64,000 nucleotides of DNA from Flavobacterium muglaense (GTDB lineage Bacteria > Bacteroidota > Bacteroidia > Flavobacteriales > Flavobacteriaceae): positions 1 through 64,000 of the forward strand of contig NZ_JACRUK010000010.1 in NCBI RefSeq assembly GCF_014305155.1, in the 5' to 3' direction. How positions within the stretch are numbered: the stretch's first letter is position 1; every line of letters starts with the position of its first letter. A program made the translations under genes and the position numbers. The notes beneath the pieces are model-generated. The model made no database searches, was not told the DNA's origin, and saw only the letters and a program-made list of their open reading frames with translations. Shown piece by piece: positions 1 to 64,000 of this stretch.

Positions 1-30
1 ATTAACTGTGTGGATTATAGGAACGGGTAC

Positions 31-104
31 GAAGTCGGGAGACTTCGCACAGCACGCCCCTAGTTTTAATAACGTTTTCATTTTTAATGAAGACTTCGCA
101 CAGC
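31..104. repeat. 14-bp direct repeat and small hairpin downstream of the immunity gene
   Basis: The 14-mer AGACTTCGCACAGC occurs at 40-53 and again at 91-104. The first copy overlaps a perfect inverted repeat, GAAGTC (31-36) and GACTTC (41-46), with a GGGA loop. No gene is visible here. It could be part of a dispersed palindromic element or of a module boundary beyond the window; the sequence alone does not decide. Confidence 0.5.
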
Positions 105-130
105 TGGGTAAATTTATTTTTAGCCAATTT

Positions 131-159
131 GGAAACTTATTTTTGATTCAAAAGTTTCC
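131..159 (-). terminator. Weak hairpin after the immunity gene
   Basis: GGAAACTT (131-138) pairs with AAGTTTCC (152-159) around a 13-nt loop just downstream of the minus-strand stop at 163. No U-tract follows on the minus strand, so this is at best a weak terminator or an RNA 3'-end stabiliser. Confidence 0.3.
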
Positions 160-162
160 GTT

Positions 163-753
163 TTAGACATTTTCTTTTCTAACTCGCCAAAAATCCTCAG
201 TAAGTAATTTGTAAATTTGATAGGGTTTAATCCCCCAGTCTTCCAAATCCTCTTGTAATAGTACTTCCTTTGACCTCATAAATAAATCAAAAATATTGTC
301 TTCTAATTTGGTATGAACATTACTTAAAAGCCCTTGTCCATATCTCCAAATTTCATCTCTATTTTTATTTTCAACGCCTAGCAATAAAACATCTCCTTGG
401 TAAATTAAACCAATCTGGATAAAACCAAATTTATTCCAATTCTCTTCTTTGTTTTTATACTTTTCAATTTCATCTAATACCTTCTTATAGGGGAAAATAT
501 GGTCAATTGTTCCAAAATATTCTTCTCCATCAACTTGTACACCATCATAGGTAACAATTGATGTTAATGGGTAAAAATCCATTTCGTCATCATTCAAAAC
601 TATCTTTTCTAACTTGAATGACTTATATCCAATTTTAAATAATGTTATAAAATCCAAAAACTTAGGAGGTAGTTGATGATTACTCAATAATTCAGCAAAT
701 CCATCAGCGTTTTTGTCTACTTGTTGTAATAATTCTAAACCGATTCGATTCAT
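163..753 (-). CDS. SUKH (SMI1/KNR4)-like immunity protein
   Basis: A 196-aa soluble protein without signal peptide or membrane segment, starting 4 nt after the stop of the large toxin gene. The segment LPPKFLDFITLFKIG (about residues 28-42) resembles the first conserved helix of the SUKH fold, and the C-terminal part with LEDNIFDLF fits the helix that closes the fold. SUKH proteins are common immunity proteins for nuclease toxins in bacterial polymorphic toxin systems. The last position of the operon, right behind a gene with a C-terminal nuclease, is the classical toxin-immunity arrangement. Inference: it binds and neutralises the nuclease tip in the cytoplasm of producer and kin cells. Family assignment is by eye and of moderate strength; the role rests mainly on context. 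Confidence 0.6.
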   Translation of the reverse strand: MNRIGLELLQQVDKNADGFAELLSNHQLPPKFLDFITLFKIGYKSFKLEKIVLNDDEMDFYPLTSIVTYDGVQVDGEEYFGTIDHIFPYKKVLDEIEKYKNKEENWNKFGFIQIGLIYQGDVLLLGVENKNRDEIWRYGQGLLSNVHTKLEDNIFDLFMRSKEVLLQEDLEDWGIKPYQIYKLLTEDFWRVRKENV

Positions 754-757
754 GATT

Positions 758-3700
758 TTATGGTTGATTAAAAAAGCCTTTTAATTCAGGGTACTTTGTT
801 ACAATCTCTCTCCCTCCAGTATGCTTTCCTATAATTGCATCGTGAACAGATTTCTTTACTGGATACATACTACTGCCGTCCTGATGATGATGCCATGTAT
901 ATGGTTCACTCCAAGAACCATCCGCTTGTTTTATTTGAAAAGGAGACCATCCTGAAGATTGATTGCCTGTATTTGGGTCAATTGACTTTCTAACTTTACT
1001 TGCATCACCATCAAAAGCTTGTTGTACCAACTTATTTTTTGCGTCAGTCATATCAGATGTGTAATTTCCTTTCATTTCAATTTTCACAATATGATCGGGG
1101 CTTGATACATGAGGAGTTAATTCGGGATGCCCATATTTATTAAATTTAACACCACTATAAACACCTTCTCCATTGAATCCTGACGGTGTATTAGAAGGTA
1201 TGGCATTCTTATAATAATCGTCAACTTTCTTTATAAAATCATCTGACTCGTTTGCTAAACGTCTAAGTAAATCATCATTTGTTTTAAGCCAACTTGGTGC
1301 ATTAGACAATAATGATTTAACTTGTTCAAGTGTCTTCCCCACCCCACTAACACCATCTCCAAGTCTTAAATATTCGACTCCTTCAGTTGCATTACCTTTG
1401 GTATAATTACTGCCTTTTGTTCCTCTAGTACCTCTGTTGTAAAGATAAAAATCTTTTTCAGAAAAAACATCACCGTTTTTATTTATTTCTACCCAACCAT
1501 CACTGGCATAAAATGGTTTTTTAGTTTCAATTGAGAGGGCTATTGCTGCTGCTTCATCGTTACAGGATAATAATCTGGCAGTCTTGCCTGTAGGTGTGTT
1601 GTCTATGATACTAATTATTTCTTTACTGCTTTTTTCTTGTACTACACCTTCAACAACTACATAAAATTTATTGTCTTTTGCATGAATAATAATGTCTATA
1701 AAATTATCGGTACTTTTAAAAGCAAATTTTGTGTAGTTTATGGTGTTTTTTATTCCAAGCTTGATGACTGCAATATTTTTATATTTACCAATATCTTGTA
1801 GCGCTAATTTTAAAGCAGTAACAAATTCAGGCTTCAAAGATTTGCCTGCAATTTTAAGGTACGATATGCTTCGCATTCGCTGCACGAGTCCGCCTAGTGT
1901 TTTTGCAAGCTCTGGAGCGTTTACTAGTCCATCTACCATCATTATGCTGTTATAGACTAGATCCCATTTCTCATATAATTCTATATTACTTTGATATTGT
2001 TCAAACGTAACATCATCTTTTGACATCATCATCAATTCATCAAGAACTGCTGCTTCGCCGCCTATTATAGCTATTGCACCTACTATACTTGTGCCTCCTG
2101 ATGGTGCAGCAGCGACTATTGCACCTATTACCGCAGCACCATTACCAACATGGCGCCAAATACGGGCTTTTTTATGTTCTGCTATTGCTTTTTCTATACA
2201 TAAACCCCATATTGCAGGCATTACAATAACCTTATCTTTTTGTAAGCCTAATTCGTTATTATCAATACCTATCAAGAAAACAGTAGCTTCAAATGGGTCT
2301 GCTGTGGGATTGTCATAAAGTGACGGAAAGGTCATATCATCAATCCCTTTGCCTTTAAAATATTCAGAGTATGACTCTTTAAGATTAATTGTTCCGTTTG
2401 AATTAAATGTTATTGGCAATTTGCTGAGTACTGTATATTGCGCATTCAACTGGTCTTTATCACTTGAGATAGACATATTTGGTTTTAGCCCAATGATATA
2501 AGGCATGAGAGAAGAAGGGTAACGGAGCGTTTCGCCTAAAACTTCTATTGTTTTTGTGGTTTTAGCTACATTAGGATTTGCCATAAAGGCAATACTTACT
2601 TCGTCTATAAATGGATGTGTAACTTCGTCAAAGTCACATTCACCAAGCATTTTTACCAATAACGCGTAATTATTTTTTTTGACAATATTTATAATCTCTC
2701 TTTGAAAGTCATTATTTTCTAAACCGGTACTTGTTAGTTGAGCAATGGCTCTTCCTACATCATATTGATCTCCTGCATTAAAAACATTTGAAACGTAAGT
2801 TTTAGTATCGCCTATTTCCCTGTTCATTGCCTCCAAAGCAATTTTACTTTTTGCGTCTTCTATATTTCCAAGATAGGGAAGCAAAGCATTAATCATAGAC
2901 ACTCTTTCGGATGTTTTTATCGCTTGTAAACATTCTTTTACGGCTCTGTTTACTCGAAAAGCAATAGAACCTGGATTATCTATTTTTATTTCTGCAATTA
3001 GACTACAATCTATAGTTCCCGCATTTACCGATGCTTCATTTAGTAATACTTTACTGCAATTAATGGCTGGTATTTGCACTTCATCAGGAAGGATTGTTAA
3101 AACAGGATTTAATAAATTAGGTTTTTTTCTTACTGCAAGATAATAATTACAAGAGTTCGCGGCTTGTTGAATTAACAATCTGTAATTTTGCTCCTCAAAA
3201 GTTGTATTGTAGGCATTATTATAAGGAATATCAGAACCTTTTTCATAAAATGCTTCGGTAGTTTTTTTAGAATCAAATCCAAATTCATATTCTTTTCCAT
3301 TTATGTTAAATGCGTACAGTGTGCCGTTTGGATGACCTCCGTTATTGATATGATCAACATTTATTATATCTGAATCTTTTTTTCCATCATTTGTTTGAAA
3401 TCTAAATGATTTATGGTTTGGCATTATGTAGTTAAATCCTTCAGCAATCTGCGCCCCATCACTACTCCCTTGCGTAAACTGGTACAATTGCAAGCCTGGC
3501 GCATATATCATCTCCCAATCGTTATGGCTCAAGAGTTCACCTCCACCATAATCCATTAACAAGTTGGTTTTGCGTTGGTCAGCATCTTTAGAAAACGGGT
3601 GCTTCAAGCCAAATACACCATGACCTAATTCATGAGCTAGGGTGCGGTTTTCGCCATCAAATACAAAACCAAACTGCCTCAACAACGGCATGAATCCTGC

Positions 3701-6340
3701 GTTGCCATTGTTGGCTTTTTCGTTAGTGTAAAGCATGTAATAGGTATCGGTTTTATACTCGCTACCCAATGCATTTATTACCGCTTGGGTCACAAGTTGC
3801 TGCCCATTGGTGTACGTATTTAACGCGTCACTAGCTCCTGTTACTATAGTAGTACCCCAAGTGTTGGTAATCTTTTTCTTAATGGTACTTACATTAAAAC
3901 TGACTCCTGCTTTGTTGTATATTTCATTGAGTTTTGTTGCTGCATCGCTAGGAATTGGCGCATCATTGATACTCACAAGCACTACATTGACTTTTTTACC
4001 GCTAAGATGCCATAGGTCTATTTTACCAGCCACTTCGTACTTGGCTGTAGAGTCGGCTGGTTTTACGGTTGCTATAATAGCATCCTTAGCGTAGTCAAAT
4101 TGTTTGGTTAGCTCAAATGTCGCTACATTACCGGACCATGAAGGTTCTACTGCATTTCCGTTTTGTGTTTTAAAGACAAGGTTCTCTTTTGTTTTTCCAT
4201 TCGAGAAAATTGCTGTAGCATTTATTTGATCTGTACTAAACGGCGTGTTAGACAGTGCTTTGTAGTGTACGTAATAGTTACCACCATCAGCCTTGTTAAT
4301 AGTTTCGTAGGTACTATTAAGTGTTGTGTTTGTAGATAGGCCTGTGTCTTGATTGGGGTTGGTGTCAAAGGTGTATTTGCCGTTGCCTGGTTCAAATAGT
4401 ACTTCTACATCCTTAGATGATATCAAGTTCACATTGCCCGCGTTGTCCACACCTGTGGTGTTGCTTTTATTAGGTGCGCCACCATCTGCGGCTTGTCCTT
4501 CGGTAACTTCTCCTTGCTCGTTTACGGTAAAGGTTTTACCGTTTTTATCGGTAATCACTACTGGTGGTTTAGTATCAATTGTGGTTTCGGTACCGTTTTT
4601 AAGAACCAGAACTACTTGACCATCAACAACCTTTACGCCTTGTAATTCTACTTTGGTAGCGTCAAAAGTGGCAACCTCTCCTTTAAGTCCTGTTAAGTCC
4701 TGAATGATAGCATCAGCATCAAGGATACTTTTCCATTTAGGATCATAACTTGTCTCTACTACACCTCTGGTGAGTTGGTAATCCGTATTGATTTGAATGC
4801 TTTTAAAGTCTACTTTTATTCTAGTGTACTTACCAATGTTAACTGCTCCATCACTTAATTTGTTAGCAATATTAATTACCTTATTCAACTGCGCTAAAAA
4901 AGGAAGGGTTATATACCCCCAGCCTGAATAGTTGCCCTCACTACCATTTACTTCTACAGTTACAACAGGAAAGTCACCTGCAGTGAAAATTTCGCCCCTT
5001 TTTAAACTAGGAAGAGGAGTGTTGTTTGTAATTTTTATCTGTGGCATTATACCACAGTTGTAATAAGCAGTTTCGCTTTCCGTAGGTGTTGTAAACTCTT
5101 GTATGCCAGAGAAAGCAAAGCCTCCCTCGGGTGTACACTCGCCACCTACTCTAAATTCATAGGTAGTTCCTGCTTCAAGATTGTGAATAGTGCCTTGCTG
5201 GTTGTAGGCATATAGATCGAACCAGTCGTCATCGCCATAGCCTTTTTTACGGTATTGGATTTGGTACCGAATATGATCTGAATACAGCCATGTAATTTGT
5301 ACCGTTTGGGTGTTTTGGGCTTCGGACAGGACAAATTTTGGTACTTCGCAATTGCCTTGATAGGTAAAATTAAAGATTTCGCTATACCCATTATTTTTAA
5401 AGACTGAGGTTTCACTGATCCCGTCACTTACGATGGCTCGTACTTGCCAAGCGTATTTTTTACCTTCTAAAAGCGGAATGTCTGCCGGCCCATAAAGTAG
5501 GGTGCTGGTGTAGGTTGTGGTTTGATAAAGTGGTGGGCTGCTTAAAAACGCTGCTTGCGGATCTATTGTAGTATCCCACAATTCTTTAAGGGTAAACTCG
5601 TATTGAACTCCTGTGGCGTTGAGGTGGCGTGGTGTCCAACTAAAAAGAAGATTTTGTGGATTTTTGGCTGTTACTAAGTCGCCCCGAAAAGGCAGGTTAA
5701 GAATAGGGGGGTCGTTAAGTATTAAATAAACTGAGAAGCAACTCTTGCGCGACAATAATTGCCCAGAGAAGAAGTCATATACTTCAAAACAGAAATCATA
5801 CCTACCACTAGGTAAGGGTTGTGTATATTGTTGGGGTGCTATTCCCAAAAGGTTATTGAGTTCAAAATAAGGACGTAAATCCAAGTTTGATAGCCGTTGA
5901 TTAATTCCTCCATCCAAATAGATTGGTGTTGCTCCTGCAACAACATCTGTATTTTGAATGTTATAACCATTGCCTTCGATGCGCATTTTAAGTCGCACGC
6001 GTCGGCCTATTTCTTGTGTGTCTGTCAATAGGATATTGACAAATAGTTTTTCGGAATTGGTGGTTTGATAATCAGATAGTTTTAAGCTATATGGCGGTAT
6101 TAACTGCGGATTTACTTGAATAGGGTAAATTTGGGCAGATGCCTGCTGGAAGGTTAGTAATGATAAGAATACTGTGAGTAGTAGGCAGTAGGCAGTATGC
6201 AGTATAAAATTTTCAGTTTTCAGTGTTCGGTTTGGGGTGTTCAGTATGCGGTATGCGGTATGCAATATGCGGTATGCAGTATGTAGTATGCAGTTTACGA
6301 GTTGCAATGTGTTGATTATAGTTTGGAGTATTTTTTTCAT
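758..6340 (-). CDS. Large modular secreted toxin: TANFOR/FnIII-like N-terminus, metallopeptidase, C-terminal HNH nuclease
   Basis: An 1860-aa protein. Residues 1-69 hold a signal peptide (hydrophobic core LLLTVFLSLLTF, cleavage after QASA) whose n-region is stretched by in-frame heptamer repeats. Residues about 70-330 resemble the conserved front part of flavobacterial proteins annotated with TANFOR or fibronectin-like domains. An FnIII-like domain follows (about 333-420), then beta-rich segments. A zinc-peptidase motif HELGHGVFGLKH begins at H903, with LLMDYG behind it as a possible Met-turn. A Gly/Ala-rich hydrophobic stretch (AAVIGAIVAAAP) lies near residue 1450. The C-terminal ~150 residues contain the VKFNKYGHPEL and WHHHQDGSSMYPV motifs (W1816, H1817-H1819) and HTGG, typical of HNH/Endo VII-superfamily toxin tips. 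Known for the family: such tips cut nucleic acid. Inference: the peptidase may release the tip. ATGA overlap with the preceding gene; immunity gene 4 nt downstream. No T9SS sorting domain at the C-terminus, as expected where the tip is the payload. Confidence 0.75.
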   Translation of the reverse strand: MKKILQTIINTLQLVNCILHTAYRILHTAYRILNTPNRTLKTENFILHTAYCLLLTVFLSLLTFQQASAQIYPIQVNPQLIPPYSLKLSDYQTTNSEKLFVNILLTDTQEIGRRVRLKMRIEGNGYNIQNTDVVAGATPIYLDGGINQRLSNLDLRPYFELNNLLGIAPQQYTQPLPSGRYDFCFEVYDFFSGQLLSRKSCFSVYLILNDPPILNLPFRGDLVTAKNPQNLLFSWTPRHLNATGVQYEFTLKELWDTTIDPQAAFLSSPPLYQTTTYTSTLLYGPADIPLLEGKKYAWQVRAIVSDGISETSVFKNNGYSEIFNFTYQGNCEVPKFVLSEAQNTQTVQITWLYSDHIRYQIQYRKKGYGDDDWFDLYAYNQQGTIHNLEAGTTYEFRVGGECTPEGGFAFSGIQEFTTPTESETAYYNCGIMPQIKITNNTPLPSLKRGEIFTAGDFPVVTVEVNGSEGNYSGWGYITLPFLAQLNKVINIANKLSDGAVNIGKYTRIKVDFKSIQINTDYQLTRGVVETSYDPKWKSILDADAIIQDLTGLKGEVATFDATKVELQGVKVVDGQVVLVLKNGTETTIDTKPPVVITDKNGKTFTVNEQGEVTEGQAADGGAPNKSNTTGVDNAGNVNLISSKDVEVLFEPGNGKYTFDTNPNQDTGLSTNTTLNSTYETINKADGGNYYVHYKALSNTPFSTDQINATAIFSNGKTKENLVFKTQNGNAVEPSWSGNVATFELTKQFDYAKDAIIATVKPADSTAKYEVAGKIDLWHLSGKKVNVVLVSINDAPIPSDAATKLNEIYNKAGVSFNVSTIKKKITNTWGTTIVTGASDALNTYTNGQQLVTQAVINALGSEYKTDTYYMLYTNEKANNGNAGFMPLLRQFGFVFDGENRTLAHELGHGVFGLKHPFSKDADQRKTNLLMDYGGGELLSHNDWEMIYAPGLQLYQFTQGSSDGAQIAEGFNYIMPNHKSFRFQTNDGKKDSDIINVDHINNGGHPNGTLYAFNINGKEYEFGFDSKKTTEAFYEKGSDIPYNNAYNTTFEEQNYRLLIQQAANSCNYYLAVRKKPNLLNPVLTILPDEVQIPAINCSKVLLNEASVNAGTIDCSLIAEIKIDNPGSIAFRVNRAVKECLQAIKTSERVSMINALLPYLGNIEDAKSKIALEAMNREIGDTKTYVSNVFNAGDQYDVGRAIAQLTSTGLENNDFQREIINIVKKNNYALLVKMLGECDFDEVTHPFIDEVSIAFMANPNVAKTTKTIEVLGETLRYPSSLMPYIIGLKPNMSISSDKDQLNAQYTVLSKLPITFNSNGTINLKESYSEYFKGKGIDDMTFPSLYDNPTADPFEATVFLIGIDNNELGLQKDKVIVMPAIWGLCIEKAIAEHKKARIWRHVGNGAAVIGAIVAAAPSGGTSIVGAIAIIGGEAAVLDELMMMSKDDVTFEQYQSNIELYEKWDLVYNSIMMVDGLVNAPELAKTLGGLVQRMRSISYLKIAGKSLKPEFVTALKLALQDIGKYKNIAVIKLGIKNTINYTKFAFKSTDNFIDIIIHAKDNKFYVVVEGVVQEKSSKEIISIIDNTPTGKTARLLSCNDEAAAIALSIETKKPFYASDGWVEINKNGDVFSEKDFYLYNRGTRGTKGSNYTKGNATEGVEYLRLGDGVSGVGKTLEQVKSLLSNAPSWLKTNDDLLRRLANESDDFIKKVDDYYKNAIPSNTPSGFNGEGVYSGVKFNKYGHPELTPHVSSPDHIVKIEMKGNYTSDMTDAKNKLVQQAFDGDASKVRKSIDPNTGNQSSGWSPFQIKQADGSWSEPYTWHHHQDGSSMYPVKKSVHDAIIGKHTGGREIVTKYPELKGFFNQP
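6174..6306 (+). repeat. Heptameric tandem repeat tract (GTNNGCA type), 19 in-phase units
   Basis: Nineteen consecutive 7-bp units in uninterrupted register. Most begin GT and many fit GTATGCG, GTATGCA or GTAGGCA. The tract lies inside the 5' end of the toxin gene and encodes the repetitive HTAYR-type peptide ahead of the signal-peptide core. Three heptamers equal seven codons, which explains the 7-residue peptide periodicity. Confidence 0.9.
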
Positions 6341-6699
6341 TTTTTACTAAATTTTTCAGGATTTTGAATCCTATATCCTAATAGCTTGCCTGTTTCTACG
6401 GTGAAGGCAAGTAGTTCTTGATGTGTGTTTTCTGTTAGGTTGTTGCAAGCAACTGCAAAATCGAGCCAAACGGTGGTTTCGCTATTTTCCATATCTGCAT
6501 CCGATATTTTGGCAATAAAATGTTTTTCATACAATCGTTTTCTGTATCCATTCGCAATATTAGCACAAACAGATCGGGAACTTCTCCTTATTTGATCGGT
6601 TAGTGCATAACGTTCTTCTTTAGGAAATGCTTTGGACACTTCAAATACTTGCATGGCTAACTTGAACGCCTTTTGATATGCCATTAATTCTTTATACAT
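6337..6699 (-). CDS. Four-helix bundle protein (S23/23S rRNA intervening-sequence family)
   Basis: A 120-aa protein, full length for the family. Diagnostic features are the opening YKELMAYQKAFKLAM, the central DQIRRSSRSVCANIANGYRK motif and the helix around residues 75-110 with TVWLDFAVA. The family forms pentameric four-helix bundles; it was first noted as an ORF within rRNA intervening sequences and its cellular role is not settled. The stop overlaps the toxin start (ATGA), so translational coupling is likely. The gene is bracketed by heptamer-repeat tracts in inverted orientation (6174-6306 and 6727-6775), suggesting that gene and repeats arrived as one unit. A relation to the Avd protein of diversity-generating retroelements was considered, but no reverse transcriptase or template repeat is visible. 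Confidence 0.85.
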   Translation of the reverse strand: MYKELMAYQKAFKLAMQVFEVSKAFPKEERYALTDQIRRSSRSVCANIANGYRKRLYEKHFIAKISDADMENSETTVWLDFAVACNNLTENTHQELLAFTVETGKLLGYRIQNPEKFSKK

Positions 6700-6726
6700 A
6701 AATTAGAATTTTTGTCTAATATTCAT

Positions 6727-6775
6727 TCCAAACTGCCCACTGCAAACTGAAGCCTGCCTACTGCAATCTACTTAC
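6727..6775 (-). repeat. Heptameric tandem repeat tract, 7 units, inverted relative to the tract at 6174-6306
   Basis: Seven in-phase units of the form TGCNNAC on the plus strand (TGCCCAC, TGCAAAC, TGCCTAC and variants), which is GTNNGCA on the minus strand. The tract lies in the spacer between the PKD lipoprotein gene, whose stop at 6772-6774 falls in the last unit, and the four-helix-bundle gene. Confidence 0.85.
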
Positions 6776-8262
6776 TCTTTCATCACTTTTATATCAACAA
6801 CAATATAAGAATTTGCGCCATTGGCAATAAAGCTTTTAATTTTTATGGCTCCTTTTCGCCCATCTTGAGTTTTAAATAGCACGATGCGTGGCACTATGCT
6901 ATTGTCAAAATCTTGTAACCCTCCAGCTGTTTCGGTAATCGTTAAATTGGATAATGTGGCATCAGTAGTCATTGCATCAAATTGTGCCACAGATAAAGAG
7001 CTTGAACAATTACAGGATTCTTGACTATTGATAAACTGAGTATGTGTGGCGTTGGGGATTGCGTTAAAGCTTAAAGTCTGTACTTGATCGGGCGCAATAA
7101 ATTTGTTGAAAGAAAAAGTTGCACTAAGTCCGTAAAAAGCGATATCAATCAAAGACCCGTTAGAATTATTTACTTCTTGACTGTTGTACAGCTCACGTGT
7201 TGTTGTAGAGAAAAAAGCAGCTGTAGCATTCGAGCTATGTGCGGTGTTGATTCCTAGCTTCACATTACTAAAAGTTCTTAAATTTGTGTTCGATAGTACT
7301 GTTATGATTTTGGTTGCAGTTTTAGTTTCTTTACCATTAGTAGCCTCAAGTTTTAGTGTATAGGTTCCTGCTGTTGCAAAGGTAATTTTAGGGTTTGTTG
7401 CTGTACTCACTGATGGATTTCCTCCTATGCAAGTCCAAGTATAACTAGTGGCACTCACGCTATTATTAGTCATAGTTAAGCTTAGTGGCGCTTGTAAATC
7501 ATCATCTTCGAATGCCAATTGGTACTCAAATGCGGCTGCTAAATAAGGTGCTACAGTAACTGTTTTTTGCAGTTGGTAGGTTTCCTTGCCGTTACTTACT
7601 TCTAATGTTATGGTGTGATCTCCAGGTTCAGTGAAGATAACGTTTGTTGGGTTTTGACTATTGGATGTTGCAGGAGTACCATTTTGAAAAGTCCATTTGT
7701 ATGAACTTGCTCCTGTTGTGGTATTCGTAAATGCGACTTCCATAGGAGAAAAAGTATCTTTGACAATAGCGGTAGTGAAACCGGTTACTATCTTATCGTT
7801 GATAACAATGGCTACTTCTTTTGTTTCAACTATCCCATCACGGTTCATCGCTGTTAATTTGATACTATAGTTGCCTTCTTTCGTGTAGACAGCGGTTCCT
7901 GGATTTTGTTTGGTAGAACTGGTTGTTTCAGCACCTTCAAATGACCAATCATAGGTGTCCGCACCAACTGTTTTATTGGTAATTTTCACTAGGACGGGTA
8001 CCGAGTAATCATTATTTACTACCTCAATACTAAAATCAATAGTAATAGGTACTGCCTGTTCTTTTGTACAGCTAGACATAAAGAGTGTTATGCCAAGTAA
8101 ACACGTCAAGGCAGTACCCATCATTTTAAAAGAATCCAGCACAGATCGACTATTTTTTCTTTTGCCATAATTCATAGCTGGTTGTTTTAAATAGTGATTC
8201 GCAATATTCTGTATACTAATAAAGCCCTGCCGACTACTACATGTGTTTTTAACTGCTCTCAT
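6772..8262 (-). CDS. PKD-domain lipoprotein
   Basis: A 496-aa reading frame. A lipobox (LFMSSC, Cys65 in the longest form) ends a hydrophobic segment, so the mature protein should be lipid-anchored. Three PKD-like domains follow (about residues 75-155, 157-235 and 238-320), each with a YxWxF-type core and a GxYxIxL strand, then a C-terminal domain of unknown type (about 325-496). The first ATG at 8262 overlaps the preceding stop (TAATG), which favours coupling. Starts at 8175 (residue 30) or 8124 (residue 47) would give a more normal signal peptide; the last yields 18 residues before the Cys. It probably acts with the adjacent SprB-type adhesin at the cell surface; that is inference from gene order. 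Confidence 0.8.
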   Translation of the reverse strand: MRAVKNTCSSRQGFISIQNIANHYLKQPAMNYGKRKNSRSVLDSFKMMGTALTCLLGITLFMSSCTKEQAVPITIDFSIEVVNNDYSVPVLVKITNKTVGADTYDWSFEGAETTSSTKQNPGTAVYTKEGNYSIKLTAMNRDGIVETKEVAIVINDKIVTGFTTAIVKDTFSPMEVAFTNTTTGASSYKWTFQNGTPATSNSQNPTNVIFTEPGDHTITLEVSNGKETYQLQKTVTVAPYLAAAFEYQLAFEDDDLQAPLSLTMTNNSVSATSYTWTCIGGNPSVSTATNPKITFATAGTYTLKLEATNGKETKTATKIITVLSNTNLRTFSNVKLGINTAHSSNATAAFFSTTTRELYNSQEVNNSNGSLIDIAFYGLSATFSFNKFIAPDQVQTLSFNAIPNATHTQFINSQESCNCSSSLSVAQFDAMTTDATLSNLTITETAGGLQDFDNSIVPRIVLFKTQDGRKGAIKIKSFIANGANSYIVVDIKVMKE

Positions 8263-11200
8263 TATTTAATTATAATTTTTCGAATTTCATTTCCTTTTGG
8301 AGTTTCTAGCAATAAAAAGTAGATTCCAGCGGGTAAATTCACATTGTAATCTACGCTATACACATTTGCATTATTAACTTGTTTGTCATTTATTGGTTGT
8401 CCAGAGTTCAAGCTGTAAAGACGTAACGAAATGGCGGCTGGTTCTTGTAATTTTATATCTACAGTAAACGCTCCAGTTGTAGGATTAGGATGCGGTACAA
8501 AATCAATGATAAAAGGAGTCGTTGCATCACCAATATCAGGCAGTAACCTTGCTTCTTCAACAATAATAGGTTTAGTGTAATCTTGCTGACATTCTCCTAG
8601 AAACGAGCGCAATGTTACCTGATACGCACCTGCTTGAACAAACTTAATTGTAATGGTTTCGTTCGTTTTTTTAACTATTTCAGCACCTCTAGGTAAAATC
8701 CATTCTACTGTCGCGCTTATGGGGTTGCTGGTGTTTACCAAAATTATTTCTTCATTGGCAAACGCTTGCGACGTAAGTAAGAATTGAGAATTAATACCAG
8801 CATTGGTTTTAAAGATCTCGATACTGCCCGTGCCCGTACATCCTTGACTATTGGTTACTTTGGCCGTATAAACACCAGCATCAGTCAAGGTTACTTTTGG
8901 GGTGCTACTTATAAAACCATTTGTTGAAGTCCACTGGTATGTTGCTGCAGCATCTGGAATTGTAATGTCTAAATTTTGAAATTGATTGTTGCACAGTGTT
9001 TTATTACTACCCAAGTTCACAACAATCGGACTTGGATTTGTAATTTCATAACGTACTTGAACTTCGCATCCTTTTTGATCTTTTACAGTTGCCGTGTAAA
9101 TACCTGGGCATAGATTGTCTATTGAGGCTGTGTTTTTACCTGTATTCCAATTGATACTGTAGGGAGCTACGCCTCCTGTAAGCGCTAAATCAATTTTTGC
9201 ATTGCAGGCATCGGTACAGTTTAACTGTGTTATTGTTGCTGTTACATCAAGTACTTTTGGCAAAACAACGTTGTAGGTTTGCATAATTTTACAACCATTG
9301 ATATCGGTAATAAATACGAGATAGTTTCCTGGTTTTACGTTGGTAAGATTTGGTGTGGTATCACCTGTGTTCCAACTGTATTTGTAAGGTGAAGTTCCGC
9401 CCTGTGCGTTAGTTGTTATAGTCCAATCGTTTGCCGTTCCGCAGTAAGTGTAGCTACCGTTTAAAGTTGCTGTTAATTGCTGTGGTTGTAGTAATTGGTA
9501 AGTCACACTTTGAGTTGTGTTTCCGTTTTTGTCTGTTACAATTACGAAGTAAGAACCGGCGCTTACTAGGTCTAAATTGATTTGATTGCCTATCGAATTA
9601 GCTTCTCCTTCTTTATACCAAGCATACGTATAGGGAGCCGTACTTGTAAAAGGAACTCCTCCAGTAGCTGTAGCTCTTAAACTTCCGTTCTTGTCATTGT
9701 AGCAAAGAATATTGTTTTGAGTGGTAACGGTCACTGCAAGTACTGGTGGTTGATTTACGGTGTAGGTGCTAGTTACAGTACAGTTTTGTACATCAGTTAT
9801 AACAACAGTATACACTCCAGCAGGAACATTGGTTAAACTACTCGTTGTTGCATTTTGTTTGACTCCATTGGCGTCAAGCCATAGGTAGCTGTAGGGAACT
9901 GTTCCGCCATTTATAGCTAGGATAACCGAGCCATTAGAAAGACCAAAACCTGTAGTCTGAGTTGTAGTGTTGGAAACTATGGTTAATACACTAGGCTGAG
10001 TAATGTCAATTACAATGGTTTTCAAAGAATTATTTTCGTTGTAAGAACATTGATTTCCATCACGTACTTGAATTTGGTACCTGCCTTTCGGTAGGTTGGT
10101 AAAGGTTGTTGTATTTGTTGTTAAAAATGATGTCCAAGCTCCATAAGGATTGTTGTCTATTTTCATTCGATACTCATAAGTTGAGGTTCCGCCTGTAGCT
10201 GTTAATGTAATTGCTCCGTCATTTTTTTCGAAACAACTTACATTATTCATTATGTAAGTAACTGCTACTGCCTGTGGTTGGGTAACGATTAATGTTTCGC
10301 TTTTTTCAGAAATACCATCTGCATTATTAACGATGAGGTAATAAGATCCTGGTGCTACATTAGTAAGTAAAACATTATTTGTACCTATTTTTGTGTTCGT
10401 GATTGCATTGTACCAGGTATAAACATTTCCGCCTACACCGCCTACGGTTATTGCCTCAATTTGGGCGTTGCTATTTCCGTAACAGCTTACTGGGTTTTTT
10501 AATACAATGTTTGCAATCAGTTCTCCAGGATTTGCGAGGTTATAAGTGTTTTTCAAGATACAGCCCAAAGCATCAGTTACCGCAATGGTGTAAATACCAG
10601 CAGGTAAATTGTTAGCAATATTAGTTGTGCTTGATGTTGCCGTTTCTTGAGCAACAATTAGTCCATTGTCATTTGTCCATTTATAACTGTATGGCGCTAC
10701 TCCTCCTTTTATCTTGATGGTAATTGTTCCGTCAGATTGTGTTCCTGAAGGACGTACCAAGCTGATAGCTGTAAAATCATATATTGGCGGTTCAGTGATA
10801 GTGTAGCTTTGCTTTATTGTACAACTGTTTTCATCAGTGATAGTAACAGTATATATACCTGCGGATAAAGCGGTAATGTTTGGAGTGTTTATGCTATTTG
10901 ACCAAGAGTACGTATAATTACCAGTTCCACCAGATACTGTAAGTTCAATACCTCCTGTGCGTTCTCCATAACATAAAACATTTGTTAAGGTTGCATTTGT
11001 AATCTGTAATAAAGGAGGCTCGCTTAAGGTAAAATCTTTTCGTTTACTGATGCCATTGCTATCCGTTACAATTAGATAGTAGCTGCCTGCTTGCCTAGTA
11101 AAACTAGCGATGGATTCCATTTTTACACCGGCGCTGTTGTACCATTTATAATCATATTGAGCTGCTGGTGCTAGGTAACCTCCAGTTGCGTTTGCAGTCA

Positions 11201-14200
11201 AAGTGCCATTTCCACCGTTACAGGCAATAGGTGTTTCGGTAATTGTTAGTTGTATTTCAGGTATTTCATCTACTATAAAAAGTTGCTCAACTGTACAATT
11301 ATTTGTATCTGTTAAGATTAATTTATAAGTGCCTGCAGGGATACCAACAACCGTAGCCGTTGTTTGCGTCAAAGCGGAGTTTGAGCTATCATACCAGGCA
11401 TAGTTATATTGATTTGATCCACCAATGGGAGTTACTGTAATTGAGCCGTTAGACAGTCCATAACCTAATGGTTTTGTTAGGGTGTAATTACTTATTTGTA
11501 GTGGTTGTGCAGGTTCATCAATGACGTAACTGTTAGTTGAACTACAATTGTTTTTGTCTGTAACGGTAACGGTATAAGTGCCTTTGTATAAGTTGTTTAA
11601 AAATGATGTTGTTTTTTGAGGGCCCCAAGAATAGGTGTAATCTCCGCTACCACCCGATACGGCTAATGTAATACTTCCGGTTTGCGCGCCATAACACAAT
11701 ACATTTGTAATGGTTGGTACAACCTTTAGTGGGGTGGGTTGTATAATGGTGAGCTGTGAAGTCCCTTTAATGTTGTTAGCATCCGTAATCGTGAGGCCAT
11801 AGGTTCCTGCTTCTCTATCTTTTAAGTCGAGTTCGCTGCCTAAATTAAGAGTAGGGTTGGCAATTGCGTACCAGTTGTATTGATATGGTTTTACCCCACC
11901 TGTAACATTCGCGTGTAGTATTCCATTAGTATCGTTATAGCATAAATTAAATGCCGTTTGTTCAATTGTAAGTTGAAGCTTTTCTGGTTGTTCAACAAGG
12001 AAGTTTTGTACAAATGAACAGCTGTTTTTGTCTAAAATGGTTAGTTGATAAGAACCTGCATCTAATCCCTGAGCACGGTTGCTTGTAGCAATTACTACAT
12101 CAGAGCCGGTTTTTGTCCATTGGTAAGTATAAGGACTAGTTCCTCCAGTTGCGATCACACTTACTGAGCCATCTGCTGTTTCAAATCCAGAAAGCATTTT
12201 GTTGTCAACAGTTGCTATGCTTAATGGTGCCAAGGGTTGTTTGACTTCTATATTGTTTAATACTACTTGGCACAGGTGCGCATCGGTAACGGTTATGTTG
12301 TAAAACCCAGCCGAAATATCGGTATTGTTTGCTGTTAATTTATTATTGCTCCATGCGTAAGTATATGGAAGAGTTCCGCCTGTAACATTTATGCTTATGC
12401 CTCCGGTCGCGGTGTTGTAACAAAGGGCATCGGTAGTATTTACAGTTTCAATTTGTAGTTTGGTTGGAGCTGCCAACAGTAGCTCTTCAGAGCTTCGTGT
12501 TATGCTGTTGGCATCGGTAATTTGTACTATATACGTTCCAGCAGCTACATTTGTAATCCTAGGTTGTGTAAAAGTCATTGGCGTATAGCTGTTTGAACCA
12601 TCTTTTATAAACCAGGAATAGGTGTAGGGCGGGATACCACCGTTTCCAGTTGCCTTTAAAATACCATCGTTATTATTAAAACAGGAAATAGTATTTTCGA
12701 TACCAATAGCCACAGTCAATAAAGGTGGGGCAATTAGTTTAATTGTCGTACTGGCTGTACAACTTGTATTTATTGTAGTTAAATTATAATTAGCGTCGGT
12801 TACTGTTAGGGTGTATTGACCGTCGCCAATTCCTGTCACAGTAGCGGTAGAGCCAACGATCTTGCCCAAAGTGTCTTTCCATTGGTAATTGTAAGGGGCT
12901 GTGCCTCCTTGCGCAATTGCGGTGGCTTGACCATCTGTAGCCAAATATGCGCTAGGATTTGTTTGACCATTAATAGTGATCGTAAGGGCATTAGCAGGCT
13001 CAGTAATCACTATAGTTTTTACATTTTCACAGTTATTATGGTCCGTTACTTGTAATGTATAGCTGCCGCCTGCTAATCCGTTTACCGTACTAGTATTACC
13101 TTTAGTCAGTCCGTTGCTATCAGTTAGTGCATAAGTATATGGCGGTGTACCTCCTGAGGCAACAATTTTGAGTTCTCCATTTGCCGCTGCTTTGCATAGT
13201 ACATTTGCTTGGGTATAGATGACAACTAATGGAGCAGGTTCGCTGATTGTGAGTATAGACTGGGCTGTAATGTCATAAAAATCTTTAATGATTACTTTAT
13301 ACGTTCCAGCAGAAAGTCCTGTGGCGGTACGATTTTTTTGTCCTATTGTTGCATATACGCCGCCGGTTTCTTTAAACCATTCATAGGTGTAGGGTTCAGA
13401 TGCAAATGGAGTTCCACCTGCACCGGTAGCTGTCAAGGCACCGTTTGACGCATTATAACAAGTTATAGCTTGTTCCTGTATAGTTACTTCGAGCAGTTGT
13501 GGGTCAATTAGGTCAAAGGTTGAGGTAACAGTACAACCGTTTTTATCTTTAGCTGTTAGCGCATATCGGCCCTTTGTAAGATTTGTGATGTCTTTATCTG
13601 TACTATAGACGGTAACATCCGTATCTTTTATCCAGCTGTAAGTATAAGGTGCTGTTCCTCCTTGTGCTGTGGTTGCTATTGCTCCAGTGCTATCGCCAGG
13701 AACGGTAAGCGGTTGAATATTGTTTGTAGTTATTGACAGCGGATCTATTGGTGGATTTTTAAAAATTATTTCGGCAGTAGTAGTACAACCATGATCATCA
13801 GTTACTATTAGGTTATATGTTCCTGCTTGGAGCATAGCTCTATCTTTTGTCCCTGTTGTCGTAAGATCGTTCCATTTGTATGTATAAGGTGCTGTTCCGC
13901 CAGTAACGGTGGTCACTATAGCGCCATTATTACCACCGTAACAAGATATGTCTGTAGTTGTGGTGCTAATAGTTAATGGTGCTAAGGGTTGAGATAAAGG
14001 AAAGCTGGCAGACAACTGAGTGATTTTATTATCATCTGTTACTGCTACTTTGTAGATACCTGCCGGAATGTTTTCTAAAATTTTTGACGTTTTTGAGGCC
14101 AATTCGGTATCCACTCCTCCAATTACTGCATACCATTGATACGTATAGTCAGTTCCGGAAGGACCTCCATTTGGATTGGCTTCTAGTGCGCCTTTTTCTC

Positions 14201-15779
14201 CATAGCAGGCTATGGCTTGTTTTTGGTTTATACTTACTTCTAATAGAGCGGGGTTGTTTAAAGATATAGATTGCGGAATGATAACACAACCATTAGCATC
14301 AGTTGCTTCAAGGGTATAGAATCCTGCTCCAATGCCAGATAATACAAAATGATGAACAGTATTCGTTACCGTTTTTGTAACTGTAGTTGGTACAACAGTG
14401 GTCCCATTTTTCAAAACTGGGGTGTAGTCTATTGTACCGCCGGTGAGGTCAAATTGTATAGAGCCGTCTTTGCTATTGTGCTTTAAAGGGTCCAAAGGGA
14501 TGACTTGACTTATTGTTAACGCTGTTGAAGGTTGACCAATAGTAACATCAACGGATTCATTGTTAGCTGCTGTATGGCCGATACAGTTATTTCCATCACG
14601 TACTTTGATATTGTGTTTCCCCGCCGAAAGCCCACTAATAGTTGGAATTGTTTCATTTGTAAATGATGTCAAAGTACCGCCGTCTAATTGGTACTGATAA
14701 GTGCCCGTACCACCACTAGCAGTTATATTAATCTGGCCGTCGCTACCGCCATAACAGGAAACATTTTTACTATTTGTTGCTGAAAAAATAACAGGTTTAG
14801 GGCTTTCTATGGTAAAGCCATCTTCAGTTCCCTCTAAGCTATCCCAAGTTGGATTTGGTGCGGTAGTATCAATAGTTTGGTACCGTACTTTGTATGTGCC
14901 GGAGGGTATGGCTTTGCTTAGTGGCCAATTATAAGTATAGGTATCGTTCCCATTATCAACTAAGACATTGGTACTGTCTTGGGCATAAAGCGAATATTTA
15001 TTTGGTATAGTGGTAGAATCTGATAGAAAAAACAAACTTGCAACTAATTTTTTACCAGTAGGTAAATTTGGTTTTAATAGCATTTGAAACCCTCCATCTG
15101 ACGAAGTAGAACATTTAGGTTGGGTTGTTATAAAGTCTGTGATTTTTGGTGAGCAAGAGATAATATGATATGTTACGACATTTGTATAATTACTATTATA
15201 ACCTGTTCTAAATTTAACTTGATTTTCTGTAGTTTGACCTAACAAATCAGAAAGGACAAAGGTTGTTACAGGTGTGTTTAAGTTTGAAGGGAAGTCAACC
15301 CATGCAGATCCATCATAACTATATTGCCATTCGTAGCCGAGTTCTAAAGTTATTTCATCAGTTAGACATAATTTGTCATTGGAAAGGGTTGGTTCTGTAA
15401 TGTGCAGTGGGTAAAGTGTTTGCCTAAAGCTACAGCCGCTAAAAGTAAAAGGAAAATTAAAGTTTGCTTTAGTCCTAGTAAATCCTTCGGTATATGTACA
15501 TGGATATGATGTGTTAAAATCTTCTGCATAATTATGTACAGCAGTAGTCACGGTTTCAAAACCATTTGGTATTGAAAAGAAGTCATAATACTCCTTTGAG
15601 ATAGTGCTTGCAGTGGCTTGGTAAGAAATATCTCCTACATATCCGGCTGTACTGCCAATGTTTAAATCTCCGAAATTGGCGTGGCGTATTCCGATTATTT
15701 TTGTTTTTACAAGATATCCATAATCTTGTCCAAATCCTAAAAGCGGTAACAATAATAATATGTAAACTAATTTTTTCAT
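8262..15779 (-). CDS. SprB-repeat giant surface adhesin with T9SS type A sorting domain
   Basis: A 2505-aa protein. The signal peptide is MKKLVYILLLLPLLGFGQ. An N-terminal region of about 330 residues is followed by about 23 SprB-type repeats of roughly 80-85 residues (nt about 14800 to 9030), each with the SGGTGxYTYxW and AGTYTVTVTDxNGC signatures. An Ig-like and a PKD-like segment come next, then a C-terminal sorting domain (PNPTTGAFTVDI, PAGIYFLLLE, KIIIK end). SprB of Flavobacterium johnsoniae is a much larger mobile adhesin used in gliding; this is a smaller relative, not SprB itself. The repeats follow a strict a-b-c order visible in their cysteines (see findings). Genes are tightly packed: 3 nt from the FnIII gene upstream and a 1-nt overlap downstream. 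Function as adhesin or scaffold is inferred from domains. Confidence 0.9.
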   Translation of the reverse strand: MKKLVYILLLLPLLGFGQDYGYLVKTKIIGIRHANFGDLNIGSTAGYVGDISYQATASTISKEYYDFFSIPNGFETVTTAVHNYAEDFNTSYPCTYTEGFTRTKANFNFPFTFSGCSFRQTLYPLHITEPTLSNDKLCLTDEITLELGYEWQYSYDGSAWVDFPSNLNTPVTTFVLSDLLGQTTENQVKFRTGYNSNYTNVVTYHIISCSPKITDFITTQPKCSTSSDGGFQMLLKPNLPTGKKLVASLFFLSDSTTIPNKYSLYAQDSTNVLVDNGNDTYTYNWPLSKAIPSGTYKVRYQTIDTTAPNPTWDSLEGTEDGFTIESPKPVIFSATNSKNVSCYGGSDGQINITASGGTGTYQYQLDGGTLTSFTNETIPTISGLSAGKHNIKVRDGNNCIGHTAANNESVDVTIGQPSTALTISQVIPLDPLKHNSKDGSIQFDLTGGTIDYTPVLKNGTTVVPTTVTKTVTNTVHHFVLSGIGAGFYTLEATDANGCVIIPQSISLNNPALLEVSINQKQAIACYGEKGALEANPNGGPSGTDYTYQWYAVIGGVDTELASKTSKILENIPAGIYKVAVTDDNKITQLSASFPLSQPLAPLTISTTTTDISCYGGNNGAIVTTVTGGTAPYTYKWNDLTTTGTKDRAMLQAGTYNLIVTDDHGCTTTAEIIFKNPPIDPLSITTNNIQPLTVPGDSTGAIATTAQGGTAPYTYSWIKDTDVTVYSTDKDITNLTKGRYALTAKDKNGCTVTSTFDLIDPQLLEVTIQEQAITCYNASNGALTATGAGGTPFASEPYTYEWFKETGGVYATIGQKNRTATGLSAGTYKVIIKDFYDITAQSILTISEPAPLVVIYTQANVLCKAAANGELKIVASGGTPPYTYALTDSNGLTKGNTSTVNGLAGGSYTLQVTDHNNCENVKTIVITEPANALTITINGQTNPSAYLATDGQATAIAQGGTAPYNYQWKDTLGKIVGSTATVTGIGDGQYTLTVTDANYNLTTINTSCTASTTIKLIAPPLLTVAIGIENTISCFNNNDGILKATGNGGIPPYTYSWFIKDGSNSYTPMTFTQPRITNVAAGTYIVQITDANSITRSSEELLLAAPTKLQIETVNTTDALCYNTATGGISINVTGGTLPYTYAWSNNKLTANNTDISAGFYNITVTDAHLCQVVLNNIEVKQPLAPLSIATVDNKMLSGFETADGSVSVIATGGTSPYTYQWTKTGSDVVIATSNRAQGLDAGSYQLTILDKNSCSFVQNFLVEQPEKLQLTIEQTAFNLCYNDTNGILHANVTGGVKPYQYNWYAIANPTLNLGSELDLKDREAGTYGLTITDANNIKGTSQLTIIQPTPLKVVPTITNVLCYGAQTGSITLAVSGGSGDYTYSWGPQKTTSFLNNLYKGTYTVTVTDKNNCSSTNSYVIDEPAQPLQISNYTLTKPLGYGLSNGSITVTPIGGSNQYNYAWYDSSNSALTQTTATVVGIPAGTYKLILTDTNNCTVEQLFIVDEIPEIQLTITETPIACNGGNGTLTANATGGYLAPAAQYDYKWYNSAGVKMESIASFTRQAGSYYLIVTDSNGISKRKDFTLSEPPLLQITNATLTNVLCYGERTGGIELTVSGGTGNYTYSWSNSINTPNITALSAGIYTVTITDENSCTIKQSYTITEPPIYDFTAISLVRPSGTQSDGTITIKIKGGVAPYSYKWTNDNGLIVAQETATSSTTNIANNLPAGIYTIAVTDALGCILKNTYNLANPGELIANIVLKNPVSCYGNSNAQIEAITVGGVGGNVYTWYNAITNTKIGTNNVLLTNVAPGSYYLIVNNADGISEKSETLIVTQPQAVAVTYIMNNVSCFEKNDGAITLTATGGTSTYEYRMKIDNNPYGAWTSFLTTNTTTFTNLPKGRYQIQVRDGNQCSYNENNSLKTIVIDITQPSVLTIVSNTTTQTTGFGLSNGSVILAINGGTVPYSYLWLDANGVKQNATTSSLTNVPAGVYTVVITDVQNCTVTSTYTVNQPPVLAVTVTTQNNILCYNDKNGSLRATATGGVPFTSTAPYTYAWYKEGEANSIGNQINLDLVSAGSYFVIVTDKNGNTTQSVTYQLLQPQQLTATLNGSYTYCGTANDWTITTNAQGGTSPYKYSWNTGDTTPNLTNVKPGNYLVFITDINGCKIMQTYNVVLPKVLDVTATITQLNCTDACNAKIDLALTGGVAPYSINWNTGKNTASIDNLCPGIYTATVKDQKGCEVQVRYEITNPSPIVVNLGSNKTLCNNQFQNLDITIPDAAATYQWTSTNGFISSTPKVTLTDAGVYTAKVTNSQGCTGTGSIEIFKTNAGINSQFLLTSQAFANEEIILVNTSNPISATVEWILPRGAEIVKKTNETITIKFVQAGAYQVTLRSFLGECQQDYTKPIIVEEARLLPDIGDATTPFIIDFVPHPNPTTGAFTVDIKLQEPAAISLRLYSLNSGQPINDKQVNNANVYSVDYNVNLPAGIYFLLLETPKGNEIRKIIIK

Positions 15780-15782
15780 AAC

Positions 15783-17990
15783 TTAATATTTTACATTCAG
15801 TTTAGTGATTTCACTCATGCGTCCATCTTTAAACACCGCTCTAAATAAGTAAGTGTATTCATTATTGGGTTTAACCTGCTCATCAACTATGCGGTTTACG
15901 GTGGGCAATACATTGCGAAACAAGGTGATGGGTTTGTCTTTCTCTCCCTTATAAATAGCTATTTCGGCAACATTTACCTCTTTGTATAGCGACCAGTATA
16001 GTTCAATGTAATGGTTGGTTTTGTCAACAAAACTATTCAAGCCTCTTATGGCAGGCGGCAAGCTTGTTTTAGGAATAATTACGGTTAAGGCTGGCGCTTG
16101 ATCTGATTGTAAGCCACTATCGTCTACTGCCACAATTGTGTAGCTGTATTGATTGCCCTCGACAACTTGATCATCAGTCCAGGTTTCAGTAGGCAGTTTT
16201 TCAGTTTGAGCTGTCTCCGTATTGTTCACCGCTGACTGCTTACTACTTTCCTCCCCCTGCTTACTGCCCCCTGCCGACTGTCCTCTGCTTACTGTCGACT
16301 GCCGACTGCTGACTGTATGCAATAAAACCCAATCGGGACTATTTTCTTCTTTTCTATAGATTTCATGTTTAACTACATCTTCACTAGAGCTGCTTGTCCA
16401 GTCCATAATCACTTTACTATCCTTTATTTGATAGGCTTTAAAAATGGGTTGGGTGGGTTTTATAAAATCGGGCTTTTTTAATTCTAAAATATCTGAGGGC
16501 TCAGACATATTAAAACGTTGGTCAACAGCAACTAGGGTGTAGTACACCTTTGTGTTTAAGTTTTTTACTCCTACACTGTCCAAGTACACCGTTGTTAAAT
16601 GTGGAGAAATTGTTATTTGAGAGTATTCTTCGTTTCTATTGTTTCCTCTAAATATGCGGTATCCTAAAATGTCTTTGTCTTTGTTAGCCTCCCATTGCAA
16701 GCGTACTACACCCAAGCTATCAATAGTCCCTTTAAAACCCATTGGTTTTACTGGCGGAATCGAATCTACGGGTTGTACCAAAGCAGGAAACGAGGTGCGA
16801 TTACTGCCGTTTAGGCCTATGGCTGTTATTGTTAAATAGTTAGTAGGTTGTAGATTGTCATACAATATTTTACGGGCGTTGGGTGGTATGTTTTTAACAA
16901 TTACTTTATAGTCGCCGTTTACTTTGTCAGAACGGTTTAGTTCAAAGCCCTTGATTTCTTTATTGCCTTCTTCTAGGAAATCCCATTCTAATATAATACG
17001 CTTGTCGTCCAAGTAATTCTTGGTAGTAATGTGCGGTACAAAAGCAAGTAATTTTTCGCCTTTACCAAATACTATAGCAGAGGCTGGGCTTGTTTCTCCA
17101 AAAATGGTTTTACCTAGGATGCGATAGTGATAGGTTTGACCGTTACTAATAGAGTCAATATAAAACATACGTTTGGCATCTGATTTGTCACTATTGTTTA
17201 AAGTGGTTATAGGTAAATCATTGAGTCTTTTAAATGTAATACCATCATCAGATCGTTCTATAAAATAGCTGTTGTACAATTGTTTGTGGATGGCGTAGTT
17301 CCAGCTTAACATTGTTTTTCCTTCCAGGAAAGTCCCAGATAAATCAAGTGGTTTAGGCAGTGCTTCATAATCTTGCATTCCAATAAAAACTCCACCGTCC
17401 TTAATAAGCAGTTCAGTCTGGGGTACTAATGAGGTTAGTTTATAAACATATTTCTCATTAGCATTTACCTCTGTGTCTATATAGCCTAATCCTGCCATTT
17501 GTGCCGTTTCAAAGTCTTGATCTGTGGCATATAATCCCCAAGTAAAACGTTGTTCTTGCTCTTCGGATAGATTAATGATGGATTGAAGATCTTTAATACC
17601 ACCCAATTCAAACTTTTCACCATATAAGGACTGTCCCATTACAGCAGCATTGTCATTGGTCTCGATTATTTTTGCCCATTGGTCTAAAGGTTTCGGTTTA
17701 AAGATTCCAAGTTTTTTTTCAATAGGCTGCGCCAAAGTTATTTTATTCCGTATGATGGTGTAACGCTTTAGTTCATAACCGTAACTATTTAATTTTCGCC
17801 AAGCTTTGGCCGTAGTAACAGCCCAACGCAACATGATTTTCCCGTCTTGTTTAGGTCTTGCTGTTACCATAATTTGAGGTTCTGGAGCGCTAAGAGAATC
17901 TTTTTGCTGCGCATCAACTCCTGTTGCAATAAAACAAAATGCAAGGATTAGTAGAACTAATAGGCTTCTGTTTCTTTTATTTAAATTCAT
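15783..17990 (-). CDS. Secreted protein with about six fibronectin type III domains
   Basis: A 735-aa protein with signal peptide (LLVLLILAFCFIATGVDAQ). About six FnIII-like domains follow, recognisable by LxWxx strands and YxYxI/V strands: roughly residues 35-190, 215-310, 315-405, 410-505, 510-640 and 645-735. No sorting domain or lipobox is seen, so it may stay periplasmic or associate with the outer-membrane partners encoded next to it. Oddity: about 40 residues rich in Ser, Gln and Gly (from SSRQSTVSRGQ to TEKLPT) interrupt the fifth domain. They are encoded by heptamer repeats at 16189-16320 and look like an in-frame insertion. The stop lies 3 nt before the SprB-type gene. Specific role unknown. 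Confidence 0.8.
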   Translation of the reverse strand: MNLNKRNRSLLVLLILAFCFIATGVDAQQKDSLSAPEPQIMVTARPKQDGKIMLRWAVTTAKAWRKLNSYGYELKRYTIIRNKITLAQPIEKKLGIFKPKPLDQWAKIIETNDNAAVMGQSLYGEKFELGGIKDLQSIINLSEEQEQRFTWGLYATDQDFETAQMAGLGYIDTEVNANEKYVYKLTSLVPQTELLIKDGGVFIGMQDYEALPKPLDLSGTFLEGKTMLSWNYAIHKQLYNSYFIERSDDGITFKRLNDLPITTLNNSDKSDAKRMFYIDSISNGQTYHYRILGKTIFGETSPASAIVFGKGEKLLAFVPHITTKNYLDDKRIILEWDFLEEGNKEIKGFELNRSDKVNGDYKVIVKNIPPNARKILYDNLQPTNYLTITAIGLNGSNRTSFPALVQPVDSIPPVKPMGFKGTIDSLGVVRLQWEANKDKDILGYRIFRGNNRNEEYSQITISPHLTTVYLDSVGVKNLNTKVYYTLVAVDQRFNMSEPSDILELKKPDFIKPTQPIFKAYQIKDSKVIMDWTSSSSEDVVKHEIYRKEENSPDWVLLHTVSSRQSTVSRGQSAGGSKQGEESSKQSAVNNTETAQTEKLPTETWTDDQVVEGNQYSYTIVAVDDSGLQSDQAPALTVIIPKTSLPPAIRGLNSFVDKTNHYIELYWSLYKEVNVAEIAIYKGEKDKPITLFRNVLPTVNRIVDEQVKPNNEYTYLFRAVFKDGRMSEITKLNVKY
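16189..16320 (-). repeat. Inverted heptameric repeat arrays inside the FnIII gene
   Basis: Two to three units read GTAGGCA-like on the plus strand (16189-16209). After a spacer, fourteen in-phase units read TGCNNAC-like on the plus strand (16223-16320), that is GTNNGCA on the coding strand. The head-to-head layout is the same as the two tracts bracketing the four-helix-bundle gene, but without a gene between them. The host reading frame stays open. Confidence 0.85.
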
Positions 17991-18038
17991 ATTATAATGA
18001 GTTTGCTTCTTTGTTTTAACTTTTTTTGTGATCCACTT

Positions 18039-18055
18039 TGTCTCTTATACACATC
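18039..18055 (-). other. 17-bp exact match to the Tn5 mosaic end / Nextera adapter
   Basis: The plus strand reads TGTCTCTTATACACATC, identical to 17 of the 19 bases of the hyperactive Tn5 mosaic end used in Nextera libraries; only the two outermost bases differ. It lies one base after the stop codon of the 1609-aa gene. A chance match of this length in 64 kb is very unlikely. Either a library-adapter remnant entered the assembly or this is a coincidence; the flanks show no Tn5 genes. Confidence 0.6.
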
Positions 18056-18056
18056 C

Positions 18057-21000
18057 TTAAAATGGATTCGTATATGTGAATATTGCCGAACTTCCTTTTA
18101 TGTTTCCAGGCAAGGTGTATTGCATTTTGATCTTGTAATCGCCTCTTTTTATTGACGGGAATACACCGTTGATGATGTAATTATATTTTTGTATCTCAGT
18201 TTGATATTGCGAACTTTTGTTTAAATAAGTATTGACTATTTTATACTGAATATCCATAAAATCTTGTTTGTAGTACAATGGTAAGTTATATCGATACGGC
18301 ATCCTTACATCCAGTAAAGGGAAAGTAGGATTGTTGTCTAAGTAACTCGAGTACCACGTTAAGACGTCAATTCCTTTTTTAGGAACAATTCCCAATAGAT
18401 CCGTGTTTCTATTTACTGTAAACTGTGGTTGCAATGGATACCCTTGATATATTAAAGGGTAAATGCTATTGGTAAAATAGTTGTCATCTAACACGGCTTC
18501 TACGTTGATCATAGGTGCGTAATTAGTTGTTGGTCCTCCTATAAGTTCTGTCAAGCCAAATCTTTCAGTGACTTTTACATCCGTTTGAATAGCATGAACA
18601 TCAGAGTAGATAGGTTCTAAATAATTGTTAGTTACTTTTTTATCTTGCACTTTATCAGCAAAGGTGTTGTACGCACTGGTCGAAAAATTGTAAACTAATA
18701 CGTCTACCGTCGTTGCATCTTTGCTTACGGATTCGGCTTCACGATTCTTAACTTCAATGGAATTTCCTTCCTGGCCTGTACTAGTAGCTGTATACTTTAC
18801 CTCTTTTACAGTGGTATTGCTAGCTTGGGCTGGAGGTGTGCTAATGATTCTAATTGTATATTTTTTACTGTTGGTCATTTTTGCAAAATTGAACTGTAAT
18901 TGCCTTTGCGCTTGATCGTAAGCAAGTCCAGATGCTTTGACGGTACCTGCGTCACTTTCAAAATTAATCTGCTGTGTCCAGTTGGATACCGGCGGAAACA
19001 AGTACGGTTGCCCTCTTTTTAACTTCAGATAACCGCTGTTGCGTTCTGATTGATAAAAGTATTGTTGGTCTACAATAGGGTATGAGTATTCAATATTACT
19101 AATAGGAATGTAATCTGGTGCCTCTCCTGTAGTGAAAATTATATCTTTTACTTCTTTGGCAACTTGACCGTCTTGGGTTAATGTAACCCATGATTGTCCT
19201 TTCATCTCTTGGAAACTTACCGCTACACTCACCGCAATTGGGCTGTTTGGAGGTAAAATATCTGTTGAAATAAAGTTAGCCGCATCCTTACTTTCATTCC
19301 ATACAATAGTTCCTTCAATAGGTTTGCCATTTGTAGTAACGGTATATTTATCAAGAAGAATACGATAGGTTTTAGTTCCTTTGTCATCCTCTAACTCAAA
19401 AGGGGTGTTAATTCGAGTATTGAATACTACTTGTGGTACTGTAAATACGTCTACGCCTGTTGTTCCTTCTTTTGGATTGATATCTGAAATAATTTTCATA
19501 CCTCCCAATGGGGCGCCACCTATTAACTCACATTCTTTACCAAGTTCGATTTTGAATCTAAAACGTCCTTTTACCATTCCACCTAGTAGATCAAAATAGC
19601 CCCCCATGTATCCTCTAAACCAAGAAGGATTGGGTAGTTTTGCTTGCATTAGTACAGCAGCTCCGGCTTTGATGATAGGTATCTTTTTGCGAACAAATAG
19701 TAATTTTACATTAATACCTAACTCTCCTTGTAAATAAACATAAGCTTGTCCATTGGCGTACCATCCATCGATACCGATGGGTCCGGTTCCTTCGCATGCC
19801 GCTTCACCGTAGTCTTTGATCATGATATCAAAACCTAGACCAGCTTGAAAACGGGCGTAAAACACCAAAAATGACATATCGCCAGTGTCTAGACTTAAAT
19901 TCATTCCAAACGCAAAACCACGTCCATCTCCAAGTGCGTTTAAGTCACGCATGTAATCTAAAGTTTGCATATCGACGCCAAGGATTTCGGCTACAATTGC
20001 TGGCGGTGGTGGGCTTCCGGGTATATTGTCTCCAATCATTAGATAAGAGGTGGCTTCAAGTTTAAAGCTTCCCAAACCTAGTTTTAAGCCAACTCTATCC
20101 GTTGGAGTTCCTGCATGTAAGTACCATTCGTCACGTCCGGCATGAAACACAGCCCATCCCGCACGTCCTTTAGGCCCTACACCTTGAAAGAACCCTCCAG
20201 GAGTATTAATAAATATTTCCATTTCACTATGAAAAACGTGATTTTGAAAATCCATTTCCATGGAAAAATTTGCATCAATTCCAACATCAAAGCTTAGTCC
20301 GTCTTGTGGAAATGCTACTTTACTGTATTCCACAAGGTTAGATTCTTTTAATTTGTCCATCGGAAGGTTTTTGTCGCCAAAATCGTTGATTTTGTTTTCC
20401 ATTTTGGTCAACTTTTCTTTGAATTTATCTCCAAATTTGAAGTCTAATGCTTTTACGATATGACCTTCCCCAAAGAAAGAGACTCTGTTTAGTCCACCAT
20501 GCGTATTGAATGCCATTTCAAATCCTACTTTACCATTAAAGGCTTTTTCATTTGCGAGCGCAAACCCTATCAAAGCTCTAAAGCCTAATCCTGAGTTGAC
20601 ATCTGGTATGTACGATAATCCAGATGGTATTCCAGCGGAGTATTCGTTTGGTTTCTTTGTCATTTTGTAGTATGCTCCACCTCCAAAACCGTTTACTATT
20701 GCGGGCCCAATGTATACTTTTACGGGTGAATTGGATAGATCAACATAAGCATCTACGTACCAGTATCTAAAGTCAGTTTTTCCAAACCAAGCAGAAGCAG
20801 AGACCTTTACGCTATTGAAATCGGCGTCTAATTTTCCGTAGAATCCGTTGCCATATACTGGGTCGTTATCCTTGATATCTACAAACCCCTTCATTTTTAT
20901 AGCACCAAGGTCAGCTTCTATGGAAATTCTGTTGATTTTTATGCGGTCGTATTTCCATCGGTTTAGCCCTTGGTCTTCTTTAAAACTTGCAATAACGGAA

Positions 21001-22886
21001 AGTGACGTGCCCCCTGCAAAGCCGCCTGACATCATATTCACATCAATTGCAAAATGTAGTGAAGCTTCGGTATCGTTAGCAGTCAAGCCTATTTCTGAAA
21101 TTGTAACGGGAAAGTTGGCAAATTTAACCTCGCCAGCATATCCTAGATAGTCAACTTTGAAGTATGGACTTTCTGTTTGAAGTTGCAGGTTCTGGAATGT
21201 AACTCCTTTAAAGTCAACTGTTTTTTTTGTTGAGTCTTCCGCGGCTGTTGCATTGGCTGGGGGAGTGGTAGCTGTGGCTGTTGTCGCTCCTGTTGTAGTT
21301 GTTGTAGCATTACTAGCTTGAATTGCAAGACTGCCATGTAGCACTGCTCTTGGTCTGAATTTTTTATCCTTAACCCGTAATTCTATGTACGAGTCGGGTG
21401 TTAAAGTAGCTGTGGCTTGGAATACATTAAAAGATATTGGGTTTTTTGAAGAAACTTTGAGTAAGTATTCATCATTTGTGGGGTCTATGATTGCGCTGTA
21501 TACCAATGCTTTTTGTTTTGCAGCTGTCGCGTCTTTGGCTTGAGCTTCTTCTTTAGTCACTTCGCTTGATACAGGTAATACAATGCTACCATTAAATCCT
21601 GCTCCAGTAAGGTTGTTTGTGACAAAGGTGGCTTCTATATGATCTACTGAGAATTGCCATTTTGATGCATCTCCCTCAGTTATAGGTAGAATATGATCAA
21701 CAGAAAATTTACCAGAAACCCCAAGTCCATCAATCAGTAGGTCTGTGGCCTGGAATACCACTCGTTCTTTACTGGCTCTTTTTTTAAATTGTTCAGGCAG
21801 TACTACTTTTAGCGTCTTTACGTAAATACCTCTCCATAATTGTTCATTTCCGGGGATTAGAAATTTTTGATATTCAGTAGGGAATTTTACTTCTGGCGAA
21901 TTACGAATGTCACTAAAATCAAATACAGCTGTGTTCAATTCAAAAATAAGTCCAGCCTTACCTGTACCGTCAGTACTTTTGTCCTTAGTTAATTGAAAAG
22001 GAGGTAATGTTATTTCTACAAGTATGTCGCTCCAGTCGCTAACGATTGTTTTAAAATGTCCTGTTACAAGGGAGGAAAGGTAATCTTTGTCTCCAGTTTT
22101 TAGTTCGGGTTTTACACGATAAGTGGCATCTACAGGCTCAAGCATTTTTCTAGAAAACAAGACATCGGCTGTAATACCTAATTCTTTAAACCCACTACAA
22201 TCAATTGTGACATAAGTTTGATTTTTGATGTCACCTGTTTTCATGTCTAGTCCACCTTTCAATACTACCATAGTATTGCCTCCTTGAATAGGAATAGGCA
22301 TGTCACCAAGGAGGACTAAATTAGCTTCTCCATAGATTCCTCCTTTGTGTGATAGTTTTATATTATTGGCACCAAAGAATAATTGTTTCTGCCTTCCTTG
22401 TGCGTCCGTTTGTTGTATGGTGATTTTTACAAAGGCAGTGATTTCAGTATATTCGGGTGTAAAGCGAGCTTTGCTAATTCCTAAGGTATAAGTAACATTA
22501 CCAATCTTTTTTTTGATTCCAACAGGAAGGGTAATTAAGTCATCTGGAGATACAAGATCAATAAAATTTTGACTAGTTTCTAGATCATCCATTACTGCTT
22601 TTGCTTGAAGGATCTTTTCATTAGTTACTGTATCGGTAACAAAATGTTGCTTAATATATGACTCATCAAATGTGTTGATTAAGTTTCTTACATTTCTTTC
22701 AGTAAAAGTATTTAATCCTGAAATTGTGTTTGATTGGTTCACCTTGGCGGAAAGCTGCGATTTTTTCGGTGATTTAATTGGATCGTACTTCGTTGTTGTA
22801 CTAGCTGACATTGTAAAGGCAAAGAAGAACAAAATGTAAAATAGGGTAATTTTTCTTATCATAGATTGTTTTACTAATGTTGTCAT
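18057..22886 (-). CDS. Large secreted beta-rich protein of unknown family, first gene of the surface operon
   Basis: A 1609-aa protein. An N-terminal hydrophobic stretch (ITLFYILFFFAFTMSA) fits a signal peptide; starts at 22886 or 22862 (residue 9) are both possible. The body is beta-strand rich with alternating hydrophobic residues and Gly/aromatic-rich strands in the middle (GFGGGAYYK, GPKGRAGWAVFHAG, GFAFGMNLSL), consistent with an outer-membrane or surface beta structure. A low-complexity Thr/Ala linker lies around residues 515-550. No catalytic motif, lipobox or T9SS sorting domain was recognised. As first gene of a seven-gene unit whose later products are an adhesin and a toxin, it may be a scaffold or outer-membrane partner; this is inference from position only. 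Confidence 0.6.
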   Translation of the reverse strand: MTTLVKQSMIRKITLFYILFFFAFTMSASTTTKYDPIKSPKKSQLSAKVNQSNTISGLNTFTERNVRNLINTFDESYIKQHFVTDTVTNEKILQAKAVMDDLETSQNFIDLVSPDDLITLPVGIKKKIGNVTYTLGISKARFTPEYTEITAFVKITIQQTDAQGRQKQLFFGANNIKLSHKGGIYGEANLVLLGDMPIPIQGGNTMVVLKGGLDMKTGDIKNQTYVTIDCSGFKELGITADVLFSRKMLEPVDATYRVKPELKTGDKDYLSSLVTGHFKTIVSDWSDILVEITLPPFQLTKDKSTDGTGKAGLIFELNTAVFDFSDIRNSPEVKFPTEYQKFLIPGNEQLWRGIYVKTLKVVLPEQFKKRASKERVVFQATDLLIDGLGVSGKFSVDHILPITEGDASKWQFSVDHIEATFVTNNLTGAGFNGSIVLPVSSEVTKEEAQAKDATAAKQKALVYSAIIDPTNDEYLLKVSSKNPISFNVFQATATLTPDSYIELRVKDKKFRPRAVLHGSLAIQASNATTTTTGATTATATTPPANATAAEDSTKKTVDFKGVTFQNLQLQTESPYFKVDYLGYAGEVKFANFPVTISEIGLTANDTEASLHFAIDVNMMSGGFAGGTSLSVIASFKEDQGLNRWKYDRIKINRISIEADLGAIKMKGFVDIKDNDPVYGNGFYGKLDADFNSVKVSASAWFGKTDFRYWYVDAYVDLSNSPVKVYIGPAIVNGFGGGAYYKMTKKPNEYSAGIPSGLSYIPDVNSGLGFRALIGFALANEKAFNGKVGFEMAFNTHGGLNRVSFFGEGHIVKALDFKFGDKFKEKLTKMENKINDFGDKNLPMDKLKESNLVEYSKVAFPQDGLSFDVGIDANFSMEMDFQNHVFHSEMEIFINTPGGFFQGVGPKGRAGWAVFHAGRDEWYLHAGTPTDRVGLKLGLGSFKLEATSYLMIGDNIPGSPPPPAIVAEILGVDMQTLDYMRDLNALGDGRGFAFGMNLSLDTGDMSFLVFYARFQAGLGFDIMIKDYGEAACEGTGPIGIDGWYANGQAYVYLQGELGINVKLLFVRKKIPIIKAGAAVLMQAKLPNPSWFRGYMGGYFDLLGGMVKGRFRFKIELGKECELIGGAPLGGMKIISDINPKEGTTGVDVFTVPQVVFNTRINTPFELEDDKGTKTYRILLDKYTVTTNGKPIEGTIVWNESKDAANFISTDILPPNSPIAVSVAVSFQEMKGQSWVTLTQDGQVAKEVKDIIFTTGEAPDYIPISNIEYSYPIVDQQYFYQSERNSGYLKLKRGQPYLFPPVSNWTQQINFESDAGTVKASGLAYDQAQRQLQFNFAKMTNSKKYTIRIISTPPAQASNTTVKEVKYTATSTGQEGNSIEVKNREAESVSKDATTVDVLVYNFSTSAYNTFADKVQDKKVTNNYLEPIYSDVHAIQTDVKVTERFGLTELIGGPTTNYAPMINVEAVLDDNYFTNSIYPLIYQGYPLQPQFTVNRNTDLLGIVPKKGIDVLTWYSSYLDNNPTFPLLDVRMPYRYNLPLYYKQDFMDIQYKIVNTYLNKSSQYQTEIQKYNYIINGVFPSIKRGDYKIKMQYTLPGNIKGSSAIFTYTNPF

Positions 22887-23455
22887 TAAGTTTAATGTAG
22901 TGGAGGTCTTGCTTGCCTTTTTTAATTATTCTTCAATCAATTATTTTGTCAATGTATTTATGTAAGAAATGAGATGTTGATTATTGAATTTTTAATTAAT
23001 TCAAGCAAAATCAATTTCATTCCTCATTTTAGTTTAAAAATAAAATCATTTTTTTTAATTTAAGCATTGAAAATCAAGGTTTAAAATTCTTTTTATTCTA
23101 AAATTCAGTCAAACATAATCAAAATTTTTTTCTATTTTTAGTTTTTTTTAATATTTTTAAACTTACAAATTTAATATGTTTTTTTGTAGTATATTTTGGG
23201 ACGTGCGGTCGATTATTTATGGAGCTTATAGGAGTTATTAAGGGAGATAACAAAGGGGCTTTTCTTGACGTAAGTTAAGAGAGGGAACAATTTTTTAGAG
23301 TGGATACATTTTGGTGTTGTATGCTTGACACAAATAGTTTGTTAGATGACGTTTTTTATGCTGTAAAGTAGGATGTAATGAATGGGTATAGTATTTAGTT
23401 TATGGTGGTCTGAAGTACAATGCTAACTTTCTTAGCATCATCATTCAATAGTTGC
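22887..23455. other. 569-bp AT-rich intergenic region with the surface-operon promoter region
   Basis: No credible coding sequence on either strand. It separates the start of the surface operon from the 3' end of the araC-type gene. It contains two -7-like motifs for the minus strand (listed separately), long A/T tracts at 22980-23190, and a small TGCTAA/TTAGCA hairpin at 23421-23437 without a U-tract. The size suggests a long leader or additional regulation of the surface operon. Confidence 0.6.
23110..23173 (-). promoter_or_regulatory. Candidate promoters for the surface operon
   Basis: Two minus-strand matches to the Bacteroidota -7 consensus TAnnTTTG: TAAATTTG at 23173-23166 and TATGTTTG at 23117-23110. 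Neither has a clear TTG at the -33 position, and the implied leaders are over 200 nt, so confidence is low. Confidence 0.3.
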
Positions 23456-24328
23456 TTACCCAATATAGGAACGCAGCTCTTGGCGGTATTGGGAGGCGCT
23501 TTTACCAGTGAAATCTTTGAATGATTTATTGAAGTGGCCAAAGTTATTGAAACCACTTTCGTATGAGATTTCGGTGATGCTGATGGGTTTTTCGGCTAAT
23601 AGTTTGGAGGCGTGTACTAAACGGTAATCGTTGACAAATTTGGTAAATGTTTTATTGGTTATTTTTTTAAAATAACGGCAAAAAGAGGGAACAGTCATGG
23701 CAACGAGTTCGGCAATGTCATCTAGGCTTATGTTTTCTTGGAAATGTTCCTTTACATAGTTGTATACCATATTCATACGATCGTTATCTTGCATTTGCAT
23801 TTCGATCGAAGATCCCTTTGCATGCAATAGCGTGCTATCGTTTGTCATCGCTAGTTCGTTCAAGATGGCTATTAAGCCTAGTAATCGTTCCATTTGTGTT
23901 TGGTTTGATAGTGCTTTCAACCGTGGGCCAAGTGCAGTAATGGTTTCTTGGCCAAACGATATTCCTTGATCGGCTTTATGGAATAAAGTTTTAATGTTGG
24001 CCATTTGAGGAAGGTCTAGAAATGTTGTGCCTAAAAAATCTGGTTTTAGTTGGATGACGGTTTCTCTCTTGTTTTCACTTTCTTGACCGATGAAGCCACA
24101 ATGTGGCAAATTACTACCTATAAGTATAAGATCGCCATTGTTGAAATACGAAATGTGGTTTCCCACCTGTCTTTTACCTGAACCACCATGTATGTATACA
24201 AGTTCAATTTCAGGATGGTAATGCCAACTGTTGCTGTGACTTTCTATATCTTGATCTCTATTGGATAGTGAGAATGAGTTTCCAAACGTAGGGGCTATAA
24301 TTTTAAGGCTTGGTATTATAGGTCTCAT
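23456..24328 (-). CDS. AraC-family transcriptional regulator with N-terminal cupin
   Basis: A 290-aa protein. Residues about 25-100 form a cupin sensor domain (HYHPEIELVYIHGG, NHISYFNNGDLILIG). Residues about 185-285 form the double helix-turn-helix of AraC proteins (LDDIAELVAMTVPSFCRYFKK, then ITEISYESGFNNFGHFNKSFK). The family usually binds small molecules, often sugars, through the cupin and acts on nearby promoters. It has its own promoter (24351-24380) and is divergent from a small secreted-protein gene. The large surface operon lies downstream on the same strand, separated by 569 bp. Target genes cannot be told from sequence. Confidence 0.9.
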   Translation of the reverse strand: MRPIIPSLKIIAPTFGNSFSLSNRDQDIESHSNSWHYHPEIELVYIHGGSGKRQVGNHISYFNNGDLILIGSNLPHCGFIGQESENKRETVIQLKPDFLGTTFLDLPQMANIKTLFHKADQGISFGQETITALGPRLKALSNQTQMERLLGLIAILNELAMTNDSTLLHAKGSSIEMQMQDNDRMNMVYNYVKEHFQENISLDDIAELVAMTVPSFCRYFKKITNKTFTKFVNDYRLVHASKLLAEKPISITEISYESGFNNFGHFNKSFKDFTGKSASQYRQELRSYIG

Positions 24329-24350
24329 TGTTGTTGTTTTAGTATTGATG

Positions 24351-24380
24351 CAAAGGTAGGGTTTGTTGCGAATAGTTCAA
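24351..24380 (-). promoter_or_regulatory. Promoter of the araC-type gene
   Basis: On the minus strand, TTG (24380-24378), 19 bp, then TACCTTTG (24358-24351): a full match to the Bacteroidota -33/-7 pattern. The implied transcript start is about 16 nt before the ATG at 24328. Confidence 0.7.
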
Positions 24381-24388
24381 TGTTTTTA

Positions 24389-24412
24389 ACCTTTATCGAT
24401 TTCGTAAAAGGT
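24389..24412. promoter_or_regulatory. Imperfect palindrome in the divergent promoter region
   Basis: ACCTTTATCG (24389-24398) and CGTAAAAGGT (24403-24412) are inverted copies with 8 of 10 matches around ATTT. The element lies between the araC-type promoter and the promoter of the secreted-protein gene, where an AraC-type regulator could bind. Confidence 0.35.
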
Positions 24413-24466
24413 AAAATAACGTAGAATGATGAAAATCCTGCATTATATTCAACAAAATTGTCGCCG

Positions 24467-24474
24467 TAGATTTG
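24467..24474 (+). promoter_or_regulatory. Promoter -7 element of the small secreted-protein gene
   Basis: TAGATTTG matches TAnnTTTG and lies 38 bp before the ATG at 24513. It lies inside any longer reading frame starting at 24426, which supports 24513 as the true start. No clear -33 element is seen. Confidence 0.5.
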
Positions 24475-24512
24475 TAATAGTTAAAAGGATTATAAATCTA
24501 AAAACTCAAATT

Positions 24513-25109
24513 ATGAAAAAGATTCTAAAATTCAGTTTAGTAGTAGTAGCATTATTAATGGCTATGAATGTAAGTGCATCAGAAAACAACTTTTCGTTGG
24601 ATGTAAAAAAAGGACAAGGAAAGACGGTAAATTTTGCTCTTAGCGAGTCAAATAAAGTGGTTTTATCAATTTATGATCTAGAAGGTAAGTTGATTCATAA
24701 AGAAAATGTGGAAGGTCAGGGTGTAATTAACCGTACTTATAAATTGGATGCGTTGCCGGTAGGTACTTATTTCCTTTTTGCCGAGTCGGATGCTAAGGTG
24801 ATGAAGTACGAGATTGTAGTGGCTGGTGATACAGCGGTTCTTTCATCGACTCCGGTTTCTGAGGTGTATAAACCAGTGTTCGCAAAGGCAGATGGAGTAG
24901 TGTCTATTCGTGTTGCTAATGAAAAGCGAACTCCTGTCAATATCCAGATTTATAATGAAGGAAATGAGATGGTATATAGTGGCGCTGTTGCAAATGAAAC
25001 CAAAATCGAAAAACTATTTGATATCAATAAAGCACCGTATGAAAAGTATACTTTTATTGTAAGTTATGATGGTGATAAGGTTTTTGAAAAAACAGTATCG
25101 GCGAAGTAA
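24513..25109 (+). CDS. Small secreted protein with two beta-sandwich-like halves
   Basis: A 198-aa protein with a clean signal peptide (KKILKFSLVVVALLMAMNVSASE). The frame could open at 24426, but that adds 29 residues before the signal peptide and includes the promoter motif, so 24513 is chosen. The mature protein has two beta-rich halves, each with strands typical of small Bacteroidota secreted proteins (VVLSIYDLEGKLIHKE with LPVGTYFL; VNIQIYNEGNEMVY with YEKYTFIV). These resemble T9SS sorting-domain-like or DUF3244-like folds, although the C-terminus lacks a canonical sorting motif. Divergent from the AraC gene and followed by a strong terminator. Function unknown. Confidence 0.75.
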   Translation: MKKILKFSLVVVALLMAMNVSASENNFSLDVKKGQGKTVNFALSESNKVVLSIYDLEGKLIHKENVEGQGVINRTYKLDALPVGTYFLFAESDAKVMKYEIVVAGDTAVLSSTPVSEVYKPVFAKADGVVSIRVANEKRTPVNIQIYNEGNEMVYSGAVANETKIEKLFDINKAPYEKYTFIVSYDGDKVFEKTVSAK

Positions 25110-25133
25110 TTGTCATTTTTGGTTAAAAAAAGT

Positions 25134-25166
25134 AGAGGCTGTCTTTTCGGACAGCCTCTTTTTTAT
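25134..25166 (+). terminator. Rho-independent terminator, probably bidirectional
   Basis: AGAGGCTGTC (25134-25143) pairs perfectly with GACAGCCTCT (25150-25159) around TTTTCG and is followed by a T-run. An A-run at 25125-25131 makes it usable for the convergent oxidoreductase gene too. Confidence 0.9.
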
Positions 25167-25191
25167 GTTGTAATTGGACTAACTAATGGAA

Positions 25192-25908
25192 TTAGTTACA
25201 GCCGTCGATGCCACAGTTTTCACCTTCGTTGGTGTTTAGTACGGTAATTTTTGAAGCAAAATCGCCTTCGGACCAAACGCGGTCTAAGGTTTGTACAAAA
25301 GTTTCAACATGTTGCGCTCCCGAAACGGCGTATTTGTTGTCAAACACAAAAAAGGGTACGCCTTGAACTCCGATGCTTTGCGCCATTGTGATGTCTTGCT
25401 GTACTTCATTTGCGTAAGCGTCAGACTCTAAAACAGCTGCTATTGCTGCAGCATCAAGTCCTACACTTAACCCTAGTTGAGTTAATACAGTTTTATCATC
25501 AATGTTTAAACCATCCGTTAAGTAGGCTTTGAATAATAGTTCTTTTAATGCGTCGGCTATATGGTGCTGTTTGGCTAAGTGCAGTAAACGGTGGGCATTA
25601 AAAGAGTTGGCCATAACGGCTTTTTCAAAATGAAAGTCTAATCCTGAGTTTTTGGCGTTTTGAGTCATGCTGTCCATCATCTCTTGTGCCCAGTCGATGT
25701 CTTTTCTGTATTTTTCGGCTAGATGCTCGGCTAGATTATCTTCTGGTGAAGCAACAAAATTAGCGTCAAGCTGAAAACTTTTCCATTCTATTTCAACGGC
25801 ATCTTTGTGCGCAAATTGCGCCAATGCACCTTCGATTCTTCTTTTTCCTATATAGCAATACGGACACATAATATCCGACCAGATTTGTACTTTGAGTTTA
25901 TTTTCCAT
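25192..25908 (-). CDS. DsbA-family (FrnE-type) thiol oxidoreductase
   Basis: A 238-aa cytoplasmic protein without signal peptide. A thioredoxin-fold start carries the redox motif CPYC (C15-C18, in SDIMCPYCYIGKRR). A helical insertion follows (about 40-160), and the conserved cis-Pro loop is GVQGVPFFVFDNKYAVSGAQ near residue 190. Length and layout match the FrnE/DsbA-like family, often annotated as 2-hydroxychromene-2-carboxylate isomerase/DsbA-like. Family members act in thiol-disulfide exchange, and some in oxidative-stress tolerance. The C-terminal tail has two extra cysteines (NCGIDGC), an odd feature that might interact with the active site. Monocistronic, with its own promoter, convergent with the preceding gene. 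Confidence 0.85.
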   Translation of the reverse strand: MENKLKVQIWSDIMCPYCYIGKRRIEGALAQFAHKDAVEIEWKSFQLDANFVASPEDNLAEHLAEKYRKDIDWAQEMMDSMTQNAKNSGLDFHFEKAVMANSFNAHRLLHLAKQHHIADALKELLFKAYLTDGLNIDDKTVLTQLGLSVGLDAAAIAAVLESDAYANEVQQDITMAQSIGVQGVPFFVFDNKYAVSGAQHVETFVQTLDRVWSEGDFASKITVLNTNEGENCGIDGCN

Positions 25909-25933
25909 TATAATTCTATTTTAAACTATTTTG

Positions 25934-25951
25934 TTTGTATATACAAATGTA
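25934..25951 (-). promoter_or_regulatory. Promoter with overlapping perfect 14-bp palindrome
   Basis: TACATTTG on the minus strand (25951-25944) is a perfect -7 element. It overlaps TTTGTATATACAAA (25934-25947), a perfect palindrome, in the position of an operator at the start of transcription of the oxidoreductase gene at 25908. Confidence 0.55.
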
Positions 25952-26023
25952 CAAAATCATTTTTGGAGAATGAGGTCATTTAGGGTTTTATTAAGACATG
26001 GCAATCGGGTTGGGGTAGTTTAT

Positions 26024-26060
26024 AAAAACAAAAAACCCGTCAAAATGGCTTTTGACGGGT
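26024..26060 (-). terminator. Terminator of the nuo operon
   Basis: ACCCGTCAAAA (26035-26045) and TTTTGACGGGT (26050-26060) form a perfect 11-bp stem around TGGC. On the minus strand it is followed by a T-rich stretch (26034-26024). It lies about 20 nt after the nuoN stop. Confidence 0.9.
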
Positions 26061-26079
26061 CTTGTAAATTGTGTGTGCT

Positions 26080-27453
26080 TTATGAAGCTAGTAAGTCCAA
26101 TACTAAAGACGGAAACATACCTAGAGCAATGTTTAGTACAATTGCTACAACGGCAACCGCATAAATTACTACCGGTGTTCCAGTTCTTGTTTCGTTTGGC
26201 TCTTTGGTATACATCGCTAGGATTAATTTAAAGTAGTAACCTACGCTTATAATCGAGTTGATTACCGCAACGATCACTAGTGCGATAAACCCTGCTTGGA
26301 TCGTTTGTGTGAACAAAACCATTTTGGCAAAGAAACCTGCAAAAATAGGAATACCAGCCATAGACAATAGCGCAGCAGTTAAAATTGCGGCTAACAGCGG
26401 ATTGGTTTTTCCTAAACCGTGAAAGTTAGTTACGTCTTCGTTTTCAGTATTTTTGCATACATATAGAATCACACTAAAAGCAGCGATTCCTGCTAATGCA
26501 TACGCTGATGTGTAATATAATAAAGTTCCTGCGGCATTTGTAGTACTTAGCAAAGTCATGATCATAAACCCAGCGTGCGAGATTCCAGAGAATGCAAGCA
26601 TACGTTTTACATTGACTTGACGCAGTGCCATGATGTTACCTACAGTCATAGACGCCATAGAGATGATCACTATTACATGTTGAAAGCCTTCTGAAATCTC
26701 GGCATTCATAACAGTGATTAATTTGTATAAAGTAGCGATAGCAACCACTTTGGCCAATGTACTCATTAAAGCCGTTGTCAATGCTGGTGCACCTTCGTAC
26801 ACATCTGGCGCCCAGAAGTGGAAAGGGACAGCTGCGATTTTGAAAAACATTCCGATAGTTACCAACGCGATTCCAATAGGAAACCAAACCGGTAACTCGG
26901 CTGATCTTGACATTTCGCTAATTTCGGTTACATCAAATGTTCCCATTGCGCCGTAAATTAAACAGATACCAAATAATATGATTCCTGATGCAAATGATCC
27001 CATCAAGAAATATTTTAAACCTGCTTCATTGCTTTTTAGACTCAAACGGCTGCTTGCTGCTAAAATGTATAGCGCAATAGATAAAACTTCGATTCCTAAA
27101 AAGAACATCGCTAAGTTTCCAAAAGAAACCATAGCTACCGCCCCTGCTAGTAAAAATACTTTTATCGCAATAAAATCGGATATTTTAGATGGTTGATTTT
27201 CGTAGAATTTATGACCCAATGCCACTAAAAAAATGGTCAGAATGATAAATAAACCAGAGAAGGCCGATGAAAATTTGGTTACAATAATCATGTTATTGTA
27301 ATACGCTTCTGGAGCATTAAACTCAGAGGCGTCTAGACCAAGAACCGCCAATAAACCAAGAATGGTTACAGGAACAATGGCTTTTCTTAATTCGAAAATT
27401 TCAAATAAAAGGCATAAAACACCTAATCCTATTATAGCTATTAATGTATTCAT
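26080..27453 (-). CDS. nuoN: NADH-quinone oxidoreductase subunit N
   Basis: A 457-aa membrane protein with about 13-14 transmembrane segments, one of the three antiporter-like proton-pumping subunits of complex I. The conserved motifs are present: LGIEVLSIALYILAASSR (Glu of TM5), PFHFWAPDVYEGAP before the central Lys helix, and ISHAGFMIM. Last gene of the 14-gene operon, followed directly by the terminator. The 179-bp spacer to nuoM is the longest in the operon and holds degenerate heptamers. Confidence 0.96.
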   Translation of the reverse strand: MNTLIAIIGLGVLCLLFEIFELRKAIVPVTILGLLAVLGLDASEFNAPEAYYNNMIIVTKFSSAFSGLFIILTIFLVALGHKFYENQPSKISDFIAIKVFLLAGAVAMVSFGNLAMFFLGIEVLSIALYILAASSRLSLKSNEAGLKYFLMGSFASGIILFGICLIYGAMGTFDVTEISEMSRSAELPVWFPIGIALVTIGMFFKIAAVPFHFWAPDVYEGAPALTTALMSTLAKVVAIATLYKLITVMNAEISEGFQHVIVIISMASMTVGNIMALRQVNVKRMLAFSGISHAGFMIMTLLSTTNAAGTLLYYTSAYALAGIAAFSVILYVCKNTENEDVTNFHGLGKTNPLLAAILTAALLSMAGIPIFAGFFAKMVLFTQTIQAGFIALVIVAVINSIISVGYYFKLILAMYTKEPNETRTGTPVVIYAVAVVAIVLNIALGMFPSLVLDLLAS

Positions 27454-27456
27454 TTT

Positions 27457-27491
27457 GATTTTAGATTTAGGAATTGAGAGTTTAGATGTCG
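27457..27491 (-). repeat. Degenerate heptamer tract before nuoN
   Basis: Five in-phase 7-bp units (GATTTTA, GATTTAG, GAATTGA, GAGTTTA, GATGTCG) begin four bases upstream of the nuoN start. They share the 7-bp period of the tracts at 34586-34620 and 55654-55720, but not their exact unit. Confidence 0.5.
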
Positions 27492-27632
27492 AATGTTACA
27501 TTCTGATCTTCGGTCTACTATTTACCTATTTTATTTTTATTATTATTTACTATTCTTTATTTTCAACTTTTCATGGTCCAAAATACCTTAATGGTTCGTT
27601 TTGGGACAATGACTAGGCTTACCTTTTTATGT

Positions 27633-29072
27633 TTAAGCTCTATTGATCACCTTGATAATGTTTTCTAAACTTGGCGTAATAAGGTCTGTTATTGGTTTTG
27701 GATACAATCCAAAGAAGAATAACAGTGCGATGATCAACACTAATGCCAATCCTTCGTTTAGTGATACGTCGGCAAAAGCCTTAGTATTTGTTTCACCAAG
27801 CATTACTTGTTGGTACATTTTCAACATATAATAAGCACCTAAGATGATTGTTGTTCCTCCTAAAATAGCAAACCAAACATTGATTTGAGATAAACTGTAT
27901 AAAACCGTAAACTCACCCACAAAGTTAAAAGTAGTAGGTAAGGCAACGGATGCCAATACCAAAATCATAAACATCGAAGCAAATTTTGGTGATTGTGTGC
28001 GTATTCCGCCCATTTCGGCAATGGTTCCTGTTGCATATCTTCTGTAAATGATTTCAGAAACAAAGAACAAACCTACAACTACAAAACCGTGAGCAATCAT
28101 TTGTAAAACTGCTCCGCGCAATCCGTCGATTGTTAAGGTATAAGTTCCTGCAGCAATTAACCCAACGTGAGCTAATGAAGAGTAAGCTAATAGTTTTTTC
28201 AAGTCTTTTTGTCTCAAAGCGACAATTGAACCGTAGATTACTCCCGCAATTCCTAGAGCGATAAAGATGTTCATGTATTCTTTGGCTGCAAGTGGAGCAA
28301 TTGGCAACTGCCAACGAATCACACTATACAATCCCATTTTTAACATGATACCAGATAATAACATCGTACCTACAGCGGGTGCTTTTTGGTACACATTAGC
28401 TTGCCAAGTATGGAAAGGAATAATTGGAATTTTAATAGCATAAGCCAAGAAGAAAGCCAAGAATATCCACAACTGCTCTGTTGCTGATAAATTTAATTTG
28501 TATAAATCTTCAATCAAGAACGAACCTGCTTTTTGATATAAATAGATAAACGCAACAAGCATGAATAACGATCCTGCAAGGGTGTAGATAAAGAATTTCA
28601 CTACCGCTTTTTTACGTTCTTCGGCATCACCGTTACCCCAAATTAAAGCGATAAAGTAAATAGGAATCAATGATAATTCCCAGAAGATGTAATATAAAAG
28701 ACCATCTGCAGCAAGGAATGTTCCTACCATTGCAAATGACATGAATAAGATTAGTGCATAAAATGCTTTGGCATTTTTATGTTCCGTACCAAATGAAGTG
28801 AATATAATAATGGGTGTCAATGCTGCTGTCAATAACACCATAGCCATAGATAAACCATCTGCATTTAATGAAAATGAAACATGAGGCTGGTTGATCCATT
28901 GGCTTAAAAAGCTAATGTTTTCTCCCAGGTTAAAATGGTTTAATAATACAACCGAACATCCTAAGGCAGCTATTCCAAAGAACAAAGCCACTTTTGATGC
29001 TAGTTTATCACCAGCGATGTAAGTTGCAAATGCGCCAACTAAAAGTATAATTAATATTAGAGATACATTCAT
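27633..29072 (-). CDS. nuoM: NADH-quinone oxidoreductase subunit M
   Basis: A 479-aa ND4-type antiporter-like subunit with about 14 transmembrane segments. The TM5 Glu motif YYIFWELSLIPIYFIALIWG is present, as are PFHTWQANVYQKAPAVGTM with the following LKMGLY Lys helix, and the helix-8 motif LAYSSLAHVG. It pumps protons in the distal arm of complex I. Starts 9 nt after nuoL, so it is clearly cotranscribed. Confidence 0.96.
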   Translation of the reverse strand: MNVSLILIILLVGAFATYIAGDKLASKVALFFGIAALGCSVVLLNHFNLGENISFLSQWINQPHVSFSLNADGLSMAMVLLTAALTPIIIFTSFGTEHKNAKAFYALILFMSFAMVGTFLAADGLLYYIFWELSLIPIYFIALIWGNGDAEERKKAVVKFFIYTLAGSLFMLVAFIYLYQKAGSFLIEDLYKLNLSATEQLWIFLAFFLAYAIKIPIIPFHTWQANVYQKAPAVGTMLLSGIMLKMGLYSVIRWQLPIAPLAAKEYMNIFIALGIAGVIYGSIVALRQKDLKKLLAYSSLAHVGLIAAGTYTLTIDGLRGAVLQMIAHGFVVVGLFFVSEIIYRRYATGTIAEMGGIRTQSPKFASMFMILVLASVALPTTFNFVGEFTVLYSLSQINVWFAILGGTTIILGAYYMLKMYQQVMLGETNTKAFADVSLNEGLALVLIIALLFFFGLYPKPITDLITPSLENIIKVINRA

Positions 29073-29081
29073 AGTATAAAA

Positions 29082-30965
29082 TTATTGAGCTAAAAATAAA
29101 TAGGTGATGATGGCACAAATGCCCAATACAAAAGCAAAAAGATAACGTCCGATACTTCCGTTTTGTATTTTTTTACCTTGAAAACCTAGTTCGTTGGTTA
29201 CTTTTCCTAAACCAAATACCAAAGAAGATAATGTAGTTTCTACATATTGGTTAAAGAATTTAGATAAGCTATTGATTGACTGTACAAATATAGCATCGTA
29301 TATTTCATCGACATAGTATTTATTGTAAAGTACTTTGGCAAATCCCGTGATTTGTGAATCTTCTTCGGGTACGATATTTTGTTTGATGTATTTGGCGTAA
29401 GCAATCCCTATTCCGATTAATCCTCCCAATACAGCAACCGCCATTAATGCATATTCGGTTGTGCCAAAGTGGTGTGCTTCATGTGATGCTTTCGCAAACA
29501 AAGGCGCCAAGTATTCATTTAACCAGCTATTCGTTGGTAAACTAATCAATCCTCCTATAGTAGCTAATATTGCCAACACAATTAAGGGGAAAGTGATTAA
29601 TGAAGGGCTTTCGTGTAAATGGCTTTTTTGTTCTGCTGTACCTCTAAATTCGTTGAAGAAAGTAAGGTATAATAAACGGAACATATAAAAAGCAGTCATT
29701 AATGACGCTAGCGATGCAATGATCCACAATACTTTGTTGTGTTCAAATGCGACCATTAAGATTTCATCTTTCGAGAAAAACCCTGAAAAAGGAGGGATTC
29801 CAGATATAGCTAGTGATGAGATCAAGAAAGTAAAGAAGGTAATGCCCATTACTTTTTTCAATCCACCCATTTTACGCATGTCTTGTTCACCATGTAAAGC
29901 GTGAATCACAGATCCTGAACCTAGGAACAAACAAGCTTTAAAGAAAGCGTGCGTGATCACATGGAAAACGGCTACTTCATAAGCACCTAGTCCTAATGCT
30001 AAGAACATCAGTCCTAATTGTGAAACAGTAGAGTAGGCTAGTACTTTTTTAATATCCGTTTGAACCAATGCTATTGTTGCTGCTACTAGTGAAGTAACCG
30101 CTCCTACAATGGCAATAATGTTTTGAACATCTGGAGCCAAATCAAATAAGTAGTTCAGTCTTGTAATCATGAAGATTCCTGCTGTTACCATCGTCGCCGC
30201 GTGTATTAAAGCCGAAACCGGTGTAGGTCCTGCCATCGCATCTGGTAACCAAGTGTACAAAGGTATTTGTGCCGATTTTCCACAAGCTCCAATGAATAAA
30301 GCAAAGGCTGCTATGGAAATCCAAGTGATGTTTAAGTTGGTTGTTCCCGTGATAGCTGTTTTTAACGTAGCATAATCAAGTGTAGAGAACATCGAACCAA
30401 TAATGAATATCCCGATTAGTAAACCAAGATCTCCTATTCTATTCATGATAAATGCTTTTTTAGCAGCATCGTTGAAGTCTTGGTTTTTATGCCAAAATCC
30501 AATAAGTAAGTATGAACATAATCCTACTCCTTCCCAACCAATGAATAAGACTAATAAGTTGCTACCTATTACAAGCGTTATCATAAAAAAGATAAACAGG
30601 TTTAAGTAAGCAAAGAACTTGTGCATATTCTCATCATCATGCATGTAGCTGATGGAGTATAAGTGAATCAACGAACCAATTCCGGTTACGAAAAGCAACC
30701 ATAGAATAGACAATTGGTCTAAAAGAAAACCAAAATCTACTTTGAAATTACTGATCTGAATCCAATCAAACAATTGAATTTGGATCGCTTGATGCGTTTG
30801 GCTTATCTGCATGAAAAAGTAAACCGAAGTAGCAAATGAGGTTGCGACAGTCAATGTCCCAAGAATTCCAGATGCCGACTTACCAATGCTTTTCCCGAAG
30901 AAAACATTAAATAAAAATCCTATAAAAGGAGCTAATAATAAAAGTAAAGTTAAACTTGTATCCAT
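29082..30965 (-). CDS. nuoL: NADH-quinone oxidoreductase subunit L
   Basis: A 627-aa ND5-type subunit, the largest antiporter-like subunit, with the lateral amphipathic helix region at the C-terminus. Key motifs are FIGWEGVGLCSYLLIGFW (TM5 Glu), LPDAMAGPTPVSALIHAATMVTAG, LAYSTVSQLGLM and HAFFKACLFLGSG. Complete length for the family. Six nt separate it from nuoK. Confidence 0.96.
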   Translation of the reverse strand: MDTSLTLLLLLAPFIGFLFNVFFGKSIGKSASGILGTLTVATSFATSVYFFMQISQTHQAIQIQLFDWIQISNFKVDFGFLLDQLSILWLLFVTGIGSLIHLYSISYMHDDENMHKFFAYLNLFIFFMITLVIGSNLLVLFIGWEGVGLCSYLLIGFWHKNQDFNDAAKKAFIMNRIGDLGLLIGIFIIGSMFSTLDYATLKTAITGTTNLNITWISIAAFALFIGACGKSAQIPLYTWLPDAMAGPTPVSALIHAATMVTAGIFMITRLNYLFDLAPDVQNIIAIVGAVTSLVAATIALVQTDIKKVLAYSTVSQLGLMFLALGLGAYEVAVFHVITHAFFKACLFLGSGSVIHALHGEQDMRKMGGLKKVMGITFFTFLISSLAISGIPPFSGFFSKDEILMVAFEHNKVLWIIASLASLMTAFYMFRLLYLTFFNEFRGTAEQKSHLHESPSLITFPLIVLAILATIGGLISLPTNSWLNEYLAPLFAKASHEAHHFGTTEYALMAVAVLGGLIGIGIAYAKYIKQNIVPEEDSQITGFAKVLYNKYYVDEIYDAIFVQSINSLSKFFNQYVETTLSSLVFGLGKVTNELGFQGKKIQNGSIGRYLFAFVLGICAIITYLFLAQ

Positions 30966-30971
30966 TGAAAT

Positions 30972-31292
30972 TTATCCTTTTAAGTTTTTTAATTTATTGA
31001 TGTCAATTGAACCTAAATTTCTAAAAATCGAAACTAGAATAGCTAATCCTACTGCAACTTCTGCTGCGGCAACGGCCATAGAGAAAAATACGAAAATTTG
31101 CCCTTGTGCATCTTGATGGTAAGTAGAGAAAGCAACAAATAATAGATTCACTGCGTTAAGCATAATTTCGATTGACATAAATACGATGATAGCATTACGT
31201 CTGTATAAAACTCCAAAAACCCCAATACTGAAAAGTATGGTTGATAGAAAAATATAATTTTCGATGCCTATTTCATTTAAAATATTGTTCAT
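30972..31292 (-). CDS. nuoK: NADH-quinone oxidoreductase subunit K
   Basis: A 106-aa subunit with three transmembrane helices, including the conserved [14 protein letters not shown] segment (a Glu in TM2) and [13 protein letters not shown] (a Glu in TM3), both on the proton path. The frame could open at 31337, but that would overlap nuoJ by 44 nt and add a charged, Lys-rich stretch. The ATG at 31292, just after the nuoJ stop, gives the normal length and is chosen. Confidence 0.94.
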
Positions 31293-31293
31293 G

Positions 31294-31806
31294 TTATTTC
31301 TCTGTTTTTTCTTTTTTAGACAATAATACAGTTCCAATCATGGCTACTAATAATAAGATCGATGCAAATTCAAAAGGAACCATATATTCGTTAAGCAGCA
31401 CTTTTCCTAATACTTTGATGGATTGGTAATCTTCACCTGTACTGATGTACTCTCCAACAATAGGTTTAGAGTTGATGAAAACAGCAATCAAAACCACGCA
31501 TATCAAACAAAAAGAAACCACTGCTCCCAATCGTGTAATTCTAGGTTTATGTACTTCGTTTTCCTTATTCAAGTTCATTAACATGATGGTGAATAAAAAC
31601 AAAATCATGATCGCTCCCGAGTATACAATGATATGAACAATAGCCAAGAATTGCGAGTTCAATAATAAATAATGACCAGCTATTGAGAAAAAACAAATAA
31701 CAAGCCATAAAGCACTATGAATTGGATTTCTACTAAAGATTGCCAAAAATGCCGTAGCCAATGTAACGGCAGCTAAAACACAAAAAATAATAAGTATAGT
31801 CGACAT
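31294..31806 (-). CDS. nuoJ: NADH-quinone oxidoreductase subunit J
   Basis: A 170-aa ND6-type membrane subunit with five predicted helices. The TM3 region [21 protein letters not shown] contains the pi-bulge motif conserved in this subunit. Its start overlaps the last base of the nuoI stop region (both at 31806), and nuoK follows directly. Confidence 0.94.
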
Positions 31807-32351
31807 TAGTTAGCGTTTTTAAGTTGTGCATTTTTCATTGCGATATCTAATGGCATTACCAATTTATCTTTTCCAAAAATAAAGTCTTCTCTTTCGTAGC
31901 TTGAAGGAACCAATACTTTTGATGTAGTCAAGTAAATCGCGTCTTTTGGACAAGCCTCTTCACACAATCCACAAAAAATACAACGCAACATATTGATTTC
32001 ATAAATCGAAGCATATTTTTCTTCGCGGTACAAATGTTTTTCTTCTTTTGTGCGCTCTGCAGCTTTCATGGTAATGGCTTCTGCCGGACAAGATAAAGCA
32101 CACAATCCACAAGCGGTACAGTTCTCTCTTCCTTGTTCATCGCGTTTCAACATATGTTGACCACGGTAAACGGGACTCATTTCACGTACTTGTTCTGGAT
32201 ATTGTATTGTAACTTTTCTTGTAAATAAATGCTTGATTGTAATCATCAAACCCTTGACAATTGCAACAATGTACATTCTTTCCAAAAAACTCATCTCTTT
32301 ATTAGAGACTTGCTTTTTTCTTCCCGATAAGGATATGGCTTCTATTGACAT
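31806..32351 (-). CDS. nuoI: NADH-quinone oxidoreductase subunit I (2x 4Fe-4S)
   Basis: A 181-aa ferredoxin-like subunit that carries clusters N6a and N6b in the connecting arm. Both cysteine sets are intact: C78, C81, C84, C88 (CTACGLCALSCP) and C124, C127, C130, C134 (CIFCGLCEEACP). An amphipathic N-terminus lies on the membrane. The spacer to nuoH is 115 bp and contains a palindromic element. Confidence 0.95.
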   Translation of the reverse strand: MSIEAISLSGRKKQVSNKEMSFLERMYIVAIVKGLMITIKHLFTRKVTIQYPEQVREMSPVYRGQHMLKRDEQGRENCTACGLCALSCPAEAITMKAAERTKEEKHLYREEKYASIYEINMLRCIFCGLCEEACPKDAIYLTTSKVLVPSSYEREDFIFGKDKLVMPLDIAMKNAQLKNAN

Positions 32352-32375
32352 TTTTTTATTTTTATTTAAAGCTTA

Positions 32376-32445
32376 TTCCTGCTATTCGTTTCAATCTTTA
32401 CTTTTTTAAAGAAAAAAAGTAAAGGATTTCCACTGCTATCAGGGC
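32376..32445. repeat. Palindromic element in the nuoH-nuoI spacer
   Basis: ATCTTTACTTTTTT (32394-32407) pairs with AAAAAAAGTAAAGGAT (32412-32427) with one bulged G. Weaker outer similarity is seen between CCTGCTATTCG (32378-32388) and the CTGCTATCAGGG end (32433-32444). It resembles short palindromic repeats scattered through Flavobacterium genomes; that comparison is from memory. In the nuo transcript it would form a stable hairpin. Confidence 0.55.
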
Positions 32446-32466
32446 TAGGCGTTTTTTTGATGCTAT

Positions 32467-33522
32467 TTAAAATCCGAAATAAATGGCGATTTGATCTCTC
32501 AAAATCACAATTCCAGTGATTATAATATTGACAATTGATAGTGGAATTAATACTCTCCAACCCAAATGCATCAATTGATCGTATCTAAATCTTGGAATAG
32601 TCCATCTTACCCACATATAAAAGAAGATGAAGAAACATATTTTTGCAAATAAAACGGCAATTCCTATTACGTTAGCAATATTTACGCCCCAGTGTTCTAC
32701 AGCATACTCCATTCCGGGATAGTTGTAAGCTCCAAAGAACAATACAGCTATAATAGTAGACGAGATAAACATATTTGCATATTCAGCAAATAAGTAAAAA
32801 CCCATTTTCATAGATGAATATTCCGTGTGGTATCCTCCAATTAATTCACTTTCGCATTCCGCTAAGTCAAATGGAGTTCTGTTCGTTTCTGCAAAAGCAC
32901 AAATTAAGAAGATGAAAAACGATAGCGGTTGGTAAAACACATTCCAGTGCATACCCGGTTGTTGAGCGGCGATTTCTCTTAAACTCAACGTTCCTGTCAT
33001 CATCAATAGTGCGATAATAGACAACCCCATGGCAACTTCATAAGAAATCATTTGCGAAGCAGCACGAACCGCTCCCATCAATGAGAACTTATTATTTGAT
33101 GCCCATCCACCAATCATGATTCCGTAAACTCCTACTGACATTACACCTATTACGTATAATAATGCCACATCAATATCGGTAGCTTGAAGGATGATATCTC
33201 TACCAAAAAGGTGGAATTTATCTCCCCAAGGAATTACTGCGCTGGTCATCAAAGCCGTACTCATCGCAATTGCGGGCCCTACGAAGAATAAAAATCTGTT
33301 TTTTGTGTCTGGCTCAAATTCTTCTTTCGAGAATAATTTTAAACCATCGGCAAGAGGTTGTAAAATCCCACCTTTACCTGCTCTGTTTGGTCCAATTCTA
33401 TCTTGAAGCCAAGCAGCAACTTTACGTTCGGCAAGTGTAGAATACATTGCCATGACCATTGTAATTGCAAATACAACTAGAATGATGACACTTTTCTCTA
33501 TAATTATAGTACTATCCATCAT
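32467..33522 (-). CDS. nuoH: NADH-quinone oxidoreductase subunit H
   Basis: A 351-aa ND1-type subunit with eight or nine transmembrane helices that forms the quinone chamber with NuoB and NuoD. Conserved loops are present: AERKVAAWLQDRIGPNRAG, KLFSKEEFEPD, the acidic FAETNRTPFDLAECESELIGGYHTEY loop and VRWTIPRFRYDQLMHLGW (in parts). The start lies 3 nt after the nuoG stop. Confidence 0.96.
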   Translation of the reverse strand: MMDSTIIIEKSVIILVVFAITMVMAMYSTLAERKVAAWLQDRIGPNRAGKGGILQPLADGLKLFSKEEFEPDTKNRFLFFVGPAIAMSTALMTSAVIPWGDKFHLFGRDIILQATDIDVALLYVIGVMSVGVYGIMIGGWASNNKFSLMGAVRAASQMISYEVAMGLSIIALLMMTGTLSLREIAAQQPGMHWNVFYQPLSFFIFLICAFAETNRTPFDLAECESELIGGYHTEYSSMKMGFYLFAEYANMFISSTIIAVLFFGAYNYPGMEYAVEHWGVNIANVIGIAVLFAKICFFIFFYMWVRWTIPRFRYDQLMHLGWRVLIPLSIVNIIITGIVILRDQIAIYFGF

Positions 33523-33525
33523 TTG

Positions 33526-34575
33526 TTAAAGATTACCGTGATTAAATTTTTCTTGATCTTCTTTATCCAATGGGATAGCCAGCATACTTATTTTTTTACG
33601 GTCTTGTTCTCTACCTTTTAAAATGCCTTCTTCGGTAGCAATCGTTACTGTGTCTAATTTTTGTGTGTAGTTGTTTTGATTGATAACCGAATCTTTATCA
33701 AATTCTCTTGGCCCTTCAATAACCCAGTCAGATGGGTCTTTGTGGTCAAAACGACAAGAATTACAAATGAATTCTTCTACTTCATGGTACACGTCTTTAC
33801 GACCTGTAACTCTTTGAATTTCGTCTCCAAACATCCATACGGTTGTTTTTCCGCAACATCCAGGAGTAGTACACTCTCTATGTGCATTGTATGGTTTGTT
33901 GAACCAAACTCTCGATTTAAAACGGAATGTTTTATCGGTCAAAGCTCCTACCGGACATACATCAATCATGTTTCCAGAGAACTCATTGTCAATTGCTTTG
34001 GATATGCAAGTCGAAATGTTGGCGTGATCACCTCTATCCATTACTCCGTGAACACGGTTGTCTGTCAATTGATCTGCAACTTGTACACATCTTTGACATA
34101 AAATACAACGGTTCATGTGCAATTGAATATTTGGACCTATATCTTCTGGTTCAAATGTTCTTTTTTCTTCAATAAAACGACTTTTTGATTTTCCGTGTTC
34201 GAAGCTTAAATCTTGCAAATCGCATTCTCCAGCTTGATCACATACAGGACAATCTAAGGGGTGGTTGATCAATAAAAACTCAGTTACCGATTGACGCGCT
34301 TCACGCACACGGTCTGATTGTTTACTGTTCACTTCCATTCCGTCCATACAACCTGTTACGCACGAAGCCATTAATTTTGGCATCGGTCTTGGGTCGGCAT
34401 CACTACCTTTTGCTACTTCGACTAAACAACAACGGCATTTTCCACCGCTTCCTTGTAGTTTTGAGTAATAACACATCGCTGGAGGAACTGATTCTCCACC
34501 AATCATACGTGCTGCTTGCAAGATGGTTGTTCCTGCTTCAACTTCAATTTCTTGACCGTCTATTGTTACTTTCAT
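33526..34575 (-). CDS. nuoG: NADH-quinone oxidoreductase subunit G, short form
   Basis: A 349-aa protein, much shorter than the ~700-900-aa NuoG of proteobacteria. Present are the 2Fe-2S domain (C35, C47, C50, C72), the His/Cys-ligated 4Fe-4S segment (HPLDCPVCDQAGECDL), the next cluster motif (CILCQRC and DVCPVGAL), and the start of the molybdopterin-oxidoreductase Fe-S domain (CTTPGCCGKT, FICNSCRFDH). The large C-terminal oxidoreductase domain is absent. This short form is, to my knowledge, usual in Bacteroidota. The reading frame ends cleanly before nuoH, so it is not a frameshift remnant. Confidence 0.93.
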   Translation of the reverse strand: MKVTIDGQEIEVEAGTTILQAARMIGGESVPPAMCYYSKLQGSGGKCRCCLVEVAKGSDADPRPMPKLMASCVTGCMDGMEVNSKQSDRVREARQSVTEFLLINHPLDCPVCDQAGECDLQDLSFEHGKSKSRFIEEKRTFEPEDIGPNIQLHMNRCILCQRCVQVADQLTDNRVHGVMDRGDHANISTCISKAIDNEFSGNMIDVCPVGALTDKTFRFKSRVWFNKPYNAHRECTTPGCCGKTTVWMFGDEIQRVTGRKDVYHEVEEFICNSCRFDHKDPSDWVIEGPREFDKDSVINQNNYTQKLDTVTIATEEGILKGREQDRKKISMLAIPLDKEDQEKFNHGNL

Positions 34576-34585
34576 TTATCTTTTT

Positions 34586-34620
34586 GTTTAAAGTTTCAAG
34601 TTTAAAGTTTTAGGTTGTTA
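34586..34620 (-). repeat. Heptameric repeat tract (GTTTAAA type) between nuoF and nuoG
   Basis: Five in-phase units on the plus strand: GTTTAAA, GTTTCAA, GTTTAAA, GTTTTAG, GTTGTTA. The same unit occurs in the sucA-sucB spacer. It lies in the 82-bp spacer between two cotranscribed nuo genes. Confidence 0.75.
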
Positions 34621-34657
34621 TGCGTAAAATTTTAATTATGAAAATTTAGATACTATT

Positions 34658-36025
34658 TTAAACTGTTTGTTTTGTTACTAAGTGCTTTACTTGAGCAAAT
34701 GGTTCTTCTACAAAGTGATTTCTGTTTTTAATTTTTTCTGGGAAACGAACATGGTATTCAAATTCATCTCTAAAATGACGAATAGCTGCTGCAACTGGCC
34801 ATGAAGCAGCGTCTCCAAGTGGACAAATTGTGTTTCCTTCAATTTTACTTTGAATACTCCAAAGCAAGTCGATATCTTCTTCACGTCCTTGACCATTTTC
34901 AATACGCCACAACACTTTTTCTAACCATCCTGTTCCTTCACGACAAGGGGTACATTGACCACAACTTTCGTGGTGGTAAAAACGAGAAAAGTTCCAAGTG
35001 TTTCTTACGATGCAAGAAGTATCATTATAAACGATAAATCCTCCTGATCCTAGCATGGATCCTGTTGCAAATCCGCCATCGCTCAAAGACTCATAGGTCA
35101 TTAAACGATCTTCACCGTTTGCTGTTTTATAAATCAAATCAGCTGGTAAAATGGGCACAGATGAGCCTCCAGGAACTAAAGCTTTCAAAGGTCGGTCTGA
35201 ACTCATTCCGCCAAGATATTCATCAGAATTCATGAATTCATAAACAGATAATCCCAATTCGATTTCATAAACACCAGGGTTTTTAACATGCCCTGAAGCC
35301 GAAATTAATTTGGTTCCCGTCGATCTTCCTATTCCTATTGTAGCATACTCATCACCAGAATTGTTTACAATCCATGGCACCGAAGCTATTGTTTCTACAT
35401 TGTTTACCACAGTTGGGTTTGCCCACAATCCAGAAACTGCTGGAAATGGTGGCTTGATACGAGGGTTTCCTCTTTTTCCTTCTAATGATTCAATCAATGC
35501 AGTCTCTTCACCACAAATGTAAGCACCAGCACCACAGTGAACATAAAGTTCTAAGTCGTAACCTGTACCTAATATATTTTTTCCTAACCAACCAGCAGCT
35601 TTCGCTTCGGCAATGGCTCTTTCTAATATTTTGTAAACCCACATGTATTCTCCACGAATGTAGATATATGAAAGGTTTGCACCCAATGCAAAGCTAGAAG
35701 TGATCATTCCTTCGATCAATAAATGAGGAATAAATTCCATCAAATAACGGTCTTTGAAAGTCCCTGGTTCTGACTCATCTGCGTTGCAAACTAAATGTCT
35801 TGGTTTTCCTGATTTTTTATCAATAAAACTCCATTTCATTCCAGCAGGGAATCCAGCACCACCACGACCACGAAGTCCTGATTTTTTTACTTCTTCAACA
35901 ACTTCATCAGGAGTCATTGATTTCATAGCTTTCTCTACAGAGGCATAACCACCTTCTTTGCGGTATACTTCGTAGGTTTTGATTCCTGGTACGTTGATTT
36001 TATCTAATAATATTTTTCTTGACAT
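34658..36025 (-). CDS. nuoF: NADH-quinone oxidoreductase subunit F (FMN/NADH-binding)
   Basis: A 455-aa catalytic subunit that accepts hydride from NADH onto FMN. The glycine-rich nucleotide site LRGRGGAGFPAG is at residues 51-62. NADESEPGTFKDR and GAGAYICGEETALIESLEG complete the FMN/NADH pocket. The C-terminal 4Fe-4S (N3) ligands lie in ESCGQCTPCREG (about residue 352) and the later CPLGD. Starts 1 nt after nuoE. Confidence 0.96.
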   Translation of the reverse strand: MSRKILLDKINVPGIKTYEVYRKEGGYASVEKAMKSMTPDEVVEEVKKSGLRGRGGAGFPAGMKWSFIDKKSGKPRHLVCNADESEPGTFKDRYLMEFIPHLLIEGMITSSFALGANLSYIYIRGEYMWVYKILERAIAEAKAAGWLGKNILGTGYDLELYVHCGAGAYICGEETALIESLEGKRGNPRIKPPFPAVSGLWANPTVVNNVETIASVPWIVNNSGDEYATIGIGRSTGTKLISASGHVKNPGVYEIELGLSVYEFMNSDEYLGGMSSDRPLKALVPGGSSVPILPADLIYKTANGEDRLMTYESLSDGGFATGSMLGSGGFIVYNDTSCIVRNTWNFSRFYHHESCGQCTPCREGTGWLEKVLWRIENGQGREEDIDLLWSIQSKIEGNTICPLGDAASWPVAAAIRHFRDEFEYHVRFPEKIKNRNHFVEEPFAQVKHLVTKQTV

Positions 36026-36026
36026 C

Positions 36027-36557
36027 TTATTTATCGTGTAATATTATTTTATTATCTCTACAATCAGTGATTAACTGATCAATCTTGTCTTCAGTAAGGT
36101 GTTCTTTGTAAAAATCACCTAGTTGCATCATTGGAGCGTATCCACAAGCGCCTAAACATTCTACACCACGTACTTCAAATAGTCCGTCAGCAGTTGTTTC
36201 GCCTACTTTCACACCTAGTTTATCACAAGTATAATCCATCAAATCTTCGGTTCCTTTTAAACAACAAGGTGAAGTTTGACAAAATTCAAACATGTATTTT
36301 CCAATAGGTTTTGTATTGTACATAGTATAGAAAGTAACTACTTCATATACTTCTACGGGTTTAATGTGTAAGATTTCGGCAACTTTATCCTGCAATTCAA
36401 TACTCAACCAGTTGTCATGCCCATCTTGCACTTCATGCAAAACGGGTAACAAAGCTGATTTGCGTTTGTCTGCGGGGTAATGACTAATTAACTCATTGAT
36501 GCGAGCTATCAATGCGTCAGTCATATTTATTTCTTGTTTGTGATGTGTTCTTTCCAT
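36027..36557 (-). CDS. nuoE: NADH-quinone oxidoreductase subunit E (2Fe-2S)
   Basis: A 176-aa thioredoxin-like 2Fe-2S subunit (cluster N1a). The four ligands are C93 and C98 (CQTSPCC) and C134 and C138 (CLGAC). A second Met at residue 12 (36524) is possible, but the first start leaves a normal 20-nt gap after nuoD. It works with NuoF and NuoG in the NADH-dehydrogenase module. Confidence 0.95.
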   Translation of the reverse strand: MERTHHKQEINMTDALIARINELISHYPADKRKSALLPVLHEVQDGHDNWLSIELQDKVAEILHIKPVEVYEVVTFYTMYNTKPIGKYMFEFCQTSPCCLKGTEDLMDYTCDKLGVKVGETTADGLFEVRGVECLGACGYAPMMQLGDFYKEHLTEDKIDQLITDCRDNKIILHDK

Positions 36558-36577
36558 TTTTTTTAAATCTGAAATCT

Positions 36578-37816
36578 TTAAGCGTCTAATTCTCCTGCAA
36601 TTACATTTAAACTTGATAAAATCACGATGGCATCAGATAATAGTGAACCTTTTATCATATCTGGGTACGCTTGATAATAAATAAAACAAGGTCTTCTAAA
36701 GTGCAATCTGTATGGTGTACGACTTCCATCAGTAACTAAATAAAAGCCTAATTCTCCATTTCCGCCTTCAACAGGATGGTAAATTTCGGCTACTGGAACT
36801 GGTACTTCACCCATTACAATTTTGAAATGGTAAATTAACGATTCCATATTGGTGTACACATCTTCTTTTGGCGGAAGGTAGTAATCTGGAACGTCAGCAT
36901 GGTATTCGTTTCCTTCTGGCATTTTGGACAAAGCCTGACGAATGATGCTTAAACTTTCCCAAACCTCGGCATTACGAACGCAAAAACGATCGTACGTATC
37001 CCCTGATTTACCAACAGGAATAATAAAGTCAAAATCTTCGTAAGAACTGTAAGGTTGAGCAACACGTACATCATAATCTACACCTGCAGCACGTAAGTTA
37101 GGTCCTGTGAAACCATACGCCATAGCTTGCTCTGCAGAGATCGCTCCCACATCAACGGTTCTATCAATAAAAATTCTATTTCTTTCGAATAAGTTTTCAA
37201 ATTCTTTCCAAGCAACTGGAAATTCTTCTAAAAACACATCTAATTTTCTAAATGCTTCTGCAGACCAGTCTCTTTCGAAACCACCAATTCGGCCCATATT
37301 TGTCGTTAAACGAGCACCACAAATTTCTTCGTAAATTTCGTAAACTTTTTCTCTAAATTGAAAAACATATAGGAAACCGGTATAAGCACCAGTATCTACT
37401 CCTAGAATCGAATTACAAATAATATGATCTGTAATCCTAGCTAGTTCCATTACAATAACTCTTAGATATTGGGCACGCTTTGGAACTTCAATATTTAATA
37501 GTTTTTCTAATGTCATCCACCATCCCATATTGTTGATAGGTGAGGAACAGTAGTTCATACGATCAGTAAGAGGTGTAATTTGATAAAACGGACGGTTTTC
37601 GGCAATTTTTTCAAAAGCTCTGTGAATGTAACCAATAGTTGGTTCGGCTTCTAAAATACGCTCTCCATCCATTAACAAAACGTTCTGGAAAATTCCGTGC
37701 GTAGCAGGGTGAGTAGGACCTAAGTTCAGGATTGAAAGCTCGCTTCCATCTTCATTTAGCTTCTCTTTAATTATTTTAGCATAGCGATGCTCTGGTGGTA
37801 ATAATAGTTCTGACAT
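36578..37816 (-). CDS. nuoD: NADH-quinone oxidoreductase subunit D (49 kDa)
   Basis: A 412-aa subunit homologous to the large subunit of NiFe hydrogenases. With NuoB it forms the quinone-reduction site. Conserved segments include NLGPTHPATHG, GYIHRAFEKIAE, GVDTGAYTGF and the C-terminal DVVILSSLN-like region ending GELDA. NuoC is a separate gene just upstream, not fused as in enterobacteria. Confidence 0.96.
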   Translation of the reverse strand: MSELLLPPEHRYAKIIKEKLNEDGSELSILNLGPTHPATHGIFQNVLLMDGERILEAEPTIGYIHRAFEKIAENRPFYQITPLTDRMNYCSSPINNMGWWMTLEKLLNIEVPKRAQYLRVIVMELARITDHIICNSILGVDTGAYTGFLYVFQFREKVYEIYEEICGARLTTNMGRIGGFERDWSAEAFRKLDVFLEEFPVAWKEFENLFERNRIFIDRTVDVGAISAEQAMAYGFTGPNLRAAGVDYDVRVAQPYSSYEDFDFIIPVGKSGDTYDRFCVRNAEVWESLSIIRQALSKMPEGNEYHADVPDYYLPPKEDVYTNMESLIYHFKIVMGEVPVPVAEIYHPVEGGNGELGFYLVTDGSRTPYRLHFRRPCFIYYQAYPDMIKGSLLSDAIVILSSLNVIAGELDA

Positions 37817-37848
37817 TTATAGAATGTGAAAAATTATATATTCTGTTT

Positions 37849-38370
37849 TTAGCAATTGTCTATTGTTCTTCCGAAGAAACGGTCGTCTTTATCAGTTCTT
37901 CCGCCATCTTCCATTGGAAATTCTTTACGCATTGGAAAAGAAATCATTTCATCCATATTTAAAATACGTTTCAATTGTGGATGACCGATGAAGTTGATGC
38001 CATAGAAATCATACGTTTCTCTTTCCATCCAATTGGAGCTTAAGAAAATGTTTGATATTGTTTTTATTTCTGGTTTTTCACCATTAACAAAAGCTTTAAT
38101 CTTGATTCTTTTGTTTTCGTACCAGTTGTGCATGTGGTAAACAATTGCAAACTGTCTGTCTACTTCGCTATCTGGATAATGAATTCCACATAAATCAGTT
38201 AAAAAGTGAAAACGCAATATAGGGTCGTTTTTCAAAAAAAGAATGACTGCCGTTATTTTATCGGAAGCTACCTCAAATGAAAACACATCTCTTTCTTGAT
38301 TAAAATTGAAGACAGTTGAACCAAATGCCTCCGTCAATTTATCCTGGATTTCTATTGTTTCTAAAGCCAT
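37849..38370 (-). CDS. nuoC: NADH-quinone oxidoreductase subunit C (30 kDa)
   Basis: A 173-aa peripheral-arm subunit. The signature region DLCGIHYPD and the C-terminal MERETYDFYGINFIGHPQLKRIL (in parts), followed by the FPMRKEFPMED motif, identify it. Four nt separate it from nuoB. Confidence 0.95.
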   Translation of the reverse strand: MALETIEIQDKLTEAFGSTVFNFNQERDVFSFEVASDKITAVILFLKNDPILRFHFLTDLCGIHYPDSEVDRQFAIVYHMHNWYENKRIKIKAFVNGEKPEIKTISNIFLSSNWMERETYDFYGINFIGHPQLKRILNMDEMISFPMRKEFPMEDGGRTDKDDRFFGRTIDNC

Positions 38371-38374
38371 TTTT

Positions 38375-38923
38375 TTATTTGATATTATAAGAAGCCAATA
38401 ATTCTTGGTATTCTGGAGAACTTCTTCTTCTTACAGACTCTGTTTTAACTAATTCTTGTAATTTCATTACTCCATCTACTATTTGTTCGGGTCTTGGCGG
38501 ACAGCCAGGAACGTAAACATCTACTGGAATTACTTTGTCTATTCCTTGTAAAACCGAGTAAGTATCAAAAACACCTCCTGATGATGCACAAGCGCCTACT
38601 GCAATCACCCAGCGAGGCTCAGCCATTTGTTCGTATACTTGACGTAAAATAGGAGCCATTTTTTTAGAAATTGTTCCCATTACTAACAACATATCTGCTT
38701 GACGAGGAGAAAAACTCACACGCTCTGAACCAAATCGTGCTAAATCATAATGCGATGCCATAGTTGCCATAAACTCAATTCCACAACATGATGTTGCAAA
38801 AGGCAATGGCCAAAGTGAATTGGCACGAGCCAAACCGACAACGTCATTCAGTTTTGTAGCGAAGAATCCCTCACCTACAACACCTTCAGGAGCAGCAACC
38901 ATTTTTACATTTGAATCACTCAT
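38375..38923 (-). CDS. nuoB: NADH-quinone oxidoreductase subunit B (N2 cluster)
   Basis: A 182-aa subunit carrying the terminal 4Fe-4S cluster N2. Ligands are the tandem C46-C47 ([10 protein letters not shown]), C112 (GACASSGG) and C141 (PGCPPRPE). Length and motif spacing are normal. Starts 65 nt after nuoA. Confidence 0.96.
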
Positions 38924-38988
38924 TTTTTAATTTTTTGAATTATATATTAAAAACACAGAATTGAAATGCTGTGCTTGTAATTGTCTTT

Positions 38989-39354
38989 TTATTCCCAAAC
39001 TAGGGCTTTCTTTTTGATAATGTAGAAAAAGCCAACTAGTAACAGTAACATGAAAATGACCATCTTGACCATTCCTTCCATTCCTAATTCCTTGAAGTTT
39101 ATTGCCCATGGGTATAAGAAAATTACCTCTACATCAAATAATACAAACAAAATAGCAACAAGAAAGTATTTTACAGAGAAAGGAATACGAGCATTACCCA
39201 CTGATTCAACACCACATTCAAAGTTTTTATCTTTGATCTCTGAGTTTCTTTTTGGGCCTAATTTGCCCGAAACAATGATTGTTCCTACAACAAATCCTAC
39301 AGCAAGTAAAAACTGCATTAAAATAGGAAGATAATTTAGTTGGTCCGATTGCAT
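38989..39354 (-). CDS. nuoA: NADH-quinone oxidoreductase subunit A
   Basis: A 121-aa ND3-type subunit with three transmembrane helices. The conserved loop with the Cys switch, KNFECGVESVG, and the second-helix motif FDVEVIFLYPWA are present. First gene of the operon, 25 nt downstream of a predicted transcript start. Confidence 0.95.
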   Translation of the reverse strand: MQSDQLNYLPILMQFLLAVGFVVGTIIVSGKLGPKRNSEIKDKNFECGVESVGNARIPFSVKYFLVAILFVLFDVEVIFLYPWAINFKELGMEGMVKMVIFMLLLLVGFFYIIKKKALVWE

Positions 39355-39385
39355 AATTATTATTTTTAGGTACTAAAACAAGTGA

Positions 39386-39416
39386 CAAAGATAGGTTTCA
39401 AGGAATTAAAACACAA
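39386..39416 (-). promoter_or_regulatory. Promoter of the nuo operon
   Basis: On the minus strand, TTG (39416-39414), a 20-bp spacer, then TATCTTTG (39393-39386), matching the Bacteroidota -33/-7 consensus. It is the only good match between the cold-shock gene and nuoA. Confidence 0.7.
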
Positions 39417-39533
39417 GCCAAAACTTTAATTAAGTAGTATCGGTTTTCTGGTTAACCACTAATTTTTAATGATTATAAATAAGTCTTTTTCTTTTTGTCT
39501 GTTATTTCAAATTTTTGAGTATAAAGCAAAAAA

Positions 39534-39561
39534 AAACGTTTCGAACTAAATCGAAACGTTT
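39534..39561 (-). terminator. Terminator of the cold-shock gene
   Basis: AAACGTTTCGA (39534-39544) and TCGAAACGTTT (39551-39561) form an 11-bp perfect stem around ACTAAA, with a T-run following on the minus strand (A-run at 39528-39536 on plus). Confidence 0.85.
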
Positions 39562-39589
39562 TTGAATTCGTAGGCAAAAAATATTTTGC

Positions 39590-39784
39590 TTAGATAACTG
39601 CTACTTTCGCAGCAACTTTTCCTTTTCTTCCTTCTTCTTCTTCATAGCTAACTCTGTCACCTTCGCGTAATTCTTCCGCGTTGATTCCTGAAGCGTGAAC
39701 AAAAATGTCTTTTCCTGTTTCTTCGTCTGTAATGAATCCGTAACCTTTTGACTCATTGAAAAATTTAACTGTACCTGTACGCAT
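39590..39784 (-). CDS. csp: Cold-shock-domain protein
   Basis: A 64-aa single OB-fold cold-shock protein. RNP1 (SKGYGFI, residues 13-19) and RNP2 (IFVHAS, 27-32) are intact. It binds single-stranded nucleic acid and acts as an RNA chaperone. Monocistronic with its own -7 element and terminator. Paralogue type cannot be told from sequence. Confidence 0.93.
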   Translation of the reverse strand: MRTGTVKFFNESKGYGFITDEETGKDIFVHASGINAEELREGDRVSYEEEEGRKGKVAAKVAVI

Positions 39785-39813
39785 TGTAATAGTAATAATA
39801 ATTTATAATGAGA

Positions 39814-39821
39814 CAAATGTA
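39814..39821 (-). promoter_or_regulatory. Promoter -7 element of the cold-shock gene
   Basis: TACATTTG on the minus strand, a perfect TAnnTTTG, 29 bp upstream of the start codon. No clear -33 element. The implied leader is short, unlike the long leader of the E. coli cspA gene. Confidence 0.6.
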
Positions 39822-39910
39822 ATATTTAATATCATACGAACGATATTATTGTGAAGTTTTTTAATAAAATAATTGATATTCAACGTTTTCGGCTTGTTAT
39901 TAGCCAAAAA

Positions 39911-41662
39911 TTATTGTAAATCTAGTTTTATATGCAATTCCTTTAATTGCGTTTGGTCGATAATTGATGGTGCATCAATCATCACATCTCTTCCCGAATT
40001 GTTTTTTGGGAATGCAATGAAATCACGAATAGTTTCTTGTCCTCCTAAAATAGCTACCAAACGATCGAGTCCAAAAGCTAATCCTCCGTGTGGCGGGGCT
40101 CCAAACTGAAATGCGTCCATTAAAAATCCAAATTGTGCTTTAGCTTCTTCTTCTGTAAAACCTAAATATTTAAACATCAATTGTTGTGTGGCTTTATCGT
40201 GAATACGAATAGAACCTCCTCCAATTTCGTTTCCGTTCAACACCATATCATACGCATTAGCACGTACTTTACCAGGATCTGTTTCTAGTAAGTGCATGTC
40301 TTCTGGTTTAGGTGATGTAAATGGGTGGTGCATAGCGTGGTAACGTCCAGATTCTTCGTCAAACTCTAATAAAGGGAAATCCACTACCCATAATGGTGCA
40401 AATTCGGCTGGGTTTCTTAATCCCAAACGAGTGGCTAATTCCATGCGCAAAGCGCTTAATTGTGCTCTCGTTTTATCGGCTGGTCCTGAAAGTACAAAAA
40501 TCATGTCTCCTGCTTTGGCTCCAGTAATTTTTGCCCAGTTTTCTAAATCGTCTTGACTGTAAAATTTATCTACTGATGATTTGAATGTTCCGTCGTCATT
40601 GCATTTAGCATACACCATTCCTGATGCGCCTACTTGCGGGCGTTTTACCCATTCGATCAAAGCATCAATCTCCTTACGTGTATAGTTTCCTGCTCCTGGA
40701 ACTGCAATTCCCACTACTAATTCGGCTGCATTGAATACAGGGAATTCCTTGTGTTGTGCAAATTCGTTTAGTTCTCCAAACTCCATTCCAAAACGGATGT
40801 CTGGTTTGTCATTTCCGTAAGTTTTCATCGCATGCTCGTAGGTCATACGTGGAAATTTGTCTACTTCAATTCCTTTTATTTCTTTTAGCAAATGACGTGT
40901 TAGTCCTTCAAAAACATTCAAAATGTCTTCTTGTTCTACAAATGCCATTTCGCAATCGATTTGTGTGAATTCTGGTTGTCTGTCTGCGCGTAAATCTTCA
41001 TCACGGAAACATTTCACGATTTGGAAATATTTGTCCATTCCACCTACCATCAATAATTGTTTGAAGGTTTGTGGTGATTGTGGTAGTGCGTAAAATTGCC
41101 CTTCATTCATTCGAGAAGGAACAACAAAATCTCTAGCTCCCTCAGGAGTTGATTTGATTAAATACGGAGTTTCTACTTCGCAAAAATCCAAATCAGATAA
41201 GTATTTACGAACTTCCATGGCTACTTTATGACGAAAAAGTAAGCTGTTTTTTACAGGATTACGTCTAATGTCTAGGTAACGGTATTTCATTCGTATGTCT
41301 TCGCCACCATCAGTTTCATCTTCGATAGTAAACGGAGGAGTTAAGGCTGCATTTAAAATCGTTAGTTCAGTTACTAAAATTTCGATTTCTCCTGTAGCGA
41401 TATTTTTATTTTTAGCTTCACGCTCAATTACAGTTCCTTTTACCTGAATCACAAATTCGCGACCCAAAGTTTTGGCTTGTTCAAATACGGTCTTGTCTGT
41501 ACGCCCTTCGTCAAAAATTAATTGTGTGATTCCGTAACGGTCTCTTAAATCAACCCAGTTCATAAATCCTTTATCACGAGATTTTTGAACCCATCCAGCT
41601 AAAGTTACTTCGGTATTTATATGCGAGGCGTTGAGTTCGCCACAATTATGACTTCTATACAT
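39911..41662 (-). CDS. aspS: Aspartyl-tRNA synthetase
   Basis: A 583-aa class II synthetase that charges tRNA-Asp. Domains in order: OB-fold anticodon-binding domain ([26 protein letters not shown]), the catalytic core with motif 2 ([18 protein letters not shown]), the bacterial GAD insertion domain (about 290-420), and motif 3 ([14 protein letters not shown]). The frame is open to 41695, but the promoter lies within that extension and family members begin at [10 protein letters not shown], so 41662 is chosen. Discriminating versus non-discriminating type cannot be judged here. Confidence 0.97.
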
Positions 41663-41680
41663 GATTACAATTTTTGAGTA

Positions 41681-41688
41681 CAAAAGTA
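41681..41688 (-). promoter_or_regulatory. Promoter -7 element of aspS
   Basis: TACTTTTG on the minus strand matches TAnnTTTG, 19 bp before the chosen start at 41662. It excludes a start at 41695. Confidence 0.55.
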
Positions 41689-41828
41689 AACACAAATAAT
41701 AAAATAATCCCTAAAACAGATAAACTTCCCATAATTTTTTTCTTTTGTCTTTTTATGAAGTCAAAATGGTACGGGTAATAGGTCGTTATTGGCGATAAGC
41801 TTTTTATAAAGATGTTGTTTTTAAATGA

Positions 41829-41863
41829 AAAAGCTGCTGAATTTTGTCACTTCAGCAGCTTTT
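41829..41863 (-). terminator. Terminator of the marR-ureohydrolase operon
   Basis: AAAAGCTGCTGAA (41829-41841) and TTCAGCAGCTTTT (41851-41863) form a perfect 13-bp stem about 20 nt after the ureohydrolase stop. Confidence 0.85.
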
Positions 41864-41884
41864 GATGGTGGTTGTTGTGGTTTT

Positions 41885-42676
41885 TTATACCATTTTAGCC
41901 ATTAGTTCTTTGGCAAGTTTGAATGCTACCATGGCGGTCATATTGTTGATGTCGCGAATGGGATTGTACTCTACAATATCGGCCCCAATGATGGGTGCTT
42001 TAATTTTTTGTATCACACTGATTAGTTGTCTGGTGGACATTCCGCCTGGTTCATGATGGGATATTCCGGGTGCAAATGCTGGGTCTAGAACATCTAAATC
42101 TAAGGAAATATAAAGCGGACCTTCAAGGGTGTTGATGAAATCTTCTGAGAAGTCTTTCATTTCGATTATGTTCACATTGAATTTTTTTGCTTGTTCTGCT
42201 TGATGTGTGTTTAACGTACGAATACCTACTTGTGTTAGGTTGTTTATTTTTCCAGTTTCCATCAGTCTTGCAAATGGAGAAGCGTGTGAATAGGGGTTGT
42301 TATCGAAATTGTCATATAAATCAGCATGTGCATCAAAATGCAAGATATTTATTTTTTCGTATTTATCTGCAAAAGCACTAATGATTGGGAAGCTTACGGA
42401 GTGGTCTCCTCCAAAAGAAAGTATTTTGCTACCGTCTTGCAGTAGGTTGCTTATTGCTGTATTGATGGTTGTAAAAGCTTTTGCGGGATTAGTTTCCTCA
42501 AATGCAATATCGCCTTGATCTTTGTAAATGACATTTTCTAGAACTTCTAGTCCGCTCTCTGAAAAACTATTAGCCGACCCTTCTTTTTCCATCAACCGAA
42601 TGCGTTGTGGTGCATAAGAAGGTCCTTTCAAGAAAGACGAATTAGAATCGTAAGGTACTCCTATTAATTGTATCAT
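41885..42676 (-). CDS. Ureohydrolase of the arginase/agmatinase family, probably agmatinase
   Basis: A 263-aa binuclear manganese hydrolase. Metal ligands are visible in GGDHS (H92), DAHAD (D115, H117, D119) and SLDLDVLDP (D193, D195). The family hydrolyses guanidino compounds (arginine, agmatine, formiminoglutamate) to release urea or formamide. Length and the DPAFAPG signature fit agmatinase-like members, but substrate cannot be fixed from motifs. Cotranscribed with a MarR-type gene 22 nt upstream, followed by a strong terminator. Confidence 0.85.
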   Translation of the reverse strand: MIQLIGVPYDSNSSFLKGPSYAPQRIRLMEKEGSANSFSESGLEVLENVIYKDQGDIAFEETNPAKAFTTINTAISNLLQDGSKILSFGGDHSVSFPIISAFADKYEKINILHFDAHADLYDNFDNNPYSHASPFARLMETGKINNLTQVGIRTLNTHQAEQAKKFNVNIIEMKDFSEDFINTLEGPLYISLDLDVLDPAFAPGISHHEPGGMSTRQLISVIQKIKAPIIGADIVEYNPIRDINNMTAMVAFKLAKELMAKMV

Positions 42677-42698
42677 GTTTTTTTCGATTTTAGGGTTG

Positions 42699-43193
42699 TT
42701 ATTTTGTTTGTTCTATTTCTTCTTTCTCAATTTCGGATAAAAAAGAGTCTAGTTTTTCTTCTTTTAATCCGTAGAAAATAGTAGCGACTGTTTTGTTGAC
42801 TTCTTGTAAGTGTTCCAAAAGTAGTTGTTGGTTTGCATCGGTTAATGTCGAAAGGCTTTTTCTAGTGACAAATTGCTCTTCTTTGATCAAGAAGCTGCAG
42901 GCTTTTTCTCCAGTGTGGGTTAGAGATAGGTTGTAGTTTCGTTTGTCTTTTAGGTCTTTTTTCTTGGTGATGTAGCCTTTAGTGACCAATTTGTTGACTG
43001 CCTTAGCTGTTGATGTTTTATCGACCAATAAAATCTCTGATAAATCCTGTTGGTTGATGCCTGGGTGTTCTTTGATACGCATCAAATATTGAAATTGCCC
43101 ACGCTCTAACGAAATGGATTTCATTATAAAGTCGGAAAAAGTGTTCAAGGCACGGTAAATGGTACCTATTTCTCTAAGAATTTTATCACTCAT
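42699..43193 (-). CDS. MarR-family transcriptional regulator
   Basis: A 164-aa winged-helix protein. Recognition region: INQQDLSEILLVDKTSTAKAVNKL (in parts, about residues 50-75), followed by the wing with KKKDLKDKRNYNLSLT. MarR proteins are dimeric and often respond to small phenolic or metabolite ligands. It heads a two-gene operon with the ureohydrolase and may control its own promoter at 43220-43249. Confidence 0.88.
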   Translation of the reverse strand: MSDKILREIGTIYRALNTFSDFIMKSISLERGQFQYLMRIKEHPGINQQDLSEILLVDKTSTAKAVNKLVTKGYITKKKDLKDKRNYNLSLTHTGEKACSFLIKEEQFVTRKSLSTLTDANQQLLLEHLQEVNKTVATIFYGLKEEKLDSFLSEIEKEEIEQTK

Positions 43194-43219
43194 ATTAATA
43201 GATGAAAGTTCAACTAATG

Positions 43220-43249
43220 CAAATATAGGTATTAAAATAACGGTAGCAA
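43220..43249 (-). promoter_or_regulatory. Promoter of the marR-ureohydrolase operon
   Basis: On the minus strand, TTG (43249-43247), 19 bp, TATATTTG (43227-43220): full consensus, about 27 nt before the marR start. Confidence 0.7.
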
Positions 43250-43300
43250 TTTTATTTCCAATGTTAAGCTTTTGTCTAATGTTATTAAATTGTTACCAAA

Positions 43301-43334
43301 TTGTTTTTTAATTGTAAATACATCCTTATATTTG
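43301..43334 (+). promoter_or_regulatory. Promoter of the MORN-like gene
   Basis: TATATTTG (43327-43334) is a perfect -7 element. TTG at 43301-43303 lies 23 bp upstream, at the long end of accepted spacing. The ATG at 43362 is 27 bp downstream. Confidence 0.6.
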
Positions 43335-43361
43335 TGTAGATAACAATTAAAACCTTAAAAG

Positions 43362-43709
43362 ATGAAGAAATATATAATGATTGCAGCAGTTTTAATTTCA
43401 AGTGTAGTAATGGCACAAAACAAACAACCGAAGTTAGAAGCAGTAGGTGATATGGTAAAAGTGACTTACCTTCACGATAATGGACAGGTACAACAACAAG
43501 GATACTATAAGAATGGAAAGTTAGAAGGACAGTGGGTTTCTTTTGATGATAAAGGGAATAAGGTTGCTGTTGCCGAATATAACAACGGACAAAAAGTAGG
43601 GACTTGGTTGCACTGGAATGAAGCAGCTATAAGTCAAGTAAGTTATTCCAATAATAGAATTGCTTCGGTAAGAAATATTAAAAAAGACAATTTGGTTAAT
43701 GTAGATTAA
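43362..43709 (+). CDS. Secreted MORN-variant repeat protein
   Basis: A 115-aa protein with signal peptide (MIAAVLISSVVMAQ). Mature part: two MORN-variant repeats, GQVQQQGYYKNGKLEGQWVS and the following KVAVAEYNNGQKVGTWLHW. Such small proteins are frequent in Flavobacterium and, as I recall, are sometimes labelled as nicotinate-nucleotide adenylyltransferase or toxin-antitoxin proteins; nothing in this sequence supports those labels. Single gene with promoter and terminator. Function unknown. Confidence 0.8.
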   Translation: MKKYIMIAAVLISSVVMAQNKQPKLEAVGDMVKVTYLHDNGQVQQQGYYKNGKLEGQWVSFDDKGNKVAVAEYNNGQKVGTWLHWNEAAISQVSYSNNRIASVRNIKKDNLVNVD

Positions 43710-43731
43710 TTAAAGTTTAAATCACGAGTCG

Positions 43732-43764
43732 AAAAGCTTTCATGTCAATGGAAGCTTTTTTTAT
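43732..43764 (+). terminator. Terminator of the MORN-like gene
   Basis: AAAAGCTTTC (43732-43741) and GGAAGCTTTT (43750-43759) form a 10-bp stem with one G-U pair, followed by a T-run. Confidence 0.8.
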
Positions 43765-43793
43765 GCCTTATTGTTTCGGAATTTTTTTGGTCT

Positions 43794-43831
43794 AAAAAAA
43801 AGCCTGTTCAAAATTAATTGAACAGGCTTTT
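43794..43831 (-). terminator. Terminator of the RND efflux operon
   Basis: AAAAGCCTGTTCAA (43798-43811) and TTGAACAGGCTTTT (43818-43831) form a perfect 14-bp stem around AATTAA, with a T-run on the minus strand. It stands back-to-back with the terminator of the convergent gene. Confidence 0.9.
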
Positions 43832-43850
43832 GACTTATTATAAAATTGAA

Positions 43851-46800
43851 TTAATGTTCGTTCAATTCTTTGTGATCATAATCGGCAACCATTTCGGCTT
43901 CGTAATCAATTTTATCTCCTTTAGAGAATTTAGTTACTATTTTTTCCATGATTTCATAGATTACGGGAACGATGATTAAGGTCAAGAATAATGAACTGAT
44001 CAATCCTCCGATAATTACCCATGCCAAACCGTTTTTCCATCCTGCTCCAGCTCCAGATGCCAATGCAATTGGGAACATACCAAATACCATGGCAATAGTC
44101 GTCATCAAGATCGGACGCAAACGTGCATGATTGGCTTGAATCAATGCTGTTCGAATGGTTTCACCTGCCTTACGGCGCTGATTGGTGTAATCGACAAGCA
44201 TAATCGCATTTTTACAAACCAGACCAATTAACATAATGATTCCCAGAATGGTGAATATATTTAATGAATTGTTGGTCAAAGCTAAGGCTAACATCGCTCC
44301 AATGAACGAAAGCGGAATAGCAAACAATACTACGAATGGGTGAATGAAACTGTCATACAATCCTACCATTACGAGGTATACCAAAACGATAGCTGCCAAC
44401 AATGCAATTCCTAAAGTACCAAAACCTTCAGATTGATTTTCTTGATCACCACCCCAAATATAACTTACACCGGTTGGTTTTTCTAGTTTATCCAGTTTCT
44501 CTTGCCATTGAGTTACAATAGTTCCAGCTGATACTCCAATGTTTTGTCCTTGTACGGTAACCGAAGCTGTTTTGTCTCTACGCTCTAATTTACTTGGTCC
44601 AGAACCTTCGGTAATAGCAGCAAATTGGGATAATTTAATTTGTTGCCCCATGTTGTTGATGAAAATTAGATTGCTCACATCGGCAATGTTTTTTCGATCA
44701 AAAGCGTTGTACTTGATGTTGATGTCGTACTCGTATTCACCAGCTCTAAATTTACCATCCGTATTTCCGCTATACGCAGTCTGCATGGTCATACCTACCG
44801 TTTGCAAGGTCAATCCTAATGCTGACATTTTATCGCGGTCTACTTGTACGTTGATCTCTGGGTTTCCATCTTCAACAGTCAATTTAATCTCTGTTGTTCC
44901 AGGTATTTTGCGCAATTCAGCTTCTGCTAGTTTGGCAAACTTCATAGCACTTTCTACATTAGGACCGGTAACGATCAATCCTAATTTTGCATCTTCGGCA
45001 GTTCCTAAGATACCTACTGGTACTGTTTTTACTTTGGCACCCACTAAAACTTTTTCTAATTTACGTTTCATTTTTGCAGCGTAAACGGAAGCGTCATCCG
45101 AGCGCTCTGATTGCTCAATCATTTTTACGTCAATCTCGGCTTTGTAGGCTGTTGCTTGTGATGCACCCATTCCTTCTGAGGTTTGACCAACAGTTGTAAT
45201 TTGACTGTGAACGTATTCTTGTGTTTTTAGGAAAGCTTCTGCTTTTTGCGTCATAAAGTTGGTTTGCTCTAATGAAGCGTCTTTTGGTAATTCGATTTGA
45301 ACTAAGAATTCACCACTATCCGATGCAGCAAAGAATTCACCACCAATAAAACCACCACCAACTAATCCCATGGTAGAAGAGAAGAACAATACCAATACTA
45401 CCAAGATAGTTTTGATGTAATGATCCAAACACCATAATAAGATTTCAGTAACCCAATTGGTAAAGCGAGTTAAATAACTTTCGAAACCAAGAATGATTCT
45501 TCCAAAAAGGTTGTTTCCTTCAATATGTTCTAATTTTCCAAAACGAGAGGACAACCAAGGGATAATTGTAAACGATGCTAATAAAGATAACAAAGTCGAA
45601 ATTACCACCGTCATACAAAACTGCGTTATAATATTCGATACCAAACCACTACTCATGGCGATAGGTAAAAACACCACCACAATTACCAAGGTGATTGACG
45701 TTACTGTTCCACCAATTTCGGCTGTCCCGTCATACGATGCACGAATACGGCTTTTTCCCATTTCCATGTGTCGGTAAATGTTTTCCAAAACTACGATGGC
45801 ATCATCGACCAGAATACCCACTACGAGCGACAGTCCTAGTAAACTCATTAAGTTTAAAGTGTATCCTAAAAGATAAATTCCGATGAAAGTTGCAATTAAA
45901 GAGGCAGGAATCGAAACCATTACAATCAATGAGTTTCTAATACTGTGCAAGAAAAACAACATTACCAAGGCAACCAAGATCACCGCAATCAATAAATCGT
46001 GAAGAACAGAGTCTGCTGCTTCAAGTGTGAAAATGGTACTGTCTTTGGCTGTTACTAATTCTAATTCATTGACCTTATAGTCACTTTCTAGTTTGGCAAT
46101 CGATTTGTTTACCAGTTCGCTCACTGCAACGGCATTCGCATCTGATTGTTTTACAATTTGCAATACAATAGCACTTTTTTGATCGACACGTGCAATTTTT
46201 TCTGCGATTTTTTGTGTATCCTGTACATCTGCTACATCTCTCAAACGAACTTGTATTCCGTTTTGAGAAGAGACTACTAGGTTTCTTAATTCGTCAACAT
46301 TTTTGTATTTTCCAGCTAAACGAATTAATATTTTTTGTTCACGAGTTTGAATGTTTCCTGTAGGGAAATCTAAGTTTGATGTCAAAATTATTTGTTGCAC
46401 TTGTGGGATAGACAATCCGTATCCTTGCAATTTTGTGGCATCAAGGTTTACTTGAATTTCACGTTCTTGCCCACCAATAATGTTTACTTGCGCAACCCCT
46501 TGCACACGTGATAATACGGGAGCAATTTTTTTGTCAATTAAGTCATAAAATTCGGCTTCGTCCATTTTACCATTGGCACCAAGCGTGATAATAGGTAAAT
46601 CACTCAAAGAGAATTTGGTCATTGATGGTGGATCAGCATCATCAGGCAGGTCGCTTAATACGGCGTTGATTTTTCGCTGTGCATCATTCATTGAATTGTC
46701 GACATTAGCATTAGATGTTAATGTGATCGAAACAATAGAAAGGCTTTCGTATGACTTAGAATCTATCTTTTTGATGTTTTCTAAGGACGAAATAGCGTCT

Positions 46801-47003
46801 TCAATTTTTTTCGTGACTGTGTTTTCAATTTCACTTGGCGAAGCTCCTGGGTAAACAGTAGCTACGGTGATTACGTTTGTCTCAAATTTGGGGATCAGCT
46901 CATAGCCCAGTTGGCTGTAGCTAAACAGTCCTCCTAAGATCAGGATTGTAAATAATACAATCACTAACGAAGGACGTTTTATGGATATTTCGGCTAATTT
47001 CAT
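43851..47003 (-). CDS. RND-family efflux transporter, inner-membrane permease
   Basis: A 1050-aa proton-driven exporter of the AcrB/HAE1 or related RND class, forming a tripartite pump with the two gene products upstream. Twelve transmembrane segments in two halves with large periplasmic loops. The TM4 proton-relay pair D400-D401 (VGILVDDAIVVLENI) and the TM10 Lys/Asp region (VCKNAIMLVDY) are intact. Substrate cannot be predicted. Last gene of a TetR-controlled operon. Confidence 0.93.
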   Translation of the reverse strand: MKLAEISIKRPSLVIVLFTILILGGLFSYSQLGYELIPKFETNVITVATVYPGASPSEIENTVTKKIEDAISSLENIKKIDSKSYESLSIVSITLTSNANVDNSMNDAQRKINAVLSDLPDDADPPSMTKFSLSDLPIITLGANGKMDEAEFYDLIDKKIAPVLSRVQGVAQVNIIGGQEREIQVNLDATKLQGYGLSIPQVQQIILTSNLDFPTGNIQTREQKILIRLAGKYKNVDELRNLVVSSQNGIQVRLRDVADVQDTQKIAEKIARVDQKSAIVLQIVKQSDANAVAVSELVNKSIAKLESDYKVNELELVTAKDSTIFTLEAADSVLHDLLIAVILVALVMLFFLHSIRNSLIVMVSIPASLIATFIGIYLLGYTLNLMSLLGLSLVVGILVDDAIVVLENIYRHMEMGKSRIRASYDGTAEIGGTVTSITLVIVVVFLPIAMSSGLVSNIITQFCMTVVISTLLSLLASFTIIPWLSSRFGKLEHIEGNNLFGRIILGFESYLTRFTNWVTEILLWCLDHYIKTILVVLVLFFSSTMGLVGGGFIGGEFFAASDSGEFLVQIELPKDASLEQTNFMTQKAEAFLKTQEYVHSQITTVGQTSEGMGASQATAYKAEIDVKMIEQSERSDDASVYAAKMKRKLEKVLVGAKVKTVPVGILGTAEDAKLGLIVTGPNVESAMKFAKLAEAELRKIPGTTEIKLTVEDGNPEINVQVDRDKMSALGLTLQTVGMTMQTAYSGNTDGKFRAGEYEYDINIKYNAFDRKNIADVSNLIFINNMGQQIKLSQFAAITEGSGPSKLERRDKTASVTVQGQNIGVSAGTIVTQWQEKLDKLEKPTGVSYIWGGDQENQSEGFGTLGIALLAAIVLVYLVMVGLYDSFIHPFVVLFAIPLSFIGAMLALALTNNSLNIFTILGIIMLIGLVCKNAIMLVDYTNQRRKAGETIRTALIQANHARLRPILMTTIAMVFGMFPIALASGAGAGWKNGLAWVIIGGLISSLFLTLIIVPVIYEIMEKIVTKFSKGDKIDYEAEMVADYDHKELNEH

Positions 47004-47034
47004 ATGTTTTTATCTGTTGATTACTAGAAATAAA

Positions 47035-48102
47035 TTATTTGATAATTTCTACTGCGCTTCCGTCTTGTAAATTGATTTGTCCAGTAGTAACCACAGTTTC
47101 TCCATCAGATAATCCTCCAACAATTTCGACCATATCTCCTAGAATTTTACCAGCATTTACTTTTTTCAATTTTGCTTTTCCGTTTTCAACTACAAATACT
47201 TGATTGCTACTTACACTACCTACAAAAGCATTTCTTGGAACGACTGTCATGGTTCGTTTTTGTTGTGTAGATTTAAAGGTTGCAGTTCCATACATACCCG
47301 CTTTCAAGTCATTATTAGTGTTGTTCGAGATTTCAATGTCTACAGGGAAGTTTAGTGTAGCATCTGCTTTTGCAGCAATAAAAGTGATTTTTCCTGAAAA
47401 GATTTGGTCCGGATAAACACTCGATGAAACCGCAATACTGCTCCCTGTTTTTAAATTTGCCACTTGTGACTCGTTTACCGCTACGGTCAATTTAAGCTTA
47501 CTTGTGTTTACTATTTCAAACAAATTTGTAGAAGGCATTGAAGTTAACATAGAACCCAATTCAATGTATTTCTTGTTGATGATTCCGCTTATTGGAGCCT
47601 TGATTCTAGTGTCACCTATGCGTATTTGTGCTTGTTTGTAGTTGGCTTCAGCATTGGTCATCATTACTTTGGCTTGGTCTAGTTGTTGTTTGGTCACACC
47701 ACCTGTTTTGTAGGCATTGTCAAAACGACTGTAATCTGTTTTTGCATTTTGGTACGCTGCTTGAGCTGCTTGAGCGTTGACATTAATTGCGTCCCCTCTC
47801 ATGATTGCTAATGTTTGCCCTGCAGCAACGTGATCCCCTTCTTTTACAAGAATGTTAGTTATTTTACCTGAATTTTCTGCGGTTAATGTTATTTCTTGTT
47901 TGGCTTCAAAATTACCATTCGCTACAAAATCCAATGAAATTTCTTCTGTTTTTACAGTTGCTACTTTTACAGAAACACTGGCGTTTTTTTCGGCAACAAT
48001 GGCAATTTTTTCTTCGTTTTCAGCTTTATTTTTGGTTAAAATAAAAGCGATAAGCCCCAAAGCAGCTATAATGATGACTACGGTTGTTATAATTTTTTTC
48101 AT
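47035..48102 (-). CDS. RND efflux periplasmic adaptor (membrane fusion protein)
   Basis: A 355-aa adaptor with an N-terminal membrane anchor (TTVVIIIAALGLIAFIL), the biotinyl-lipoyl half motifs (GKITNILVKEGDHVAAGQTLAIM and IKAPISGIINKKYIELG, in parts), a short coiled-coil hairpin between them (about 115-160), and beta-barrel domains. It links permease and outer-membrane channel. One base separates it from the tolC-like gene. Confidence 0.92.
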   Translation of the reverse strand: MKKIITTVVIIIAALGLIAFILTKNKAENEEKIAIVAEKNASVSVKVATVKTEEISLDFVANGNFEAKQEITLTAENSGKITNILVKEGDHVAAGQTLAIMRGDAINVNAQAAQAAYQNAKTDYSRFDNAYKTGGVTKQQLDQAKVMMTNAEANYKQAQIRIGDTRIKAPISGIINKKYIELGSMLTSMPSTNLFEIVNTSKLKLTVAVNESQVANLKTGSSIAVSSSVYPDQIFSGKITFIAAKADATLNFPVDIEISNNTNNDLKAGMYGTATFKSTQQKRTMTVVPRNAFVGSVSSNQVFVVENGKAKLKKVNAGKILGDMVEIVGGLSDGETVVTTGQINLQDGSAVEIIK

Positions 48103-48103
48103 T

Positions 48104-49444
48104 TTAGTTGTTTATAAGTGTTGTAAGTTCTCCTTTTGATTTGATTAATTGAATTTCTGCTAATTTATAGTCTAATACCGCAGCGGTATAATTGTTTTGA
48201 GCTTCAGTATTTGCATTTTCAGCATCTAATAAATCGGTTAAAGATGTTAACCCTTGTATGTAATTGTTTTTGGTATTGTTTAATACTTCTTGGGCCAATT
48301 TCACATTGCTTTTTTGATTTTTGATAGTAATAATACTATTGTCAATTTGCGTTTTAGCATTGGCGAAAGCCAAATCAAGGGCTAATTTTGTATCGACTAA
48401 ATCTTCTTTAATAGAACGCAATTCGATGTCGGCTTGCTTTACTTTTGAATGGGTTCTAAATCCAGAAAATATAGGCACATTAAGATTCAAGCCTATGGCT
48501 GAATAATCTGACCAGTAAACGCCTTGCGAAGGTTTTGCTCCCCAAGGAAACTGAGGTCCTTGTCCTATGAAATTGTAACCTGCAGATAGTGAAAGCGTAG
48601 GGTAGTAGCCGGCCAGTACTGATTTTTTTTGATATTCAAGAAGTTGCTCTTGCTTTTTCATCAGTAAATACTCTGTTCTGTTTGCTGTGTTTGGCGCTTC
48701 TGCAAATTCTTGTGGCGTCACTTCAAACGCTGCTTGTGGAATGACGATAGCGGTTTCAATAGGCATTCCCATATAAAACTTTAATGCGTTTTCCTGAAGT
48801 TGAACAGCATTTATAACTTGCTGACGTTGTGTGTTGATGTTTGACAGCTTTACTACAATTCTGTCCAGGTCAATTTTTTTGGCTAGACCATTATCATATT
48901 GTCCTTTAATTATGTTTTTAACCTTATTAGTGTTGTTGTATGTGCTGTCTAAAACAGTTAAGTTTTGACGTTGTACATAAACCCCGTAATAATTATTAGC
49001 CACTCGTTCTATAACTTGTTCTGTGGTAAGTTGCTCGTTTATTTGATAAAACTCTCTGGTTGTTTTGGCAGCTTTTAAACCGGTAAATACAGATTGATCA
49101 AATAAATTTTGTGTCAAAGACAATCCTGCAGTCGAAGTCCATTTTTGACCAAAAGTAGCTTGAATGCTTGTTCCTGGTTGACCGAATGAGCTTCCGTCTA
49201 TCACACTTGTTTGTAAAATAGGATTGTAATTTAAGCTTCCTGTAGCTGCTATTTGCGGTAATGCTCTTGAGCGTACTTCTTGAATTTGGTAGGCGCTGTT
49301 TTCAACTTTTAGCTTGGCTTTTTTTGCATCGGCTTTGTTTTCTAGTGCATAAGTGATCGCGTCTTTTAGCGATAATGTTTTTGCCTCTTGCGATTGGGCT
49401 GTGGCGGCCAACGCTAAGAATGTTATTAAAAGTATTTTTCTCAT
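48104..49444 (-). CDS. TolC-family outer-membrane efflux channel
   Basis: A 446-aa protein with signal peptide (ILLITFLALAATAQSQ). Two OEP-type halves rich in long helices follow (LKDAITYALENKADAKKAKL at the start; LTSLTDLLDAENANTEAQNNY near the end), the usual TolC signature. ATGA overlap with the tetR gene upstream, so the repressor is cotranscribed with its target pump. Confidence 0.93.
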   Translation of the reverse strand: MRKILLITFLALAATAQSQEAKTLSLKDAITYALENKADAKKAKLKVENSAYQIQEVRSRALPQIAATGSLNYNPILQTSVIDGSSFGQPGTSIQATFGQKWTSTAGLSLTQNLFDQSVFTGLKAAKTTREFYQINEQLTTEQVIERVANNYYGVYVQRQNLTVLDSTYNNTNKVKNIIKGQYDNGLAKKIDLDRIVVKLSNINTQRQQVINAVQLQENALKFYMGMPIETAIVIPQAAFEVTPQEFAEAPNTANRTEYLLMKKQEQLLEYQKKSVLAGYYPTLSLSAGYNFIGQGPQFPWGAKPSQGVYWSDYSAIGLNLNVPIFSGFRTHSKVKQADIELRSIKEDLVDTKLALDLAFANAKTQIDNSIITIKNQKSNVKLAQEVLNNTKNNYIQGLTSLTDLLDAENANTEAQNNYTAAVLDYKLAEIQLIKSKGELTTLINN

Positions 49445-50043
49445 TGGATATTTTGATTTTGTAATTGTTTTTCTAGTTCTATAATTCCTGTTGGTGTTGC
49501 CATTGCTCTGGTGTGGTATTCTAGTGCTTCGAGTTCTAATCGCTGTGATTCTTTTTCGGAGCTAGTATTTTCGTTGATGCTAAAGATTAGGGTGTAGTAA
49601 AATTTAACGTAAGTGTCTATGTCTAGATCAGTGCGGTACAATTTATTTTCGATCCCTTTGACTATGTTTTGTCTAAACCACATCGAACATTCGTTGATCT
49701 CCCGTAACATTACCTTTTCGTAAATTTCTGGGTAGTGTTTTTTTAATTGATAGATGGGGGATGAGTCTACGGATGATTGAAACATTTCACTAAACATTTC
49801 ACGAATTTTAAAGTTTTCGGCAATAGCGTTTAAGTTTAGCTCTAAAATGGTGTCAATGGTGCCGTGTATTTCTTTGTGCATGTAGTTGGTGCTTTCCTCA
49901 ACTAGTATTTCTTTGTTGCAAAAGTACTTGTAGATGGTTTTTTTAGAGATGCACATTTCACCAGCAATGTCATCCATAGTGATGCTTTTAAAACCTAGTT
50001 TTAAGAACAATTCACCTGCTTTTTTAATTATTTTCTCTTTCAT
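49441..50043 (-). CDS. TetR-family regulator of the efflux operon
   Basis: A 200-aa protein. The N-terminal helix-turn-helix (LGFKSITMDDIAGEMCISKKTIYKYF, about residues 17-42) is a textbook TetR domain; the C-terminal ligand domain is variable. First gene of the tetR-tolC-adaptor-permease operon, suggesting autoregulation and induction by a pump substrate. The 48-bp gap to the YceI gene holds no clear promoter, so the operon might be read from the YceI promoter. Confidence 0.9.
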   Translation of the reverse strand: MKEKIIKKAGELFLKLGFKSITMDDIAGEMCISKKTIYKYFCNKEILVEESTNYMHKEIHGTIDTILELNLNAIAENFKIREMFSEMFQSSVDSSPIYQLKKHYPEIYEKVMLREINECSMWFRQNIVKGIENKLYRTDLDIDTYVKFYYTLIFSINENTSSEKESQRLELEALEYHTRAMATPTGIIELEKQLQNQNIQ

Positions 50044-50091
50044 TTTTATGCTGAGCTCGTTTCAGTATTTTTTATTAAGAAGTAAAGTTGT

Positions 50092-50634
50092 TTATAAGGA
50101 GAACTCTAAATTAGCGATCATTTTTATGTCTTGACCTAGTGATAAACCGCTAGTTTGTTGGTACGAATTATACGTTAAACCAAAATCTTTACGGTTAATT
50201 ACACCTACTACTTCAAAGACTGCTTTTTGCACTCCTTCATAGGTTTTGATTCCTATGAATTCAGTGTCAAGTTCGACTACTTTGGTAATGTTGTGAATGG
50301 TCAATTCGCCCTTTAAGAAATTAATATTGTTATTGATTTTTTGGAACAAAGTCGATTTGAAATGCAAATAAGGAAAAGCCTTAACATCAAAAAAATCATT
50401 TAGTCTTAAGTGCGTATCCATTTGTTCTAGATTGGCATCTTTATTATTGACGTCCAAACAAAATTCAACAAAAGCATCTTCAACAGCATTATCATAAATG
50501 TCGATATGTCCTTTAAATTTATTAATTGACCCTGTGATGTATGCGATGATCGAATGACGTGCTTTGATAAGTACATCAGACTGAGTTGAATCGATAGTCC
50601 ATTTCGTTACGGACATTTCTAGAGTGGTATTCAT
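50092..50634 (-). CDS. YceI-family lipid-binding protein
   Basis: A 180-aa lipocalin-like beta-barrel protein (YceI family, binds isoprenoid-type lipids). Signature strands: WTIDSTQSDVLIKARHS, FKGHIDIYDN and a central FKSTLFQKINNN. No signal peptide, so a cytoplasmic location is likely, unlike E. coli YceI. The frame opens at 50649, but ATG at 50634 is preferred because it gives a normal leader after the promoter. It lies back to back with the polyprenyl synthase gene. Confidence 0.85.
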   Translation of the reverse strand: MNTTLEMSVTKWTIDSTQSDVLIKARHSIIAYITGSINKFKGHIDIYDNAVEDAFVEFCLDVNNKDANLEQMDTHLRLNDFFDVKAFPYLHFKSTLFQKINNNINFLKGELTIHNITKVVELDTEFIGIKTYEGVQKAVFEVVGVINRKDFGLTYNSYQQTSGLSLGQDIKMIANLEFSL

Positions 50635-50665
50635 GGTATGGGATTCCAAATGTTAATTTCTGGTG

Positions 50666-50696
50666 CAAATGTAGAAAGGAAACTTTGAATACCAAA
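50666..50696 (-). promoter_or_regulatory. Promoter of the yceI gene, possibly also the efflux operon
   Basis: On the minus strand, TTTG (50696-50693), 19 bp, TACATTTG (50673-50666): a perfect Bacteroidota promoter, the best in the window. Confidence 0.75.
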
Positions 50697-50746
50697 ATAG
50701 TTTCCATTGTATTTGTGTTTATTTAACATTTCATTAACAAAAGGAG

Positions 50747-50777
50747 TTTGTAATCAATTGTTAATGCAGTAAATTAG
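50747..50777 (+). promoter_or_regulatory. Promoter of the polyprenyl synthase gene
   Basis: TTTG (50747-50750), 19 bp, TAAATTAG (50770-50777, 7 of 8 to consensus). Transcription would start about 10 nt before the ATG at 50794, giving a very short leader. Confidence 0.5.
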
Positions 50778-50793
50778 CCCAAAAATATTTTTT

Positions 50794-51768
50794 ATGCATG
50801 CCATTTTTGAGTACCAGGATTTTTTTATTAGTTATCTAGAGAATCAAACCATTACAAAAGAGCCAAAAAACTTATACGATCCCATTACTTATATTCTAGG
50901 TTTGGGGGGGAAAAGAATGCGTCCCGTTTTGACTTTAATGGCAACAGAAGTGTTTAATACTTCGTATGAAAAAGCGCTTCCAGCGGCAATGGCTGTTGAG
51001 GTTTTTCATAATTTCTCTTTGGTTCATGATGATATTATGGACGACGCTCCTTTGCGTCGTGGTCAAGTGACAGTGCACGAAAAATGGGATATTAACACGG
51101 GTATTTTATCAGGAGACGCCATGCTTATCTTGGCTTATCAATATTTTGAACAATACGAGCCAGTTGTTTTTAGAGACTTGGCTAAGTTGTTTAGCAAAAC
51201 CGCTCTAGAAGTATGTGAAGGACAACAATGGGACGTGGATTTTGAAACCCGTACCGATGTTACAATTCCCGAATATTTAAAAATGATTGAGTATAAAACT
51301 GCTGTTCTTGTTGCTGCGGCAATGAAAATGGGGGCAATTGTAGCTCAAACTACAGAGGAGAATGCCAACTTAATTTATGAGTTTGGTCTCAATCTTGGAT
51401 TGGCGTTTCAATTGCAGGATGATTACTTGGATGCCTTTGGTGATCCAGAAACCTTTGGAAAACAAGTGGGTGGTGATATTATCGAAAATAAAAAAACCTA
51501 TTTGTACCTAAAAGCGATGTCTTTTTCAACCCAAGAAGATGCAACCCAATTAGCGGCTTTATTTGCTACTCAGCCAGCAGATACTACTGATAAAATTGTT
51601 GCTGCAAAGTTAATTTTTAATCAATCAGGAGCTTCTGAGGCTACTCAAGAAGCCATTCAAGAATATACTTTTAAAGCTTTTGAAACTTTGGAACAAATGA
51701 ATATTACGGCCGATAAAAAAGCGATTTTAAAAAGCTTTGGTGAAAACTTAATGAATAGAAAAGTATAG
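50794..51768 (+). CDS. Polyprenyl diphosphate synthase
   Basis: A 324-aa trans-isoprenyl synthase that condenses isopentenyl diphosphate onto allylic diphosphates, supplying quinone side chains or other isoprenoids. First aspartate-rich motif DDIMDDAPLRRG (D79-D84) and second motif DDYLDAFGD (about residue 209) are intact; the GGKRMRP substrate loop is at 38-44. Chain length cannot be read with certainty. A link to menaquinone, the usual partner of complex I in this phylum, is plausible but inferred. Confidence 0.9.
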   Translation: MHAIFEYQDFFISYLENQTITKEPKNLYDPITYILGLGGKRMRPVLTLMATEVFNTSYEKALPAAMAVEVFHNFSLVHDDIMDDAPLRRGQVTVHEKWDINTGILSGDAMLILAYQYFEQYEPVVFRDLAKLFSKTALEVCEGQQWDVDFETRTDVTIPEYLKMIEYKTAVLVAAAMKMGAIVAQTTEENANLIYEFGLNLGLAFQLQDDYLDAFGDPETFGKQVGGDIIENKKTYLYLKAMSFSTQEDATQLAALFATQPADTTDKIVAAKLIFNQSGASEATQEAIQEYTFKAFETLEQMNITADKKAILKSFGENLMNRKV

Positions 51769-51826
51769 TTTTTTAATATAAATAGAGGTCCACGAAGTTT
51801 CAACTCATAATAATATCATTGATCAG

Positions 51827-52180
51827 ATGTTTATAGCACCACAAAATACAGACTTATTATTGTTGGAAGCCGATAGGGAGTCCTTATATCTAAAGTTGAT
51901 TGAACAAATCAATAAAGATTTTAATTTGGCAAACGAAGGAATTGACTTCCCTTTAAGTGTAGTACCCAGTGAATTGAAAATGCAGCTGCACGAAAAAATC
52001 TACCGATTGATTCAGTACAAATTTGCCGAATACTTGAATCTACTGTACATTATTGATGTTTCTGAGGACGAAATAAAAAAACTAGATGGTTCGGATTTGG
52101 TTGTTCTAGCCGAACAAGTTGTTTTTTTAATTCTAAAAAGAGAATGGCAAAAAGTATGGTTCAGAAACAAGTTCAGTTGA
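51827..52180 (+). CDS. Conserved hypothetical protein
   Basis: A 117-aa acidic, helical protein without signal peptide or membrane segment. No recognised motif; two Trp near the C-terminus (REWQKVWFRNKF). It follows the polyprenyl synthase gene by 58 nt on the same strand and may be cotranscribed. Function unknown. Confidence 0.65.
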   Translation: MFIAPQNTDLLLLEADRESLYLKLIEQINKDFNLANEGIDFPLSVVPSELKMQLHEKIYRLIQYKFAEYLNLLYIIDVSEDEIKKLDGSDLVVLAEQVVFLILKREWQKVWFRNKFS

Positions 52181-52210
52181 AGATTCTAAGTTGTTAATCC
52201 TTAACGATTT

Positions 52211-52753
52211 TTAAAAATAAACCCTCACAAAGGGCATAAAAGCACTATTGTAAACATTGTTGTTGTCGTTATAAAGCACATTGTATTTACCTCCAATAGT
52301 TACATTACCGTTGCGGTAACCAGCACCTAAGAATAATCCAGTATTCCAGAAAGCATCCGGTTTAACACCGCCAACTAGGGTTGTGTTGACGCGTAATTGT
52401 TCTAATTCGGCTGATAATTGTACTTCTCTAATAGGGTTGAATAAGGCTACAACGCTTCCGCCGTATAAGTTTCTAGTGAAATTATTTTTTTGATTGATAT
52501 AACTGTATTGTGCTCCAAGACCTAGAGAGACATATTCATTGACATTGTAAATGGCGCTTGGCGCTAATGAGATATCTGTAAATCCAGACCCAATATTTAA
52601 TCCAATGCCTCCACCAAATTGTACGTTTTGCCAAAAATCACTTTTTGATCGAATGGAATTGTCTTGATTTTGTGCAAGCAAATTATTGCAAACTAATAGA
52701 AGAATGACAAGCGAAATCGATTTTGAAACGTTCGAAAAGGTTGTTTTTTTCAT
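52211..52753 (-). CDS. Small outer-membrane beta-barrel protein
   Basis: A 180-aa protein with signal peptide (SISLVILLLVCNNLLAQ). Alternating strands follow (GGGIGLNIGSGFTDISLAPSAIY, YVSLGLGAQYSYINQK, LFLGAGYRNGNVTIGGKYN, in parts), ending in an aromatic residue (PFVRVYF), typical of an eight-stranded outer-membrane barrel. Divergent from sucA. As I recall, homologues at this locus are sometimes labelled alpha-ketoglutarate decarboxylase, apparently by neighbourhood; the sequence does not support an enzyme. Confidence 0.75.
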   Translation of the reverse strand: MKKTTFSNVSKSISLVILLLVCNNLLAQNQDNSIRSKSDFWQNVQFGGGIGLNIGSGFTDISLAPSAIYNVNEYVSLGLGAQYSYINQKNNFTRNLYGGSVVALFNPIREVQLSAELEQLRVNTTLVGGVKPDAFWNTGLFLGAGYRNGNVTIGGKYNVLYNDNNNVYNSAFMPFVRVYF

Positions 52754-52825
52754 AAGTATCTAGTTTTTTAACATTTTATTAAATAAATTGTATTTAAAAG
52801 TAAATGTAAATTTAGTTGATTATTG

Positions 52826-52833
52826 TACTTTTG
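52826..52833 (+). promoter_or_regulatory. Promoter -7 element of sucA
   Basis: TACTTTTG matches TAnnTTTG, 39 bp before the sucA start. No clear -33 element. Confidence 0.5.
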
Positions 52834-52872
52834 CCAAACTATTTTAACAAAAAGTATATTCAATAAAATATT

Positions 52873-55647
52873 ATGGATAGGTTTTCATTTTTAAACGCAG
52901 CACATACAGAATTTTTTGCACAATTATACGATCAGTACTTAGAGAATCCAGATAGCGTTGAGCCAAGTTGGAGAAGTTTTTTTCAAGGTTTCGACTTTGG
53001 GATGGAAACTTACAATGGCGAAAACCCGATTCAGTATGTAGTTAATGAGGCTTCTGGCTCAGCAGACTACTCTCAAATTTCTGAAAAACTTCAAAAAGAG
53101 TTTAATGTATTAAAATTAGTCGAAGGCTACCGCTCTCGTGGACATTTGTTTACTAAAACAAATCCTGTACGCGAAAGAAGAACTTTTGAGCCTAATTTAG
53201 ATATAACTAATTTTGGACTTACAACAGCAGATTTGGATACTGTTTTTGATGCAGCCAAAATTATTGGCGTAGCACCAACTACTTTAAGGGAGATAATCAA
53301 ACATCTAGATACAACCTACTGCCAGCATATTGGGGTAGAGTATATGTACATTAGAAAGCCTGAGATTGTTCAATGGATCCAAGCTAAAGTAGGGGTGAAT
53401 GATAATCAACCTAACTTTTCGGCTGATGAGAAAAAGACGATTCTTAATAAGTTGAACCAAGCGGTTTCTTTTGAGAATTTCTTGCATACTAAATATGTAG
53501 GTCAAAAACGTTTCTCATTAGAAGGTGGTGAATCTATTATTCCAGCACTTGACGCATTAATTGAAAAAGCGGCTGAGCGTGGAGTAGAACAGTTTGTAAT
53601 GGGAATGGCGCACCGTGGGCGTTTGAATGTTTTGGCTAATATTTTTGGTAAATCAACTCAAGATATCTTTGGGGAGTTTGACGGAAAAGATTACGATCAA
53701 GAATATTTTGACGGTGACGTGAAGTACCATTTAGGCCTTACAGCTGATAAAATTACAAGTACAGGTAAAAAAATCAATATCAATCTTGCTCCTAATCCTT
53801 CTCACCTTGAAACTGTAGGTGCAGTTATTGAAGGAATTACAAGAGCAAAACAAGATAAATATTTTCCGGATGATTTTTCTAAAGTATTACCGATTGCCGT
53901 TCACGGTGATGCTGCAATTGCAGGACAAGGGATTCTTTATGAAATTATCCAAATGGCACAGCTAGACGGATACAAAACAGGAGGAACAATTCATATTGTA
54001 ATCAATAACCAGGTTGGTTTTACAACAAACTACCTTGACGCACGTTCATCAACCTATTGTACGGATGTTGCCAAAGTTACTTTGTCTCCAGTATTACACG
54101 TAAATGCTGATGATCCAGAAGCAGTTGTTCATGCAATTGATTTTGCATTGGATTTCAGAATGCAATTTGGACGTGATGTATTTATTGACTTATTAGGATA
54201 TAGAAAATACGGTCACAATGAAGGAGACGAACCTCGTTTCACACAACCGGTTTTGTATAAAATAATTGCTAAACATAAGAATCCAAGAGATCTTTATGCT
54301 GAGAAATTATTATCAGAAGGAGTAATTGATGCTACGTTTGTTAATGGACTTGAAAAAGAGTACAAGGCAAAAATGGAAGTGAATCTAGAAGCTTCTCGTA
54401 AAAAAGATTTAACAGTGATTACACCGTTCATGAAAAATGAATGGTTAGGATTTGAACAAGTTTCTGATCAAAAAATGTTAGAGAACGTTGAGACTTCTTA
54501 TCCTAAAAAAGGACTTACTGAAGTAGCTAATGCGGTTTGTAACTTGCCATCTGATAAAAAATTTATTAACAAAATCCAAAAACTAATCAACGATAGAAAA
54601 ACAATGTTTTTCGAAACGGATAAATTAGATTGGGGAATGGGTGAGCACTTAGCTTACGGTTCGTTAATGCAAGAAGGATTTGATGTTCGTATCTCAGGAC
54701 AAGACGTAGAGCGTGGTACATTCTCTCACCGTCACGCTGTTGTTAAAGTAGAAGATTCTGAAGAGGAAGTTATTTTAATTAATAGTTTAGAAAATAAAAA
54801 AGGAAAATTCAATATCTTTAATTCGCATTTATCCGAGTACGGAGTATTAGGTTTTGATTATGGATATGCTTTGGCAAACCCAAATACATTGACAATCTGG
54901 GAAGCACAATTTGGAGATTTCTCTAACGGTGCACAAATCATGATTGACCAATACATCTCTTGTGGAGAAGATAAATGGAACAATCAAAACGGTATTGTTC
55001 TTTTGTTGCCACACGGATACGAAGGACAAGGAGCAGAGCACTCATCGGCTAGAATGGAACGTTACTTACAACTTTGTGCGCGACACAATATGTATGTTGC
55101 CGACTGTACGACACCAGCCAATTTCTTCCACTTGTTGAGAAGACAAATGAAAACAAAATTCCGTAAACCATTAATCGTGTTTACTCCAAAGAGTTTATTG
55201 CGTGATCCTAGATGTGTATCAAGCATCGAAGAATTTGAAAACGGAAGTTTCCAAGAAACAATAGACGATACTACAGTAAACAAAGCAGATGTGAAAACAT
55301 TGGTTTTCTGTACGGGTAAATTCTATTATGATATTACTGCCGAAAGAGAAAATAACGGTCGTAAAGACGTAGCTGTTGTAAGAATCGAACAATTATTTCC
55401 GCTTCCAGTAGAAGAATTGAAAGCGATTATTGCACAATATCCAAATGCAGATGATTACGTTTGGGCACAAGAAGAACCTAAAAACATGGGAGCATACAGC
55501 TTTATGTTAATGAACTTCAACTTGGTAAAATGGAGATTGGCTTCGTTAAGAGCCTATTCAGCACCAGCGTCAGGAAGTTATACAAGAGCAAAACGCCGTC
55601 AGGCAGATGCTATTAAAATGGTATTCGATAAAGATTTATTTAGATAA
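52873..55647 (+). CDS. sucA: 2-oxoglutarate dehydrogenase E1 component
   Basis: A 924-aa thiamine-diphosphate enzyme that decarboxylates 2-oxoglutarate in the TCA cycle. The N-terminal domain starts FLNAAHTEFFAQLYDQYLENP (in parts), typical of E1o. The TPP-binding region includes MGMAHRGRLNVLAN, HGDAAIAGQGILYE and GYRKYGHNEGDEPRFTQP. The transketolase-like C-terminal half (VERGTFSHRHAV, PHGYEGQGAEHSSAR) is complete. Cotranscribed with sucB, 82 nt downstream; no E3 gene in this window. Confidence 0.97.
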   Translation: MDRFSFLNAAHTEFFAQLYDQYLENPDSVEPSWRSFFQGFDFGMETYNGENPIQYVVNEASGSADYSQISEKLQKEFNVLKLVEGYRSRGHLFTKTNPVRERRTFEPNLDITNFGLTTADLDTVFDAAKIIGVAPTTLREIIKHLDTTYCQHIGVEYMYIRKPEIVQWIQAKVGVNDNQPNFSADEKKTILNKLNQAVSFENFLHTKYVGQKRFSLEGGESIIPALDALIEKAAERGVEQFVMGMAHRGRLNVLANIFGKSTQDIFGEFDGKDYDQEYFDGDVKYHLGLTADKITSTGKKININLAPNPSHLETVGAVIEGITRAKQDKYFPDDFSKVLPIAVHGDAAIAGQGILYEIIQMAQLDGYKTGGTIHIVINNQVGFTTNYLDARSSTYCTDVAKVTLSPVLHVNADDPEAVVHAIDFALDFRMQFGRDVFIDLLGYRKYGHNEGDEPRFTQPVLYKIIAKHKNPRDLYAEKLLSEGVIDATFVNGLEKEYKAKMEVNLEASRKKDLTVITPFMKNEWLGFEQVSDQKMLENVETSYPKKGLTEVANAVCNLPSDKKFINKIQKLINDRKTMFFETDKLDWGMGEHLAYGSLMQEGFDVRISGQDVERGTFSHRHAVVKVEDSEEEVILINSLENKKGKFNIFNSHLSEYGVLGFDYGYALANPNTLTIWEAQFGDFSNGAQIMIDQYISCGEDKWNNQNGIVLLLPHGYEGQGAEHSSARMERYLQLCARHNMYVADCTTPANFFHLLRRQMKTKFRKPLIVFTPKSLLRDPRCVSSIEEFENGSFQETIDDTTVNKADVKTLVFCTGKFYYDITAERENNGRKDVAVVRIEQLFPLPVEELKAIIAQYPNADDYVWAQEEPKNMGAYSFMLMNFNLVKWRLASLRAYSAPASGSYTRAKRRQADAIKMVFDKDLFR

Positions 55648-55653
55648 AAATTA

Positions 55654-55720
55654 GTTTAAAGTTTAAGGTTTAAAGTGGCATCGAATGCGCTTTGAACTTT
55701 AAACAATTCAAACCTTAAAC
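55654..55720. repeat. Inverted heptamer arrays (GTTTAAA type) in the sucA-sucB spacer
   Basis: Three units GTTTAAA, GTTTAAG, GTTTAAA (55654-55674) face units TTTGAAC, TTTAAAC, TTCAAAC and CTTAAAC (55691-55720, one 2-nt slip) across a 16-nt centre. The transcript could fold into a hairpin between the two cistrons. Same unit as at 34586-34620 and same head-to-head layout as 16189-16320. Confidence 0.75.
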
Positions 55721-55729
55721 AAAAAAAAG

Positions 55730-56938
55730 ATGATTTTAGAAATGAAAGTCCCTTCACCAGGGGAATCTATAAAAGAAGTTGAAATTGCAACTTGGTTAGT
55801 AAAAGACGGAGATTATGTAGAGAAAGACCAAGCAATTGCTGAAGTAGATTCAGATAAAGCAACTCTTGAATTACCTGCAGAAGCAAGCGGAATTATCACA
55901 TTAAAAGCCGAAGAAGGTGATGCAGTAGCAGTAGGGGCAGTAGTATGTCATATTGATACAGCAGCAGCTAAACCAGCTGGTTCAGCAGCAGCAGCGCCAG
56001 TTGCCGAAGCACCAAAAGCAGCTCCAGCTCCAGTAGCAGCAGCTCCAGCAGCAACTTATGCTTCAGGAACACCATCTCCAGCAGCAAGAAAAATATTAGA
56101 CGAAAAAAATATCGCTCCAGCAACTGTAACAGGAACTGGTAAAGACGGTAGAATCACTAAAGATGATGCTGTAAATGCAGTACCATCAATGGGAACTCCT
56201 ACAGGTGGAAGCCGTGGTCAAGAGCGTAGTAAATTATCAATGTTGCGTCGTAAAGTAGCGGAGCGTTTGGTAGCTGCCAAAAACGAAACGGCTATGTTAA
56301 CTACTTTCAACGAAGTAAACATGACGCCTATCAACATTATCCGTAATCAGTATAAAGATGAGTTCAAAGCGAAGCACGGTGGTGTAGGTCTTGGATACAT
56401 GTCTTTCTTTACTAAAGCGGTTACAAGAGCATTAAAATTATATCCAGACGTTAACTCTATGATGGATGGAGATTATAAAATTGCTTACGATTTCTGTGAT
56501 ATCTCAATCGCAGTGTCAGGACCAAAAGGATTAATGGTTCCTGTTGTTCGTAACGCAGAGAATTTAACCTTCCGTGGTGTAGAAGCTGATATCAAAAGAT
56601 TAGCTATTAGAGCGCGTGACGGACAAATTACTGTTGATGATATGACTGGTGGAACTTTTACAATCACTAACGGTGGTGTATTTGGTTCTATGTTGTCTAC
56701 TCCTATTATCAACCCTCCACAATCAGGAATCCTTGGTATGCACAACATTATCGAGCGTCCTATTGCTGTAAACGGTAAAGTAGAAATTCACCCAATGATG
56801 TACGTAGCACTTTCTTATGACCACCGTATCATTGATGGTCGTGAGTCAGTTGGTTTCTTAGTGGCTGTAAAAGAAGCTTTAGAAAACCCAATGGAATTGC
56901 TTTTGGATAACAATCCTAAAAGAGCTTTCGAATTGTAA
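55730..56938 (+). CDS. sucB: 2-oxoglutarate dehydrogenase E2, dihydrolipoyl succinyltransferase
   Basis: A 402-aa acyltransferase that forms succinyl-CoA and the core of the complex. Domains in order: one lipoyl domain with the lipoylated lysine K43 ([11 protein letters not shown]), an Ala/Pro-rich linker (about 83-118), a peripheral-subunit-binding domain ([22 protein letters not shown]), and the catalytic domain with the active-site motif [11 protein letters not shown]. The linker is strongly Ala-rich but the frame is intact. Confidence 0.97.
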
Positions 56939-56960
56939 TTCACAAATTCATAAAATATGA

Positions 56961-56997
56961 AAAATCCCGTTTGAGCAATTGAACGGGATTTTTTTGT
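56961..56997 (+). terminator. Terminator of sucAB
   Basis: AAAATCCCGTT (56961-56971) pairs with AACGGGATTTT (56982-56992), followed by a T-run, 22 nt after the sucB stop. Confidence 0.9.
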
Positions 56998-57046
56998 TTG
57001 AATATCAGTTGATTTAATAAGGTTCTTAAATATCTGATTATTAAGG

Positions 57047-60000
57047 ATGCAGTCTTTTTCTGAAATTGTAATTAGGATGCTAATTTTTTATATTTTAGCT
57101 AAAAATTGCAGTATCAAAAAACATTTTCACATACTTTTTTTTACTTTATTCTGTTGGAATTTTTCAACTGGACAGGATGTTTTTAATACCTATTCAACTT
57201 CAAAATTAACTCCAGACAATGGTCTTTCTCAAGGATCCAATTACTTTAGATTTGAAGATAGTCAAGGTTTTATGTGGCTTACTGGTAACGATGCACTCAA
57301 TCGGTACGATGGCAAAACCGTAAAAGTATATAACCTCGATAAATACTTTGATCATTGCCCCAAATTACAACAAGGGTATGGTTTTGCAGAGGATGATCAG
57401 AGTAATATTTATATCGGTAGTGTTCGCGGACTTTATATCTATCACCGAAGTCAAGATCGATTTTCATTGCAAAAAATCTTTAAAAATAATCAAGATGATA
57501 TTGCCATGCCATTTGCTTTTAAAGAGGGCAAAATATGGTGTTTTAATAAAGAATATCGACTTGCGACCTATGACATTAAAACGCATAAAACGGAAATTAT
57601 TACACAATTAAAAATCAGTCATTTACTATCGGTTCATATCTATGAATTGGAAGGAAATGTGTTTTACTATCATTATCCTTTTATGGATAAATTTGGAAAT
57701 TTTTGGTTTATAGAAAACAAGGAGGTTTTAAAATATAATCCAAAAACCAATACTAGTTCCAATCCTTTTAAAGATTTTATTAGAAAAAAAGACATAGAAT
57801 TTTTTTCGAGTTATTATGATCGTGATACTGAAACACTCTATTTTGGAACCGATAAAGGGGTTTTACTATATAATTTAATTACGAATAGAGTAGCATTAAT
57901 TGAAAAAATAGAAGACAAAATAGTGAAAAATGTTTTTAGCATTGCTGCTAATAAAGACAGAATGATACTGAAGTCGAATAAAGATATTTATTTTATAAAT
58001 AACAATAAAAGGACGATATGTAAAGCTAATCTAAGTGAAAAGTATAATTTGTTTAAATCCAATTCTTTTGGTTTTGACAAGAGTAATCGTTTGTGGATTT
58101 GCGATGACGGAAAGGGGCAAGTTATTTTTGATTTTCATCAAAAAACGATCAATAAGGTGCCAAACGAAAGTCTAGATATTGATTATTTTTCAAATTCGGG
58201 TGTGGGGCGTTTTGCTGAATTTTCGAATAATAAAACTGTTATTCCAATAAACAGCCCAAATCAGAACAACTTAATTGTTGATGATAGGAGTAAAAATGAA
58301 ATTAGGCCTATTTATTTTCCTATTCATAAAGAGCTTAAAAATTTTGGAATGTTAACCGATTTTTACAGAAAGGGAATTTGGTTTTATGAAGATTATTTGG
58401 AGAATAAAAAACACCAAAAACGACTGTTTTTATATCATGAAAACGGAAAAATTGACAACGAAATTATTCAACATAATATTGAAGATTTCGGTTTTCAGCA
58501 AGACATGGTCTTTTTTGACAATCAACGCTTACTTTGTGCATTTACAAAAGGATTGTATTGGTTGTTTCCTGAAAGTAAAAAATTTGTAAGAATTAATGTT
58601 AAGTACAATATTAATTTGTTTAAAATAAATCAGGTCGACAAGAATCATCTTGCCATAAGTTATATCAATAATGATATGTTGCTTTTTGAAGTTACGCCAG
58701 ATTATCAACTAAGGTTAATTAAGAAAATACTACCAAAAATTCAATCATTTTATATTCAGAAGGATTTGAGTAGAAATGTTTACTGGGTTGGTAGCAATCA
58801 AGGGATTTATTTGCTTGATAAAAATTTCAATATTTTAAAGGTTTTTAATGCCAATAATGACTTAGCAGGAACATATATTTATGGGCTTTTGTTAGATAAT
58901 GATGGAAATGTTTATTGTAGTCATCAACACGGTTTGAGTAGTATTGATGCTAAAACATTTCAGGTTATTAACTTTGATAAAAATGACGGAATTCAAGATT
59001 GGGATTTTAACAACCGGGCATTTTATAAAGCAACCGATGGGACACTGTTTTTTGGAGGTGTTTCGGGATATAATTCTTTTAAACCACCATTAAGGCCGTA
59101 TTCGTATTACAAACCTGAGGTTTATATTGATGAGATTTTGGTAAACAATTCATTCTTTAATTCAAAACGAAATTCAAATTCAATCAGCCAATTGAATTTA
59201 AATTATGACCAAAATAATCTTTCGATTAAAGCTTTAGTCAAAGATTTGGCCAATGCCAACAGCCGTGAATTAATTTATAAATTAAAAGGAATTGATGGGC
59301 AATGGAAACATTTGGATAACGGAAGAAGTATAAATTTCAATAATTTGGCTCCAAATAAATATACACTACAACTAGGGGTGTATGATAAATTTACCAACAA
59401 GGAAATGTATCAAAAAATGATTCTAATCACCATTTTTGCGCCATTTTATAAAACCTTATGGTTTTGGGTTTTAATGGCATTTGGAATAATTGGATGTTTT
59501 TTTTGGGCTTTTAATATTCGAAAGTTTAAAAACCAAAAAAGAAAATTTGAACAACAGCTTGCCCTCGAGCAACAACGTAATAGAATAACTGCCGACTTGC
59601 ATGACGATATTGGGGCTACCTTGAGCAGTTTGCAAATTAACAGCGCCGTAGCCAACCAGCTCATGGAAAAAAATCCATTAGAAGCGCATAGAGTGTTGAC
59701 AAAAATTGAATATCAAGCGCAAAATTTAGCTGACAAAATAGGCGATATTATTTGGAGTATGAAACCAAGTAAAGACGAGTTTATGACCATGAGTGCAAGA
59801 ATAAAAACCTTTGCCAATGATATTCTGGGATCAACAGATGTCAATTATGAAATTTATATTGACCCTAAAATTGATAAAAAAATCACGGATATTACTGCTC
59901 GAAAAAACATCGTTTTAATCTTAAAAGAAGCGATCAATAATGTGGCAAAATACAGCAAAGCAAAAATTTTGAAAATCAATTTAGAACTAGTTGAAAATAC

Positions 60001-60169
60001 CATACATATTCGAATTGCTGATAATGGGATAGGATTTATTAATGATGAAACCAAGGGTAACGGAATTGGTAATATGCAAAAAAGAGTAGTTGAAATAAAA
60101 GGAGAGTTTACCATAACTTCTACTATAAATTGCGGAACATCGATAAGCATCACTATCCCTTGTCCCTAA
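57047..60169 (+). CDS. Hybrid-type surface sensor: two-component propeller / Y_Y_Y histidine kinase
   Basis: A 1040-aa sensor kinase. Two hydrophobic stretches at the N-terminus (about 8-18 and 27-40, ending NFSTGQ) act as signal or anchor; start at 57047 or 57077. Residues about 45-700 are propeller repeats (LTPDNGLSQGSNYFRFEDSQGFMWL, in parts). A Y_Y_Y domain (about 725-795), one transmembrane helix (about 804-822), a coiled coil, a HisKA_3 dimerisation domain with phospho-acceptor H852 (ADLHDDIGATLSSL), and an HATPase (EAINNVAKYSKA, ADNGIGF, GNGIGNMQKR) follow. No receiver domain is fused; the partner regulator is the next gene. Signal unknown; in Bacteroidota such sensors often respond to glycans or envelope cues. 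Confidence 0.88.
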   Translation: MQSFSEIVIRMLIFYILAKNCSIKKHFHILFFTLFCWNFSTGQDVFNTYSTSKLTPDNGLSQGSNYFRFEDSQGFMWLTGNDALNRYDGKTVKVYNLDKYFDHCPKLQQGYGFAEDDQSNIYIGSVRGLYIYHRSQDRFSLQKIFKNNQDDIAMPFAFKEGKIWCFNKEYRLATYDIKTHKTEIITQLKISHLLSVHIYELEGNVFYYHYPFMDKFGNFWFIENKEVLKYNPKTNTSSNPFKDFIRKKDIEFFSSYYDRDTETLYFGTDKGVLLYNLITNRVALIEKIEDKIVKNVFSIAANKDRMILKSNKDIYFINNNKRTICKANLSEKYNLFKSNSFGFDKSNRLWICDDGKGQVIFDFHQKTINKVPNESLDIDYFSNSGVGRFAEFSNNKTVIPINSPNQNNLIVDDRSKNEIRPIYFPIHKELKNFGMLTDFYRKGIWFYEDYLENKKHQKRLFLYHENGKIDNEIIQHNIEDFGFQQDMVFFDNQRLLCAFTKGLYWLFPESKKFVRINVKYNINLFKINQVDKNHLAISYINNDMLLFEVTPDYQLRLIKKILPKIQSFYIQKDLSRNVYWVGSNQGIYLLDKNFNILKVFNANNDLAGTYIYGLLLDNDGNVYCSHQHGLSSIDAKTFQVINFDKNDGIQDWDFNNRAFYKATDGTLFFGGVSGYNSFKPPLRPYSYYKPEVYIDEILVNNSFFNSKRNSNSISQLNLNYDQNNLSIKALVKDLANANSRELIYKLKGIDGQWKHLDNGRSINFNNLAPNKYTLQLGVYDKFTNKEMYQKMILITIFAPFYKTLWFWVLMAFGIIGCFFWAFNIRKFKNQKRKFEQQLALEQQRNRITADLHDDIGATLSSLQINSAVANQLMEKNPLEAHRVLTKIEYQAQNLADKIGDIIWSMKPSKDEFMTMSARIKTFANDILGSTDVNYEIYIDPKIDKKITDITARKNIVLILKEAINNVAKYSKAKILKINLELVENTIHIRIADNGIGFINDETKGNGIGNMQKRVVEIKGEFTITSTINCGTSISITIPCP

Positions 60170-60201
60170 ATTAAGGTACAAGTATCCATTTAAATGATTA
60201 C

Positions 60202-60209
60202 TACATTTG
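60202..60209 (+). promoter_or_regulatory. Promoter-like -7 element abutting the response-regulator start
   Basis: TACATTTG matches TAnnTTTG and ends 4 bp before the ATG at 60214. If used, transcription would start at or inside the start codon, meaning a leaderless mRNA. No -33 element, so it may be fortuitous and the gene may be read from the kinase transcript. Confidence 0.3.
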
Positions 60210-60213
60210 TATT

Positions 60214-60837
60214 ATGGCAATACGCATTTTTATATATGATGATAGTGATGAACGACGAGATAGTCTCAAAGCGCTTTTGATGCTTAATGATGACTTTAAG
60301 TTTGTAGGGGAAGCTATGAATTGCAAAAACGTACTGTTTGAAATAGAAACCTATTATCCCGATGTGGTTTTAATGGATATTAATATGCCCGAAGTAGATG
60401 GCATTGAAGGCTTACGCCAAATAAAAACGCATCATCCCGAAGTAAAAGTACTTATGCAAACCGCGTTTGATGATTCGGAGAAAATATTCACCTGTATTAA
60501 AAACGGGGCTAGCGGCTATATTTTGAAAAATGACAAGCCACAACGCATTTTGCAAGCCATAGAGGAAGTCAATCAAGGAGGAGCAGCCATGAATCCCGCC
60601 ATTGCTCAAAAAGTATTGGATTTTTTTATTCCAAAACAAATCGAGAATCCCTTAAGCCCAAAAGAAACTCAAGTACTTTCGTTATTAGCTGATGGGCTGT
60701 CTTATAAAATGGTTGCTGACAAACTAGGTGTAAGCTATTCTACGGTGAACACCCATGCTAAACGTATTTATGAAAAATTACACATTTCGTCACTAGGAGA
60801 AGCTATTGCGTTTTATTATAAAAACTTAAAGCCTTAA
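60214..60837 (+). CDS. NarL/FixJ-type response regulator
   Basis: A 207-aa regulator. Receiver domain with acidic pair D9-D10, phospho-acceptor D55 (VVLMDINMPE) and the conserved Lys in YILKNDKP. The C-terminal LuxR-type helix-turn-helix is at about residues 145-205 (LSPKETQVLSLLADGLSYKMVA, KLGVSYSTVNTHAKRIYEKL, in parts). It lies 44 nt after the sensor kinase, whose HisKA_3 type normally pairs with NarL-type regulators. Target genes are not identifiable. Confidence 0.92.
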   Translation: MAIRIFIYDDSDERRDSLKALLMLNDDFKFVGEAMNCKNVLFEIETYYPDVVLMDINMPEVDGIEGLRQIKTHHPEVKVLMQTAFDDSEKIFTCIKNGASGYILKNDKPQRILQAIEEVNQGGAAMNPAIAQKVLDFFIPKQIENPLSPKETQVLSLLADGLSYKMVADKLGVSYSTVNTHAKRIYEKLHISSLGEAIAFYYKNLKP

Positions 60838-60869
60838 ATTTCAAAACGTACTACATACAAAGTTTTATT

Positions 60870-60906
60870 AAAATCCCTTATCGCTAGATTAAGGGATTTT
60901 TTGTTT
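60870..60906 (+). terminator. Terminator of the two-component operon
   Basis: AAAATCCCTTA (60870-60880) pairs with TAAGGGATTTT (60890-60900), followed by a T-run. Confidence 0.9.
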
Positions 60907-60989
60907 GTAATTATTTCAAATCTTTGATTTGTAATAAAAATTGCGCTTCAAGAAAGCCAAATCTGTAAAAATAAAAAATATACTGACCA

Positions 60990-61449
60990 ATGAAAAATCT
61001 AAAAAACCGAATAGTTTTATTTTTAATAGCATTGACTATTGCACCTTGCTACAAGGATAATGACTCTAATTAGTAGATAGTTAATACGGGTAAAACTTTT
61101 TTAACCATACAAGGTGATATGACTGATGCAGAAGCTGCAACTCTAATAAAAAGTGATCTTGGCCCAAATACACAATATGTTACTGTGCAAAACACTACCA
61201 AAATTACAGTTTTGGATCTAAGCAAAGCTTCTAATTTAATTAAATATCGAATCTAAAAACGATTCAAGTTATAATCAAAAAATAATTATTCACTAATTAA
61301 AATCTTGGAAGCAACAACAAGGTTAAGTCAAAATTATTTTCGATTTATAAAAATGGAGGCAGCAATTTGCAGTTGAATGTCAACTTTAAGAAATATGATT
61401 TGGATGATTTTTAGAAAACGGAGGTGAAGGAAATCATTAATTATTAAAA
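60990..61449 (+). pseudogene. Decayed small lipoprotein gene
   Basis: From ATG 60990 the frame encodes a signal-like start (MKNLKNRIVLFLIALTIAPC) and then meets two adjacent TAG stops at about 61071-61076. It stays open and protein-like in the same frame (FLTIQGDMTDAEAA, TKITVLDLSKASNLI) until about 61256. Further protein-like fragments appear in shifted frames (GGSNLQLNVNFKKYDLDDF near 61360-61410), ending at TAA 61447-61449. The pattern of early stops plus frameshifts indicates a gene in decay. The ITVLDLS segment hints at a leucine-rich-repeat-like fold. Sequencing error alone would need several independent errors. Confidence 0.6.
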
Positions 61450-61529
61450 AAAATAAAAAACAGGGGGAACAAATTTAAAACAGAATTGATATAACTATAT
61501 ACTATTAAGAAAAATTAATAACTGAACTC

Positions 61530-62195
61530 ATGAAAAATTATTTAAAAAAAATTAGTGCAATTTTTATCTTAGGAATTACAATTGTAGGATGTGACCTTAA
61601 TAATCCTGGAGCAACTGTTCCTCTTTTTACAAACACCAATACTAGTTATCAGCAATTAAAAAACAATTTAACAGCTTCTACTGGAGGCTATGAGACTACT
61701 ACAAATGATTTTGAGGAGCAATCGTATACTTTTAAAATGGCTACAAACGGAACAATTTATAGTTTTGGGTATTCCAGCCAGACTGCTGTAGCCAATAAAA
61801 ATTATAAAATTGAATTATTAGATGCAAGTGCAACAGTACTCGCTTCGGCAATAACCACATTTTTACCTAATGGTAGTTACTATACCTTACCAACTCCTGT
61901 ATTCATTTTAGCAAATACACCATACACTTTAAGACGTACATTTTATTTAACCGATGCTACTTTATTGAATCCCGTACCATCCTTTGGTGATCCGCATAAT
62001 TTTATGGATATAATAGGACCTGGTTTAAGAAATAGTGTTCCTGGTAGCTCCTTAAATCTTCCTATAACGGTTGGAAATATGACCATTACAGGTACTTTAT
62101 CTCAACAGGTATCGACTGCGGCTTTGCTAGGAGGTTCGTACATTCAAACAAATAAATTTATCCCTGCGATAGATTTTGCATTTACACCTCTATAA
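61530..62195 (+). CDS. Lipoprotein of unknown function
   Basis: A 221-aa protein with a lipoprotein signal peptide (ISAIFILGITIVGC, Cys21), so it should be lipid-anchored in the envelope. The mature part is beta-rich, Thr/Asn-rich and resembles a galactose-binding or jelly-roll-like strand pattern (YTFKMATNGTIYSFGY, YKIELLDASATVLAS), a layout used by surface proteins. No known motif. It precedes the large secreted-protein gene at 62361 by 165 nt. Confidence 0.7.
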   Translation: MKNYLKKISAIFILGITIVGCDLNNPGATVPLFTNTNTSYQQLKNNLTASTGGYETTTNDFEEQSYTFKMATNGTIYSFGYSSQTAVANKNYKIELLDASATVLASAITTFLPNGSYYTLPTPVFILANTPYTLRRTFYLTDATLLNPVPSFGDPHNFMDIIGPGLRNSVPGSSLNLPITVGNMTITGTLSQQVSTAALLGGSYIQTNKFIPAIDFAFTPL

Positions 62196-62360
62196 CCAAA
62201 TCAAAGGTAATAAAACAGGTCTTAGGCGATATAGTATTGATAGTCAAAAACAAGGCAGTATTTTTTTTGAAAAGAGTCGCATTTACTTGTATTCGTAAAA
62301 AAAAACTAAGTTAACAACAAACTCATTATGCTGGTATTATTGAAAAAACATTAGATTATT

Positions 62361-64000
62361 ATGAAAAATTATATTCTTCTCGTTATTAGTTTTTATTGTC
62401 TTTGTTTGCGAGCTCAAACACCAAGTATAACAATAAATTTACCACCAAATCCGAATCCGGATACATCACAGTGGGGGTCTGGAAGTTCGATTTTCAACAT
62501 ACTGGTTGCTGGAAACAATATGAATTTGCTGTTTGATAGCACTGTTTTAGTAAATATTAAAAGTAACGGAGTTGTACGATGTGGTGGGACTTCATCATCA
62601 TCAGCGCAATCAAGTAACATATCAACAATATCACCAAAATCTTGGATTGGAACTTCGGCACAAGCTTTATTGGGTCAAGATTGCATTTTAACTCCAGGCA
62701 GTTATGAAATTTGCATTCAATTTTATAGTGGCCGAAATGGAGTTACATCGGATAAAAATTTACTTGAAAAATGCATGCCTTTTACAATTCTAAATAAGGA
62801 ACAAGAAGTTTGTTCTCCTCCCATAAATGTGAATCCTGCAACTAATAAAATTTTCGTAGAAAAAGATTTACTCTCCTTAATAACTTTTAATTGGTCACCT
62901 ATCATCTCCTCTTATAGAGGTATTGTTACTTATCGAATATTTGTTTGGGAAATAGAGGAGGGCGAAACCTATTCGCAAGCAATTTACAGCAACCTGCCAA
63001 TCATTCAAGAAGACGTAAAAGGACAACCTAAATATATTGCAAAATCGGGTATTATCGAAAAAAGAAATGCCAAATACGTCTGGCGCGTTATTGCATTAGA
63101 CTCAGACGGGGATCCTATTTGCAAAAAGACACAAAGTGAACCCACCGTTTTTGAGGTTAAAATACCTGAAAAACAAAATAATCTCAACACGCCTTGCGGA
63201 AATGGTGATTTCGAATCAAGTATAATTGATCCAACAGAATGGTCGGGTGGTTATACCCAACTGTCAGGAGGAAATAATTATACCTTTAGTCCTCCATTTA
63301 ATTCAATTATAAAACCAGCAAATGGAAACCCGATTGATGCAACAATAAATACTGGTTGCGGAAGTCAAGCTGCAGAAAACCACCAAGTAATTGTTTCAGC
63401 AGGATTTGATGGTAATATTCCAACTTTAAATAGAGTTCCACCTTCTATAATTCCGAATAAATATGCATTGCGACTAGGTAATAATTGTCCAGGATGTGGC
63501 ACCGAAAGAATGCAGAAAAAGTTTGTAGTACCTGCTGGAACAACAGACTATAAATTTATGTATGCCCTCGTTTTTGAAGCTCCACACACATTAACAGACA
63601 ATCCTTCCTTATGGGTACGCGTTTATGATTCAACTAATACACTAATTACAGGAATAGTGTACTTGGACCCGTTTTCGAGTTTACCAATGGATAGAGCAAT
63701 ATCTGACTTAACAAATCCATATTGGAAAACATATAATGGCTTTTTATATCGGGATTGGGCTTGCGCTAGAATAGATTTAAGTAAGCTTGTTGGTCAGACC
63801 ATAACTGTTGAAATACTTACAAACGACTGCGCTCATTGTGGACATTGGGGATATGGTTATTTTGATAACTTTTGCGTAGGCTGTGATAATAATCCTCCTA
63901 ACAAAGAATGTTGCACCGAAAAAATTGAAGCAGTCAAAAACACCGTCAATGTAAGTACTTTGAATATAATGACATTGACCCAAGATTTTTCTATAAGCCC
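62361..64000 (+). CDS. Large secreted protein, 5' part only (runs off the window)
   Basis: The reading frame from ATG 62361 is open to the last base (546 complete codons). Signal peptide YILLVISFYCLCLRAQ. A beta-rich domain with GSYEICIQFY follows (about 20-145), then an FnIII-like domain (about 150-275; LITFNWSPI, AKYVWRVIALD), then a jelly-roll-like domain (about 280-520; GDFESS, YALRLGNNCPGCG, YKFMYALVFEAP, GYGYFDNFCVGC). The GDFES...DNFC layout is typical of Bacteroidota surface proteins with carbohydrate-binding-like modules. The C-terminus, where a sorting domain would lie, is outside the window. It shares architecture style with the toxin front at 758-6340 but no obvious identity. Confidence 0.8.
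   Translation, partial: MKNYILLVISFYCLCLRAQTPSITINLPPNPNPDTSQWGSGSSIFNILVAGNNMNLLFDSTVLVNIKSNGVVRCGGTSSSSAQSSNISTISPKSWIGTSAQALLGQDCILTPGSYEICIQFYSGRNGVTSDKNLLEKCMPFTILNKEQEVCSPPINVNPATNKIFVEKDLLSLITFNWSPIISSYRGIVTYRIFVWEIEEGETYSQAIYSNLPIIQEDVKGQPKYIAKSGIIEKRNAKYVWRVIALDSDGDPICKKTQSEPTVFEVKIPEKQNNLNTPCGNGDFESSIIDPTEWSGGYTQLSGGNNYTFSPPFNSIIKPANGNPIDATINTGCGSQAAENHQVIVSAGFDGNIPTLNRVPPSIIPNKYALRLGNNCPGCGTERMQKKFVVPAGTTDYKFMYALVFEAPHTLTDNPSLWVRVYDSTNTLITGIVYLDPFSSLPMDRAISDLTNPYWKTYNGFLYRDWACARIDLSKLVGQTITVEILTNDCAHCGHWGYGYFDNFCVGCDNNPPNKECCTEKIEAVKNTVNVSTLNIMTLTQDFSIS

Follow-up and report, generated by a model that had tools for sequence, protein, structure and literature searches.

Introduction

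The SprB-type fibres of Bacteroidota include gliding adhesins and grappling hooks. In PMC10994853, SprB is described with a type B sorting domain, which is the domain modelled by TIGR04131 according to Jana et al. (2020, PMC7073777). The same paper reports SprB, PKD and Fn3 domains and type A tails as enriched beside TANFOR toxins. Disulfides are reported for SprF-GldK and PorG-GldK in PMC12635249. The literature searched contained no paper joining SprB repeats with disulfides; the original paper on grappling hook protein A (GhpA) lay outside this search and may describe them. The repeat is a known one, the pairing rule presented below seems to be undescribed, and its version with regularly skipped staples would be new.

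In Gram-positive pili and adhesins, isopeptide bonds covalently lock the domains of the fibre. As is generally known, such links resist stretching, as the staples proposed here would, but they are mostly placed inside a domain, whereas the link proposed for SprB repeats is a disulfide between neighbouring domains.

Results and Discussion

A SprB-Repeat Gene in a Toxin-Like Operon

The gene under study was found in the window (the whole 64,000-nucleotide stretch of Flavobacterium muglaense DNA that was analysed) within a run of six open reading frames on the same strand:

163..753 (-): 196-aa ORF downstream of the nuclease gene, no family found
758..6340 (-): 1860-aa fn3 protein with a C-terminal WHH/colicin-DNase-like nuclease domain; N-terminal part found at at least 5 of 18 loci searched
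6772..8262 (-): PKD-domain protein, 496 aa, next gene downstream of the SprB-repeat gene; homologues at at least 4 of 18 loci searched
8262..15779 (-): SprB-repeat surface protein (the window protein), 2505 aa, with a type A T9SS sorting domain (from the ORF, Pfam and NCBIfam)
15783..17990 (-): 735-aa protein; homologues at at least 11 of 18 loci searched, 10 of them adjoining a SprB-repeat gene
18057..22886 (-): 1609-aa protein of no known family; homologues at at least 7 of 18 loci searched

Since the stretches taken at these 18 loci are short, the neighbour counts are lower bounds. The window protein matched PF13573 in 16 stretches (E 2.6e-144, 469 bits, cut-off 28), and its C-terminal tail matched the T9SS model Por_Secre_tail (PF18962; E 8.9e-14, 52 bits, cut-off 27) and the type A sorting model TIGR04183 of NCBIfam (35.2 bits, cut-off 23). 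The latter was the sole sorting model listed for this protein at E ≤ 0.001, in a model set from which TIGR04131 was perhaps absent. By eye, the N-terminus of the window protein resembles a Sec signal, and that of the 735-aa protein resembles a signal peptide.

The SprB/CTD, PKD and Fn3 neighbours of a toxin gene are all present at this locus. Like the TANFOR neighbourhoods described in PMC7073777, it places a SprB-repeat T9SS substrate close to a WHH nuclease and to proteins of the PKD and Fn3 kinds. The TANFOR model TIGR02542 was absent from the models listed for the six operon proteins and gave no match in the genome of this strain, and the 14 control genomes were likewise without a match. 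The 1860-aa fn3/WHH protein is likely to be an antibacterial polymorphic toxin, and the 196-aa ORF is, by its position, a candidate immunity protein of the nuclease. Judged from this setting, a gliding adhesin is a less likely role for the window protein than a surface fibre belonging to a contact-dependent toxin locus. It has the same repeat and the same early and late cysteines as the SprB family, but it differs from SprB in skipping both cysteines at every third junction, in its type A tail and in its toxin-like operon. The longest SprB-repeat frame of the same genome (C54, 5950 aa; 5592 aa in L039) consists mostly of two-Cys repeats.

Further along the window, a DsbA-family oxidoreductase is encoded at 25192-25908 (-). 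Since by eye it has no obvious signal peptide, it is probably cytoplasmic and not the maker of the disulfides proposed below. Positions 26080-30965 (-) hold three consecutive NADH:quinone oxidoreductase/antiporter-type membrane subunits of an ordinary kind.

Cysteine Code of the Window Protein

A profile with masked cysteines located 24 consecutive repeats in the window protein, and the true letters were read on the masked alignment. Repeats with both the early and the late Cys were labelled B, those with the late Cys only L and those with the early Cys only E. The array reads BLEBLEBLEBLEBLEBLEBLEBBB, i.e., B-L-E seven times followed by B-B-B, and the three positions of the triplet are called a, b and c. 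The parts of the protein, in gene order on the minus strand, are as follows:

14802..15143 (-): degenerate domain 0 (limits set by eye), with early C223 and without a late Cys; its partner under the rule is C399 of repeat 1
9258..14801 (-): repeats 1-22, the a-b-c (B-L-E) super-repeat, with proposed staples at a-b and c-a and none at b-c
Rule pairs of repeats 1-22, first half: 342-498, 525-665, 613-749, 774-917, 862-1007, 1033-1170, 1120-1254
Rule pairs of repeats 1-22, second half: 1280-1412, 1362-1495, 1520-1653, 1603-1740, 1766-1911, 1849-2000, 2026-2163
Rule pair crossing into repeat 23: 2113-2238
8805..9257 (-): repeats 23-24; in repeat 23 there is one more Cys in the A-B loop, and C2224 in the E-F loop
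8520..8804 (-): PKD/Ig-like domain after repeat 24 (by eye), with the late-type C2397, whose proposed partner is C2263 of repeat 24
8265..8489 (-): T9SS type A C-terminal sorting domain (Pfam, NCBIfam)

The sequence-only reading had described a strict triplet pattern over 23 repeats, with the early Cys in the order + - + and the late Cys in the order + + -. This pattern is observed in repeats 1-22 but is lost in repeats 23 and 24, both of which carry the two cysteines. The rule drawn from it, that the early Cys of repeat n is present when, and only when, the late Cys of repeat n+1 is, was confirmed throughout the protein, including repeats 23-24, where the period fails. It also extends, as had been stated, to the degenerate domain before repeat 1 (C223-C399), and further to the one after repeat 24 (C2263-C2397), with both domains placed by eye. 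At the end of the array, the rule would pair C2113 with C2238, and either C2188 or C2192 with C2314. In repeat 8, a longer loop places the late Cys, C1007, some 8 residues farther on, outside the reach of a narrow zone.

Overall, 19 proposed pairs take up 38 of the 42 cysteines of the protein, one pair being inside a repeat (the other A-B loop Cys of repeat 23 with C2224), and the four left over (94, 116, 138 and 209) are all N-terminal. The period of the super-repeat is 253 residues, calculated as (2113-342)/7, close to the value of about 255 given before. With cysteines masked, repeats of the same class showed 31.5% identity compared with 29.0% for the others, and none of 5000 label shuffles gave a difference as large.

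Since one triplet copied seven times satisfies any fixed phase rule, adjacent pairs in this protein are not independent. A single periodic protein is weak evidence, and therefore the coupling was tested in other proteins.

Coupling of Early and Late Cysteines across Proteins

Of 149 genomes from the family, 126 gave a match to the whole window protein, and of 118 from the phylum, 27 gave one to PF13573. From 100 stretches (one without usable content), 117 open frames including the window protein were obtained, with 1721 repeats, and were aligned with every Cys masked as X. Repeats without usable anchors or less than 40 residues after the preceding repeat were excluded, as were junctions with anchors not 60-115 residues apart or interrupted by a frame end, giving a usable set of 1497 junctions in 103 frames. 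Loci L001-L038, L099-L127 and L168-L247 are outside these counts. Frames with X runs were split at the runs for the 1497-junction count rather than omitted, whereas they were omitted from the phi values that compare zones, from which the long frames of L083, L075 and L091 are absent. In the alignments, row set A1 was picked for reading BLEB, so that its invariant Cys columns follow from the selection, and row set A2 was picked as EBBB or BBBB.

Extended to other SprB-repeat proteins, as the sequence-only reading had proposed, the rule was kept at 1453 of 1497 junctions; in 2000 trials with shuffling inside each protein, the number was 1348 ± 6.8 and never above 1369. When the 15 BLE frames were left out, it was kept at 1233 of 1275 junctions, and the shuffles gave 1217 ± 2.4 (maximum 1229). 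Relatedness was controlled by clustering the junctions at 40% identity with cysteines masked, which resulted in 359 clusters. Between these, phi was 0.86 for early(n) with late(n+1), -0.10 for the two cysteines within a domain and -0.08 for late(n) with early(n+1). Early(n) and late(n+1) were both present in 315 clusters, both absent in 34, and mismatched in 5 and 5. The both-absent clusters came from the BLE set in 27 cases and from outside it in 7 (L052, L061, L065, L081, L137, L150 and one PKD-like frame of L049), with the clearest skipped junction outside the set in L052, which reads BBBBLEBBBBBBBBBB. The earlier statement that no other pairing fits was too strong for the window protein alone, and it is across proteins that the other pairings show no association.

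Before clustering, phi for early(n)-late(n+1) with the wide late-Cys zone, which was adopted after the exceptions had been seen and hence not blindly, was 0.79 in all frames and 0.36 without the BLE set (within domain 0.14). With the narrow zone, the values were 0.57 and 0.17 (within domain 0.07), lower because the late Cys lies further along longer loops. Both cysteines are present at 1377 of the 1497 junctions, and 56 of the 103 frames have both at every junction and are uninformative on pairing. Among the 47 varying frames, 28 strictly favour early(n)-late(n+1), and 7 fit another pairing slightly better. The number of cysteines per junction is even at 1426 of 1497 junctions (shuffles 1323 ± 7.8), an excess that is marginal without the BLE set (1207 of 1275; shuffles 1192 ± 4.3, maximum 1207). 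The last repeat of 89 arrays, counted against pairing, has the late Cys only in 36, both in 51 and neither in 2.

Exceptions and Substitute Cysteines

The rule is broken at 44 of the 1497 junctions, with a linker Cys at 27 of them, an E-F loop Cys at 2 and neither at 15; these counts come from related proteins and overstate independence, since among the linker cases L076, L077, L079, L085 and L086 form one group, and L134, L133 and L151 form others. A late Cys without the early Cys before it was found at 32 junctions, and 27 of these have a linker Cys, versus 27 of the 1377 junctions with both. The opposite case, an early Cys without the following late Cys, occurs at 12 junctions, two of them with an E-F loop Cys. 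Six of the remaining ten come from large SprB-repeat frames (L039, L074, L088 twice, L093 and L094) and are all the same kind of domain pair, in which a domain with the early Cys is followed by one without the late Cys and no substitute is visible. Among domains with an A-B loop Cys, a second such Cys and an E-F loop Cys tend to occur together (25 of 41 versus 22 of 1498), and repeat 23 of the window protein shows the same combination. In the Ig-like fold, the linker, the A-B loop and the E-F loop are all at the C-terminal end of domain n, so these substitutions point to one spatial site.

In L134, L133, L085, L086 and L077, repeats without the early Cys have a linker Cys at that junction instead. 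Alternate repeats of L134 carry, in addition, a CxxxC motif plus an E-F loop Cys, and when linker Cys are left uncounted, this array follows the rule at 10 of 19 junctions. The SprB-repeat array of L083 (3426-aa frame) has a period of two, with further cysteines near strand A and in strand G, which suggests an added disulfide inside the domain beside the staple. It looks irregular with the wide zone because these extra cysteines fall inside it; with the narrow zone the rule is kept at 11 of 14 junctions, no better than late(n)=early(n+1).

Predicted Fold and Likeness to GhpA

Two four-domain fragments of the window protein were modelled with AlphaFold2:

10758..11750 (-): a-b-c-a fragment, pLDDT 95.5, pTM 0.77
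8775..9758 (-): E-B-B-B control with both cysteines at all three junctions, pLDDT 95.5, pTM 0.73

Both models consist of beta domains in the Ig-like strand order, in which the early Cys is predicted in the loop joining strands A and B, and the late Cys in the F-G loop, immediately ahead of strand G. In an Ig-like fold, these two loops lie at opposite domain ends, and the A-B loop of domain n faces the F-G loop of domain n+1. Given this geometry, the early Cys of one domain and the late Cys of the next should meet in the predicted arrangement. Together with the coupling over 1497 junctions in 103 frames, the predicted strand order supports the inter-domain pairing put forward in the sequence-only reading.

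The closest system with deposited structures is GhpA of Aureispira sp. CCB-QB1, which gave a clear match in the profile comparison (E 1.6e-137). In a structural comparison covering about four domains, the first 7 rows are its PDB entries 9flp, 9fls, 9flu-9flx and 9g8b (Z 12.0-11.0, rmsd 7.1-8.2, 16-20% identity). The next row is an unrelated Ig chain with Z 10.4, so the fold match with GhpA is indecisive on its own. Taken as a test for a GhpA-like array, the tandem Ig-like domains match GhpA in both profile and fold. Read by eye, the GhpA gene (L168, 2784 aa of it) has tandem two-Cys repeats like SprB repeats, and in this part no junction is skipped and one repeat has extra Cys, whereas the window protein skips every third junction. 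The deposited GhpA structures bear directly on the pairing.

The Triplet Variant and Its b-c Junction

Seventeen frames are of the BLE type, 15 by the label rule and two (L047 and L048) added after reading, and their array sizes differ by about one to seven triplets. Both cysteines are absent at 67 of their junctions and just one is absent at 2; this is the informative count, since the L-E junctions used in the search for replacement residues are without both by definition. In the 17 frames, no conserved pair replacing the lost cysteines was found at b-c. At the former Cys positions, Gly-aromatic residues are loosely preferred in b, and the loop is variable in c. The missing replacement pair says only that the constraint is gone.

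The best match of 55 of 62 triplets is in another protein and not in their own array, indicating that the three-domain unit is old, and a recent amplification of triplets was rejected for this reason. The triplets of the window protein have diverged (best matches 36-51% identity), yet their cysteines are kept. The earlier suggestion of growth by duplication of three-domain units holds in so far as the array is built of triplets, but these are old.

Upstream of the BLE-type gene of L043 (18-6142, +), five consecutive frames of 390-445 aa have 1-2 repeat-profile matches each and look like tandem paralogues.

Alternative Explanations

The strict period of repeats 1-22, and the slightly greater likeness of same-class repeats when their cysteines are masked, would also be expected if copying had started from a three-domain unit with this Cys pattern by chance, in which case the pattern would be uninformative on pairing. 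Such a founder effect is improbable, because the rule is kept where the period fails, both in repeats 23-24 and in arrays of other make-up, the non-BLE frames exceed all shuffles, the coupling survives clustering, and the cysteines were retained in spite of the divergence of the window triplets. For the window protein taken alone, a mixed scheme with early and late Cys bonded inside the a repeats, and late(b) with early(c), is a full alternative that uses every Cys of the triplet, and the sequence separation of late(b) from early(c) is just 25-27 residues. It is hardly credible, however, since, by the predicted strand order and general Ig geometry, the A-B loop and the F-G loop are at opposite domain ends, and neither of its pairs is associated across proteins (phi -0.10 and -0.08). 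The disulfide is something we infer here, and the cysteines could instead be free or link neighbouring fibres, GhpA being said to form heptamers, with the coupling caused by shared binding of a metal or a partner at the junction. The one-to-one coupling at junctions and the linker substitutions fit an intrachain pair best, which makes this reading very improbable.

A different question is whether the b-c junction is a regular flexible hinge every three domains, which would be compatible with staples at the other junctions. The loss of both cysteines together (67 junctions versus 2) and the lack of a conserved substitute pair at b-c agree with it. However, the spacing does not, since the median distance from the F-G loop to the next GG anchor is 44 residues at b-c, no longer than at a-b (46) and c-a (45). 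The fragment with a b-c joint also had a pTM of 0.77 versus 0.73 for the fully stapled one, pTM being a blunt measure and the fragments differing in sequence. The flexible joint proposed in the sequence-only reading was thus not supported, and we regard a hinge at b-c as rather unlikely.

Proposed Stapling and Mechanics

From the coupling and the predicted fold, it is highly probable that the early Cys of domain n pairs with the late Cys of domain n+1 as an inter-domain disulfide. SprB repeats would be Ig-like domains joined end to end. At a stapled junction, the C-terminal end of domain n would present its early Cys on the A-B loop, the N-terminal end of domain n+1 would present its late Cys on the F-G loop, and the two facing cysteines would form a disulfide staple. 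About half of the sampled SprB-repeat frames could have a staple at every junction. In the window protein and its relatives, an old a, b, c unit would keep the a-b and c-a pairs and be without both b-c cysteines. Covalent links in some of the largest surface fibres of bacteria could then be read from a simple code in the sequence. The rule predicts Cys partners in proteins such as SprB and GhpA (for GhpA, in its own numbering, 2076-2213, 2158-2298 and 2240-2381), and it would make the stretchiness of the fibre a testable property encoded domain by domain.

With full stapling, the shortest covalent route would be about 5 nm per domain even if all domains unfold, and the fibre would be nearly inextensible, while with every third staple omitted, about one domain core in three would pay out length. 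Control of stretch by skipped staples is a tentative proposal derived from the geometry, the pairing and the chain order. With similar reserve, serial stapling may make SprB-type fibres in Bacteroidota, from gliding adhesins to grappling hooks, almost inextensible, and the BLE fibre beside the toxin may pay out in regular steps. An Ig-like domain measures about 4 nm when folded. With each residue taken as 0.36 nm and each staple as 0.6 nm, the computed shortest covalent path was 4.7-5.4 nm per domain in four fully stapled arrays, which would leave such a fibre with almost no room to extend. For repeats 1-22 of the window protein, the contour computed for complete unfolding is about 193 nm in the oxidised state and 661 nm in the reduced one. 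The computed path was 8.8-10.1 nm per domain in three BLE arrays and 27-31 nm per domain without staples.
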